Shown piece by piece: positions 1-64,000 of a stretch of 64,000 bases of DNA. A model generated the notes under the pieces. The model did no database searches. It was not told the origin of the DNA and was given only the letters and a program-made list of their open reading frames with translations. A program made the position numbers and the translations under genes. Numbering within the stretch: the stretch's first letter is position 1; every line of letters begins with the position of its first letter. Location: positions 6,575,717 to 6,639,716 of the forward strand of contig NC_049989.1 in NCBI RefSeq assembly GCF_000003815.2, read 5' to 3'. This DNA comes from Branchiostoma floridae (lineage: Eukaryota; Chordata; Leptocardii; Amphioxiformes; Branchiostomatidae).

Positions 1-421
1 GTTTTATGCTCTGTTGAATTTGTCTTACACTATCAGCTTAATTTAAGTACAGAATGAACTAAAGACAGCAAATTTGTATGAAGCTGCACCATGATGGTCA
101 ATGGAGTAATGTTACTTCGACCTCCTGCAGATGTTTGACCAAGGTCTGAATGATAAATTGTGTAGGCTTACCAAAAATGTAACTTAAGGTATTGTATGAT
201 AGCTTTGCTGAAGATTGCCACCATACAGCGTATGTTATTATATAGGTCATAACCCTCGACCTCTAGATCACAATGTCTTGTGGTGTCCTGCCGCCATCTT
301 GCCTTAATTGTTTTCCACTAAGTGAAGTTGTATTAAAACTGCTTGTCGCAAATTGTCAACACGGAGTGTCATTAGTTTCCCTAGACTGACTCACAGATTT
401 TTAAATACCATTCTCTTTCAG
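1..421. other. probable upstream intron of the AAA+ gene
   Basis: AT-rich sequence ends in a good acceptor (ttctctttcag) before the first visible exon. I see no convincing exon in it. The open frame starting at 353 merely reads into the exon at 422. Confidence 0.5.
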
Positions 422-3400
422 GCAGAGACCGCAAACTTTGATGTGAAGGTGAAGATAAAAACGTTCCAGGAGGACGACGATGACATGGAAGAAGAAGGTT
501 TTCTTGTTTATGACCAGTTTTACGTACTGGCTGCGGTCACCTCCTCCTCACCTCCTACAGTTGCACTCTTCCCGGTCAAGAAAGAGGATGAATTGTAGGT
601 ATCTGTAGTAATTAATCTTAAGTTTTTGTGATATATAGTTACAGTTCTTGATGAAAATCAATGAACTTTTGGTAAAGTACAAATTGTTTAGATTTACTTA
701 AATTTGTTGCATAATGTTTGAACACTGTTTCTTAAACCATGATGAATACAATTATAGAGACTGTCATCTACAGGAATCTAGGAATTTAAATTGATAGTAC
801 TCATGACTAGACTAACAAAACCACACATACATACAAATTCTCAGAAAAGTCACTGATGAAAATCAAAGTGTCAGTAAGACATCAGAAGTGCATTCAAGTG
901 CAAACCTCCACTGTATCATATTATGCAGGTGTAATGTGTCAAGCAGCAGCATAACTAAGTATGTTCATTCTAAGATTAAAAGCCCTATTCTACAATTTGT
1001 GAATGATCTGATTTTGTTTCATGATGATTGTTTGCAGGACAATTTTCCACAATGGGAAGAAGGTTTCCTTCACAGCAGAGACCAGGAAGGTGGCAAAGGT
1101 GGTTAAGCAATGGATGCAACAACATGCACCTCATATCCTTCTGGAAGTATTATTTGTAATCAGTAGAGGTAACAACCATATTTTGCCTTTTTATGACGCA
1201 TTGTTTGATGAAAATTGGTGTCCATATCAATGCGATCAAAATGTGTTTAGAAGTGTATACAATGGAATGTTGAATTCAAGACTAATAAGAATAATTGTAG
1301 TTAGACACTTTGTGTCACCTGTAATGCATAATAATGTTTTGTTCTCTTAAGATGGTCAGGTCAGATTAACCTTGACTTCTACATACGGATCCTGTTATAT
1401 GTCCTGCAAAACTCAAAAGGCCTGCATGAGGAGAGCCTTCCACCAGAGATTGCATCAGAACACACAGAAAGGTCTGTAATCACAATTGATCTTACTCTGT
1501 AATTGCCATATGTACTGAAAATGCAGAAACTTTCCCGGTGGTTTATTGCTTGCGGTTTTCGTGTTGGCCGCTTCACCACGAACTTAAAACCACCGCAAAA
1601 TTAAATACCCGCGAACTTAAATACATTTACAGTTACTGTAGTTTATTATGTAACATTGATCATTGACTTGACTTTATAAAGATCCACAATTACTTTAACA
1701 ATATACAAATACATTGTATACATATCTTTTACTCTTCTGGTGGTCCTTATTAACAAACATAACAGGACACAAGCTTGACACACAGGAACATAATTTTATA
1801 CAAACCAATAGTTTTTACCTAAAATTCACACGTGATAAAAGATGACTTAAAGACTACTTGAGGTCATGTACAATGGGAAAAATCTATTGCTTTTATGATT
1901 TCAAACTATTCCATGTTCCCAGGACATTCTGTACAAAAACCTTTTCTTTTCTTTTGAGGGTTTGTTCTCAGGGCTTTGGTAGTCTGACAGTTTGGGATTT
2001 TGATGAATATGTTTGATAGCCATGTGACTGCATTTTTACCTGTTTATATAAGAGAGAGACCGGTTGTTTTGCATTATCTTATGGATATCATTCTGACATA
2101 ATATCATGCAATGTCATGCAACATAAACTTCTTAAATTTCTTTATTGTGTTTTACCTAATGTGCGCTTCATATTTTGGAACAGAGTAAGGCGTTTTCCTG
2201 GACTGCCATTTACAAGTGATGACTTTGCTCTGACTGCTCTGAAAAGGAAGAACCAGGCACTCAAAAGTAGGTTCCTTTCCTGATAGATTCTGCCAATTAT
2301 ATTAGTTTAGCTCTTGGCTTTGTTGAAATAAAAAGAAATGCATTTGTTTTGTATCAAAACTGTCAGAAATTTAATATTCCACTTGATGTGTCAAGAGCAT
2401 GCTCAGTTTTCTATTAAGTATGAGTATAATTTTGATAGTAAAAGACAGATGATGATAAGAATGGGACTACCTCGTAAATGAAGTTGAAGGCATTTCAGTC
2501 TCAAGAAGATATACAGCCTTTTAACCTTTGCTGACTTTCAAATCATCCCCACATGGAGCTGCTGATTCCTATTATTTAATTCTTCACTCACTTTAAGTTT
2601 GTAATCAAGACTTCTTTTTATCATAAGCACTGAAAAGTGCTGGTCAAGTACTGGAGAAAGTGTTGGCAGAGAAATGTTTCACAGTCCAAGATGACTTGAA
2701 GGAGGTGTTCTTGAAGTATGCAGTAAGTCACCTGAGGGAAATGGTGTGTCTTCCGAGTTCACGGTACAATTGCAGGCCACCAAGACATCTGATTTTTGCT
2801 GGCCCTCCAGGTAGGTGGGCCAAGCCTGACATTACATACTGTCGAAAAGTCCAAAATACAGCACTTCTCTCAGAAAAAATGTCATATCTGCATCAAAGTA
2901 CATTATTTGTGGATGAAAATTGGCATAAGTGCTGACAATAAGGTTATCTTTAAGATTCTATAAAATTTTTTGGCTAGAATGTAAACTTTATGAGGTTTTT
3001 CACATGTTTCGTAAGCCAACACTTTACCGTAGCGCTGGACTGAGAATTTGTAATAATCTATCTTCTATGTTCTTCCACTTCCCAAGGACAGTTCATGTGT
3101 TGCAAAACTGAGGACTGAGAATTTGTTATGATTGTTTTTTGTTCTTACACTTCTGATTTTTTTTAAAATCATAGATCTTCATTGTTTGTAATTACACTGA
3201 CTGCTAGGACATTTGAAAAAGTGGAATGTACTACTTTGTGCCTTAGATTTATGAGATAAGGAAATTGTGCAGATATATTGTACACAAACAATTGTGAAAA
3301 CGTTTCAAAATGTGATTTGTAAATAATCTTGCATCATCAAAAAATAATACTTTTTTATTACATAATATTTAATATGATAATCATTTTGTTTCCTTTAGCT

Positions 3401-6400
3401 GCAATTTGTATGTCTACTTTGATATGGTAGTGAGTTCATACAACAGAGAATATCTAAATTGACCTTTGACTCCATATTTTGAGACAAAAAATACAGATTT
3501 GACAGGCTCTATCCACCCACAAAATATGAAGTAAAAATATTGACTTTGAAATTTTCACCTGTCCCACCTACTCCAGGTACTGGCAAAACGTCCTTCGCAA
3601 GAGTGTTTGGAGGTTTGTATCTATAGTATATTGTCATTGAATTGGTAATGAGTGACAATACAGATGGGTAGATTATACATTTTTACCCCGTGTGATCACT
3701 TTCGGTTCTCTAAGATTCTAAAATGGCTCATTGTTCTTCTTTTTTTTACATGTGGCTGAATTTCAAAGAAAAATTATTCTCGTGTAGGGGTAGGTACTGG
3801 ACAGGTATAGTGTACCGGTACAAAACCGTTTTTTCTTATTGAACCGGTGCGGAAAAAACGGACCTGAAAAAATTTGGTGGACCGGATGATGGACCTATTG
3901 GAACATGAACAGATTATATGATCAGGAATTCACACGTTTTAGGGATGACCTGTTGAAGAAAATAACAAGTTAGAAGTAGAGTAGAGACTGATAGTCATTT
4001 CCACCAAGTTTAATGTCAATCGTACAGAGGCAGTTTAAGCCTTGTAGGATTTTAAAATGCCAGTTGGAGTCGAATCCTCCACAAAACAGATTTCTTTGTA
4101 GCAAAATGGACCATTGTTTTCAATATCGTCTATTCACATGTTTTCACATACTGGATCAGGTGCAGGTCCGGACCTGGACCTGATCCTCTGGACCTGAATT
4201 TTGCACATGTGTACCGGTACCCACCCCTATTCTCTGGACCAATGGCTATCATAATGAATTTATCCTATGTAGTCAAGGCATAAAACTGACTAGAAATAAA
4301 CTGGTCCTCATATGCACAGTAAATGGATTTCATATCCCATACTTGCAAGGGGTCATGATTATTCAAAAGTGTAATAAATGTTAAGCTCAAACGTAGCACT
4401 TATTATTTTCTTTAGAGTTCCTCTACCGTTGTGATATTGTGCAGAAGAAAGAAGTGAAAGAGTTACGGAGAGACACAATTATCAGTGGTAGGTATATTAA
4501 GCATTAGGCAAGAACTTGCATTTCAAAATCTGCATTTTTGTTCCGGACAGATTATTCCCTTTGGAGAAACTTTTGTCAACATATCCTGTATAGCCCTGTT
4601 AATGCTTGCTTTTATACTTTATTGTATCAAATGATATGGTTTTGACTTGATGAAAAATTTTTAGTTGACTGTTTTTCATTGAAAATACAATCTTAAGATA
4701 TTTCTCTTTGCCTACAGTTTGATTCCATGTGTTTTGTATATTAAGTCAAAAGTAATTGGTGGAAAGTTTGCAAAAATTAAAAATGTCCAAAGGATCCAAA
4801 GTGATAAAGAAAGTCCTTGGTCATTCATTGACTGAGTCTCACTTATTTTTTCCTGGAAATTACTAATGTCACACTTAATAGCAGAAACTTCAATTATGGT
4901 TTTATTTTAGGGATGGCCTCACACCACAAAATCAAAACACAGCAGATTATGTGTCTTTGGGAGTTCTTGCTTTAAGATAGAATTGTTAATTAATAAAGAT
5001 GCCAAAATTTAAAGGTCGCAAAAATCTTCTTGTCCCCTCTGCCCTAAGAAATAGCCAACTCAAAGTTTTCTGCATTTAGATTCTTTCAGTGCCTGCTGTG
5101 CCACATAATTGTCAGACTGCTATGTAATTTTACTCTGTATTCAAATTATAAATTTCTCACCACTTCAGGCTTCGTCAATCAGATGGAATCCAACATGGCC
5201 AAAGAAGTAGAAGAGGCAGTAGGACATGTTCTCTTCGTAGATGAGATTTATCAGCTAGGAGAAGGCAGGGAGGCAAGAAAGGCGCTGGAAGCCCTTATGA
5301 ACAGATCGTATGAACGTAGGTTTTTTTTTATGTTGGGACTTGTTTATTATATAAAGAAATAAAGAGTAAATTTTGTCTAATTGATTTTTTTGCTCAAATT
5401 GCATAACTCAATTCTGCATTCATTGCTGAAATTTAAATATCCTTTTGTAGGTTGCAAGACCCGGTGCTAGTTGGGGTTATAAAACCCAGGCACTTATGAT
5501 GCTACTCTGTATGATGATGTATGGGTTAATTCAGAGTTTGTAAGTACTTAAGGTGGCCTTTTTATGCTGAAGGGAAGGGAGATACAAATCCACTACCTCC
5601 TGGGCAGTGACGTCAGTATCAGAAAATAATGGTCTGCCTAAACACCACAAACGACCACAAACGACTCTACTAAGCAGTGTACAGTCAAACCTGTATTAGG
5701 GGCCACCTCTACAGAGGGGCCACCTGTCCATAGTGGCCACTTTTTGTCAGTCCCTTGTGTATTTTATCTACAAGTTACCACCTCTGTACAGAGGCCACCT
5801 GTCTATAGTGGCCAAATTTGTGATTATTATTCCATCCTTTTCTACTTACTGTACATTTATGTTCATCTAGGACATGGCTTTAGAGTTCATATGCAAACCA
5901 CAGAATGAATGTTCATGTAATACCACCTGTAAAAACAGTTTGTAGAATCTAATAGATATGTATCATGTAAACTCTTAGCAGTATCTGTATTTTTCTCAAC
6001 AGCAAGATCAAGAACTCCCATTCTCATCCTGGGAGGATACTTGGAGGAGATAAGGGAGAATGTGTTCAAGATCAACCAGGGGTTTGCAAGCAGATTCCCA
6101 GAAATCATCAAGTTTCCACCCATGAGTGCTCATGTAAGTCAGATGGTAAATTTGTATTGTACTCAGGGCTCAAAATACCACCTGCATATGAAATTGAAGC
6201 TGTGCAGGTATTTCTGATGTCTACCTGCACCTAACTTGCACTTGTCCATGTACTGGGTTTTACACATAAACGTCATATGATGTAGGTGTATGTAAATTGT
6301 TATTAGCTGGTATAAACATTATAGCAATGGTTCCTCAACAATATTAGTATGATCCATACTTCCTAAATTCAGAGTGGAGCAGGTAAAATTTGTCTGTTGC

Positions 6401-9339
6401 AGGTAATATAATTTTCAATGTGACCTGCACCAGTGCAGGTATGCAGAAAAAAGTATTTCGAGCCCTCAGGTAATGAATATAAGGGATAACAAATAAAGTT
6501 CATTTTGATTTGTAGATTGAGATTGTGAATCTCTGTAATTTGTGTTCCTAAACTTTCAATTTTGGGTTGGTTTTTTTGTCTTGAGAGTTTGACTTTCAGA
6601 CTTGGACTTTATTCAGATCCACAAGTATATTGTAGCTATTTTTCCTGTGGTCTTTTCAACAAGAACAGGACTGCACCTAAGACACACAGGAACAAATTAA
6701 CCATGCAATGTACATTAGATTCACACGTAGTAAAAGGTAAGGCTACTTGAAGTAATGTGGAACAATATCTATTATTTGACATTTTCAAACTATTCCACAT
6801 GCTGCACATTCTGTACAAAAAACTGTTTTCTTTTCTTTTGAGTGCTGTGGGCTTAAGGTAGAGGTTCTGCATGCTCTTTTCCATAAGGCGCAGGCAGGCC
6901 TTTTTAATTTCCCGTAATTCGTAGGGAAGCTATTTCATTTTACTTAATTTGTAGTGGGATGAAGCGTAAAACGTTGGTAGCCTTCGTGAATTTAGCGTAA
7001 ACCGTTGTCAGGACCCCCCAAACAGACCCTCTTGGTAGTCTGTTGGGGATTTTGAAGACCGTGTTTGATAGCCATGTGACTGCATTTTGACCTGTTTGAC
7101 CAAAGATATGGTAATCAGTGCTAGGAAAAAGGAAAATGTTCCCAAATTATCCACCCCATTTGGCAATAACTGGCTTACGGATACAACGTGTCACTTCATT
7201 CAAACTTCTCGGTATTGTTATCTCCTCCGATCTGACTTGGGACGCACACAGTGATGTCCAGTATATGCTGTCAAAAGCTTGTCCAAGAATGTACTACTTA
7301 ACTGTCGCTAAGAAGGCTGGACTGTCAAGTGATGTGTTAAAACACATTTACTTGATATTTATTCATCCCTTAGGTACTATGCGAGCCTCGGTGTGGGCTG
7401 CTTAATCACCTTTCCCATTCGCTCGAGGGCAATTACAAAAGCGTTGCTGTAAGATCATTGGGATACCTGTAGAGTCCTTGCCTTCCCTGTCCATGAGGCG
7501 AGATCAGGCAACATTACGATCCATTCAAAACATGCTGAAAGATGATGGCAGTCCTCTACATGAGTTTATATCTACTGTACAGAGCAACTACAGCCTGCGA
7601 CGTCCTAAACAACCCTCCTCCTCTTTCAGTAGAATGAATATATAGGCACGCCCAGTCTTTCATGCCCCGTGCACTGAAACTCTACTCAAAGAGCTGTACT
7701 GTATAGCAGATTTTATAATGTATGCGTTATCTTAACTTTATTGAAAATTGTGTTTTAAGTGATTTTAATCCTACCTGTGTCGATCTGGTCTTATACGGTC
7801 TTCAGCTTGTATGATAAGTGCTGCAGTGAGTGCCTCTGTAAGTCAACAGATTTCATATGCATACCTATTTGCATAGTGTACATGCAAGTTGAAGTCTTAT
7901 AAACTGAACTGAACTGTTTGTATACAATGTTGATAGAGGCTGGTTGTTCGTTTTGCATCATCTTAAAGCTATGGAAAGTCACTACACTTTTTGTTGGATT
8001 AATTCTTTCTTTCACGGACAACCACCCAGGTTACACATATGCAGCAAAGTATCCCTGCTTGTGAATTTGTTGCATCGAAGGCTGATCCTGACAGCCATGT
8101 TATGTATGACTTGTAGACTTTTACGTTCTTCACAGACGTACTTGCCCACACCGAAATTCAGTAGTCTAGATTTGTCAGTACCACTGGGCTCAAGAATCAG
8201 TTCTAATAGTCTGAGTTGAATTGACTTCCTCATGTGCACAGTGTTCACTTTCACCATGCTCCTACTACTTATCTTTATAAAATTGGTCTCTGTGATTGTC
8301 AAATGTAAGGTTTTGGTTGACATGTACTCCTAAAAGCTTGACAGTGGGCACTTGTTGTAAACTCTGCCCCCTGAGTTTTAACTGTTACTAAGTGGTTCCA
8401 ACTGAAGACAGTTCATTTGAACAGTACATCTTAAGTTCAGGGATGACAACAAAAAACAGAAGTAGAAAATTCATCATCATTGTCATCATCATAGTCATTA
8501 TTATTATTTATTAGATAACAGCAAACAGTTGTGTGGGGGGTCTGTGCTAATTATGTGTGCACACTTTGTTTATCATGAATTTTTTTTCACTTCAGCAACT
8601 ATCAGCCATTCTGGAGACAAAACTGACTGAAAGCGGGCGCGCATGCATAGGGCTGGACAGAAATCGTCTCGAGGGAGCCATCTTGGCAATTCCAATCGGA
8701 AAGAGGGCCCGCTCGAACGCGAGACTGTGCGACAGTGTGATTACTGAGCTGTCCAGTATGGAGCCAGATATTGGGCTGTCAATTCTTGACACATTTGAGG
8801 TACATACATTTATTGATAAATTTAAGGAGAATTTGGACATTGTGTAATTACAGTCTAGACTCTACAGGCTAGAAATATTGAATTGGAGAGAACAATTAAT
8901 AGAAGGAAAAAAACTCTCAACTAGTTGGAAGTATCCAGGTGTACAGATAAGGGTAGCTAGATCACAAAGTATGCCTGGTTCAAAGGTGAACTTCCTATGA
9001 ACTCAATTTTTGCTATATGCCTGTGACAAGAATACAAATCTTTTTTCCAAAGTGAGACATCACGTAATACAATTGCTTAATATGTTCCCTCAAAGATTTT
9101 TTTTATAAAAAGGGGTTGTTAAAACGTTATTTTTATGAACTGAAAGGTAATATTATGATCATTATTTTTTACAGGTCAGCTTTGACGTGCTGCTGGAGGC
9201 TCTGGATCGAATTGCACAGAAAGGTGACTGTCACAGTGAGCAGGACAAGTTTGAGGAACTTGTGCAGGCATGCTCAAAATGTAAACTATGTGCTAACCAC
9301 AAGAAGGCGGCAAAGAAGATGGAACAACCTTCAGAATAG
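422..9339 (+). CDS. AAA+ ATPase, CbbX/SpoVK-like (5' partial, 11 exons)
   Basis: Eleven exons join in phase: 422-594, 1038-1168, 1360-1471, 2184-2266, 2628-2810, 3577-3612, 4416-4487, 5169-5315, 6003-6133, 8596-8799 and 9175-9339 (stop TAG). They give 478 visible residues; the N-terminus lies upstream of the window. Walker A is GPPGTGKT (about residues 225-232, split by the 2811-3576 intron). Walker B is HVLFVDEIYQL (D288, E289). A sensor-1-like strand reads ILILGGY, the arginine-finger region is FASRFPEIIKFP (R about 343), and a sensor-2-like segment reads RSNARLCDSV. This order and spacing fit the CbbX/stage V sporulation K group of AAA+ proteins, which remodel protein complexes using ATP. 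The acidic N-terminal part and the Cys-rich C-terminal tail (CSKCKLC) are not recognised. The substrate is unknown. The ATPase call is firm; the exact subfamily is less so. Confidence 0.88.
1505..1665. repeat. short dispersed repeat with GCGGTTTTCG / CGCGAACTTAAAT motifs
   Basis: An island of sequence with inverted halves (GCGGTTTT and accaccgcaaaa, then CCGCGAACTTAAATAC) lies in intron 3. It looks like a small dispersed element. Both boundaries are approximate. Confidence 0.35.
1715..2095. repeat. intronic dispersed repeat, copy 1
   Basis: It shares many blocks in order with 6605-7095 and 7935-7985: GACACACAGGAACA, TTCAAACTATTCCA, ACATTCTGTACAAAAA, TTTTCTTTTCTTTTGAG, TTTGATAGCCATGTGACTGC and TTTTGCATTATCTTA. 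Both copies sit in introns of the same gene in the same orientation. The family is unknown. Confidence 0.7.
3785..4229. mobile_element. hAT-like non-autonomous DNA transposon (445 bp)
   Basis: The ends are inverted: TAGGGGTAGGTAC at the left and GTACCCACCCCTA at the right, with a shared GTACCGGTAC block inside each end. Flanking 8-bp sequences TTCTCGTG (3777-3784) and TTCTCTGG (4230-4237) look like a slightly decayed target-site duplication. An 8-bp duplication with a TAGGGGTGGG-type end fits hAT elements. It has no coding capacity and lies in intron 6 of the AAA+ gene. Confidence 0.65.
5675..5835. repeat. GGCCACCT-rich short repeat
   Basis: Two imperfect units carry the words GGCCACCTCT, ACAGAGG and GTCTATAGTGGCC. 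The block begins ACAGTCAAACCTGTATTAG. A related fragment (CACTATAGACATATGGCCACTATAG) lies near 53565. It is probably a widespread small DNA element. Confidence 0.5.
6164..6467. mobile_element. hAT-like MITE with CAGGGCTC ends
   Basis: The left end CAGGGCTCAAAATACC is mirrored by GTATTTCGAGCCCT at the right. The interior repeats CCTGCA and TGCAGGT words. The end sequence resembles hAT-type MITEs. No clear 8-bp duplication remains, so the class is tentative. It lies in the 6134-8595 intron. Confidence 0.5.
6605..7095. repeat. intronic dispersed repeat, copy 2 (interrupted)
   Basis: This is the second copy of the 1715-2095 repeat. Relative to copy 1 it carries an extra ~160 bp (about 6858-7019) just before CTTGGTAGTCTG. 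A LINE fragment splits it after CTGCATTTTGACCTGTTT; the repeat resumes near 7940 with GCTGGTTGTTCGTTTTGCATC. It is therefore older than the LINE insertion. Confidence 0.65.
7100..7935 (+). pseudogene. 5'-truncated LINE fragment (RT C-terminal region, CR1-like)
   Basis: The conceptual translation reads TSFKLLGIVISSDLTWDAH, then KACPRMYYLTVAKKAGL, and after frame breaks CKIIGIPVESLPSLSMRRD. These are typical of the region just C-terminal to the reverse transcriptase domain in CR1/Jockey-type non-LTR elements. Stops and frame changes mean it is dead. It is inserted inside intronic repeat copy 2, in the sense orientation of the host gene. Confidence 0.75.
8012..8445 (-). pseudogene. LINE fragment, antisense (RT C-terminal region)
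   Basis: Reading the minus strand gives VPTVKLLGVHVNQNLTFDNH, then, in another stretch, KSLQVIHNMAVRISLRC. These match the segment following the reverse transcriptase domain of non-LTR elements. It is a different family from the fragment at 7100-7935. Stops interrupt it. It ends about 150 bp before exon 10 of the AAA+ gene. Confidence 0.65.
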
Positions 9340-12300
9340 AATATCGCACTACTTTGAAAGACAACTTTTGATGATATACATGTAGCACCATTGTAACACT
9401 AAGGTCTGTCATGAATACAAACAAATCTTTTGTACACAATTTTGGCTCTAGCTAGTGTCACCTTCAATGATTGTCTCTAAAAATGTCCTGCGTATTATAG
9501 ATTATCAACTCATCAGTGGTATAACAAACTATTTCATCAATGATCATAATGTATTGAAAAAAATGCTAATAGAGAAATCACATTTTGAGATAGCCTTTAA
9601 ATTTATTATTTCAAAAGTCATCATGACAGCCAACAATTTTTTCCAAGATTTAATTACAGCCAAGGCTTCCATTGATGTAAATCCAAGAATGTAGGTTCCA
9701 TACCACAAGGGTTAGAAATGTTAAGTAAACTATTGGGAAGTTGTCAAATTTTGTAAATGTGTCATACTTCCAGCTCAGGCCAGCTGTTATTTCCTGTTAC
9801 CTAGAATTGTTGGAAATCACTTTAATTATTACTTTCAGATTTTGTATTGAACATAGCACCAAGGCTTGTGAACACTATTTTGACAAGAAAATCAACTATA
9901 ATTGTAATATATAATGCGATTTTACATATTACACTGATCATGCACTGTTTACTTCCGAAATTGGCATTTTTTGGGTTAATTGGTGCGAGGTTACAAACCA
10001 GCTACCTTCATCAAGTCGGTCCATGTTAAAGTACTATTATATAGACAGATGCACATTGAATTATGATATTATCATTGCAAATGAAAATGTGTGAGACAAA
10101 CTTTTGGCATCTTGAATACTTTCTATGCTGACACATCCTCAAACTGACTTTCTATACATGATGTACATTGATGCATGTATTTGTTCATGTTATCAAGCAT
10201 GACTTTTTCATGACAGTCTGTATTAGAGCAAGGAGGTTTTTGATTAGAGTTTTATTCTAAATGTTCTTTCTTTATTATTTTGTTCAACATCGATGTCTGC
10301 ATCATGTTAATTTGGCAGGAACATTAAGCAGACAAAATGTAGGAGACATTTTGTTTTATGGTAGCATGAATCCTAAGCATTATACGTAAGAACTAAATTA
10401 AGTCAAATGTTAGTTTGCAAAATCTTGCTGTAATGTCTAAGCTTGGGTGTACTGCCCAGTGTAATTGAGATAGGAAAATGTGCAAATGTTACATTAAATT
10501 TTGTATTTTATCTTGAAATCCATATCATAAAAGGCATGCAACTTTGTCTTCAAATGTAGTAAAGGTTTCTCTGTCCAGGGATAGTATTGTTGATGAGATA
10601 CGAGGTACTTTGTGGAAGAAGATAACATGTAGTTTCTCTAATGTCACGTTTTGATACTTGACTTCCAAGTGTCCCTGAGTGCTACCGTCATGCCTGTGCA
10701 CGTAGCAAAGCCATGATACTATTCAGTTGGTAGGAACAAAAACGTTTTTGTTTCTGAAGACAAGAAATGATATTATAGATCATTTATTGAGAATTCTAGG
10801 AAAGAAAACACGTGGAACGTGATATCAAGATGATATCAACTGATTTTGTGAGAGATGATACTAGTAGATAAGTGATGACACAAAGAAGAAGATGATAGAT
10901 ATATTCCATGATGCTTTTTGGTTGCAAAGGATGTTACTGCAATGCTGATAAGTATGGTAAATGTTCAGTTACAAGTATTAGTTATTGTTGCTGTTGTTTA
11001 AATCATTCCAAAGTCCATGGCAGCTTATGCCATGAATGTATGGTCAAAGAGGTCTGAAAGTATTTTCTATCATGTAACTTTAACATCCATAATTGTAGGG
11101 ATCATACAGTATACTAACATAACATGTACCAGGTAACTCTTGCTGCTGATGCATAGCAAGGGTAATGGATACTGCAATGTATTACTTTTAGGCTTTGGTA
11201 ACTGAAAGACAGTATCTGCTGCAGTCTCATTTCACATGGTGCCATATCCATGTTCATGTAAGCAGCGTCAGGCCATGTCATGAGTCAGTTGCTCCAATGC
11301 TTTGTGCAGTTAAAAGATGTCATTGATGTGATAATGATCAGGTATGAGCACACCGGTGTAATTTCCATAAGCACTGATACACGAATAAAGGTGTATTGTT
11401 CTGATAATCATGATGAATATTTTGCAGTTGGCCAAGTTTGCCATTCATATGATGAAAATAATAGAACACTCTGATGTGATTTCCAGAGGTACATGTACAC
11501 ATCTGTTTTCTTATCCAGGAAGGTAATAACCTTGGTTGTGAAAGGTATGCACCAGACATAAACATGTGGAACGGTTAGATGGCAAAAGGTAATAAAATGT
11601 TTGTGCAGTAAATCTTGTAGTGAGTCACTATATAAAATGAGTTTTGTTAAGTATGTGGGAAATTATTTAGAGGATTTCAAAACATTGAAAATCCTTTCTG
11701 AGTGGGATTTGTAATGAATCTGGTGTTGCTAAGGAAAGGACGTCATATTCCTTGAATTTATTGGCAAAAACTAATACTTTTTTAACTGGCTACCTCAATG
11801 AGTATTGGAATGATGGTCAGCTGGCACTTTCATGTGGAGTGGCTTAAATACTCGGACTCGGTGGTGTTCCCGCAAAAGATAACTCCTGAAGAATTTCTCG
11901 GAATTATTTTGTGATGACAGTTGACGTAACAGGTTAGGATTTGTGAGAAATGTTTTCATACCTCATAGACACCTAAGTAGTTGACAACTTCTGAATAGGA
12001 ATAACTGGTGTGAGACCTTATATGGCAATTTTATGTATTAGAAGTTGTTTATGACACATGTGTACATAAGTACATAATGAACTAGACCTTCATAACACAC
12101 ATACATTTGCCAAATATTCAAGGCTTATTAAGGGGAGTGCCTTTATCAAAGACTTTTGGGTCTCATTCATGTATTACCAGAGTACCTACCAGCAGTAAAA
12201 GGCTGCAAGAAAGTGCATATATAGCGACTTCAACTGACTTCCAGCGTCAAATTGATCAAGACTACCAGACTTCTGGCTGGCCGAATAGTAAATGATGGTA

Positions 12301-12569
12301 AATGGGGGCTTTGGAATACAAGCCCACAACTGTACATCTGCTTGGAGAGTGCGATGCGGTCGATGTACAGAAGGGGGCGTTGCGGCACGGCCCCCTGACA
12401 ATCTTTGATTCCCTTTGTATTTCAAGTGGAAAGAAGTGGGTTTCTGACTTTAAGCAGAGCTGAAGGCGACCCGCACAACCTCCATAACATTTCACGGAGG
12501 GACCAAAAGCAAATGATACAAATGTAGATGCGCCTATGAATTGTTTTGTTTTATCAGACATTCACTCCA
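9340..12569. other. 3' flank and intergenic sequence, no gene seen
   Basis: AT-rich sequence follows the AAA+ stop codon and probably includes its 3' UTR. I could not fix the poly(A) site; an AATAAA occurs near 11384. Small open frames here have no family resemblance and no splice context. Confidence 0.5.
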
Positions 12570-12703
12570 TATTTTGTATTGTATCTTGTGTTGTCAAACT
12601 CTAACAATACAAAATAAAATACACAATAGAAAACCCGATAAAACGACTTAAAAACGTTAAAAAAAACAGCCGTAGCCTAACCTCTGCTTGGAGAGTAGTG
12701 CGA
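12570..12703. repeat. foldback element FB copy 1 (truncated left arm)
   Basis: It has the FB centre (TGTTGTCAAACTCTAACA) and the complete right arm ending CCTCTGCTTGGAGAGT. The left arm is cut off after about 40 bp. It opens the 15-kb satellite domain. Confidence 0.7.
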
Positions 12704-12809
12704 CTCCCAATCGGCTGAAATGGATGGGCGAGCCAGAGCATTAAAAAAAAGATTGGTGGTAGTATATTTTCAGATATATATGTGTAATCCATATTTACAT
12801 GTCCCGAAA

Positions 12810-13252
12810 ATAAAAGCTATATATATGATTTTCCACACATATATACATATGCGCTAAAGAACAGATATATATATGTGACTCTATACACACATATGTGTGC
12901 CGTCAAAGACAGATATATATGTGATTCACCACACACATATATGTGTGCCGTCGAAGACAGACATATGTTCTTAGTGGAGCACATATATATCTGTTTTCAA
13001 CGGCACACATATATGTGTGGTGAATGACACATATATATCCGTTTTGCACGCAGACATATGTGCGTGGTGAAGCACATATATATCTGTTTCCCATGGCAGA
13101 CATATATGTGCTGCATCAGTCACACATATGTCTGGGTGCAAAACATATATATATGTGCTTCACCACGCACATATGTCTGTGTTTTGTAGCACAGATATAT
13201 GTGACGCCGCATCACATATATCTGTGTGTTGTAGCTCAGATATATGTAAACG
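12810..13252. repeat. palindromic 24-bp satellite array A
   Basis: About 18 quasi-palindromic 14-mers of the form CASAYATATRTSTG are separated by 8-10 bp linkers. Neighbouring cores are inverted relative to each other, so each linker can be the loop of a hairpin, for example cagatatatgtg-ACGCCGCAT-cacatatatctg. Some linkers recur inverted across the array (CGTGGTGAAG on one side, CTTCACCACG on the other), giving a second, larger dyad. Confidence 0.85.
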
Positions 13253-13272
13253 ATAAATATTACTAGCAGTTT

Positions 13273-13877
13273 GGCCAAACAAAGGAGGTCATAAGAGGTC
13301 ACCACGTAACTGAAAGCCAGACTGTGGTGGAAAAAACGGATGTTGCCAGAGGATTGGGTTTTGATTTAAAAGTTTCCCATTACGTTAATGAAAGATTTAA
13401 GAATACAGGAGTTGTTTTTATTTAGACCGCAACTGCTTTAGCGAGCCACCTGTTTTTCTTCTTCAGCTCCAGACATGTAGAATTTAATCTCTTTTTAAAA
13501 ATGACGTGAGGAAATAAGTCCTCTGACTGGCCGACTCCTCTAGCGTACTATTGACTATATTTGTCCAATTTCCACTATTAGACTACCGATCACCAATCCG
13601 GGGACCCTAATAAAGGCAACCAGGGGCGAGTTTAATATTCCCACGAACTTGCAGGCCTGCAGGCCGATTTGAGCTTTCATGAATAAACAATGGTTTAAAC
13701 AAACAAACACACAAACAAACATACAAAGAACTCCCCCGTGGGTCCTACATTCAGCGCGACCGCGTGCTTCTCTACTCTCCAAGCAGAGGTTAGGCTCAGG
13801 CTTTTTTTTTATAGCTTTTTTCATAAAGTTTTCATCAGGCTTTTTATTTTGTACTGTATCTTGTGTTGTCAAACCCT
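13273..13877. repeat. 605-bp module, copy 1 of a near-identical duplication
   Basis: It reads the same as 17131-17735 at an offset of exactly 3858 bp, including flanking unique-looking sequence, a (CAAA)n tract and the left half of a foldback element. A diverged third copy with deletions starts near 19573. The 105-residue minus-strand frame in it is identical in both copies only because the DNA is; I do not regard it as a gene. Confidence 0.85.
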
Positions 13878-13972
13878 AACAATACAAGATACAATACAAA
13901 ATAGAGAGCCCGATAAAAAACGACTAGAAAAAATTTAAAAAACAGCCGGAGCCTAACCTCTGCTTGGAGAGT
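13774..13972. mobile_element. foldback element FB copy 2 (199 bp)
   Basis: Two arms of roughly 90 bp are inverted around TGTTGTCAAACCCTAACA. The ends are ACTCTCCAAGCAGAGGTTAG and its reverse complement. It has no coding capacity. Within the satellite domain no target-site duplication is visible, as expected if it spread by array duplication. Confidence 0.8.
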
Positions 13973-14084
13973 AGTGTGACTCCCAATCGGCTGAAATGGA
14001 TGGGCGAGCCAGAGAATTAAAAAACAGATTGGTGGTAGTATATTATCAGATATATATGTGTAATTCATATTTACATGTCCCGAA

Positions 14085-14518
14085 AATAACAGATATATAT
14101 ATATATGATTTTCCACAGATATATATGTACTGTAAAGAACAGATATATATGTGACTCTATACACACATACGTGTGCCGTCAAAGACAGATATACATGTGA
14201 TTCACCACACACATATATGTGCGCCGTCGAAGACAAACATATGTGCTTAGTGGAGCACATATATATCTGCTTTCAACGGCACACATATATGTGTGGTGAA
14301 TTACACATATATATCCGTTTTGCACGCATACATATGTGTGTGCGGAAGCACATATATATCTGTGTCCTGTGGCATACATATATGTGCTGCACCAGTCACA
14401 CATATGTCTGCGTGCAAAACAGATATATATGTGCTTCACCACGCACATATGTCTGTGTTTTGTAGCACAGATATATGTGACGCCGCATCACATATATCTG
14501 TGTGTTGTAGCACAGATA
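14085..14518. repeat. palindromic 24-bp satellite array B
   Basis: It has the same linker order as array A, starting GTGACTCTATAC and ending TGTTGTAGCACAGATA. It lies between two foldback elements. Confidence 0.85.
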
Positions 14519-14566
14519 CAAAGAATTCCTCCGTGGGTCCAAGATTTAGCGCGACCGCGTGCGTCT

Positions 14567-14765
14567 CTTTTCTCCAAGCAGAGGTTAGGCTCGGCTGTTT
14601 TTAGCGTTTTCTTAATCGTTTTTATCGGGCTTTCTATTTTGTATTTTATCTTGTGTTGTCAAACCCTAACAATAAAAGATACAATACAAAATAGAAAGCC
14701 CGATAAAAAACGACCAAAAAACGTTAAAAAACAGCCGGAGCCTAACCTTTGCTTGGAGAGTAGTG
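14567..14765. mobile_element. foldback element FB copy 3
   Basis: The left arm starts TCTCCAAGCAGAGGTTAGG and the right arm ends CCTTTGCTTGGAGAG. The arms remain nearly perfectly complementary around TGTTGTCAAACCCTAACA. Confidence 0.8.
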
Positions 14766-14874
14766 CAACTCCCAATCGGCTGAAATGGATGGGCGAGCCA
14801 GAGCATTAAAAACAGATTGGTGGTAGTATATTATCAGATATAAATGTGTTAATCACATATACATGTTCCAAAAA

Positions 14875-17098
14875 TAACATATATATATATATATATATAT
14901 ATGACTTTCCACACATATATGTGTGCTGTAAAGAAAAGATATATATATATGTGTGACCCTATACACACATATGTGTGCCGTCAAAGACAGATATCTATGA
15001 GATTCACCACACACATATATTTATTATCTCTTTATTTCAGGCTCTCACTGGCCCATATGACGTAGGGACAAACATGAAAAACAAAGAATATGTACAACAT
15101 TTTAAGACAAACTGACAATATTATGGCTATGTGTAGAGGCGGCGCCAGAGATTGGTGAAAAATGAGTTCTTGTAAAAACAGTCGGACCTAAGTACGGACT
15201 GTATAATGGTATTAGTAGAATTAAAAAGCCTATGTACAAAGGAGTGGCACTGTTTACGCCATCTGGCGTCGAAGGTATCGGTATGATTGCACACGAACAT
15301 TTCACTTGTGCTGCAAGGTGTAGGGAAACTCATAATTATACGGAAACAATTGTTGTAGGCAATGCGACATTTCGACAGAACAGTCGTACGAAAAGAATTC
15401 CATAACTGCGCACCAAAAGTTGGGAGCAGTGAGATGTGAACAGTGTTTTCTTAACAGTAGGTGAACAAAGACAAAATTTTCGAATTATAATATTTGCACG
15501 ACAATACAGACCCCTTAGCTGGGCAAGAATACAGTCATCATCACTCAGTCTGTCATTAATAGCAATTCCAAGATATACAAATGATGTCACAAATCTCAAA
15601 CACTCTTCATACAGTTTGATCGACGGGAGCCGATGTAAAAGTGGCAAACTAGCACTCGGCAAGTACATGCAGCATGTCTTGTTTACATTGAATAATAAAT
15701 CATTTTCTAAACCAAAGTCTTCACAAGTACTTACAAGTTTTTGCAGAGACTTAAGGCTAGGACATAACAAACACATGTCATCAGCGTAAAAAAGATGGTT
15801 CCCAAGAAAGCCTCCTATATAGCAACATACTTTAGTACAACTGAGTCTCGAACTTAAGTCATCCATATATGCATTGAATAGTAGCGGGGATAGCAGACTC
15901 CCTTGCCTTACACCATTTGATACATAAAAGCAGGGAGACAAAACATTGTTCCATCTAATACACATTGTTTGGTTCTGGTACCAGTAAACCAGAAACCTCA
16001 CCAAATACACCGGGACCTTTCTGTCAAGAAGTTTTTTTTAAAAAGGGTCCAATGGTTTACCCTATCAAAAGCCTTGGAGGCGTCCAAAAAACAAGCAAAA
16101 ACTGGAGAGCCGAGACCCCGGCAGTACTCAATTGTCTGTTTTAAATTAAATACACACATGTCAAGACCATGTCCACGTTTGAAACCAAACTGATGAGCAG
16201 TGGTTTGAAGATATGGCTCTAGCCTGTTCAATAAAACAGCCTCCAGAACTTTGGATATTGCTGATGCAATTGCTATTGGTCTATAGTTATCACTATCAGA
16301 AATATTACCAGTTTTGTTTTTAACAACCGGAATGATGGCAGTATCTAACATACTTTTCGGAATGAAGTTATGGACAAGCGCGGCTAAAACAATAGTGATA
16401 TGCATATGCTAAGCTTAGGTCACGCATATTTAAGGTGTTCATTACTGATTTCGTCAGACCCTACCGCTTTTCCATTGGGTAAGTTTCTAATTATATCATA
16501 TACTTCCACAGCAGAGATTTGCATCCCCGAATCAAATTCAAAAGGACAACCTGTCGACAAATCAGACATAACAGCAGGTCTATGTATCTCACTATTAACA
16601 GAGTTCAACAGTTAATCAAAATGCGACTCTTCCACATGTCTGCAATGTGCTCAGCCCCAGAGCAACCATCTATAGTATTAGGTATTACAGAATGAGAGGA
16701 TTTAGTACTACGGACCTTTTTCCAGAATTCTCTAGTATGGCCGGCATTGAAACTTTTCACAGTCGAGTCGGCTCTTGCCCTGTTTTCCTCCTGTTTACAG
16801 TGTGCCGTCGAAGACAGACATATGTGCTTATTGGAACACATATATATCTGTTTTCAACGGCACACATATATGTTTGGTGAATTACAAATATATATCTGTT
16901 TTGCACGCAGACATATGTGCGTGGTGAAGCACATATATATCTGTGTCCTGCGGCAGACATATATGTGCTGCACCAGTCACTCATATATCTGGGTGCAAAA
17001 CAGATGTATATGTGCTTCACCACGCACATATGTCTATGTTTTGTAGCACAGATATATGTGACGCCGCATCACATATATCTGCGTGTTGTAGCACAGAT
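14875..17098. repeat. palindromic satellite array C, split by a LINE
   Basis: The array runs 14875-15020 and 16800-17098. At 15020 the unit reads ...cacacatatat and it resumes at 16800 as gtgtgccgtcgaagac. Together these restore the unit order seen in arrays A and B. The interruption is the LINE at 15021-16799. Confidence 0.85.
15021..16799 (-). pseudogene. 5'-truncated LINE with reverse transcriptase, inserted in the satellite
   Basis: Minus-strand frames 16841-16605, 16608-16420, 16405-15998, 16010-15336 and 15333-15127 read successive parts of one ORF2-like protein. They include LPNGKAVGSDEISNEHLKYA, then IIPVVKNKTGN and NYRPIAIASAISKVLE, then FLDASKAFDRVNHW, GVRQGSLLSPLLFNAYMDDL and the catalytic FYADDMCLL, then the post-RT FVYLGIAINDRLSDDD. 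The endonuclease part is absent, and frameshifts separate the segments. An AATAAA lies near the element's 3' end (about 15031). It inserted within one 24-bp unit of the array, so it is younger than the array. Confidence 0.88.
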
Positions 17099-17130
17099 AT
17101 AATATATGCAACGATACCTTAGTAAAGGCT

Positions 17131-17735
17131 GGCCAAACAAAGGAGGTCATAAGAGGTCACCACGTAACTGAAAGCCAGACTGTGGTGGAAAAAACGGATG
17201 TTGCCAGAGGATTGGGTTTTGATTTAAAAGTTTCCCATTACGTTAATGAAAGATTTAAGAATACAGGAGTTGTTTTTATTTAGACCGCAACTGCTTTAGC
17301 GAGCCACCTGTTTTTCTTCTTCAGCTCCAGACATGTAGAATTTAATCTCTTTTTAAAAATGACGTGAGGAAATAAGTCCTCTGACTGGCCGACTCCTCTA
17401 GCGTACTATTGACTATATTTGTCCAATTTCCACTATTAGACTACCGATCACCAATCCGGGGACCCTAATAAAGGCAACCAGGGGCGAGTTTAATATTCCC
17501 ACGAACTTGCAGGCCTGCAGGCCGATTTGAGCTTTCATGAATAAACAATGGTTTAAACAAACAAACACACAAACAAACATACAAAGAACTCCCCCGTGGG
17601 TCCTACATTCAGCGCGACCGCGTGCTTCTCTACTCTCCAAGCAGAGGTTAGGCTCAGGCTTTTTTTTTATAGCTTTTTTCATAAAGTTTTCATCAGGCTT
17701 TTTATTTTGTACTGTATCTTGTGTTGTCAAACCCT
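17131..17735. repeat. 605-bp module, copy 2 of a near-identical duplication
   Basis: Partner of 13273-13877. Identity ends abruptly at GGCCAAAC on the left and after CAAACCCTA on the right. Sharp edges and no visible difference suggest recent duplication, gene conversion or an assembly artefact. Confidence 0.85.
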
Positions 17736-17828
17736 AGCAATAAGAGATACAATACAATATAGAGAGTCCGATAAAAACGACTAAAAACGTTAAAAAAGCA
17801 GCCGGAGCCTAACCTCTGCTTGGAGAGT
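17632..17828. mobile_element. foldback element FB copy 4
   Basis: The left half is identical to FB copy 2, being part of the duplicated module. The right half has diverged, ending CCTCTGCTTGGAGAGT. The mosaic suggests conversion or unequal exchange with a breakpoint at the hairpin centre. Confidence 0.8.
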
Positions 17829-17944
17829 AGTGCGACTCGCAATCGGCTATAATGGATGGGCGAGCCAGAGCATTAAAGAACAGATTGGTGGTAGTATATT
17901 ATCAGATATATATTTGAAATCACCTAAACATGTTCCAAAAATAA

Positions 17945-18330
17945 CAGATATATATATATATGATTTTCCACACATATATGCGTGCCGTCAAAGACAGATA
18001 TATATGTGATTCACCACACACATATATGTGTGCCGTCGAAGACAGACATATGTGCTTAGTGGAGCACATATATATCTGTTTTCAACGGCACACATATATG
18101 TGTGGTGAATTACACATATATATCTGTTTTGCACGCAGACATATATGTGTGCGGAAGCACATATATATCTGTGTCCTGTGGCAGACATATATGTGCTGCA
18201 CCAGTCACACATATATCTGCGTGCAAAACAGATATATATGTGCTTCACTACGCACATATGTCTATGTTTTGTAGCACAGATATATGTGACGCCGCATCAC
18301 ATATATCTGCGTGTTGTAGCACAGATATAA
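17945..18330. repeat. palindromic 24-bp satellite array D
   Basis: It keeps the same linker series (CCGTCAAAGA, ATTCACCA, CCGTCGAAGA, TTAGTGGAG, TTTTCAACGG and so on) and ends TTGTAGCACAGATATAATATATGC. Confidence 0.85.
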
Positions 18331-18523
18331 TATATGCAAACGACACCTTAGTAAAGGCTAGCAGGAGCAAGTTGAATATTCCCGTGAACTTGCAGGCCTG
18401 CAGGCCGAATTGAGCTTTCATGAATAAACAACGATTCCAACAAACAAACAAACAAAGAAACAAACAAACACACAAGCAATTCCCCCGTGTGGTCCTAGAT
18501 TTAGCGCGACCGCGTGCGTCTCT

Positions 18524-18727
18524 ACTCTCCAAGCAGAGGTTAGGCTCCGGCAGTTTGTTTTTTTTAGCTTTTTTTAAATAGTTTTTTATCGGGCTTCTAT
18601 TTTATATTGTATCTTGTGTTGTCAAACCCTAACAATACAGGATACAATATAAAATAGAGAGTCCGATTAAAGCTTTAAAAAAAAAGCTTAAAAAAAACAG
18701 TCGGAGCCTAACCTCTGCTTGGAGAGT
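18524..18727. mobile_element. foldback element FB copy 5
   Basis: Full-length arms start ACTCTCCAAGCAGAGG and end CCTCTGCTTGGAGAGT around TGTTGTCAAACCCTAACA. It is preceded by the (CAAA)n tract that accompanies most copies. Confidence 0.8.
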
Positions 18728-18913
18728 AGTGCGACTCCCAATCGGCTGAAATGGATGGGCGAGCCAGAGCATTAGAGAACAGATTTGTGGTAGTATATTA
18801 TCAGATATATATTTGAAATCACATAAACATGTTCCAAAAATAACAGATTTTTATATATATATATGATTTTCCACACATATATGTGTGCTGCAAAGAACAG
18901 ATATATGTGTTAC

Positions 18914-19236
18914 GCCAAAAATAGTTACTCAATATAATATGGTTTTGAAACGGTCAGACGTTTCGGATAGAATCCACTATCCTTCGTCAGTGACACTGAA
19001 GAGATCTGGAAGAAACAGGTCTTTTATACTCTAACTATTAATGAAGACAATTTCAGATGTCCAATAGGAAAAGGTTGTAAGACAATTCAGACTGAAGACA
19101 GTTTGGATTCCAAAGAAAACAAAGCTAAGCCAAAGTCAAGCTGAAGACAATTTGGATTTCAAAGGATAGCAAGGCTAAGACACAGTTAATGCAAATGAGT
19201 CAATTAGCTCCTGTTGTTCTAGTTACAGGAGTTAAA
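18914..19236 (-). mobile_element. Penelope-like terminal fragment with TATA motif (323 bp)
   Basis: It is flanked by a perfect 15-bp direct repeat (18899-18913 and 19237-19251). On the minus strand it carries a TATAAAAG motif about 25 bp upstream of the sequence CACTGACGAAGG ... CCGAAACGTCTGACC. Related sequences occur at 33540-33700 (minus) and 51370-51510 (plus). This recurring terminal region resembles that of Penelope-like retroelements. It has no reverse transcriptase, so family assignment is an inference. Confidence 0.5.
18953..18994 (-). ncRNA. hammerhead-ribozyme-like motif
   Basis: On the minus strand: GUCA, CUGACGA, an extra A, stem GGAUAG/CUAUCC with loop UGGAUU, GAAAC, GUC, UGAC. 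GUCA pairs with UGAC as stem I. CUGANGA and GAAA are the hammerhead core words. Stem III is reduced to about one pair, and the extra A before stem II departs from the canonical core. Hammerheads with minimal stem III are known in Penelope-like elements. Activity is not shown. Confidence 0.4.
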
Positions 19237-19572
19237 AGATATATGTGTTACTTTATACACACATATGTGTGCCGTCAAAGACAGACATATGTGCTTAGTG
19301 GAGCACATATATATCTGTTTTCAACGGCACACATATATATCTGTTTTGCACGCAGACATATGTGCGTGCGGAAGCACATATATATCTGTGTCCTGTGGCA
19401 GATATGTATGTGCTGCACCAGTCACACATATATCTGCGTGCATAACAGATATATATGTGCTTCACCACGCACATATGTCTATGTTTTGTAGCACAGATAT
19501 ATGTGACGCCGCATAACATATATCTGTGTGTTGTAGCACAGATATATGTAAACGATGAATATTACTTGCAGT

Positions 19573-19850
19573 TTGGCCAAACAAAGGAGGTCATAAGAGG
19601 TAACTGAAGGCCAGACTGGATTTTGATTAAAAATTTTCCCATTACGTTAATCGAAGATTTGAGAATATTAGACCGCAACTGCTTTAGCGAGCCACCTGTT
19701 TTTCTTCTTTAGCTCCAGACATGTAGAATTTAATCTCTTTTTAAAAATGACGTGAGGATATAAATCCTCTGGCCGGACGACTCCTCTAGCGTACTATTGA
19801 CTCTATTTGTTTAAATTCTACTACTAGACTACCGATCACCAATCCGGGGA
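19573..19850. repeat. diverged, deleted copy of the 605-bp module
   Basis: It starts GGCCAAACAAAGGAGGTC like the copies at 13273 and 17131. It lacks several internal blocks and carries substitutions, so it is an older duplicate. Confidence 0.7.
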
Positions 19851-19986
19851 GCCCTAGTAAAGGCTAGCAGGAGCGAGTTGAATATTCCCGCGAACATGCA
19901 GGCCTGCAAGCCGATGTGAGCTTTCATGAATAAACAATGGTTCAAACAAACAAACAAACAAAGAAACAAACACACAAACAATTCCC

Positions 19987-20177
19987 CCGAGGTTAGGCTC
20001 CGGCGGGTTGTTTTTTTTAGCTTTTTTAAAAATAGTTTTTATCGGGCTTTCGATTTTGTATTGTATCTTGTTGTCAAACCCTAGCAATACAAGATACAAT
20101 ACAAAATAGAGAGTCAGATAAAAAAACGACTAAAAAACGTTAAAAAACAGTCGTAGCCTAACCTCTACTTGGAGAGT
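19987..20177. mobile_element. foldback element FB copy 6 (left end truncated)
   Basis: The left arm begins inside the terminal repeat at GAGGTTAGGCTCC. The right arm runs to CTACTTGGAGAGT. The centre is TTGTTGTCAAACCCTAGCA. Confidence 0.75.
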
Positions 20178-20234
20178 AGTGCGACTCCCAATCGGCTGAT
20201 ATGGATGGACGAGCCAGAGCATTAAATACAGATT

Positions 20235-20815
20235 GGTGGTAGTATATCATCAGATATATATGTGTAATTCACATATACATGTTCCAAAAATAACAGATAC
20301 ATATGATTTTCCACACATATATGTGCGATACAAAGAACAAATATATATGTGACTCTATACACATTATGTGTGCCGTCAAAAGCAAAAATATATGTGTAAT
20401 TAACCACACACATATCTGTGTGCCGTCGAAGACAGACATATTGGCTTAGTGGAGCACATATATATCTGTTTTCAACGGCACACATATATGTGTGGTGAAT
20501 TACACATATATCTCCGTTTTGCACGCAGACATATGTGTGTGCGGAAGCACATATATATCTGTGTCCTGGGACAGACATATATGTGCTGCATCAGTCACAC
20601 ATATGTCTGCGTGCAAAACAGATATATATGTGCTTCAGCACACACATATATATGGCGTGAAAACGGATATACATGTATGATTCACCACACATACATGTGT
20701 GCCGTAGAAAACAGATATATATGTGCTCCACTAAGCCAATATGTCTGCCGTAAAATTGGTTTTTGAAGTCACACATATATGTGTGTGATGAATCACATAT
20801 GTATCTGTCTTCGCC
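20235..20815. repeat. palindromic satellite array F with a large-scale dyad
   Basis: The first half contains CCGTCGAAGACAGACATATT, GGCTTAGTGGAG and TTTTCAACGG. The same blocks return inverted in the second half (CTCCACTAAGCC, AATATGTCTGCCG, GATTCACCACACA). The 24-bp hairpins are therefore nested inside one inverted duplication of several hundred bp. Confidence 0.8.
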
Positions 20816-21074
20816 AAAATGATTTAACCTTTTTAACACTTGTGTATTAATTGTTTGTCATTAATCATGGGAATATGGTCCTCATTTGCATAATTTCTAT
20901 TAGCCGATCATCTCCTCCAACCAAAGTAAAAGACATACACAATCTATGTTCAGAAAGAAGGCTTTAATCGCATTTCCTGATAGCCTATGCAAATGATGTC
21001 CTCATCTGCATAATCAATGTCCAATGATGTTCACCTGTACACTTGCAAATGCCATAAGTACGAAATTCTTGTCA

Positions 21075-22025
21075 TTTACCACAATGGGATTATGATCAAT
21101 GGTTTATTCAAACATACATATACATACATACATGGACATACTAAAACAACGTTGCAGCCTTTTATACAATGCTGTAAAACTGGCTGAATTAAGTTAGTTT
21201 TAGTCTTAAAAACATCTTAATATATACAACATAATATATTTAACAATAATTGATGCACACAGAGGCTAACATGAGCAGTAATCAAGATTCCATGTAGTAG
21301 TGATGTGACGTTATAAACAGGCTATAAATAAGTATTTAAGAGTGTGGACAAGTATGGAATAGCACTGTTTCTGTACCTATCATGTCTGGCAAAAAAAAGG
21401 TATGCTAAGCTCGAGCCCTCGTTTTAAATCTCTGTTGTGAATTTCATTACGAGTAGCTGGCAACCAGCTTCGAAAAATGGGTGAATTAAACATAGATTTC
21501 GCGAACTTAAGACATAGAAATTCTCTTCTTGCTTTTAAAGTGTTCATATTTAGCCTACATAGAGCTTCGGTATAACAAGTATATTCACTGCCCAGAATGA
21601 TTCTTAGCGCACGCTTTTGTATGCGTTCTAATGCATCCGATTGTTGACATGTTAAACCTGGATGCCATACCGGGGCCGCATATTCCATGATAGGTCGGAC
21701 GTAGAATAGGTAAATCTCACAGAGATCTTCAGTGCAGACACCAAATTTAAAGCGTTTTAGTTTTTTAAGCAAAAAAAGGCGACAGCTTCCTTTTTTTTAT
21801 AATAACGTTAGTATGCTTTCCCCATTTCAAGTCCACAGACATCCAGATACCTAGTATACAGGCATCTTCAGTGTACTCTAAGGCTTTGCCATTCAGTAAT
21901 AACACAGGAGGTAGAGGGGGATCCTTCATGAAGGAAATACACATTAATTTGCACTTGTCTTCGTTCAATGTCATACGGTTTTCGGATGACCATGTATCTA
22001 GTTGGTTAATTGTTGTATTATAGCA
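21075..22025 (-). pseudogene. 5'-truncated LINE fragment (RT C-terminal region)
   Basis: Minus-strand frames read LNEDKCKLMCISFMKDPP and YTEDACILGIWMSVDLKW, then after a frame break IYLFYVRPIMEYAAPVWH and LERIQKRALRIILG. This is the typical segment from the thumb region to the C-terminus of a non-LTR reverse transcriptase protein. Its 3' end is on the left. It is inactive and truncated. Confidence 0.8.
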
Positions 22026-22539
22026 TTTTATGCAAATAATGCAAATTATGTCCGTATTTGCATATCATCTATCTTTCAACAGTCTTTTCTTCCTCATTTA
22101 CAGATGTCACATGTTGCAATAGTTCTATGGTAGAACAGAGCGCGTTTAGACAATTTCCTAATTGAATATACAAATCAGATTCCGATTTCCATAATTGATA
22201 TTGAAGTATGTAAAGCATCATGTAAGCTACCTACATACCAAAAAAAACATGACGATCCGTCAAACATTTCTTGAGTTATTCCCTTTTAAAGTCTGACATT
22301 AAACCAGTCCCTGCATTTCCAAAACAAACCACTAGGAGGCCCAAACCTACACCAATTTTTCTCGACCCGATGAGCTATCTAACGCTCAAAAATCATGTCC
22401 AGAACTCGAGATATTCTACTCGGAAGTTCCGCTGCAGTACCGTAAAAAGTCACTAGGAGGGGCCAAAATCTAATCGTGTTTAGGTCTGATCAAGACCTAC
22501 CCACATACCAAACATTAATATAATCCATGCAGGAGTTCT

Positions 22540-22544
22540 TGCAC

Positions 22545-22587
<43 letters not shown>

Positions 22588-22610
22588 CACACGCACACAC
22601 ACACACACAA
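22540..22610. repeat. (CA)n microsatellite
   Basis: Nearly pure CA dinucleotides with a few G interruptions, at the end of a dispersed element. Confidence 0.9.
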
Positions 22611-22704
22611 ACGCTACCCAACGTATAACCGGCAAAGGTAACTAGCAAATAGATCTATAGTCAATAGCACGGAAGAAGATTCGGCCGTCCAGATGAGTTA
22701 TTTC

Positions 22705-24035
22705 GGCTTACATATATCTGTGCTACAAAACACAGATATATGTGTGATGCGGCGTCACATATATATGTGCTGCAAACACAAACATATGTGTGGTGCGGCG
22801 TCACATATGTCACATTAGAGATTGCGATTCAGAATAATCACCGATTGTCCTAGGAGCCGAGATCGCGATCGCAGTTTGTCCTGGCTAGGACAAACTGCGA
22901 CTGGGATCTGTCCTAGGACAATCGGTGATTCTATTAGTACAGATTGCAATCGGGATCTGACCTAGGAGAAACTCCGATCCTAACTCAAATGATGAAGATA
23001 AAGGAAACAGACTGCGATCGGGATCTGTCATAAGACAAAAGTTTACAGCGATTCTAGTAGGACAATCTCCAATTCTACTAGGAGAAATTCTGATAGATAA
23101 NNNNNNNNNNNNNNNNNNNNNNNNNNNNNNNNNNNNNNNNNNNNNNNNNNNNNNNNNNNNNNNNNNNNNNNNNNNNNNNNNNNNNNNNNNNNNNNNNNNN
23201 NNNNNNNNNNNNNNNNNNNNNNNNNNNNNNNNNNNNNNNNNNACTGGACTCTCTTAGGATAGACATGATAATCCAATGATATGTGAAAGATGACAAAAGG
23301 TGATCAAACAATGTGTCAGAATGCAAATTTTAAGGTGTCAAGATATTACAGTTTCACAACGATTTAGTACATTTCAATAGTCAGTAAACATATACTGAAT
23401 CATTTCACAAATTTTGAAGAAGAATTACAACTGTAAAGGCATCAAACAGATGCCCAAATATCAATCACAGTTTCAAGATATTACTTACAATTCCACACCT
23501 AATCAGTACAGACACAAGTCTGGTATCCTTCAGTAGTCATGGTTTATCAAAGTATTGCTGTTTCTTTTAACTTAGCATCATTTGAGTTTGTATCGGAGTT
23601 TGTCCTAGGGCAGATCCCGATTGATATTGCAATCTGTACTAACAGAATCGCAGATTGTCCTGGGACAGATCCCGATCGCATGCGCAGTTTGTCCTAGCCA
23701 GGACAAACTCCCGATCGCGATCTCTCCTAGGACAATCGGCGATTGTTCTGAATCGCAATCTCTACTGTGACATACATGTGTGACACCGAACCACACATAT
23801 ATCTGTGTTTGTAGCACATATATATGTGGCGCCGCATCACACATATATCTGTGTTTGGAGCACACATATATGTGACGCCGCATCACATATATATCTGTGT
23901 TTGGGGCACATATATGTGTGACGCCACATCACACATATATCTGTGTTTGGAGCACAGATATATGTGACGCCACATCAGATATATATCTGTGTTTGGAGCA
24001 ACATATATATGACTCCACATCACATATTCTGTATT
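22705..24035. repeat. large inverted repeat with satellite and CTAGGACAA arms
   Basis: The left arm (22705-22990) has ACATATATGTG hairpin units and then blocks ATTGCGATTCAGAA, GATTGTCCTAGGAG, TTTGTCCTGGCTAGGACAAA and TAGTACAGATTGCAATC. The same blocks return in inverted order at 23585-23780 and are followed outward by more hairpin units to 24035. The arms are themselves made of short palindromes such as GATCGCGATC. A 142-bp N gap (23101-23242) lies in the spacer. It looks like a foldback element with compound ends. Confidence 0.8.
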
Positions 24036-24087
24036 TTGATCCCCATGTCAATGGCAACACTTGATATTGAATCTCCTCTGGCTGGCC

Positions 24088-24170
24088 GATTCGCGTAGCT
24101 CAGTCGTAGAGCTGTCTTCACTCTTTACATCCAGGGGCCGCAAGTTCCTGTGAGGAATCTTGATAGAAGC
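24088..24170 (+). pseudogene. degenerate tRNA-like sequence
   Basis: GCGTAGCTCAGTCGTAGAGC resembles a tRNA D arm with its A box. A weak B-box-like GCAAGTTCCTG follows. The stems do not fold well, so it is a tRNA relic or SINE head at best. Confidence 0.3.
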
Positions 24171-24249
24171 GGTTTGTTCCATCAAGGACGTTTAGTAGGT
24201 CAAGTTAACCGGCCTTCTTAGGACCCTTCTAAACCTCAGTTGCGCAACT

Positions 24250-24343
24250 GTTACACGATGGCCGAGCGGTCTAATGGTAAAGTTCTGCACGCTCAACGTG
24301 CAGTCAGTTTCCGCAGGTGTGAGTTCGAATCCCAGTTGTGACA
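24250..24343 (+). pseudogene. tRNA-Leu-like pseudogene or SINE head
   Basis: ATGGCCGAGCGGTCTAA matches the class II D arm of tRNA-Leu, followed by CTCAA in the anticodon-loop position, a variable-arm stretch and GAGTTCGAATCCCAG as T arm. Mismatches in the T stem and acceptor stem argue against a working tRNA. The anticodon would be CAA if the canonical alignment holds. Confidence 0.55.
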
Positions 24344-24631
24344 ATGTGTTTTTTTCTTTGCTCAACAAATCCCATTTTATGTCTTTTGATAGAAAGAGAC
24401 CAATTCAATACTTTAAAGTTTTCTTTTCTTGTGATTTTGTTAAACATCCAGGCATTTTTGTCTAAAAATACGGCCAATTTTTTCTAAAGGTTTATTGTTT
24501 CATTTTATATACACAACTCTTTTGTCTTGTGACTAGGGCATGGAAACCCAGGTTTGGGATTTCTTTATTTTTATTTTCAAACATCCACAACGTTAAAGTG
24601 ACGTAGGTTAAAACAGTTGAATATTACCGTC

Positions 24632-24864
24632 AATATGTGTGGTGAATGACACATATATAAACGTTTTGGACGCAGACATATGTGTGTGCTGAATCACATA
24701 TATATCTGTTTCCCATGGCAGACATATATGTGCTGCACCAGCCACACATATATCTGCGTGCAAAACAGATATATATGTGCTTCACCACGCACATATGTCT
24801 GAGTTTTGTAGCACAGATATATGTGACGCCGCCTCACATATATCTGTGTGTTGTAGCACAGATA
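24632..24864. repeat. palindromic 24-bp satellite array I
   Basis: It has the right-half linker series only (TTTGGACGC, TTTCCCATGG, CTGCACCAGC, CTTCACCACG, ACGCCGCCT). Confidence 0.8.
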
Positions 24865-24999
24865 CAAAGAATTCCCCGTGGGTCCAAGATTTAGCGCGAC
24901 CGCGTGCGTCTCTGCAGGTTTTGTACGAGGCCAGGGAAGCTCACCAGCCGCCGGGGTAATGGGCCACACCAGGTAGGATTTTCACGCGGTTAGACTTTG

Positions 25000-25090
25000 C
25001 CCTGTGTTGTCAAACCCTAACAATAAAAGATACAATACACAATAGAAAGCCCGATAAAAAAAGACCAAAAAACATTGTAAAAAAACCAGC
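25000..25090. repeat. foldback element FB copy 7 (fragment)
   Basis: It contains the centre and part of the right arm (AAGCCCGATAAAAAAAGACC). The terminal repeats are replaced by unrelated GC-rich sequence on both sides. Confidence 0.65.
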
Positions 25091-25438
25091 CAGCCCTGCC
25101 CCGGCAGCTGAAAAACCTACCGGGGGGGAATGAATATCCCGGCGGCGGAGAGCTACTCTGAGCTACTCTGGCCCCGTAGAGACTAATTACGGTAGGCCGT
25201 GCCAGCCGTGCCAGCAGTAGACTGGATTCCAGGTTACACAGATATATGTAAACGATACCTAGTAAAAGCCTAGTAAAGGCAGGAGCGAGTTGAATATTCC
25301 CGCGAACTTGAAGGCCTTCAGGCCGATGTCAGCTTTCATGAATAAAAAATGGTTCAAACAAACAAACAAACAAACAAACAAACAAACACACAAATAATTC
25401 CCCGTGGGTCCTAGATTCAGCGCGACCGCGTGCGTCTC

Positions 25439-25605
25439 TAATCTCCAAGCAGAGGTTAGGCTCAGGCTGTTTTTTAGCGTTTTTTAGTCGTTTTTATCGG
25501 GCATTTTTTTTGTATTCTATCTTGTGTTGTCAAACCCAAACAATACAAGATACAATACAAAATAGAAAGCCCGATGAAAACGACTAAAAAACGTTAAAAA
25601 AACAG
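25439..25605. mobile_element. foldback element FB copy 8 (right arm cut)
   Basis: The left arm from ATCTCCAAGCAGAGG and the centre are complete. The right arm stops at AAAACAGC, where a mariner-like end begins. Confidence 0.7.
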
Positions 25606-25772
25606 CAACTTACCCTCTGATTTGGAATAAACGAATGCCTGTAAAGTAATGACTGCATTGATTTGAAATTTGAAGGATATGGATAAAAGGCTCTATACTA
25701 TGAAGTTGTGCCATAAAATTTGAGGTGTGCTTATTATTTCTTGGTGAGGCCGAGAACTTCTTGATCACCCCT
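25606..25772 (-). mobile_element. mariner-like terminal fragment
   Basis: Read on the minus strand it begins with a TA followed by CGAGGGGTGATCAAGAAG, which resembles a mariner-type terminal repeat. It is about 170 bp and non-coding. It replaces the outer part of a foldback arm. Confidence 0.45.
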
Positions 25773-25983
25773 CGTATATCCGTTTTGCACGCATACATAT
25801 GTGTGTGCTGAAGCACATATATATCTGTGTCCTGTGGCAGACATATATGTGCTGCACCGGTCACACATATATCTGCGTGCAAAACATATATATATGTGCT
25901 TCACCACGCACATATGTCTGAGTTTTGTAGCACAGATATATGTGACGCCGCATCACATATATCTGTGTGTTGTAGCACAGATA
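25773..25983. repeat. palindromic 24-bp satellite array J
   Basis: Right-half linker series, from CCGTTTTGCACG to TTGTAGCACAGATA. It is followed by ATTCCCCGTGGGTCC and a foldback element. Confidence 0.8.
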
Positions 25984-26032
25984 CAAAGAATTCCCCGTGG
26001 GTCCAAGATTTAGCGCGACCGCGTGCGTCTCT

Positions 26033-26230
26033 ATTCTCCAAGCAGAGGTTAGGCTCGGCTGTCTGTAGCGTTTTCTTAATCGTTTTTATCGGGCTTTCTA
26101 TTTTGTATATTTTATCTTGTGTTGTCAAACCCTAACAATAAAAGATACAATACACAATAGAAAGCCCGATAAAAAACGACCAAAAACGTTTAAAAAAAAA
26201 CAGCCAGAGCCTAACCTCTGCTTGGAGAGT
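26033..26230. mobile_element. foldback element FB copy 9
   Basis: Complete arms from ATTCTCCAAGCAGAGG to CCTCTGCTTGGAGAGT around TGTTGTCAAACCCTAACA. Confidence 0.8.
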
Positions 26231-26304
26231 AGTGCGACTCCCAGTCGGCTGAAATGGATCATTAGCAAGAGCATTAAAAAACAGATTGGTGGTAGTATAT
26301 TATC

Positions 26305-26774
26305 AGATATATATGTGTAATTCACATTTACATGTCCCGAAAATAGCAGATATATATATATGATTTTCCATACATATATATGTGCTGTAAAGAACAAAGA
26401 TATATGTTACTCTATATACACATATGTGTGCCGCCAAAGACAGATATGTATGTGATTCACCACACATATATATGTGTGCCGTCGAAGACAGCCATATGTG
26501 CTTAGTGGAGCACATATATATCTGTTTTCAACGGCACACATATATGAGTGGTGAATTACACATATATATCTGTTTTGCACGCAGACATATATGTGTGCGG
26601 AAGCACATATATATCTGTGTCCTGTGGCAGACATATATGTGCTGCACCAGTCACACATATATCTGCGTGCAAAACAGATATATATGTGCTTCCCCACGCA
26701 CATATGTCTATGTTTTGTAGCACAGATATATGTGACGCCGCATCACATATATCTGTGTGTTGTAGCACAGATAC
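26305..26774. repeat. palindromic 24-bp satellite array K
   Basis: Full linker series like arrays A, B and D. The following ATTCC is the start of the usual lead-in to a foldback element, but a 618-bp N gap begins there. Confidence 0.85.
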
Positions 26775-27402
26775 AAAAAATTCCNNNNNNNNNNNNNNNN
26801 NNNNNNNNNNNNNNNNNNNNNNNNNNNNNNNNNNNNNNNNNNNNNNNNNNNNNNNNNNNNNNNNNNNNNNNNNNNNNNNNNNNNNNNNNNNNNNNNNNNN
26901 NNNNNNNNNNNNNNNNNNNNNNNNNNNNNNNNNNNNNNNNNNNNNNNNNNNNNNNNNNNNNNNNNNNNNNNNNNNNNNNNNNNNNNNNNNNNNNNNNNNN
27001 NNNNNNNNNNNNNNNNNNNNNNNNNNNNNNNNNNNNNNNNNNNNNNNNNNNNNNNNNNNNNNNNNNNNNNNNNNNNNNNNNNNNNNNNNNNNNNNNNNNN
27101 NNNNNNNNNNNNNNNNNNNNNNNNNNNNNNNNNNNNNNNNNNNNNNNNNNNNNNNNNNNNNNNNNNNNNNNNNNNNNNNNNNNNNNNNNNNNNNNNNNNN
27201 NNNNNNNNNNNNNNNNNNNNNNNNNNNNNNNNNNNNNNNNNNNNNNNNNNNNNNNNNNNNNNNNNNNNNNNNNNNNNNNNNNNNNNNNNNNNNNNNNNNN
27301 NNNNNNNNNNNNNNNNNNNNNNNNNNNNNNNNNNNNNNNNNNNNNNNNNNNNNNNNNNNNNNNNNNNNNNNNNNNNNNNNNNNNNNNNNNNNNNNNNNNN
27401 NN

Positions 27403-27535
27403 ATCTGTGTCCTGTTTCCGAATATGTGCTGCACCAGTTACACATACATCTGCCTGCAAAACATATATATATATGTGCTTCACCACGCACATATGTCTAT
27501 GTTTTGTAGCACAGATATATGTGACGCCGCTTAAC
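27403..27535. repeat. palindromic satellite array L (end of the domain)
   Basis: The right-half series resumes after the N gap at 26785-27402 and ends with ACGCCGCTTAACA. The satellite domain stops here. Confidence 0.75.
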
Positions 27536-27579
27536 ATTTAACATTGATGCAAGTTTGGTACCACAGTCTAGTCTATACC

Positions 27580-27690
27580 AGACTCCATAGGTCGCTGGCC
27601 GGAAAACCATAGGATGAAACAAATATAGGTAAACCGGCCAGAGAAGTACAGCCGGCTAGGGAACAGCTTGCGACCTACGGAGGAAATGAT
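27580..27690. repeat. short inverted-repeat element with CATAGGTCGC ends
   Basis: CTCCATAGGTCGC on the left is mirrored by GCGACCTACGGAG on the right, with GGCCGG and CCGGC blocks inside. It is probably a small MITE. Confidence 0.4.
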
Positions 27691-27829
27691 TGTTCTGGCC
27701 GGCTGACTCCCCTAGTGTAGTATGACTCTATTTGTCCAATTGCTACATTTAGACCACCGATCTACGAAGCCTGGTAGAGGCTAACCTTGGTCCTCATCAC
27801 ACCGTTGCCGCATACTTTAACATTGGACT

Positions 27830-28270
27830 AACATGACGATATTTTCTATGATCATTGGTGACGACAAAAGACAAACGGTTGGAGTGTTTGCAGCCCAAAC
27901 GTATAATTATATGATACATATACGTATATATGATTTGCAGCACACACCAATTTTGCAGATGATGTCTTTATTTGCAAAGTTTCCAATTAAAGTTAATCTC
28001 ACTCTCTTCATGTTCTAAAGTCACACAATTATGCAAAGTAGCTCATTCTTTGCATATGTAGCGTGAGCTTATATCCATCATCACTTAAGCTATGAACATA
28101 CAAATAGTTATGAAGATTTGTCAAACATTTCTGGAGTTCTACCCTTCAATTTCTCAAACAAAACATGGGACCCAAGCCGACGGCAATTCTTTACGACTAG
28201 TAAGAGCTTTCTACTCTAAAAGAATCATGACCATAGCTTGTGACAGTAATAATTTTCAGAAATTTATGAC
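27830..28270. repeat. fragment of the TTTGCATA-rich dispersed element
   Basis: It shares words such as CAAACATTTCTGGAGTTCT and ATCATGACCATAGC with the elements at 20860 and 31561. No gene is seen in it. Confidence 0.45.
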
Positions 28271-28289
28271 TGAGTTATCATGCATGTAA

Positions 28290-28830
28290 ATATGTGAGTG
28301 GGTGTCTGTGTGCGTAATTATGTGTGTGTGTGTAAAGCGAAACATATAAGAACGTGACATACTATATATATAGGTGTGTCTGTGTGCGCAAGTGTGTGTG
28401 TGAAGCTGAAACAAATGAGTGTGTACTTTTAAAGCTGAAATATATATTGGTGTCCTACCATGTATATGTGTATGAGTATAGAGAAACATATAAGAGCGTG
28501 TGCTTCGATGTGTATGTGTATGTGTGCAGACGAACATATATGCGCTTGTCCTACCATATATATGTGTGTGTGTGTAATGCTGAAGATATATGAGTGTGTC
28601 CTACCATGTATATGTGCATGTGTATAGAGAAACATATAAGAGCGTGTGCTTCGATGTGTTATGTGTATGTGTGCAGACGAACATATATGTGTTTGTCCTA
28701 CCAGATATATATGTGTGTGTAAAGCTGAACATATATGTGTTTGTCCTACCAGATATATATGTGTGTGTAAAGCTGAACATATATGAGTGTGTTAATCGAT
28801 GCCTTATATATGAGGAAATCCTTGTCTTTA
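28290..28830. repeat. minisatellite, ~48-bp unit with ACATATATGTG core
   Basis: The last units are nearly perfect: GAACATATATGTGTTTGTCC then TACCAGATATATATGTGTGT then GTAAAGCT, repeated with a 48-bp period (28679 and 28727). Earlier units are more diverged. The period is twice the 24-bp spacing of the large satellite and the core is the same, but the linkers differ. Confidence 0.8.
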
Positions 28831-29160
28831 TATGTAAGTAATTTTGCAACACTTGGCCCCCAATAGCGTGACCCGTGTCTATGTACATACTACATGTCAC
28901 AGAATGTGCAGGGAACGCCACAGTTTATGAGTGGCACAGCCTGGACCAGTTTACTGCACCGCCCTGTCGCACCCATGTCTGTAACCAATCCAATTCAGAT
29001 CCAGTCCGAAGTTAAGTTTTACAGTTGGGCTTATCCATTTAGGTCACAGAAAGGATAGACTGGAAACACTACAAACAAACGGCCACGCCCCCTTCATCAC
29101 CACTTGTAAACGTAAGCGCATCTTCTGGGAGGAGTAAGGGGCTGTCGCATCTAGCAATAT
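28831..29160. other. intergenic, nothing recognised
   Basis: No open frame, repeat or RNA signature that I can support. Confidence 0.4.
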
Positions 29161-30039
29161 TTATTTTTCGTTATCTTCTTTTCTCTTTACGCAAGCTTCA
29201 GTTGAAACCTCTCCACGAATCGAGAGTGAAACAGTCCTGAATCCCAGACGGCTGTTGCTAACGACATTCCCAACCTTAAGACCTTTTTCAAACTTGATTA
29301 ACTTCCCTTCTAGAAGCGAAATTAGCCTCTGTCCCCTGTATGATTGGAGGATAATTACCAAGATCACTCCCCGGTTATCTTCTGTGTATGTTTTGGCTGT
29401 GGGGTACTTTTACTTGTCTCAGAACATATAGCTTCTTTTAGGGTCTTTTAAGAGTCTAAAGTTTTTAGATATCTTAGCTTAAACATAGAGCGAGAAAAAG
29501 TTCATACCAAAGATATTGAGGATAAAAAGGCTTGCTTTTGGCTTCTCATATGTTTTAATGTCACTGTGACCTTTGCAGTAGCTAACGGTTTGTTCTTAAC
29601 TATCCTTATTATCACAGTGCACTCACACGATTTCTGGCTCGTATCTAAACTTTGACTAAAGCCCACCAATCCCCACATGCGCGCTAAACACCTCAGGTCA
29701 CGACTGCCTGATCCTCCGTTTATTTCTACACGATAGGAAGTCACGTACGGTTTAACCGTGGATCAGACAAGCCGCCTAACCACACATATGCCTGGAGAAA
29801 GGTTAAAGGAAAAGGCGAGGATTAAAATCAGGAACCGTGATGGCTGTACTTCACTCTGTAAAAATTCCGTGGGTGGACGCCCTGTTCGTCTCTTGGTGTG
29901 ATGGTCACACCCAAGACAATTGAGACAAAATAGATCTGATGTAGATATACTGGACTCCTCTACTGTCGCTGCCACATGGCAGCAGTACTTGCATTTGTAA
30001 ACTCTGCCAAGCGCGTCAGACACGTCCAAGTAGCGTTCA
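29161..30039 (-). CDS. possible unrecognised multi-exon gene (tentative)
   Basis: Three minus-strand stretches look like exons. Exon 30039-29855 reads ERYLDVSDALGRVYKCKYCC and then FCLNCLGCDHHTKRRTGRPP, with Cys and His spaced like a zinc-binding ribbon. Exon 29725-29508 joins it in phase 1 and reads INGGSGSRDLRCLARMWGLV. Exon 29381-29161 ends NEK followed by TAA, with an AATAAA overlapping the stop. The middle-to-last junction does not keep phase with the donors I can see, so an exon or donor is missing or the model is wrong. A short first exon (MAGGTG, strong Kozak, donor CAG/GTAAGC) may lie at 30431-30416. I do not recognise the family. Alternative: a non-coding transcript or chance frames. 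Confidence 0.25.
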
Positions 30040-31560
30040 CTGCAGCAGTATGGTCGCTAGCCAAGACCAGGCGTAACATAATACTCCAGAACCAAAAAGA
30101 AACACTGGTCTATTTACCGACACTCCGTACACCTTTCAAACATCGCTTCACCCTTCAGTCTACTTCAAAAAGGTGTGGTTTGTTAACAACGTGCGGGGTG
30201 ACGAAAGGTGAAGCACATAACGTCATTTACTGACTGCACCACACAGGCGAGGAGAAGTGTGAACTTTGCCAACGCCCACGTTTGTGTTTGCCGTTGTGTC
30301 GTCAACCCTAATAACAACCCGTGAAAGGCGCGTACAAACTCAGACCTGTTTGTATTGTTTGTTTGTAGAGTCCGTGGAACTTGCTAGGTAGAAAATAGAG
30401 AGAAAGTGGCTTACCTGTGCCACCTGCCATGGCGCGGGACGCCGCCTCCAAACGGGCGGGAGGTGGCGTGCACGTGCAGGCCGGGGTTCCAGGAGCCCGA
30501 TCGATGCGTCCTGTCGAGACAGCCCTCACAGTTTTACCCCAATGTTTGTGCAGCTTGGTGGGAAAGCTCGTCCGCTTGTACAGTTGTTTAAGGCGGGAGA
30601 GAGACGAGTTGGGAAGCTTGGTCTACAGGGCCCGCCCTTTCAGTCGTCCTGATGTCAACCTCCCACCTTTACAACAGCCAGCCCGATCGGACGACACTCA
30701 AAACCGTAAATGAACCTTGTTATTGCTGACGAAAACACCAGGCGTACAAAGGGGACGTGAATCCAAGAGCTCTCCCCTTCACACCGGTCCTGTAGGGGTC
30801 ACCACAGGTCATTGCTTTACTCCTGAGTGTAAATAACGCCCCCTGCGACTCTCCAGAGTCTGCAAACTCCAAGGTTCAGTGCAGTTCGCCCCTGTAGTAT
30901 AGTATTGCTCACATACGGAAAGGAGAAAGCACACACACTGTGACAGCAATGTAAACCCGCGGTAGAAACTGGAGAGGTAGTAGCTACGGATCAAACAGAA
31001 AGTTTAAACAGCAGTTTTCAGGAGCGAGCCAATCACAGGTCAGCTAGCTCGGTCACTGCGTCTTCCCGCCAGATCTCGTTCTCGTTCCTATGCGCGTACA
31101 GTCCGCCACTAGCTATAGCCAATGTCAACTCCGCACTGAAACTCCAGCTGTTTGAAGTATTTAAAGCTGTGTTATGCCAACAGCTTTGTAAATATAGTGT
31201 TTTTACCACCGCCCGACTTCACTACTGAAGTGTCCGAGTATCAATCAAACTGCAGGCCAGTGCGAGGGTCCAGTCAGGAATGCGGGGAGGGTCCAAGTTC
31301 AGCACTCGGTAGACAAGCGAGCCGTAACGACTCTAATATGATCCGGTCTCAGAGCGGAGGGGTGCCGGGCGTCCTGCTGCAAACAATTGACCTGAGGGTA
31401 CGGTATGGAGGGTGGGGCTGGTCTCTGGGGGGAATGTATGGCCATGGACGGTTTGTTGTGACGTTCAAGAATATTGGTTGGAGAATAGAAGGGAGTCTAT
31501 AATCATGTCATACAACCACTGATGAAAGAACTAGAACAACTAGAGTTCGGCGACCTCATA
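30040..31560. other. GC- and CpG-richer intergenic stretch
   Basis: The region is richer in CG dinucleotides than its surroundings (for example near 30415-30500 and 31020-31100), as seen at some promoters. Frames at 30417-30713 and 31152-31502 have no family resemblance. No gene is called. Confidence 0.3.
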
Positions 31561-32642
31561 CCTCCATGAAAATTTAGAGCTTTCGTAAATTTCATGCAAT
31601 TGACTAGCACATTAACATAATTTATGCATGGTATTGTTCATCATTGACTAACGTACACATGTCACCATTATAAAATTCCCATTATTAATCATAAAGCGTT
31701 TTTGCAATTTTTACATAAATTATGCAAATAAGTTCCTCATTACCATATTTGGTATCTGCTTATATTCCACCTATCATAGTTAACATGTGTTACATTTATT
31801 GAAGTCCAGTTATTGAAAACAATGGAAGTATACAATTTCCTCATTAATCATGCAAATTAAGTCCTCATTTGCATAAAATGTATATCATTATGAACATATT
31901 TGCCTAAGGTACCCGCATGCCTAGTATGATGCCAATCCATCAATCCTTTCTGCAGTTATCCTCTTTAGAATGTCTTGACAAAAACGCCCCTGCAGTTCCG
32001 CAATTAAATGTTAGGGGGCTGAAACCTGCCCCACTTTGTCATGACACTGCAAGCTATCTACCAGCCAAATGTCAAGACCATATCACATCCAGGACAAGAG
32101 ATACATTGAAATAACTGCCATGATATAATATCCTCATTAATTATGCAAATGTACTCCTATTTTGCATAATTAGTATTTAATCTTGTACAAAATTGTCTAA
32201 GGTACCTACATACCAAAAATGATGAAAATCCGTTGTTCCCTTCTTGAGTTATCCTCGTCAGAAGTTTTTGACAAAAATGCCCCTGCTATTCCCAAACTAG
32301 ACGCTAGGGGGCCCAAACTTACGTAATTTTTTCCTGAGCACAAGAGCTATCTAATGCTTAAAAATCTTGACCATAGCATGTTCAGAACACCGAGATAGCA
32401 AAACCGGAAGTTGCGCTGCAGTACCAAGGCCACACACCAGGGGGCCCAAAATTAACCTTGACCTTCGTCTTCCCAACCCCTACCTACATACCAAACATCA
32501 TTGTAGTCCATCAAGAGGTTCTCAAGTTATGATGACCACAAATATGCGGACACACAGACACACACACAAACACACACACAAACACACACACAAACACACA
32601 CACAGACACACTCAAAACTATACCTCCATTTTTTCATGGAGG
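31561..32642. mobile_element. non-autonomous TIR element with CCTCCATGAAAA ends (1082 bp)
   Basis: The left end CCTCCATGAAAA is matched by TTTTTCATGGAGG at the right. TA flanks both sides (CATA/CC and GG/TAAC), consistent with a TA target duplication. The interior repeats TATGCAAATTAAGTCC-type words and carries (CA)n-like sequence at 32540-32600. It belongs to the family seen at 20860, 27830 and, inverted, 37951. No transposase is present. Confidence 0.65.
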
Positions 32643-32745
32643 TAACAAAATATTTACAGACTAAGAAACAATAGTGTTCTTTACAATAGAAGTACATGTA
32701 TAGTCAAGGGGCTGTCGGACGCTTCGACCCTTGACCGATTCGGTC

Positions 32746-32990
32746 TCCGTACTAACCCTAACCCCATCTCGCCTAATCCTAACCATAACCCCGGCCCCCG
32801 ATCCCTATCCCTTACCCTAACCCCATACCTATACCCCATACCCTAACCCTATACCTATACCCCATACCCTAACCCTAACCCTAACCCTAACCCTAACCCT
32901 ATACCCTAACCCTAACCCTAACCCTAACCCTACACCCTAACCCTAACCATATCCCCTAACCCTATAACCATAACCCTGTACCGTAACCAC
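32746..32990. repeat. interstitial telomere-type repeat (CCCTAA)n
   Basis: Perfect ACCCTAACCCTAACCCTAAC stretches near 32868-32945 are flanked by degenerate units such as CCCCATACCTATA. TTAGGG is the telomere repeat of vertebrates and many invertebrates. The block is internal, so it marks an old break repair, fusion or telomere-sequence insertion. Confidence 0.85.
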
Positions 32991-33539
32991 TCTTGAGTTG
33001 AACAGGGTGTTGGGCCGAGTCATCCTGACTCCTCAATAAAAGGCAGACGTTAATCGGCAGAAGGCTACTGATACGCCCTGAATATGCCATCTCTGTTCAT
33101 AATGTCGTCGGTTTTCTGCTGTAAACCGCTCGTACAATGAGTTATAACTTAACGGTAAGCCTGAGAAGTGCTTTCACAACAAACTTCAACATAAAACAGG
33201 TGAGGCACGTTTATAGTTCAATGTAAAAGTTAAACAAACGGCTGCCTAACGTTAAAAATACTCGCTACAAGAGCCCTCTGGCACTTATCTCAGAGTTTAT
33301 TGACACAAATTACAAGTCTACGTTTGCCCCCAATTTTACTGTAAATTTAGACGTAATTGCAGCTTACATGAAAGCTTGCACCCGGACGTACGATACAGGC
33401 GTGTGTAGAAGATAATGGCGTAATTGGAATTGTTGATATCATGCCCGAACATCCAGATACTGTCGTTGTACTGTCAGGCTACGTTTTATTAAGTCGGTGA
33501 AGGTTAGACAATGCAATCAAGTAATAAGATATGCCAAAC

Positions 33540-33700
33540 AGCAGTTAATGATTTTGGAAACAGTCAGGCGATTCAGATGCATCCACTATCTTTCGTCGGT
33601 GACACTGAGGAGATCTTGGTAAACAGTAGGTTTTATACCGCAACTATGAATGATATGTAAAGGAGGTGAAGACAAAGTTTACAACGTTTCATTAGATTCT
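33540..33700 (-). mobile_element. degraded Penelope-like terminal fragment
   Basis: The minus strand carries TATAAAACC and then a decayed version of the CACTGACGAAGGATAGTG motif of 18914-19236 (here CACCGACGAAAGATAGTGGA). The GAAACGTC segment has changed to GAATCGCC, so the hammerhead-like core is lost. Confidence 0.45.
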
Positions 33701-35480
33701 AACGGCGTACAAGGGACAGAAATATGGCAGACTAAAGTGTACGTTGAAAGTTTGCTATAACAGTGTCGAAAGCAATTTCATAAGTCAAATTTGAATGGAG
33801 AAATGACATATGAAACGCTTTTGTAGAAATGGCGACAAAAACATATTCTTTTATTCGTAGCCAAGCCGAAGAAATATAATGGTAGAAGTTTGCTTAACTT
33901 GTACGTAGAGTTGTTTCAACGCACAATTAAGAAATTAAAGCAACGTATCAACCCACTCTACTTTCTCACTTGAATTCGTGACGCTCGTTTTTCTATTTCC
34001 TGGATACCCCTGTGTGTCAATATTCATGATCAATTTAACGACTTTTCTACAAAGGAATGGTCGCTTGGGAACGTTGTATTTGCTTGTCGCCCACCCATCC
34101 TAACCGCCCACCCCCGCTATATTCAAGTTTAGTAGTCCAAACCCTTCCCAGAATATAGTTCTTGACAGGTCGCTAGACGTTCCTATGTCTGTTACAGTGA
34201 TGACTGTTTAACCAGACTCCCAGCCTACTGAAGTAAGGTCACGCAGATAGAAGGGCAAACACCCACCTAGTTACACAGTAGTTACAGGACATGTTTGATT
34301 TAGGGAGAGTGTTATATTCAGTGTGTGGTATTTAAGGGTGCCTAAATAGCTTTGAGAAATAAAAGGCATATTGCAGAAAGTAGTAGCTTATCGATATGGG
34401 GGTTGTGGTAAGTTAACACGATTTCTTACAATTCTAAAAATGTGGTTAGTGGTAGCCATATACACTTCTTGACTCGTTCTCCATAACAATATAATGATGC
34501 ACACACACACAGACACCGGCTGACACGCAAACACACATCACCCTTCCAGTAAAAGCAATCAGTCCATTCCCAGACATACATCATTGAGCTTTCCCGGCAT
34601 ATGACACCCGTATTGACCACAGACCAAATGTAGCGCATAGTCTGGCTGCGTTCCCACTACTTCACATGGCTACAAAAACAGCATCAGTCAACGTGCTGGC
34701 TACCGTTAGTGTAAACAGTTATCGGATTTTCGTGGAAGTCCTTGAGTTACATAAGGTATTCTTTGTCTTCTTTGTTTCGACACAAGAAGTATGTTCAAAG
34801 TTTCACATATAAGATTTGTTCTAAATCATTGTAAATCATTGTAAATCGTCTAGTTCCATCTACGCGTTATGCATGTTAATCGATGATAAATTGCCCACAT
34901 CGTTCTTGTTCAAGACAATATCCCAAGTAGACCGTAGGCATTAAGACTAATACACCGTGGGAATGTGCGTTGGCGGAGGATTAAGACACGGTAACGGTAG
35001 CGTAAGTGATGTACTGTTCAGACTAAATGAGTCTTGAATGGGCCAAAAAAATCAATTTGTGCAACTGCTGTTGGTATTGACGGATACGCATAACCATACC
35101 GGTAATTGCTACTCCCCTCCCTCAGTCCTGTATACATAATATTTTATGTGACCTAGAGAATATACAAGCTACTCCCCTCCCCCATATTCCTGTATAGATA
35201 TGTGACGTAGAGACTATACAAATGTAACCATGTACACCACACTTTTCGTGCCAGTACCGTGTCGTGCTACTACGTGCAAACTGTACACGTAAACAATTCA
35301 GTCTGAAAAGGTTAAACATGTTTTGTTGCACAGCTCAGATCAGCCACGATGAAGTGCCAAACTGAATTATCGGTCCTCACTGATAGTACATCAATATCAT
35401 AAGAGAGAGAGGGGCAAATGTAGCAAATTTACACCCAAACAATGAAAGCTTCCCCCACACACATCCAACGCACACACAAT
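33701..35480. other. intergenic, no gene recognised
   Basis: Mixed-composition sequence. Short frames show no family features or credible splice context. Confidence 0.4.
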
Positions 35481-35551
35481 GCACTACGTATAACACATCC
35501 ACACACCCATTCCAACGCTTCCCCCGCCAGGGCACCCCAGTCTTGACTCAC

Positions 35552-35678
35552 CCGGGGGCTCCTGCCGCCCGCCCCGCTGGGCCAGCCCGAACAGATCGGC
35601 GGGCAGCCGGCGTCGGAGCGACTCCATCTTCTCCCCGCTCTCGAACACAGCTTGTTCCCAGGGGCTGTGATGTGACAC
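35552..35678 (-). CDS. possible orphan first or internal exon
   Basis: The minus-strand frame reads MSHHSPWEQAVFESGEK and then MESLRRRLPADLFGLAQ, ending at a strong donor CCCCGG/GTGAGT in phase 1. ATGs are at 35678 and 35627; a TCACATCACAG acceptor at about 35664 would instead make it an internal exon. It is GC-rich, unlike its surroundings. The N-terminal exons of the two B30.2 genes at 40767 and 48123 also end in phase 1, so this may be a third such module. I see no PRY/SPRY exon downstream of it. Confidence 0.35.
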
Positions 35679-35699
35679 TGACTGTCGTAACGTGCGACA

Positions 35700-37054
35700 A
35701 ATAAGGCTGTGTTGTTCTTTGTGTGTCAGAAGGGCGATGTGTTACCATTTATTGGCTGTACATAGTGTACGTACGTACAGTCACGGTGTATGGGCGCAAT
35801 GATGTCATTCAGCATAGAAAAAGCTGCCATGTGTATTTCCGGGTTCTGTCGGTAATACAAACAATACACGATACATTCACTATCGTTCTTTAATCAGTTT
35901 GTGCATATACTTTCTTGTTGGTATATATGCTGTTTGCCCTGTATACTTTGGCTTCAGTCTATAGATCGATGTAACATTGTAACAAGATGTTTGACTGAAT
36001 ACGGTAGGGCATATGACCTATATTCAACGGTTATGATAAAGCAATTCTCTGTTCTTATTTTCTGTTCAATGTGATTTTTTGTTGTTGGATAAATTAAAGT
36101 TCGGCGAAATTCTTTCGGCACATGTCCTCTTCGTCGACTTAATCTTAAAGACCAAATGGTGAATAGTAACGAAATGTTCCTTTGGTCCCTACAATTAGAC
36201 AACCATCCTGTGTTGTTCAGATAGTATTAAGTAAGTATTAAGGAAGCTATCCAAACGACCTGACGTTCACGATACATTTGACCGAAGATCAACATGCGCA
36301 AAACTAATGTTAACATTGTGTGGAAATGAGTCATGTCACTGACTGTGATCTTCTGATCTTTTGACCTTTGAAAATATTGATGGAATGTTTGTTCTTCAAG
36401 TGGCACCGATGACGTTATATTTGCTCCGCCAATAGGCAACGCCTTACGTAGTAAAAGGACGTATGTAGCTATGGGAACATCTAGGTACCAGGGCACGTGC
36501 CGTAAAACACGATACAAGTACAATTTCTTAACAGGTTACCAAGCTTCCATAAGGTTCACTTTCAATCAAAACCTGAATATCTCAGCAGACAGCAGCAAAA
36601 AGAAAAATGACGTAATAAATATGCTTTTGCAAGTTAGAGGTTACAGTTAGTCTGTCAATCTGTCCATAAGATTTTTTATGATGCATGCTACCAAAATGCC
36701 AACGACTAGTGGATAGCAAAGCAAACCCCAATAGATTACCGCATAGTCTTTTTAGCTTAACATGTAGATATTGTGTAGTCATACGGTATACTTTGAGTAT
36801 TAAAACGGTCAGTTCGGTTTGGACAGCGTTTTCTGTGATCATGCACACGTATGTGAGTGAATGGTCGTACTAGTAGAAGTTTGGTGCCGTAAGTATCATT
36901 GCCTACGGTACATGTTTGCTACCAGTAATCACCCATCCGTCAGAGCCGTTTTCAGGTGTTGCGACTGTCCTTCACAATCCTTCCGACAGGCGGAGCCCCT
37001 AACCGAACTTCACCCAGGTAGATTGAGAAACTATCTGAACGATTTGCTCCTATG
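35700..37054. other. intergenic, no gene recognised
   Basis: The stretch 35700-37054 lies 3' of the DED-B30.2 gene (minus strand). Small frames look random. No clear repeat was identified. Confidence 0.35.
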
Positions 37055-37982
37055 TCACCGACTGAAGCTGGGCTGGTTCTCCAGATCTCTGATGGCCTTC
37101 AGACCCGTGTGCAGCGTGAGTTCCCCGTCCCACACGCCGAACGCCGGGCACACAGGGTTCGCGAAATGGTCCTTAAACGTGTACAGCTTCCTTCTGGTCT
37201 CCGCGTCGAAGAACGACACTCTCCCGGCCTCGTAGTCGAGCAGGATTCCGATCCTGACGGGGTGCGGGTCCAGCTTGAGTTTGTGCGGCTTTCCCGCGTG
37301 TCTCGTCTCGTAGTCGTTCCCGGTACGATCCAGTATCCAGGATGTAGCGTTGTCCCCTAACCGCTCGTCTCGACGGGTACTTCTGTAAAGAAAACAACGA
37401 TTAGGCATAAATTTCGATCTTAAGCATAGATATTATCGACATATGTCATGAATCAATCTTTGTTACCAGTGTGTCCAGATCTTAGAATGAACTCTAAAAA
37501 AGTCGATGTGCCTTTTTGGCGACACCTCATAGATGGGGCCTTTTCAGCACTGAGTAAGACCCCAAAAAGCGCGTCCTATAGAAACCCCCTCACCTATAGG
37601 CGATTCCGATGATGTAGATGGTGCTCTCGTTGACCGAGATCTCCCAGTAGTGCTTGCCGCTGGTGATGGCGACGTCCCCCAACACGAGCGGGTTTCCGGC
37701 TCGGTACGGACCGTCCACGAACCGTTCGGGTCTCTTCGGCACGTGTCGGTGTTTGGCGCCCTCCACGTCACGTGACACCACCGTGCTCTTGTTGGAAAAC
37801 TTGAGCGAGCGGTGCGCCGTGTTCGGGTCAAACTTGAACTTGATTCCTGTCAAATGATAATGACCTCATGGTTATTCCGTGCTGTTAAGAGGCACACACA
37901 ACTGTTAGAGGTCCTACGTTTGTAGAAAAAAAGGAAAAGTCCTACAAATTACCTCCATATTTTGTATTTTCACTAGCGTTTA

Positions 37983-38062
<80 letters not shown>

Positions 38063-40767
38063 CGTGTGTGTGTCTGTCAACAAGATAACTCAAGAAGAAC
38101 GGCTGGGTGGACTGGCCATGGTGTGTTGGTAGGGTGTGATGAAAGCTAGAAATGATTAGATTTTGAGCCCCCTAGTGGCTTCCCTTGGTACTACAGCTTA
38201 ACTTCCGGTTTTACTATCTCGTGTTCTGAACAAGCTATGGTCACGAAGTCTGGGTATTAGATAACTCTTGTGCTCAGGAAGAAATGACATATTAAAGCTT
38301 GGGCCCCCTAGTTTCTTATATGTTTCATACCAATCTAAAGAATACAGAGAGCAAAATCAAGCTTTTGAAAGGGAACCGGTTCTGTCTGGTTGTATACTTG
38401 TCAACAGAGGTAAACGTGAGGATGAAGTAGGACCTGGAGGTCAAAGGTTAGGTCAACAGACTAAGCCGGACAGATTTGTTACATGATTGACGTTTAGCCT
38501 TGAGACAGGTACTAGGCGGTTACTAGAGAGTTTTGAGAGAAGCACATCTCTACCAGGCAACGACTAAATTGACGTTATCCCTTCTTCCCTTAAATGAAAG
38601 AAAATATGTATACCCAACAAATGGGGATAGCTTTGCGTTCGGCAGTATATATATGGTATGACTCAACAATCGGCTTATATTACGAAGTATTTGTTGTTTT
38701 CTAGCTGCTTACACTACACCTTATAATCTATTACTTACTGTAGACATTTGCTTTGCCAATAATGCCAATAATAATGGCAAAACAAACGTCTAAAGTAAGT
38801 AATAGATTATACGGTGTTTCAACCCTGTATTCATCTTGTACATGACTAGGAAAATGAGGACAAGTAATCTCCCAGCATCTTAAGGCGTCTTAAGTAGGCT
38901 TCTTTAAACGAAAAGGCTGATTTATTTATTTACTTAAGACGCCTGACAGATGTCTTGTCAGGGATGAAATCTCTAATTCAACACCTGAATGCTTGAGAGG
39001 GTCTGGAAACACGTGAAACATTTCACACCTGCACGGCATCTATCTCACAATACCTGGTAGGACACCATTCACCTGTGAAACTTCGCCCTTGGAAACAGAT
39101 TTTGAACACTGTTTCAACATGACCTCGTACAAATCTCCTGGAAGCCTATGGGTAAACGTACGTCTCTACAGCAAACATCATGTACCGTGGAGTCGACCGT
39201 CATTCATGTAGACCAATACTTAAATCCACACACAGTCTCGAGACAAGGTAGGTTTATAACTTCTGACCGTCCAATTTCGTCACAAAATTAACGGTAATAT
39301 ACTGAGGATCGGTGCAAAATTCCAAAGCAATTGGACAGTTTGGAAATCAGAGACGAAAGCGTGTTTGCTTCAATTCCTACTTTTAAGCTTGGACTACAAT
39401 AAAAGGGTTTTGTTGATACCTTGTCTGCATGACGTATCTCTTACCAGTAGGACGGTGGTGAGCGCCTTCTAGACAGTTAAGGTTATAACTGCATGAAACG
39501 TTGTTTTAATCACACTTGACATTATCACTTTTCAGAGGTCAGAAACAACGGTTGTTCAGACCCGTCCTGTGGGAGTGTTTACCGAAGTCAACAGAGGGCG
39601 CGCCTGAACTAGTTTGACCTGAACCTTGTTATGCCTGGTTTGTAGATGATGGGGTCTGTCAAACTGAACAATTGTGCAGTGTTGTGCTTACTGAAGGCAG
39701 AACCGAGCAGAACTGATGAGATAGAGAGATATCCATTGGGAGGAGAGGCACGGGAGAGGTTACCGTAGCAAAGAAACATGGGTGAGTCAAAGGGAGATAA
39801 AAGGAAGACCAACACAAAGCATGCAGAAACGGATAGAGATTGGAAATGATAAATAAAGACCTGGACATGCCAACGATCATACTAGAAAGTTTGCAAGTTT
39901 TGATGGATGGGCACCAATTCACAACTGATCCGTTTTATAAGTATAAACAAATATACAAATGAGGCATTGGGTTTCATCTGAGGCCTTCATTTAGCAAGGC
40001 TGCAGAGGGGGCTGCGGCAATGTACAATCTGATATCTAATATGTTCAATTAACATCATGAAGACCATAAAGATAGCACCACATACGAACAGGACACTGAC
40101 AGGATGATGCCCGTGCGTACTGTGCAGGATCCGAGTAGGTAATTGATCTGTTGTTGAACCAATTAGTACTGACCATTACTGCGAAGATGGTTCAATCCTG
40201 GGTGGTCAACCTGGGAATCACTGAGCGCAAACCTTGCTGCAATGATCCCCACCTATGGTAGACCACACTGAAGTATAACTAAACCTGCACTCTATACAAG
40301 GCCGTGCTTGTACATGTAAAATACTAGTAAGTGGTCTCACCTGGAATACTTGTAGACCTGACCAGCTCGGGCCCAGACCCTCTGTGTTGTTCAGACGTGT
40401 GCTGCTGACTGCTGCACTGTTCGCACGTCATCTCTCTTTTCCGCAGCTGTTTGTAGAGTTCTAACTTCCCGATGAGGTCTTCTCTGGCGCAGGTTCTCAG
40501 TAAGTCCTCTAAGACGTCCAAGTTATCCCGACTTAGCAGAAGTCGTGCGACCAGCTCCTCAAACAAGGTGCGCGCGTCCTGGACTGTGTCTAAGTCTTTC
40601 TTGGGAAGGTACGTCAAGCAGATGGTTTTCATGATGGCCAGTTCATCCTCGTCGACCTTGGACGACACCTGGTCTAGAAATGTTCGGAACAGGTCCCAGT
40701 GCTGGCCCGAGAAGCCGCCGTTGTGCGTCCCGGTGGGCTGAGTCGTCGCCGCGGTTGCGTTCTCCAT
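37055..40767 (-). CDS. DED plus B30.2 (PRY-SPRY) protein
   Basis: Three minus-strand exons join in phase: 40767-40341 (ATG to CCAG/GTGAGA), 37846-37594 and 37382-37055 (TGA), giving 335 residues. Residues ~23-108 form a death-effector-like domain: HWDLFRTFLDQVSSKVDEDE, LFEELVARLLLS, and the charge-triad motif RxDL as REDL (95-98). A Ser/Gln-rich linker with CEQC follows. Residues ~143-335 form PRY-SPRY with FKFDPNTAH, HYWEISV and LLDYEAGRVSFFDA. DEDs mediate homotypic assembly in caspase-8/FADD-type signalling; B30.2 domains recognise proteins or other ligands. The combination suggests a cytosolic sensor or adaptor, which is an inference. There is no RING, B-box or coiled coil, so it is not a classical TRIM. 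Two introns (2494 and 211 bp) are clean GT/AG. Confidence 0.85.
37951..38330. repeat. (TG)n microsatellite and inverted copy of the CCTCCAT TIR element
   Basis: It starts ACCTCCATATTTTG, then (TG)n at about 37986-38070, then segments antisense to 31561-32642 (GAGCCCCCTAGTGGCTTC, CTATCTCGTGTTCTGAACA, AGATAACTCTTGTGCTCAGG). It is a truncated copy in the intron of the DED-B30.2 gene. Confidence 0.65.
38713..38818. mobile_element. short foldback (MITE-like) hairpin, ~106 bp
   Basis: ACACCTTATAATCTATTACT on the left pairs with AGTAATAGATTATACGGTGT on the right. Further pairing (CTTACTGTAGAC with GTCTAAAGTAAG, CATTATTGG words) leaves a small loop. It is intronic and could also form a pre-miRNA-like hairpin. 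I favour a MITE because of the long near-perfect stem. Confidence 0.6.
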
Positions 40768-43689
40768 GACGGGGTAATGTTGTAGCTAGCAGTGGAGACA
40801 GGCGAGCCGTTGTAAGACCTGACCCGATATTGGTTACGCGAGGAGGGATCACGTTTCAGCAGGTGAAAAAGAAAAGTCGCCCCGTCACGTTCTCCAGGTT
40901 GACGGCAGGTACATAAACACCTTTCACGAACATGTGTTATGTTTCAATACACCATGGGGAAGGATTTGATCCTGACCTGTTGTCGGCTTAGCTCGCCTGC
41001 GAAGTCACCAGTTGCGCCCGCCAAACTTAGCGTTTTTGATGATGGCAAAACACCGTTAGCTGGTGGAGTGAAACCTTAGCCAGGCCCTCACTTCTACAAA
41101 GTAAACAGTAGTTACGTTTGCGTAGGAGAAGCTCAGCCGCTGAACTGGTCAATCTGTGCCTACTGCTGGTGAATAGCTCCGTACCATGGGTCAGGGGTTC
41201 TAATCCTGTTGCAGAACGTGTTAAGAGACGTGTCTGACTGGGCATGAAAGCTCGGCGCGATCACCCGTAGTAAGGACCGCGTTTGTTTGCAGTGTTAGTG
41301 TTAATAGGACATTTCCGAGCCGTTGATCTAGTTTGCAATGACGACCCTAAACCCCTCAGCTAAGGGTCCATACCGCAAATGTGTCGATGAGACATTTCGA
41401 CTCTTAACGTTAAATGCCCATTTTTATATACCCCCAAAGCACGTACAGGCAAATACCCACAAGGCAGCAGTTGCTCGCATTCATTCCATGTGTTGCGTGT
41501 GTGTGTGTGTGCATTAATATGTATATATAGTGATACATGTATTAATATACATACATATACCAATTCCATATATAACACGACCTAGAGCCCAGTCTCTAAC
41601 CAGACGACTTAATGGTTATGTTAAACATAATCTATAGTGAACCTCTTGACGACAAGTGCCCTTAACCAACAAGTGTCAGGTCCAGCGGTTGAACTTGAGA
41701 CGGCCGGATCTTTCGCCACTTCCGCCAACTAAGGGTTCGTGCACGCATGCTTTCTACATCCAAACGATATCTATTCTGTACCAGTTTTCTCCAGATGTTT
41801 CCTCATTTCGTTCTGAAATAGAATTTGTCAACAAATTGCAAAATGACATGGTGTCTTCTTCAAAACCCTGTCTTCTAGCGTAGCCTATTTTACCAAATTC
41901 TAAAAGATGCTAGTATGTGTGTCTTAAAAAAAGTTTGTATGTTCTCCTACAACGTTTATGGTATATATCCATAGCTCCCCTCTTGCACGTTTTCATGCGG
42001 TACTGTAACAGTAAACACAGTGCCGTGAATGGCGGACACAAGTGCTCCGTTGTGTCGCGGTGAGCAGGCAGACACCTTTCAACCCTGATCCAATATCGCA
42101 CGCACTATTTCCCCTCAATGCCCAGTCAATACAACTCATGAAAGGAGAGCCACAGAAAAGTAACGTGGTTAAATTTTCCACCATCAAACAAGTCAGCCGC
42201 TGTGCCCGTTACCATGGACACGACAGATTATATTTTCTGCTGACAAAGCGATTATCATTCCATACACGTAGTTAGTGCAGTGTACATTCTATGAAGACGT
42301 TCAGTAATGTTTGATATGGACGACTCCCACCATATGCCGTGACAGACCAAATAAGACGGATTATGCTATAGCCAGTCTCTACCAGACAAGTATATTCTTC
42401 AGTCTATTTGGCCAGTTTCTATTGTCTTTAGAGCAACCTATGGGATAATGGAGCATTGTAGAGACTAGTATCATTCAGCATTTTCATGAAGCTTATATTC
42501 AGTTATAATCGATACGTCACGTCTTGTAGAAACTGAATGATAACCGTGTCCGTATCGCATTTTTCAGGCAAAACATGTGATTAATTGATTCAGACTATAA
42601 GAGAATATAATAGAATGCAGTACATTATATCATATACAAGTATATGTGGTCTGTTAAGATACCTTGTGAGCACCAAGGACAATCATAAACATATTTGCAA
42701 TTCCCAATTAACGTTGATTAAGATTTTATGAATCTACATAAGCCAGATCCCAATATTTTGATATCCGACCAGCGAAAACAACATTGTGCTAGAGCTGTTC
42801 TAGAAAGCAATAATAGTGAATTTATATATCCATGGATATCTTCGGACACTTTATGAATCAAAGTCTTTAATATATACAGGTTGGTATCGGGCAGCAAACT
42901 TCGTCACACATTGGTATTCCCGTTAACTTAATCCATAACCGTGTTTTCTTATTCAACAATACCGAAAAAACGTAAACAGAGAAGATTTTTGCGCAAAAAC
43001 CTTACCACATTCTGAAAACTCCGGATAGTCGCGGTGTCCCATCGACAATATATCAACATAGGCTCTACACAATGTGGATGATTGCACAATCTGCATGTTG
43101 ACTTTATAGTATCATCTCATTAAAATTCAACGAACGACCTATCATGAAAGAATACCCATCCTAAATCTTAGAGACAAACGTTAGATAATATGCTTTGTAG
43201 ACGCGGGAACAAAGAAATCAGATCAACCATAGCAAGGACCAATGAAAAGCAGTTCATTGTCGACCTGAAAGCACATCCCGGATTTCCACGATCTGATTAT
43301 AGATACTGTATTTCCACAACGTCTGTACTGTGTATCCCGTACAACGAGCAGTACTGAATAATATTAAATTGTATCCTGTTGTTTTTTCATATGTTTGTTA
43401 TTCTGTTATCAGTCATGTCTGTTATCAGTGACCTGTACCTAGCCCATCGAGGCATGAATGTACAATAAATGTCTTTCATTCATTCAATATTCCGTATATA
43501 GGTCGTATATGTCGCATCTCTCCCGTCAGTAACATATCTGCAGCAATATCACACCGATTATAGGTCCGATTATGTTTCTCTGGCGTTATCCACATGCATT
43601 ACGTCATGGACACTTCGTTGGGCGTTTTTAAACTGAGTTCATATCAATCATAACGTCACAATCTTCGTCGTTTTTCCTGATATGTCAAC
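40768..43689. other. between two B30.2 genes; no gene recognised
   Basis: It contains the presumed promoter and 5' UTR of the DED-B30.2 gene at its left end, a (GT)n-like tract near 41497-41512, and AT-rich sequence. No exon that I can support. Confidence 0.4.
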
Positions 43690-46600
43690 TCACATGGCGT
43701 ATTCCACCTCAAATTTTCCTGACCTCACGGTCAATGACCCGTTCCATACCGCGAACGCCGGGACCAGCGGCTCCTTGAAGTGGGAGTGGAAGGAGTACAA
43801 GTGTTTTCTTTTCTCGGCGTCGAAGAACGACAGAGTCCCGATCTCGTAGTCCAGATACACGCCGATCTGTGCGGGGCGTGTCGTCACTCTGACGTCATCG
43901 TTGATACGGTCGTGTTTAGCGGTGATGTGGCTGGAACAGCTCAGACACCAGGAGGAGTCGTTCTCACCCAGACACTCGTCGCGGGGGGTCGTCAGGAAGG
44001 CCACGCCCACCCGGTACAACGTGCTGTTCCCCACCGTTATCTCCCAGTAGTGGCGTCCCCTAGCGAACGGGAGATCACCCAGGATGGCGGCATTCACGCT
44101 GTACGGAACGTCGTAGAACCTGGAGAAAGATCCAGGGTATAAGTTCAACGGTCAATTGGGACAGAACATAAATGTTCATTCAGTTTTGACCATTCTCTTT
44201 CTAAGAGAATGGAATTGCCTGATCCGTAGATCACCGACAGAGTTTGTTACGATAACCAATGAGGTTTTGTCTTTTTAACCTCCTTGCGATAACATTGCAA
44301 AAATAGTATAACGACTGCGGTGCCAGTACCAAACTATCCTTATTTTGAGAAAACAACTTTCCTTACCTGCCATATTCCTCAGGATCTTCGTTTGCCTTGT
44401 CTTCTGACGTTCCTGAAGCGTAGTAGACTGTCAAGCCGTCCTTGGACACATGGAGGTCGCGGTGTGCTGTGGCCCCATCCAACTTGAACGTTGCACCTGC
44501 AAATCAGACACTGCTCAATGACGCTATCTAGCGATTTACTTGTAAACTGCAGGAAGAGATATTTCAGGCGTGCGTGTCTGTTTACTTCTTTACGGTGAGG
44601 TTTACAACCAATCAGAAAGATGTTTGAATTTGGGTTGGCCATAGTTTGAACTATGTTGCCACAACGTTAGGTAGATGAATTGATGTTTGATATCATTCCT
44701 CATTAGCACCGTGTCATTAGCTACTTCTATGTTCGGAATAGAATGGATCCGGAATGGAATGCTGCCACATTATTATTCCCATCGCGTGACCATGAAGTAA
44801 TACACCTGTTTCAAGGATGTTTTGAAACACGGCGTGACCTAGAAATAAAACAAAAATGTAAAACGAACTAATTTACTTGTAAAAGTACCATGTTTTGTCT
44901 AATGTTGTATTGTTTGTTTGTTTGGAATTCCTCGCAAATGTCCTGCGGAATCGCGCCTATACTTCGAAAAACGGAATTCGCAAAAACGTGACCAGAAACA
45001 TTAACACGCCGTCCCCAACACCTACAGACACGGTCTGATTATCCAAACAGTTTCTCTTTTAACATGTCAGGTTTTCAAGCTGCGCTCGGCTACTGCTGAA
45101 AGAACGTCTTTGTTCGGGACTTCGTGTCTGTTGAAGTTTTGTCATGGTTGCTTGCTGCTAAATGGGCTACTAGAGGGCGCTGTTTTTACACGCCGACAGG
45201 CATTGTGTTTCGTCATGCAACCATGTATAGATATATATCAGGAAGAACGTTCGTAAGTATAGCCGGCCCTCCATGTTAATTACACACATAGTTTTCGCCA
45301 TTACAGGTTTTAGAACATTTCCCTATCCGCTGTTGGAGTATTTTTAGTCATAGTGATAAGTCTAGCTTGCACTGTTTTCTTAAGAGAACAACCTTCGAGC
45401 CTTTGTGAACCCTTCTTTCCTCACACAGAATACCAGAAATTCTCCTCGCGACTCTGTCATGTATAGAGGAGGAAAGTAAACATGGATACCAATGCAGGGT
45501 AAAATATTTGACTGGTCCCTAAATGAACTAGATAAAAGGACAGTCGTGGCAATGAGAAGTATGTGGGTAGGAAAATGGGTAAAAAAAATATGAAAATATG
45601 TAATATTTGTTGGTTATTCTGCCCTTCTTCGCTTCTGAGGAGCTTTTTTCTAATTTCATTTTACGCCCTTATCCCCTCCAAATTCGAACAGATTATATTT
45701 CCTTTTTCCTTGAAAGCCCAGTGCTGTGTGAGAAATAACCCTTGTATTCATTTCCCCACATCAAAACAATTAACCCGGTCCGACTGGTAGATAAGTGAAA
45801 ACAATAGCGGAACCCGATCCAACCCTCACACAGCCAGGAGACAAAACGTTTCAATGTGTGCAGCTCTGACTAACTCAGGGGTCAACCATTGCACATCCAG
45901 GAGGGATAATGATGTTAATTCATAGGCTCTTATCGAGTTTGAAAAATAGGAATAGGGCCGGGTCGACGTGAGAAAGTAACACCTGTGCTGCAGATGAGAG
46001 TGGACTGAAAACATGGACACATTTTCGTCATTGTCCGGCCGTATGGACAGTGCAATGATGGTAAATTTGTCTTGCTCTTGATGGGTTTGCGAGTAAAATT
46101 TGAAATCAATATTCCACACAAAATCAAATGCACCGCCCCTTATGAAGGACTAACTCAGTATGTCGTTTGGGCACTTCAATAAATTATTGCAGAAGACGGT
46201 GCGACCAGGGGAAACCAGGCGGTACCATCCAGGCGTACAAAGGAACACAAGGGTCACGGTGTCATGGAGCCACCTGGGTAACGAGTGTTCCCAATAGCCT
46301 GTATGCTGGGAGAGGATTCTCGGAATTGTACAATGCTTGCTTGTGTTGGCAGTGTGTATCAAAGCCGCTTCCAACTTCCATTTAAAACCATTTTCGAACA
46401 CACTGCCTCTGTTTTGAATTGTAATCATTATAATAAAGATACCAATAGCATTACGATATACATTTAACTCAATATGTTAGCAATTACACTTAATCAAATA
46501 TGCAAAATGAGATAAAGAAGGTTTCCTTGGAGATATTCGTGGTACAACACGTTTGTTGTTGTTGAGAGCCAATGGGGAATGTGAGCTTTTGTACATGAAA

Positions 46601-48123
46601 CCAGATAAAACATTTGCATTTCTTTCTTCTAGAAAAAGGTACAACTAACGTCCCTAAAGGAGAAATGAGTCTTTTATGTTTACCGTGGAAGCTGAAGCAA
46701 TCCCAACCCTGGTTTTAATCAACTCATTGACAACATGTCACAACAGAGAGCACGCCATATGGCCAGGATACTGTCACTTTGCAGTAACATTAGCAGATGT
46801 TTTGTAAACAACACATCCGGGTATCGATACGCCGGAGCCTGTTCTTACAATGTTTGTGTTCCAAACATGTCTGGTCTGTGCCTGCGGGACGACTTGTTGT
46901 CCAACAACACATCCATCACGAGTTTACACATTAGGTAGGACATGTTGACGGGCTCGTCAGGTCAGGACATGTTATTGTTGGGAGGTGGGCGTTGTCAGTG
47001 TTGCTCACAAAAATTGAAAAATGTACTTTTGGGAGCAAAACAAATTATCACACTAACGTTACAGGCATTCAATCACTAGTCTACGATAAACATCTAGCCA
47101 GCACTCTACCATCAACACCATTTAAGATTCTTATTACAAGGAAAGACGATGTTTTCGGTTGCCAAAATGAATGATACTCTTACTCTTAGCTACTTGTTTA
47201 GGGGTAAGTTTATAAACTGTGTGGCACCGTGCCATATCTATAGCACCCGTCTAAGAGTTAGGCGATAATAGCCTTAATAGCTTTTACATTAACACTTCCT
47301 GACAATTATTAACTCCCTAAGGGATCAGTGTTACAAAGTGGTTTGGGCACCAACTGTACTAACATGTACTGTTGCAGTGAGCATATTTCCTTGTAAGAAA
47401 TTCTATGTTAGGGGTGGCATGGTTAGTGCTGGCTAACTACTGTATACCACGACTATACACCAGAGAAATAAACTAATGAGTAATGTTTTGTTACACATTC
47501 TATGTACTTTACTGTAGTACTCACAAAACTGTGTGGCCTTTTAAAGCTTAGTACGCCTTGTGCAACAAGAAGACCATATCAGTATATTCAAAGATTGTGA
47601 TAAGTTCTGACGCGGTTTCCTTGGGTTTACCAAGATAGAACTTTATCACAAACGTATCTGTCACGAGTTCGGTGACCTACAGAACTGACGCATGTCGTTC
47701 GTACTCGATCAAGTAAATACAGCTGGAAGCTAGGAACTGTGGGGACAGTACATACGATACGTACCTCACAGATATACCCAGATATGTGTGAGCTGTTTAA
47801 AATTAAAGCACAGTAAATCTTGTTGCAAGCCGCGCTTACGTGTCAAAGTTCGTCAGCTTGTTTATTGTAGTGGGAGAATTCCTCCGCCCTCCCCCAATGC
47901 AATATTACAGCTCATTACCGCAATCACCACACATAACCACATAATTATCTCTCTCTCTCAGATATCTGTGACTGCTTCTTGAAGGCGCCTTACCCTGACA
48001 GCAAGACGTCGAGAGTCTCCTCTTCTTCTCCTTAAATGACGAGGTTTTGCTTCCCTTCCTGTGTAGTTTGGTGGAACCCCTCCTTACCACGCCACCTGGA
48101 GCCGAGGACGGCCTTTCCGACAT
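43690..48123 (-). CDS. B30.2 (PRY-SPRY) protein with short basic N-terminus
   Basis: Exons 48123-47994, 44496-44367 and 44119-43690 (TGA) join in phase (1, then 2) to give 229 residues. The first 43 residues are rich in Lys, Arg and Ser (STKLHRKGSKTSSFKEKKRR) with no domain that I recognise. From residue 44 a PRY-SPRY domain follows: FKLDGATAHRDLHV, FARGRHYWEITV and YLDYEIGTLSFFDAEKRKH. It resembles the B30.2 part of the neighbouring DED-B30.2 gene, so the two are probably tandem paralogues on the same strand. Its own N-terminus lacks a DED. The first-exon assignment rests on the phase match (CAGG/GTAAGG donor) across a ~3.5-kb intron and is the weakest part. An alternative is another upstream exon. 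Confidence 0.75.
44497..47993. other. 3.5-kb first intron of the B30.2 gene
   Basis: AT-rich intronic sequence. Frames within it lack splice context or family features. No repeat family recognised with confidence. Confidence 0.45.
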
Positions 48124-48883
48124 GTTGTGGGTTCTTCGGCCTTCTTCTGGTCGCTCCTGGCCGCTCCACCGCCCGTGTGCCCGCCTGAGTCCACCCCAAC
48201 CCGCGGTATTCTGGCAATTTTAACTTCCAACTGCGTAACCTTTCCCCCCTCGAGCCGGCGCACAAGGCTAGCGTTTCAAAACACACAAGTGGCCGTCCTG
48301 AGAGGCGTGCCTGACGACGTAACAATCCCCCTGGTCCTTCCGTTCCCCATTGTCCCCTTGGAAACCGTATACAGGCCGGCTTTAAAGGCCTGATCCCCGC
48401 GGCTAGAGGTTAGGTTCTCCCGCAAACTGTTACCGTGTTGGGAACTGAGGGGCTATTTTTCTTCTGGTCCCTGAGATTGTAGTGAGTGGCACTCGGTGGG
48501 GTCCCTTTGGGCGTTTCCAAATAGTTTGTGTGTTTCTTGTGTCTATAAATTATTTGCCTTGTTGCTGATACTGACTGATGGCCAGAGATAGGCCAGAGAT
48601 TATACAGCGGCCATACGGACAGTGTCGAGCAACCCGAGGTGCAATTGGAATGTTGAATTGTTTGGTCTCCCCCCTTCAGTGTTTGTGTTCATATTTTAAG
48701 AAGTGACGCAAGATCACGCAACGGTGCGTTGTATCTTTTTTTTTTATTATTAGATGAAAGATCTTTGGAATGTTTTAGTGATATCGTGCCATAGTCATTC
48801 TTTGTACGCAGGTTCGTATTTTTGTTCTATGAAATTTATCCACGTATTACATGTATAGGATAATCTTAATAAGTGAATAAATA

Positions 48884-48944
48884 AATAAATAGCCGCACGA
48901 ACACGGGTTGCTGAATAAATAGCCGCACGAACACGGGTTGCTGA
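48884..48944. repeat. 30-bp tandem duplication
   Basis: AATAAATAGCCGCACGAACA followed by CGGGTTGCTG occurs twice head to tail. The copies look identical, suggesting recent duplication. Confidence 0.85.
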
Positions 48945-49253
48945 CAAGTCGAGTTCCAGCTGCTACAGTACTGTTGGCGCGAGGCAGTTTCCTCACGACA
49001 TCTAGCGATGGTATCGAGATTGCAGTGTAATGGAACTGAATCTGTCCAGGACCTACTTACTGTGAAAACATGCCATGAATGGGCGATACTCAAAACAACG
49101 ATTCTCGCGACAAAGGATTCTGTTTGATGGAGCATCCGACGTCCACTTGTGTTTAAAGATCCTATCTTTATGTAATCAACACAACAGGGTTAACATGACT
49201 GTGTTTTAGACCAAGTTTCTACACTGAAACGTATAATCTGTTCATCTTCTACT

Positions 49254-49517
49254 AGCCTGGTATCCAGCCGTAATATAGCTCCCGGAAGGNNNNNNNNNNN
49301 NNNNNNNNNNNNNNNNNNNNNNNNNNNNNNNNNNNNNNNNNNNNNNNNNNNNNNNNNNNNNNNNNNNNNNNNNNNNNNNNNNNNNNNNNNNNNNNNNNNN
49401 NNNNNNNNNNNNNNNNNNNNNNNNNNNNNNNNNNNNNNNNNNNNNNNNNNNNNNNNNNNNNNNNNNNNNNNNNNNNNNNNNNNNNTCGGGAGCTATATTA
49501 CGGCTGGATACCAGGCT
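49254..49517. mobile_element. foldback/MITE with AGCCTGGTATCC ends and 10-bp TSD
   Basis: AGCCTGGTATCCAGCCGTAA on the left is the exact inverse of the right end, and pairing continues through TATAGCTCCCG. ATCTTCTACT flanks both sides (49244-49253 and 49518-49527), a 10-bp target-site duplication, or 8 bp if a terminal TA is counted in the element. A 196-bp N gap fills the interior. No coding sequence is seen. Confidence 0.75.
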
Positions 49518-49527
49518 ATCTTCTACT

Positions 49528-52500
49528 CGGTCACAAAAATCTGGTGCACTGGTTTTTACCCTGTCTCTAACATATCAATCCCCCATAACGGCCCGGGGTG
49601 TCCAGAAAACGATACGATCTGCGTTAACATCTGCTTGGAGAATGAAGATCTCACTCGGACATTTTCAGCCTAGGAACAATGAAATTAGCCTCCACCAGGC
49701 CGTCCTACGGGGGTACGAGGATGGTAAGAATTCGGGAAAAAATGGCCAGGGAAGTCGGTCCACGCTGTGTTCCCCTTCCGGACTGCACCCTCGGGTTGCA
49801 AAACTGGCCAGGCAAATTATTCTCCCTATAACAACCAGCGTAGTTGAATCGAGTTAAGACTACAGCAAGATATTTAGTAATCTGCTCGGCCGGTTCTTTT
49901 GTTGTATCCTGTAATTTTCCGTCACGCAGGTGGCATTCCCTGCCTTCTCATTTCAGTGTCAGAGGTCTCCGCGTCAGTATTCGAAACACCCAATCAGATC
50001 TTACGGTGCCATAAGATAGTATCAAAGATGGCCAATGAGTACAGCCGGCCAAAGGGAGTCAGACGGGCACCATAGCATGCACACTCCTAGGCCGGCTTTT
50101 GACATTATCTTATCATCGCAGCTACTGTAAGATCTGCTAAGAGAATACGGGAGAGGGCGGTAACCACAATCCGTGGTTTTCCCGTCGTTCTACGACGTAT
50201 GAGCGTCTCTCGCGCCTCGTCCCCCACAATATTGAGTCACGAATAACATTTGTAGGTCTAACGTTAGACTATTCCCATAAGAATGATTAAAGGGGTATTT
50301 GGACAATTGATAATCATTATACTCAGGCCAGGCTGTTTTCACTTACCCACTGGAGCCTAAGTACTGCAGACAATAAATCGTTCAAATCGCTCCCTGTCAG
50401 CGACTGAGCATGCAATTTCTAATCTTTGTAGACTCCAAAGAATGAAAAGTTCGTTCTACCGTTTTTTGTTTTGACAGATTATGTACAAATCTTTATTGAC
50501 ACGACAAAAGCACAGCGGCTTTCGTAAGGTCTACATGTATAACAACTACTTACAGTACAACTAAACACAGATATATGGATATTTATAGGTATGAGTAAGT
50601 CAACATATAGGGACTAGCATGTCATTATGTAACTATGCGGCACAACAATATAGCTAGCCCCGGTACTTTTCCATGATCACTCATGGATAAAGGCTATAGT
50701 AAGTTATTTACAGTTTTTAGTTGTACAACCGTGAATATGGGGACATAATCGAAAATCAGGATCAAAAACACTACCTACGATATGTCAGAAAGTGATACAT
50801 CTCTGAATCGGGAAGTACAAGATACTCTACTACAGCACAAGTATTAAAATAGTTCGTTCAATAGTATTAACTTTAGTTGGGCTTCTGCTCTTGACCAAGA
50901 GCAAACGTTGTGTACAACTATGAAACACCAGCCTTTGTATACTTGTCATCTGTCTGCCTTATATTAGTATCAAAACCATCTTGTTTGACATATCTATCAA
51001 CATTGCTGCTATTGTGATAATTTCTTTCATTCAGTTTTGTATCTATTCTTTGTCTGAAAAGTTGTGTATGTGTACTAAATTTGATTCAAACGAGAATTGT
51101 TTCCATCATGCCTAGCCTAACCGTGCACGTGATCATGACTAGATCAACCGGTCACATCGGAAGGCCGGCCACTCCTCAATCATTATGCAAGATCAAGCTG
51201 TCGTGAAGCGTTGTCTGTAAAGCCGCTTTGGAAACACGGTCGAAGGAAGTTTCAGTATCCGTTCTCCACACTTTACAGGTACGTTCGTTCCCTTACACTT
51301 TTACTACCGTAGGCATTTTGATTTGTACATGACCCACAGTGTGTACATGACCGATGCTTGAAGCAAGGAGGTGCTTGGAGTCACTGAGTCAAAGCTAGGC
51401 TATAAAGACTCTTTCCTGAAAGCTCTCTCGATCTCCAAGACACCGGATGGTTGTCTGAAACGTCTGACCGTTTTCAAAATCATATCCAGTTGCTTGATTA
51501 ACTGATTTTTGGCGAATCATTATTACCTGGGTGTCTAACCTTTATCGACATATCTTGGTTCTACCAGTTTGTCTGCAATAAAAAAAGCATGTCTAACTTT
51601 TTTGACGGTTTGGCTGTAAAATCAAAATTACACAGTTAGGAAATAGTCCCCCGTTAAAGAATCTACAAAGTCTTAAGGGCTTTTTTTCAGCATGCAGTAA
51701 AAAAGGCCGATGTAATTGGTCGACGTTCGAAACACAATAACCCAAAGTAAGAATTGAACCCTGTGGTCACACCTTCTGAGATACCGATCAACAAAAGCCG
51801 CCCAAGAGTGCCCCAAGCGCATTTTTTGTGAACATTGTGCTGTTGGTATTTCACACACGCTCTTCGTCAATTTTTGACATATACAACCTTTGACGTTGAT
51901 AATGATCTAAAAGAAGCTTAAGACAGCTAAATTTTGCTCGGAACATCCACCGCTGCCCCATGAATGCGATAAAGTTGCTGTTATAGTGTACTACTCTACT
52001 CTAGTCTCCACAACAATATACGGCACAAAACCCGGCCCGTCCTACACGATAGGCGTTCCCACGGAACCATAACAGACAGCCAAATTATCCTAATCACTGA
52101 CTCCAGTCATCAGAGCACTGACAATTGGTAGATATGACAAACATTATGATAAATGGTAAGATGAAGACGCATGTGGTCTGCCCATGGCACCAACTGTCTG
52201 TGAAAATCATTACTCAACTAGAAAGGCCGACATTTGCTTGAGAGCAAATACAGCATATTTCAGCCATACCCCTTCCCACGCAACATTGGACTGTTCCAAA
52301 TCACCCATGCGCAAAAATGGAACATCTTAACAGTACATTATCCCCCAAAGTGGACTAGTATTGTGAATTGATTCCAAATCAAAACAGGGCTTGCTCAAGA
52401 TGCCCCTGGCCCATATGGAAGAAGATAATCTTCCACAGGAGCCCCTATGCATGACTTATTGTTTTTAAGTATATCGCGGCAGCTCCTATTTTTCCGAAAG

Positions 52501-52695
52501 TGAAAAAAAACACCGCATCCTCCATTTAGAAGATTTTCATCGTGAAATTACATGAAGCCATTCAACAATTTCCTGTACAATAACTACGTCTACTTACCGT
52601 TATCAGCTCCTAGTGATGTGTGTACATTTATTATTACATTGAACTTTTCTTTTATTCAAGTATGGCATGCGTTTTAATAATTATCAATCAGGTGC
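49528..52695. other. intergenic, no gene recognised
   Basis: Apart from the Penelope-like fragment at 51370-51510, I see no exon or clear repeat in this stretch. Confidence 0.4.
51370..51510 (+). mobile_element. degraded Penelope-like terminal fragment
   Basis: It shares the order CTATAAAGAC, GATCTCC and CTGAAACGTCTGACCGTTTT with the minus strand of 18914-19236. GAAACGTCTGAC is intact but the CUGANGA word is replaced (CTCCAAGAC). Confidence 0.5.
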
Positions 52696-52706
52696 AGGTA
52701 CTGTGT

Positions 52707-52996
52707 ACTCTCCAAGCAGAGGTTAGGCTCCCGGGGTTGCTAATGGCACTTGCCCTCGCTCATCTCATTCGGCGCGTTGGGAGTTACGGNNNNNNNNNNN
52801 NNNNNNNNNNNNNNNNNNNNNNNNNNNNNNNNNNNNNNNNNNNNNNNNNNNNNNNNNNNNNNNNNNNNNNNNNNNNNNNNNNNNNNNNNNNNNNNNNNNN
52901 NNNNNNNNNNNNNNNNNNNNNNNNNNNNNNNNNNNNNNNNNNNNNNNNNNNNNNNNNNNNNNNNNNNNNNNNNNACCTAACCTCTGCTTGGAGAGT
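52707..52996. mobile_element. solo foldback element FB copy 10 with 11-bp TSD
   Basis: ACTCTCCAAGCAGAGGTTAG on the left is mirrored by CTAACCTCTGCTTGGAGAGT on the right. AGGTACTGTGT directly flanks both ends (52696-52706 and 52997-53007). The terminal base pairs allow the duplication to be read as 9-11 bp, a size seen with Mutator-like elements. The interior left of the 185-bp N gap is GC-richer than the copies in the satellite domain. No transposase is visible. Confidence 0.8.
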
Positions 52997-53774
52997 AGGT
53001 ACTGTGTAGTTGAAGTGTTGTTTTTTTTTTCAAGCTGAAAACTTAAATCTTCTTCTTGTTTTGTATGAGCCATTGCATAAACGGAAACGTCTCGAATTTT
53101 TAAAGAATTTGTCGGTCTTTCGCTTCATTTCTTTTCTGAAAAATTCCAGGACCAACAACTTAACTTGATGTGGCTTTATCTATATATTTCATTTCCTTCT
53201 TTGTTAAGTGTATCCTCCTGCATACCACTATTAGATTGTTTTACTTTGTATGCAACAGCCATCGGGCGTAATCTTCTTGTGTTAGTGTTATAAGTTCCTG
53301 CTCGTAGCGTGCGAGACCCGGAGAATAGGAGTTGCTACCTTGTTCGAGGGTTTTTTTTTTTCGGGGGTCAGCGGTGATACCCTGGTACTGGGAGTGTTTT
53401 ATTGGGCTAAAACTCTGGCAGTTTAAAGTTACTTACAATTTGAATGTACAAAGTTTACGTAATAAAAACGACAACAACACTAGAAGTACCTACAATGTAG
53501 GCTACATTTGCTCGGGAAAAAATACATCACTTTTCTTTCCAGTAGTACAGTGATAGAAATGTTGCCACTATAGACATATGGCCACTATAGAAAAATGCTG
53601 ATCTATTGACAAAGAGCAATAAGTTACACATAATTTTAGTACCCACTGATCTTTATTCATTTAAAAATTGCACATGTAAGTCAATTGTTTAGATTTACAG
53701 TTTAAATGATTATAACGAGAAATATTGATGAGAAAATGATCATTTTCGCCACTGTCAAACCTACGTATCAAAAC

Positions 53775-55110
53775 TAAACGCAAACTGGCCAATTTTCCCG
53801 CGTTTACATTTTCTCGATTGTCTCAACTACCCCAAGGACTAACCCCTTCCAAAGTCAACTCTGTCAAAAATGATGGATATCGCCATGTGGAATGTTGGTT
53901 AATTCAACGTCAAAGACTTGTATTGTAACGTTCAATGCATGCGTACCTTCTGCTACCGCTCAAATGACCCTGTCTGAACTCCAAATCCTCGCGAACTACA
54001 ATTTTAAACCGGGCACAGGGTGACATATGGCCACTGTAATGCTGTAATATGCATGTGTTTTTGTCTGTATATGATATACGGCATTGGAAGCCAGCTTTTG
54101 AATATTAATTAGCATTCGCCTTCTCGGCGCTGATTGGCTGGCTCTTTAAATTCAATTAACTCTCCCCAAAGCGCAGGCTGATGCAGGTGTGTGGGGTCAT
54201 TGGAGTTCACGTACGAGAGGAGGCCAAAAGAAATCCAATTTCCCCTCAGAAAAGTACTGAAATTAAGCATTTTAAAGTAGTTTATGCCAAAAATTTTACA
54301 TGGATCATTTTACCAACTATCTAATGCCTATCTACACCAAATTTCAGGTCATTCCATTGTAATACCAGGTACAGTGGGCCAAAATATACCGTTTTGGTCA
54401 AAACATTACCTTTAAACCTCAATTCAATCATTTTGGAGGCAGATATGAAAAAAAACTAAATGCAAACTGGCCAATTTCCCCGCGTTTTCCGCCAAGTAAC
54501 ATTTACTCGATTGTCTCAACTAACCCTACCAAATTCAACTCTGCCGAAAATGATTGATATTGCCATGCGAAATGTTGGTTAATTCAACGACAAAGACTTG
54601 TATTCTAACGTTCAATGCACGCGTACCGTCTGCTACCACTCAAAATGTCTGAACTCCAAATCCTTGCAAACTACAATTTTAAACCGGGCACAGGGTGACA
54701 TATGGCCACTGTAATGCTGTAATATGCATGTGTTTCTGTCTGTATATACGGCATTGGAAGCCAGCTTATGAATATTAATTAGCATTCGCCTTCTCGGCGC
54801 TGATTGGCTGGCTCTTTAAATTCGATTAACTCTCCCCAAAGCGCAGGCTGTCGCAGGTGTGTGGGGTCACTGGAGTTCAAGGCAGGAGGCCGAAAGAAAA
54901 CCAATTTCACCTAAAAAAAGTGCTGAAATTAAGCATTTCAAAGCAGTTTAGGACAAAAATTTTACATGGATCAGTTAACCAACTATCTAATGCCTACCTA
55001 TACCAAATTTCAGGCCATTCCATTGTAAGACCAGGGTACAGGGGGCCAAAATATACCGTTTTGGTCAAAACGTGAGCTTTAAACCTCAATAAAATCATTC
55101 AAACGGCAGA
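53775..55110. repeat. 682-bp tandem duplication
   Basis: Two diverged copies begin with AAACTAAACGCAAACTGGCC (about 53771) and AAACTAAATGCAAACTGGCC (about 54453). Both contain GACATATGGCCACTGTAATG, CTTCTCGGCGCTGATTGGCT and AAATATACCGTTTTGGTCAA. Several per cent divergence shows the duplication is not recent. Function unknown. Confidence 0.85.
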
Positions 55111-55288
55111 TATGGCAAAAATGAGAAAAAAAGCATCAAGGTATTGGCCCACTCTACCCTTGTGCCAAATTTTAGGTCATTCAGTCCAGGAATGGCGGAG
55201 ATGAATCACTTTGAAGATTTGACAGGAGAAAGAAAGAAACATTACGAATACAATATATTTCACCATACTATGTATGGCTGAAATATAA

Positions 55289-55702
55289 TCATGACAGTTT
55301 TCTGAGATGTGTGAAATAATGTACATTGTATTTTGCAAAATATTCAGTCACATCATCCGTTTCAGATATTTTTTTGCTGAAGTCATATCTGCATCTGCAT
55401 CTGCATATATACCCCCAAATGACCCCGCGAGGGGCAAAAGTAAGGGGGGGGGGGGGGCTGAGGCTCCCGGGTTGGGGCGGGCAGGCCGCCTGCCTGGCAC
55501 GGAAGTGCTCAACGTTGGGAGCGCTTACAACCGTGCCAGGCAGGGCATTCCACTCGGGAATTGTGCGTGGGAAAAAAGAGTGTTTGCAGATGTCGGTGCG
55601 TGCGAATATGTGTTGATATTTGAAGTCGTGACTACCCCGGGTGCGCCCTTGGGTGCATATTTTCTGATATGCACGACTTGAAAATTCTGGAACAAAGACC
55701 AA
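55289..55702 (-). pseudogene. LINE 3' fragment (C-terminal signature)
   Basis: Minus-strand residues HSFFPRTIPEWNALPGTVVS, preceded by FKYQHIFARTDIC, match the common C-terminal signature of a non-LTR retrotransposon family. The rest is 3' UTR-like, with a G run at 55445-55457. Inactive. Confidence 0.65.
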
Positions 55703-55744
55703 AACGGTTGAATCTAGAGTTTAATCCGCGTTGACCGGAATGTA

Positions 55745-56095
55745 GGCCGTGGTTATATACGAATACAAGATGATAGATGATATGTCTTTGTCGGAGGCAA
55801 GGCACGTTGCACATGACTCCACAATGCAAACTGACGTGGATAATCTCGTTCATTGGACAGAAGCCAACTACATGCAACTGAACCCCTCCAAGTGCATAGT
55901 ACTGCTCATATGCTTCATGCGAAACCCTCCTCCCCCACCTGTAGTGACTGTGAAGTCAACAACACTTGAAGAAGTTGAATTGCTTCTCATTTTAATTGTA
56001 ACATGTGTAAAGCATACTGCAATTCAGCCGAAGAAATGAAGGCTGCCATTGTATGTTATTGTTTGTCGCTTGATGCGAAATAAAAACCATTCATT
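55745..56095 (+). pseudogene. LINE fragment (RT domain end)
   Basis: YKMIDDMSLSEARHV is a decayed catalytic YxDD region; LVHWTEANYMQLNPSKC and CFMRNPPPPPVVTVKS are the usual following blocks. It abuts the fragment at 55289-55702 in opposite orientation. Frames break after about 90 residues. Confidence 0.7.
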
Positions 56096-56494
56096 ATTAT
56101 TATTATTATAATACGTAATGAGTCAATGTCCAACTTTCCTAGGCCCACGTATTCTGGTCTAGTCTACAACTATATATGACATTGACCTATTGCGTATATC
56201 CCATTTTAACTAATGAGTATAGCGTGTGAATCTGTACAAAAAACATGGCGACGTTGATTAGCTTCCCCACCTACCGAATGAAAACATCTAAGCCAGTGAA
56301 AATAAGAAGGTGAAACGCGAAACAGCTAAAGCATCCAGTCAGCTGGTAGGGAATTAAGCGGTCACGCTATGTGTATATCTGGATAAGGGTTAACTGCTGT
56401 CCAAACCTTTGTCATGGTTTATTCGCAACAGGCGTCTATAGTTATTATGGGAGCTCACCTGTGTTGGTAGTTATCATAGCACAGTGCTTATGTT

Positions 56495-56692
56495 AACTTT
56501 CTTCCAACACAAAGGATCAAATCTTAACGACCACTACCGCCTTCTTCAGGATCAGTCCAATAGAAGGAGACATTGGTCGTTGAAAATTTGATCCTTGTAA
56601 GTCTTAAGCTTGTATATCTTTAGCTTTGGGAAAATTTGATCCTTGTAAGTCTTAAGCTTGTATATCTTTAGCTTTGCGTTGGAAGAAAGTTT
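56495..56692. mobile_element. foldback/Penelope-like fragment with internal 48-bp duplication
   Basis: CTTTCTTCCAACACAAAGGA on the left pairs with CTTTGCGTTGGAAGAAAG on the right, and GGATCAAAT...TTAACGACCA pairs with TGGTCGTTGAAAATTTGATC. A 48-bp segment starting GAAAATTTGATCCTTGTAAG is repeated at 56582 and 56630. It lies just upstream of the dioxygenase gene. Confidence 0.55.
56514..56554 (-). ncRNA. second hammerhead-like motif
   Basis: The minus strand reads GAUC, CUGAAGA, AGG..., then GAUUU and GAUC. CUGANGA is intact and GAUC can pair with GAUC as stem I, as in the motif at 18953-18994 but with a different stem sequence. The GAAA word is decayed to AAGA and stem II is poor, so it is probably inactive. 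Confidence 0.25.
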
Positions 56693-56827
56693 AGCATTGT
56701 ACTAAGCCGTCTATAGTTTCATGTTCAAGTAAAGAATTTGTTCCTTATTTTGGACACTTTGAATGATGAAGAGATAAAGCCCTATTTTACAGCGTTTGTC
56801 TATACATTTTTACAATTTACAGCAAAC

Positions 56828-59800
56828 ATGAGTGGCCAAATCCCGGTGGTGGATTTCTCTGCTTACAGCCTGGATAACAAGAACGTGAACGAAGTAGAAC
56901 TGCAAGCACTGACAGACGAACTCATGCACGCCTTCACCACAGTGGGCTTCGTGTACTTGAAGAACACCGGAATCTCGTCTTCCAAGGTAAACACATCTCC
57001 TCACAATAGACCCACCCCCTCAAAACGTATAGAACAGATGCAAATATTTGACGGACATTCAGTCAACTGCCATTCTCTCATCAGCTGAACTGCTACCTGT
57101 CATGAATGGCCAGGATCGGTCTATGACAATTTTTTTTTGCACATGGCGTCAAAATCTTCATGTAGGTTGGAAGTGGGAGAGGCCAAACCTATATGAAATT
57201 TACATATGTACAATGCGCAATTATTCACATCATTGACTCACAGGTTTAAGAATCCAACATGGCGGACAATTGCAATAAGTACTTTAGTCACGTGAGCGCA
57301 AAAAATTCTTTAGGAATGTTCCATGTAAAAATTTTAGGGGTGAATGAAAGCAAACTTTTTTTGCAAATCATTGATTAAGAGAATAACCTGGCTACCTTGC
57401 CTCCCAGGTGTATGATACCTTTGATGTCGCCGATAAATTCTATCTGCAACCGGAAACAGTGAAGGAGAAATATTCGCGCCCATTGGACAAGACGGCTGAG
57501 CGTCACGGGTGGATGGCCCTGGAGAGAGAAAAGTAATTCACTCTGGTTTAAGAGGTGGAAGAGTTTGCTTGCACAAAGAGTATGCTGGGCTAGCATGCAT
57601 GACGATCTGGTGGTTGAAATACGGGTGTTTGTGTAAGTCTGTCTAAGTCATAGACACATGACATGTAGTTTTGCAACCGAGTCAAAACTATCTTCAATAT
57701 GTACTTTTGGTCATAAAAGCTGTAAGAAAGTGGCCTGTTTCAGGGCGAAACATTTCTTACTTAGAACAGTGGGAACCGGACAGAAATGTTCAAACTTAAC
57801 AGGTTTCCGTTCCTTTTTTTTCGTTTCTACAGTTTGTCTCTGATCGGACAGAGTCGCCCTAATGATCTAAAAGAATGCTTCAATGTCATGCCTCCACTTT
57901 CCGAGGGACAGGTGCGTGCAATTTTCTCATTCACCGCTAGAGGCGTTGTCAACCTATACGGGTAGTCTGATCATAGCTGTGGACGAGGACGGCTTAGTTC
58001 GTTTCGTTTTACTCTTCTTTTATCTTGAGAAGAAAATCCACAAAGAACTGATGTCACGAGAAACTTGACAACGAAAAAAAGAAAGACATGTACACAGCGA
58101 TCCTTTATAGGTTTGTTCTGCTTGTTCTGCGATTAGCCTCCATAGCAGGCTCTCTGGGGTTTTTTTTGCTCATGATACACTTTTGCTGGCCATTTCTATT
58201 TGTACTGGTCGCTGATTGCTGGCCTTTTTCTGACTGCCAACCCACTTGGGGGTTGGCAGTCAGAAAATAGAAATGGCCAGCAAAAGTGTATTATGAGCAA
58301 AAAAAACCCCAGAGAGCCTGCTATGGAGGCTACTGCGATTTGGATGGCTGTGTATTGTAAACTTTTAAAACTCGCACAATATCATAGCTGACAGGTTTCA
58401 TGAAATTTAACGAATCGGTTTCCCTCTCACACAGACGTGGCCGGCAGAGGTCCCAGAGTTTGAACCAGTCATGATGGACTTCTTCAACTCATGTCATGAG
58501 CTCGCCATGCGCCTGTTGGAGATTATAGGCCGCGGTCTGGCCATAAAGGTACGTGCCTCGTTTCCCCACAAGCAGATGTACATGTATGGCTCCGGTTTAT
58601 TTCTTTGGACATACGTAATTTTTTTAAAAATAAATGTTCCCGATGACGTATTTTTTTGTTATTCTAAATGGTGCGTTAGAAATACTATTCTACTCGCACA
58701 TGTATGCATGTTTACACAGAAAGCTAACAATGCATCTGACCACAGCTCATTACAGTCATGCGTGTGTACGAAAGAAGAAGAAGCAGTCTCCTGGCTGCTG
58801 GGATTCGAACCTGCGCCGAACCCGGGACGCTAGATCGCACCGACTCAACCGCTAAACCGTTACGCCAAAAGGGACAGTCCCGTCTGCCAATGTCAGTTTG
58901 AACCCCACTGTTACTGTAACACGTAGACCAAACTGGTCGTAATACAGCATACCTAACCTGTGACACACAGGTTCATCATCATCATCAACAATGTGTTGAT
59001 GAAGATGATGTACCTGTGTGACATATGGTATATAATGGATGTAGAATAGGGAATGTTACATGTATATCTTCATCCTGCAGGATGTCGACAGTTTCTTGGG
59101 CAAGTTTAAGAACGTCGGAAAGGGTGGCAACGGCACCAACCTCCGATCACTCCGCTACCCTCCCGTTCCTGAAGTCGTGAAAGAGAACCAGGTCCGGTGT
59201 GGAGAACATACTGACTTCGGTTGTCTTTCTCTGCTGTTTCAGGACAACCCCGGACTGGAGGTAAGGCATGCAGAAGCGACAATTGACTTGTCAAATCTTA
59301 TTGCACAGCTTATAGAATTTCTCAATCCTATTAACATTCAATACTTTACCATTATTCCTTTCTCTTTCCTTCTACTTTGGAGAAGGTCAAGGTTTGGCAT
59401 GCATAGTATAATCTATGGTCGGTGTACCCTGCACTTTAATTTTTAAAGCCTGAGAATAAGGGTAAACAAGTTGCTTGGTATTGTGTGGTATTGAACTTAA
59501 CTGTTCTACAACGGTAACATCTAATGCATTATGTATGTACAATTTCTGAAGTTTCTTCATTTACAATGACACAACTCATTACACGGGTCAGCATAATCGG
59601 CAGTTCGCGCTGGTAACGAAAGAACCACTTATACCCCCTTTACACTAGGACGGAGCTCTCGCCGCGCTTTCTCTGCGACCTAATTTGACATATCACTCAA
59701 CGAATTGCATAAAAAAGAAACGATTCTCTTTACACGTTGTGTGCTTATTGACCCTTATTGTCTTCTCAGTCACACTTTTACGTTTTGTATGATATACCCA

Positions 59801-60402
59801 GTGTGAAAGCGAAGGTTACGCATATCCTATGTAGGTCGGAGAGCGCAGCGCGATCGCCGTCTAGTGGAAAGGGACCCAGGTATTACCAAGAGAATGATCG
59901 ATATTCTGAGGGCAGCTATGGGGTGTATCTTTGGTGTAATATTTTCATTGCAAAAGGAACGATACAGAAACAAAGGTGTTAATCATGGTGTTGTACCAGG
60001 TGGTGAATCTTGAAGGAGAGTATGTTCCGGCCAGGCCGATACCGGACACCACCCTGGTCAACATTGCGGACACCTTGCAGAGATGGTCAGCCGACAAACT
60101 CAAGTCAACTGTAAGAAATGTTCACATTCTATTTTCGTTATCCCTGTAAATGAGTAAATGGGGCGAACAGACACAGTTTGATATACTTCGTGTTGTGTTT
60201 GGTGTTGTCCCTCCAGCGGCACCGTGTGGTGATGCCGGACAGTGAGGAGGAGAGGAGGCGTGTGCGCCGCTCCCTGGCCTTCTTCTGCCACTGTGACAGT
60301 GACGCGGAGCTGAGATGTCTGGATGGGTCCGACAAGTACCAGTCTCTCCTGGCGAGGGAGTACATCAATGAGAGAATCAACGCCACCTACCTATCAGGGT
60401 AG
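56828..60402 (+). CDS. 2-oxoglutarate/Fe(II)-dependent dioxygenase (isopenicillin N synthase-like)
   Basis: Seven exons join in phase: 56828-56986, 57408-57532, 57833-57911, 58435-58548, 59081-59260, 60000-60110 and 60217-60402, giving 317 residues, a usual length for the family. The start IPVVDFSAYS is the classic N-terminal strand of the DIOX_N region. LRSLRYPPVPE precedes the iron site, with EHTDFG giving H202 and D204. The distal His is in RHRVV (H258), and the RxS 2-oxoglutarate motif is RRSLAFF (R273, S275). All catalytic residues are present, so an active non-haem iron oxygenase is expected, oxidising an unknown small molecule with 2-oxoglutarate as co-substrate, probably in the cytosol. 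It has no signal peptide. The ATG at 56828 is the first in frame after an in-frame-free upstream region. The substrate cannot be told from sequence. Confidence 0.92.
58135..58332. mobile_element. foldback hAT-like MITE with 8-bp TSD in a dioxygenase intron
   Basis: Nearly perfect arms run from AGCCTCCATAGCAGGCTCTC to its inverse, meeting at TGCCAACCCACTTGGGGGTTGGCA. CTGCGATT flanks both sides (58127-58134 and 58333-58340). The left arm carries about 40 extra bases (TGTACTGGTCGCTG region). High arm identity suggests a young copy. No coding capacity. Confidence 0.85.
58778..58875 (-). pseudogene. tRNA-like sequence or SINE head
   Basis: The minus strand contains GGTTTAGCGGTTGAGTCGG as a D-arm/A-box-like segment and GCAGGTTCGAATCCCAGC as a T-arm/B box. 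The acceptor ends do not pair well and no clear anticodon arm is found, so a tRNA pseudogene or tRNA-derived SINE is more likely than a working tRNA. Confidence 0.45.
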
Positions 60403-61309
60403 CTCACCTCGTCAAGCGGCTGCCATTTGCATCCCGGCACACGTCACCACAGCAACGGCTTAGGCTAACGTAACATTTCCAAATCGAGGCCCGGCCGGGA
60501 TGTTTGTAGAAACGAAAAATAGAAATGTGTACGTAACAATATACACAAATGATACCCACGACTATTCTACTAACGTCTTGTGTAGTTTGGTGTATTTTAT
60601 ATCATACTTTTCGTTCCCGAAAGCTGCCCGGCTAGGCCCCGGTTTAGAAATGTGACGTAGGCTTTACGTATAACCACTGCATGGAAAAATACTAGTATTA
60701 CCGTCGACTCAGATATATTTTCTTTGATATGACAGGAAACGGTGATGTCAACTGAGCATTAATCGAATTCCATAGGAAATAGAATCAATCATGGTCGTAT
60801 AATGGTACAAAGTAGTAAATGTCTAGAAGCGTTACATAACGATATGATAACGCCAATTTCTATTCAAGCTTTAATTAATTAGACGTTAGCTTTAGCTTTC
60901 AAGCTTTTGGCTTTAGCTATCTAAATGCTTCAACCGAGGCTCATGACTTTACAGACTATTATAATTATAGCAATTTTCTATTTATTCCACTTTGGGAAGT
61001 ATGCATCGTGGTATAAATCGTATATCATATAAAAGCACAACATGCATCCCAATTTGACACTTTGTGCCTTGATTAAGAAATCTGTTGTTCTATCTGAAAT
61101 ACTGTGTATCTGCAAACGATATTGTCAACATTAGGTACTATTAAACCAGGTGGGCAATGTACAATGTATTTGTTTGTTGATTTTTTTCTTACCTCTTAGA
61201 CTAAGTCAGTTCCTGCCAAATGAAATGGATTTACATTTACATGATTTAACCTCCTTGATTATAAACGGTGTATGCAGCAGTAGTACTAGTAAAGTTACAG
61301 CAAGTTAGA
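60403..61309. other. 3' flank of the dioxygenase gene; nothing recognised
   Basis: AT-rich sequence, probably including the 3' UTR. No exon or repeat that I can support. Confidence 0.4.
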
Positions 61310-61505
61310 TCCTCCAGTACCTGGTCCTACTAGACCACCCTGTACGGTTCTCTTCCAGAGTGTTCTAGGTCTTTTCCCATGTTTGACCTCCTCTGCTCCT
61401 TTTCCCACCACGTTAAGGTCTACATTCTATGATAGCTTCCTCGCTGTTCTGTTCCGAAGTCTCCCATTCTCAGGACATATTCTAGCCACCTATAACTTAT
61501 ATATA
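61310..61505 (-). pseudogene. degraded LINE C-terminal fragment
   Basis: The minus strand reads RWLEYVLRMGDFGTEQRGSY, then in another frame VKHGKRPRTLWKRTVQ. RWLGHVLRM and GKRPR-W-RTV are typical endings of RTE- and CRE/RTE-like non-LTR ORFs. Frames are broken. Confidence 0.5.
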
Positions 61506-62645
61506 TAAGCCTTCTTTTTTTCGGTAACGTTAACTAACTATTACATTTATTTAAATCACTTTAGATCTACATTCATGTATTTTTTCTTATATATTGTTGT
61601 GGTATTATGGGAGTTGATGTTATGATGAAATATGTCAAAGTACGATATAAAAGAAAACAAAACACAAATATTTCTTTATCTAACGGCAACGTTCCCGGTC
61701 ACTGCTATTTCCTCCGAATGTAACCTCTGCTTGGAATTGGAGAATTTCCTTCAAATGTAGCGCCAATGGGATACTTTGCTCTCGTTCTCAGGTTTTAATT
61801 CTAGTAACCACAGAAGTATCCGAAATTAGTTGTCTCACACTAACGCCAGACTTTCACAAGTAACCGTTCACTAAACGTGAGCAATTACTAAAACCATTAT
61901 AATTCCTGCAGTTTAGTCATTGTAACAGTTATTGTAATAGTTGTTGATCTATCCTGAGAACGAGTTATGACCTTTGACCTAAAGAAAAAGTACATTTTCC
62001 GGAAGCGCTTGCACGGAAAAGAAGAACTGAATTCCTGCGTCCTTATGCTACATTTCTGAACACATCAAAACTCGGACGACTGACCCGACAGAACACAAGG
62101 AATGTAGAAGGTCAGTAGAGCTCTTGTAATACAATATTGACATTTGCATAATATAAAAGCAGTTAAGCCAGTCTTCACTGAGCGTTCATAACTCCATGAT
62201 CAAACATGACAATTAGAAGTGGCAGAATCCACCCACTCCTTACCCGTAACGTTACGACCTTTCCCCTCCAGTAGGGACTGAGACGTTGTGCGTGCTAACG
62301 CTGTATTGTCTAATATAGATTATAGTTTCTGCCTCTCCCTACTTCGGTTTGTCATTGGAACAGTCCACAGTGTGTGTCCATGTTAACGTTGTGCAATGAC
62401 CCGTGACCTTTATATGTCATTTCAATTGAAGGGTGAAGACCGTCGTCAGTGCAGTCTAGTGAATGGCATTTCATTTGCGTCAATGATTTATGAGGTAACC
62501 CGACAGTTTACAGGTAACGTTAAGCCTTACAGCTATTCAAGAATTGTCCCTGCTTGTTTTTGTTATCATGTTAATGTTATATTGTTATGATGCAAGTCAG
62601 ATATTATGTTGAATCAGTTGTAGGTCAGAACAAAATGCTGTAACG
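61506..62645. other. intergenic, no gene recognised
   Basis: A lone CCTCTGCTTGGA at 61726 recalls the foldback FB end but has no partner. Otherwise nothing recognised. Confidence 0.4.
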
Positions 62646-62853
62646 CTAGTTCACCTTTATCTGTTGGGTAACCTATATCCGTTGTTTTTCAAAACAGGGT
62701 ATTTAGGCACATGAAGCCAACCGGTGGTAGTTTAAAACTGCAATGTACTGAAACTATTGCAATTTGAAACCAACGTCTGCCAACGTGATACCCTAAAAAA
62801 ACTGGTTTTAAAAGCAATGGATATAGGTTACCCAATGGATAATGGTGACCTAG
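62646..62853. mobile_element. foldback element with CTAGTTCACC ends (~208 bp)
   Basis: CTAGTTCACCTTTATCTGTT on the left pairs with AATGGATAATGGTGACCTAG on the right. The pairing continues through GGGTAACCTATATCC and CAAAACAGGGTAT. The central loop contains AACCGGTGG. No clear target duplication. Non-coding MITE. Confidence 0.75.
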
Positions 62854-64000
62854 CAATAGATCAGTGATTGCCACAGGTATGCTTTGTAATGTTTCCATGA
62901 CCCTGTGTACAAACATTATGTTTAACATCCTTGTACGTGTACCACAACTTGTCAGCAGGTTACTAGAATGTTGCTGTGCCCTTGCCACATCAATGATTCA
63001 GCATTTTCTGTTAAGGCAATATGAGGTAAAAAAAATATCAGGTAAACAAAGTATACAAAATGCTACATGGCCATTAACAGCAAAATTAAGATCTTATGAC
63101 ATGAATATGATCGATTATTTAGCTTATCTGGTATTTTTTGGTGCTGACTGGTTTGTTGTGGATACTGTAGTGTATGTCATTATATGGCACTAATTGCATG
63201 GTAGATTGCCCTGTCGTTCAGGTGTTGTAAATCACTCTTAAATCAACAGACAGGGTGGTACCACTTTTCTTATCTTGTTGACTTTTATGTGAAGGGTATT
63301 TGGGCAGTCTTAACAAAATGCAATTTTGTAACAGCTTTAAGGAACCAAGCTTTGAGTTTGAATATTTAGCAGAATAAGTCCTAAATTCAACTTGACTGAA
63401 CCATTATAGATTTGCATAGATTTGTTGACAAAAGGCAGATGTACTCTGTAGCTTAGAATATTATACTAAGTCAGCATTGTTAAAAATGCTATTAAGGTTT
63501 AAAAGCTTGAAGCTGAAATACAGCACTTACATCTTACAGATTGATGAGATGTAAGTGCCAATTGTCAAGGTTACATGTCCATTGAATCCCTTTCTTTACC
63601 CCATGCCAAACAATGCTGGAATGGAAGGCAGCTTTCACTACCCTTAAAATTAAATAGAGTCGGTAAGAAGAAGGAGAAAGAAATGTCAAAGGTCACATTT
63701 CTCAGATGCCGTAACCAAGATATGTCCCATGTTGACACCCACTTACACATTGTATTGTGCAACATCAGTGCGTAAAAAGGTTCAGATTTGTCAGATTAGT
63801 TAGCCAATGGCAAAGTCCAACCTCCTGAAGGTGAAGGTTTTAAGTTAATTATTGTAAATGAACTTCCTTATTATACAGTGGAATATTACACACAAAGAAG
63901 CATAAGATATTTCATGCCTTGATAGATGAGAATTAACAGATATGTCATGAAAAAGATATTCTGACGTAAATCTCACTGATCTGGATTTATGATTTGTTAT
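62854..64000. other. intergenic, no gene recognised
   Basis: It includes a perfect 11-bp inverted repeat at 63521-63554 (CACTTACATCT and AGATGTAAGTG, 12-base loop). The frames at 62864-63193 and 63575-63775 show no family features. Confidence 0.4.

Follow-up and report, generated by a model that had tools for sequence, protein, structure and literature searches.

A palindrome-rich domain of the Branchiostoma floridae genome as the probable end-arm of a giant DNA transposon of the foldback type

In a window of 64,000 nucleotides of the B. floridae genome (NC_049989.1, positions 6,575,717 to 6,639,716), a domain of chained palindromes looks like one end-arm of a DNA transposon of about 67.35 kb (C11:6537229-6604581). 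We consider it very probable that a giant element of the foldback type, whose arms grew by tandem duplication, has this domain as its right terminal arm. This reading rests on an outer end whose position is fixed, a second arm in inverted orientation, target-site duplications and dispersed relatives with the same ends. The features are summarized in Table 1; here and in the text, numbers without prefix are window positions, and C11, C2, C6, C9, C13, C14 and C18 are chromosome-sized contigs.

Table 1. Features of the element within the window
Position	Strand	Feature	Remarks
1..12569	.	Right part of the 34-kb interior	Interior: C11:6554137-6588285
392..9336	+	Exon pieces from at least one gene, an AAA-like ATPase among them	Own gene model; AAA below Pfam cut-off; exons 392-622, 1057-1263, 2597-2815, 5201-5365, 6017-6151, 8578-8871, 9172-9336
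12570..28865	+	Right terminal arm, ~16.3 kb	Reaches inward into a foldback MITE and outward to the element end
12570, 25003, 25439		Cut MITE copies
12757..13262	+	Array A
13272..13770	+	Spacer	Ends in CAAA tract and 50-bp motif
13773..13973	.	Foldback MITE	TIR TACTCTCCAAGCAGAGG
14033..14518	+	Array B
14568-14762, 17631-17829, 18523-18728, 26032-26231		Further MITE copies
14822..15026	+	Array C, first part	Split by LINE fragment
15030..16800	-	LINE fragment with reverse transcriptase	Inserted secondarily into array C; also at C11:6495472-6497241
16802..17104	+	Array C, second part
17887..18332	+	Array D
18787..18912	+	Array E, first part	Interrupted by an insertion
19238..19562	+	Array E, second part
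19989-20179		More diverged MITE copy
20236..20807	+	Array F	20236-20650 aligned with other arrays
22705..24031	.	Smaller inverted-repeat element inside arm	Limits approximate
24633..24867	+	Array G	Partial
25773..25986	+	Array H	Partial
26289..26776	+	Array I
27403..27545	+	Array J	Partial, after N gap
28319..28807	+	48-bp subterminal minisatellite	Directly inside element end
28838..28865	-	Element end motif TATTGGGGGCCAAGTGTTGCAAAATTAC	C11:6604554-6604581; exact match; five ungapped unrelated tail flanks
28866..28872	.	Right copy of 7-bp target-site duplication GCGTGAC	Left copy directly next to C11:6537229

The original prediction had closed the domain at 27540, but the true end, common to other copies, lies at 28865. 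This outer end (TATTGGGGGCC...) is sharp and has an inverted copy 67 kb away, the two being bracketed by the exact 7-bp duplication GCGTGAC. A 31.1-kb relative on C2 also has inverted ends and an exact 7-bp duplication (GAAATAC), while other pairings of the six readable flanks matched at no more than four of seven letters. When eight tails were compared, three abutted N and five entered their flanks ungapped, and between these five flanks no match was seen over 1500 bp (in one, C11:6434481, the last bases of the tail deviate). The left and right arms are collinear and inverted (15 segments, 7582 bp, 88.0% mean identity), so that the long arms with internal tandem repeats that characterize foldback elements are found here, and stretches of them are 96-100% identical in other elements. 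In the C14 stretches read, the second end of the C14 element was absent. We also considered the interior as a nested insertion, but the surroundings of its two junctions (4.8 and 5.1 kb compared) displayed array-type similarity only, with no separate inverted ends or duplication.

A genome search with the end motif yielded 79 matches (none for the backward control). They form 28 pairs that face inward within 80 kb, where 0.27 would be expected; one pair faces outward and 23 matches are unpaired. The facing pairs are spread over many chromosomes; 24 are dispersed pairs of 6-25 kb, and many span 10-25 kb. Flanks were examined for 12 of the 28 (C11, C2 and ten dispersed pairs), and nine carried exact duplications of 6 bp (four) or 7 bp (five). 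Among the ten dispersed pairs, seven had such a duplication, two were ambiguous (poly-C) and one, on C13, showed no exact duplication in its flanks. One 7-bp duplication can be read as 9 bp if the boundary is shifted by one base. The termini TATTGG..CCAATA were present at all 12 pairs, in part by selection, as the search pattern begins with TA. The 67-kb element thus seems to belong, as the largest copy, to a widespread family of big transposons, and we found no account of it in the open-access literature, the scope of our search; Repbase and subscription journals may catalogue some members. The array matches listed (40 of 94 candidates scored) all fall within blocks of C11, C2 and C14, and the outer tail is found in part on C9 as well; therefore, arms of the 16-kb type belong to a few copies and not to the family.

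Rolling-circle transposition is typical of Helitron-type elements. The domain had been proposed to be a composite transposon expanding by rolling-circle or fold-back replication; it does appear to be the terminal arm of a large DNA transposon, but this mode of expansion is not borne out, and duplications of 6-7 bp point to DDE-type integration. The same duplications, together with the many pairs in the size range of 10-25 kb, would suit a member of the Polinton/Maverick family. However, none of the 13 genomic matches to DNA_pol_B_2 (9 of 9 candidates scored) lies within the 28 paired intervals, and the absence of this type B DNA polymerase leaves such an assignment barely credible.

Since the assembly is gappy, the structure and length of the arm are provisional. 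The arm itself contains N gaps at 23101-23242 and 26785-27402, and C11:6426001-6639716 holds 26, of which 12 are exactly 100 N, including two in the interior of the 67-kb element. Moreover, large N gaps lie within or beside the C2 and C14 blocks (a run of about 10 kb interrupts the C2 element), and some blocks recur with 95-99% identity, both directly and inverted. These observations could suggest that the 67-kb element is false, produced by the chaining of contigs, allelic or repetitive, from a highly heterozygous animal. Nevertheless, flanks of 7 bp are unlikely to agree by chance at two independent loci (4^-7 each), the duplications that match at the two distant ends speak against a simple chimera, and the dispersed pairs show the same pattern. 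We thus regard an artefact as very unlikely, even though the local order within the arms may be partly false.

The palindromic organization that had been described from the letters is largely confirmed. Defining a core as a match within two mismatches of any of three 12-mers, 175 of the 186 matches in the window fall in 12757-28866, and 141 of the 174 successive spacings there are of 21-26 bp, close to the predicted 24 bp; Markov-1 simulations of the domain (50 runs per measure) gave a mean of 4.4 core matches (maximum 10) and no spacing of 21-26 bp. In a consensus split by hand into 21 cores, the 16 polar ones all alternate in orientation, as predicted, so that the basic repeat is an inverted dimer of 46-48 bp, in agreement with TRF. 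Linkers also recur inverted, as for TTTTGCACG/CGTGCAAAA and the 42-nt arms 13048-13089/13141-13182 (95% complementary), and array F inverts after about 20618 (arms 20433-20562/20618-20747, 130 nt, 89%). An end-to-end alignment of the ten main arrays gives pairwise identities of 86-96%; to judge from it, the arrays are not independent but copies of one ancestral sequence of about 480 bp, and the linker order shared between arrays reflects common descent. Accordingly, a simple satellite made of independent arrays was rejected. A dozen or more arrays, as originally counted, is a fair figure once the two arrays at the ends of the element at 22.7-24.0 kb are added, but the ten correspond to a single ancestral sequence. 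No random linker order was seen in other copies: in the genome search (40 of 94 candidates scored), the listed matches of nearly full length are whole-array alignments of 88-100% identity, and 26295-26770 of array I matches the inverted copy C11:6448581-6449056 at 100%.

The predicted foldback element of about 200 bp and CAAA spacer are both present, and palindrome array, foldback MITE and CAAA-ended spacer form the repeated unit that builds 12570-28865. The MITE copies of the units have the common flank pair GTGCGTCTC/GTGCGACTC or variants of it (6-8 of 9 letters in window copies), which fits a single insertion preceding amplification. The spacer at 13272-13770 recurs at 17130-17628 with all 499 bp identical. 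This conversion-like identity, the direct head-to-tail units and the concentration of most copies in one 170-kb stretch of C11 are also what would be expected of a locus-specific complex satellite, in which unequal crossing-over amplified a unit rich in transposable elements and the transposon-like edges are secondary. Such amplification accounts for the inside of the arm but not for its ends, that is, for a fixed outer end with unrelated flanks, an inverted partner, exact duplications at two loci and 28 inward pairs genome-wide, and we hold it to be improbable. Regarding other components of the arm, in the element at 22705-24031 a palindromic GGACAATCGG middle lies between two oppositely oriented stretches of a 46-bp palindromic minisatellite, one at each end, and the flanks of this element are common to its copies elsewhere. 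The LINE fragment was judged to be 5'-truncated. The sole call of ARAGORN, a tRNA-Cys at 23769-23847, lies within the palindromic minisatellite and was taken as spurious.

It had also been proposed that every linker is a hairpin loop and that the domain could be a source of small RNAs or a replication or recombination structure. Folded as a single strand, array I was far below 100 shuffles (z of -16.8 as RNA and -12.9 as DNA), but mostly as long hairpins, each spanning several cores, and palindromic repeats alone suffice for such strong folding. The arms facing each other across linkers are complementary at 4.95 of 6 positions, no better than the 4.84 of other pairings (permutation p 0.28). 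Covariation in linker stems did not exceed that of shuffles (double changes 348/500, covariation score 195/500), stems slid by +2 pairing slightly better (84.6 vs 81.7%), and the core palindromes, tested alongside, depicted a weak excess (27/500 and 12/500). Rfam gave no match in the window at gathering thresholds. Therefore, despite the strict alternation of polarity, selected linker hairpins are unsupported, and we give very little credence to a selected hairpin array with an incidental transposon context. What explains the ordered, distinct hairpins is the copying of one ancestral array, as opposed to selection acting on them individually.

The interior of the 67-kb element carries an intron-split rva_4 integrase gene adjoining the AAA-like gene. 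A profile search of the genome with rva_4 yielded 13 matches (32 of 32 candidates scored), six of them on C6, where the closest integrase relative (C6:26773069), five of the six non-self AAA matches and one integrase/AAA relative pair 9 kb apart are also located. Bacterial Mu, Tn7 and IS21 move by a DDE enzyme with an AAA regulator. By functional analogy with these, the 67-kb copy could be the family master, moved by the rva_4 integrase and the AAA-type ATPase, with the arm cores as docking sites for a protein complex. The adjacency of both genes and the concentration of their relatives on C6 support this two-protein reading; on the other hand, no C6 match to either gene lies between paired end motifs, and neither gene occurs in the other 27 paired intervals, so that it is unlikely. 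The latter absence also rules against the integrase as a family-wide transposase and leaves the mobilising enzyme unproven. Among the DNA matches listed for the integrase region (40 of 4962 candidates scored), the only full-length one was the region itself, which does not suggest a multi-copy gene, and the remaining ones were short dispersed repeats. The integrase paralogue on C18 had no PDB relative below E 0.8. Among the interior ORFs scanned with Pfam (17 queries), neither a piggyBac-like transposase nor herpesvirus genes were recognised.

Among known systems, the ends resemble those of IS3EU/GingerRoot, described in the passages cited as having TA..TA termini (TAYGG..CCRTA in fungi), duplications usually of 6 bp and an integrase-related DDE transposase (PMC10045372, PMC12730594). 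Here, the termini are TATTGG..CCAATA, four of nine exact duplications are of 6 bp and five of 7 bp, and the 67-kb copy has an integrase-core gene; unlike in those systems, the arms reach 16 kb, and the integrase was not found in the other 27 intervals. Galileo, of the P superfamily, is reported in the cited sections to share 7-bp duplications (some of 8) and long, internally repetitive arms with tandem repeats whose number differs between the arms of one copy, with mention of secondary transposase binding sites for the arm repeats (PMC4168063, PMC3573991). Unlike our element, it has a P-type transposase, the target consensus GTATTAC and far shorter arms (4246 and 4680 bp in the longest D. willistoni copy, of 9021 bp; same sources). 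In Drosophila virilis, the foldback Tetris similarly has modular arms whose repeats seed satellite-like arrays (TIR-220), but these repeats are of 220 bp, the arms of at most 1735 bp and the duplications of 8-10 bp, as given in the part cited (PMC4079207). Teratorn is likewise a mobile element of tens of kb with long inverted repeats, but is described as bearing a piggyBac-like transposase and herpesvirus genes (PMC6431247), and the Helitron-type oyster Helentron, as described, also carries dispersed satellite-like arrays (PMC7492417), in contrast to the inverted ends and duplications of the 67-kb element.

We propose that a DDE-type transposase would bind the ends of about 28 bp, cut or join at TATTGG/CCAATA and duplicate 6-7 bp of the target. 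A subterminal minisatellite of 46-48-bp inverted dimers is the most likely origin of the palindromic 24-bp cores; tandem duplication of the unit would have taken the arms to about 16 kb, and unequal exchange and conversion between arms and copies would have reshuffled the units. The ordered distinct linkers would be the fossil of a single ancestral array copied whole, and, by analogy with Galileo, the cores may act as candidate secondary sites for transposase or host factors and as a recombination substrate.

These results recast an unexplained palindromic satellite as one arm of a very large DNA transposon of an animal, with exact ends, and the 28-bp end motif makes it possible to gather the family from further assemblies. 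At about 16 kb, the arms are considerably longer than those of the foldback elements compared, at the values given in the passages cited (4.7 kb in Galileo and 1.7 kb in Tetris; PMC4168063, PMC3573991, PMC4079207). The element is thus a test case for the growth of foldback arms by tandem duplication, for satellites arising from transposon arms and for whether pairs of integrase and AAA genes move giant elements in animals.

The repeat domain at window 12570-28865 is very probably the right arm of a DNA transposon of about 67.35 kb (C11:6537229-6604581), the window itself having been placed at C11:6575717-6639716 by a search of the 513-Mb genome (C11, C2 and the like are chromosome-sized contigs). 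When eight tails were compared, three abutted N and five passed ungapped into flanks without mutual match over 1500 bp; four of these five ended at the same base, and the fifth (C11:6434481) deviated in its final bases. The element end is present in both orientations, and the facing ends at C11:6537229 and 6604581 have GCGTGAC on either side. On C2, GAAATAC likewise borders both ends, whose separation of 31.1 kb includes about 10 kb of N. When the six readable flanks were paired in other ways, at most 4 of 7 letters agreed. For the C14 element, the stretches covered yielded no second end. In the C11 element, the arms were collinear and inverted (15 segments, 7582 bp, mean identity 88.0%).

Searched for at three mismatches or fewer, the 28-bp motif of the element end gave 79 genome matches (like all genome counts here, a lower bound) versus none for its backward control. 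There were 28 inward-facing pairs 6.0-67.4 kb apart, the longest being the 67-kb element, as compared to 0.27 expected from random placement, plus one outward pair and 23 unpaired matches. Ten dispersed pairs with fetched flanks displayed exact duplications (seven), poly-C (two) or neither (one), so that, including C11 and C2, exact duplications border 9 of the 12 pairs with examined flanks.

Features of the element, its surroundings and related loci
Feature	Position	Details
Interior, 34 kb	C11:6554137-6588285	right-hand portion spans window 1-12569
Integrase gene, intron-split	interior, outside window	minus strand; Pfam rva_4
Exon pieces including AAA-like ATPase	interior, exons in window	plus strand; AAA below Pfam cut-off
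LINE fragment	window 15030-16800	within array C; RVT_1
Degenerate CCCTAA-type telomere-like tandem repeat	window 32803-32988	about 4 kb outside element end
SPRY and death-effector (DED) domain ORFs	window 37055-44151	minus strand; outside element
2OG-Fe(II) oxygenase-like gene, exons	window 56717-59446	DIOX_N above cut-off, 2OG-FeII_Oxy below
7-bp duplications at dispersed pairs		GTCCTAC, GTACGGG, CACAGAC
6-bp duplications at dispersed pairs		GTCAGG, CAGGGG, CCCATG, CCCATC
Type B DNA polymerase loci	C5:15319610-15321658, C7:18086085-18087998, C19:827017-828927, C12:14279203-14283185, C9:963584-971109	

The arm is built from palindrome arrays. Core-like 12-mers were concentrated within 12757-28866 (175 of 186 window matches), where 141 of 174 successive spacings were 21-26 bp; Markov-1 simulations (50 for each measure) gave a mean of 4.4 matches and no such spacing, which bears out the predicted period of about 24 bp. 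The main cores were grouped as ten arrays, with extra core arrays in the inner element (22.7-24.0 kb) and tail. These ten align as a single sequence of about 480 bp (86-96% pairwise identity), and the conserved linker order noted in the original prediction is thus kept by common descent. Splitting the array consensus by hand gave 21 cores, 16 of them polar; as had been proposed, successive cores are inverted, since polarity alternates in 16 of 16, and the true repeat is therefore a 46-48 bp inverted dimer. As a structure under selection, the proposed chain of linker hairpins gained no support. The array I strand did fold far below 100 shuffles, both as RNA (-221.1 versus -131.3 kcal/mol, z -16.8) and as DNA (z -12.9), but linker-facing arms were no better paired than shuffled arms (p 0.28), and linker stems covaried no more than in shuffles (348/500 for double changes, 195/500 for the score). 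The core palindromes showed a weak covariation excess (27/500 and 12/500), and we take the strong fold to arise incidentally from the repeats being palindromic.

The predicted foldback element and CAAA-tract spacer are both present beside the arrays, the former being a MITE and the latter terminating in the CAAA tract. In a genome search, nearly all of the best 40 of 1483 first-look MITE candidates fell in the C11, C2 and C14 blocks, those outside being copies on C5 and C8. The copy at C5:21759758 has CGGTCCAGG on either flank, as read from the printed sequence; that at C8:22035029 is without such a duplication. At window 52706-52997, a dispersed relative is bordered by an exact duplication of 9 bp, GGTACTGTG, and is interrupted by an N gap. 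The domain copies all lie between GTGCGTCTC and GTGCGACTC or variants of these (in the window copies, agreement is at 6-8 letters out of 9); most simply, they would represent one insertion, later amplified along with the unit. Two units are identical over 499 bp (13272-13770 and 17130-17628), whereas neighbouring parts are more diverged (94.6% identity in the adjoining foldback region). A recent conversion or exchange event may account for this, as may an artefact of the assembly. An insertion in array E (18913-19237) carries GATATATGTGTTAC on both flanks and a motif that we presume to be Penelope-like. At 24255-24345, a sequence that by eye is tRNA-like or SINE-like recurs beside other inner-element copies.

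All the array matches listed, from the best 40 of 94 candidates, fell within three blocks: C11:6.436-6.604 Mb, C2:13.784-13.797 Mb and C14:15.948-15.951 Mb. The feature map of the fetched stretches showed 77 array matches on C11, in both orientations and 45 of them longer than 400 bp; the 214-kb C11 stretch contains 26 N gaps, 12 of exactly 100 N. A 476-bp query taken from array I has an identical inverted copy 153 kb off. For 17 600-bp windows of the inner right arm (6588286-6598485), the best match was in the neighbour element C11:6454946-6511889 (11) or the C2 element (3), in the same orientation at 96.5-98.9%; two others matched best elsewhere in the same arm and one an inverted copy. Outer windows matched copies in either orientation.

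The interior integrase scored 30.4 bits with rva_4 in one ORF and 33.9 in joined pieces (cut-off 26), a helix-turn-helix match being below its cut-off. Five segments align in order to an uninterrupted 433-residue stretch of a C18 paralogue, three being weak singly by their E values (0.001, 0.026, 4.1, 5e-7 and 0.063, start to end). An integrase intron holds a repeat of about 390 bp (C11:6565181-6565571), apparently a MITE with inverted ends, found in at least 39 other places at 92-97% identity. The closest integrase relative is at C6:26773069 (52% identity), and C6 holds 6 of 13 rva_4 and 5 of 6 non-self AAA matches. These cluster at C6:19.5-27.8 Mb, possibly another large element family; the end motif TATTGGGGG was listed once on C6 (17520093). 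None of the rva_4 and AAA matches, nor, judged by eye, any of the integrase relatives, lay within the other 27 paired intervals; hence the integrase and AAA-like genes may either serve a single master copy as its mobilising genes or be cargo that it has captured. Polinton membership is disfavoured. Type B DNA polymerase matches occurred at five places in the genome, which we take to be likely Polintons; in four of them an open frame exceeds 1000 aa.

The sequence itself shows that the ends are fixed and flanked by duplications, that the arms are inverted and internally amplified in tandem, and that near-identical copies exist. DDE-type transposition would act at TATTGG/CCAATA, and the arms would have lengthened via unequal exchange and conversion, as in the 499-bp identity. 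IS3EU/GingerRoot transposons have TA..TA termini, as here, and usually duplicate 6 bp of target (PMC10045372, PMC12730594); the exact duplications here are of 6 or 7 bp. No description of the element was found in the open-access literature searched. The best structural parallels are Galileo and Tetris, whose arms are much shorter than here. Arm repeats of Galileo are said (PMC3573991) to hold secondary binding sites, and by analogy the palindromic cores may be candidate secondary binding sites.
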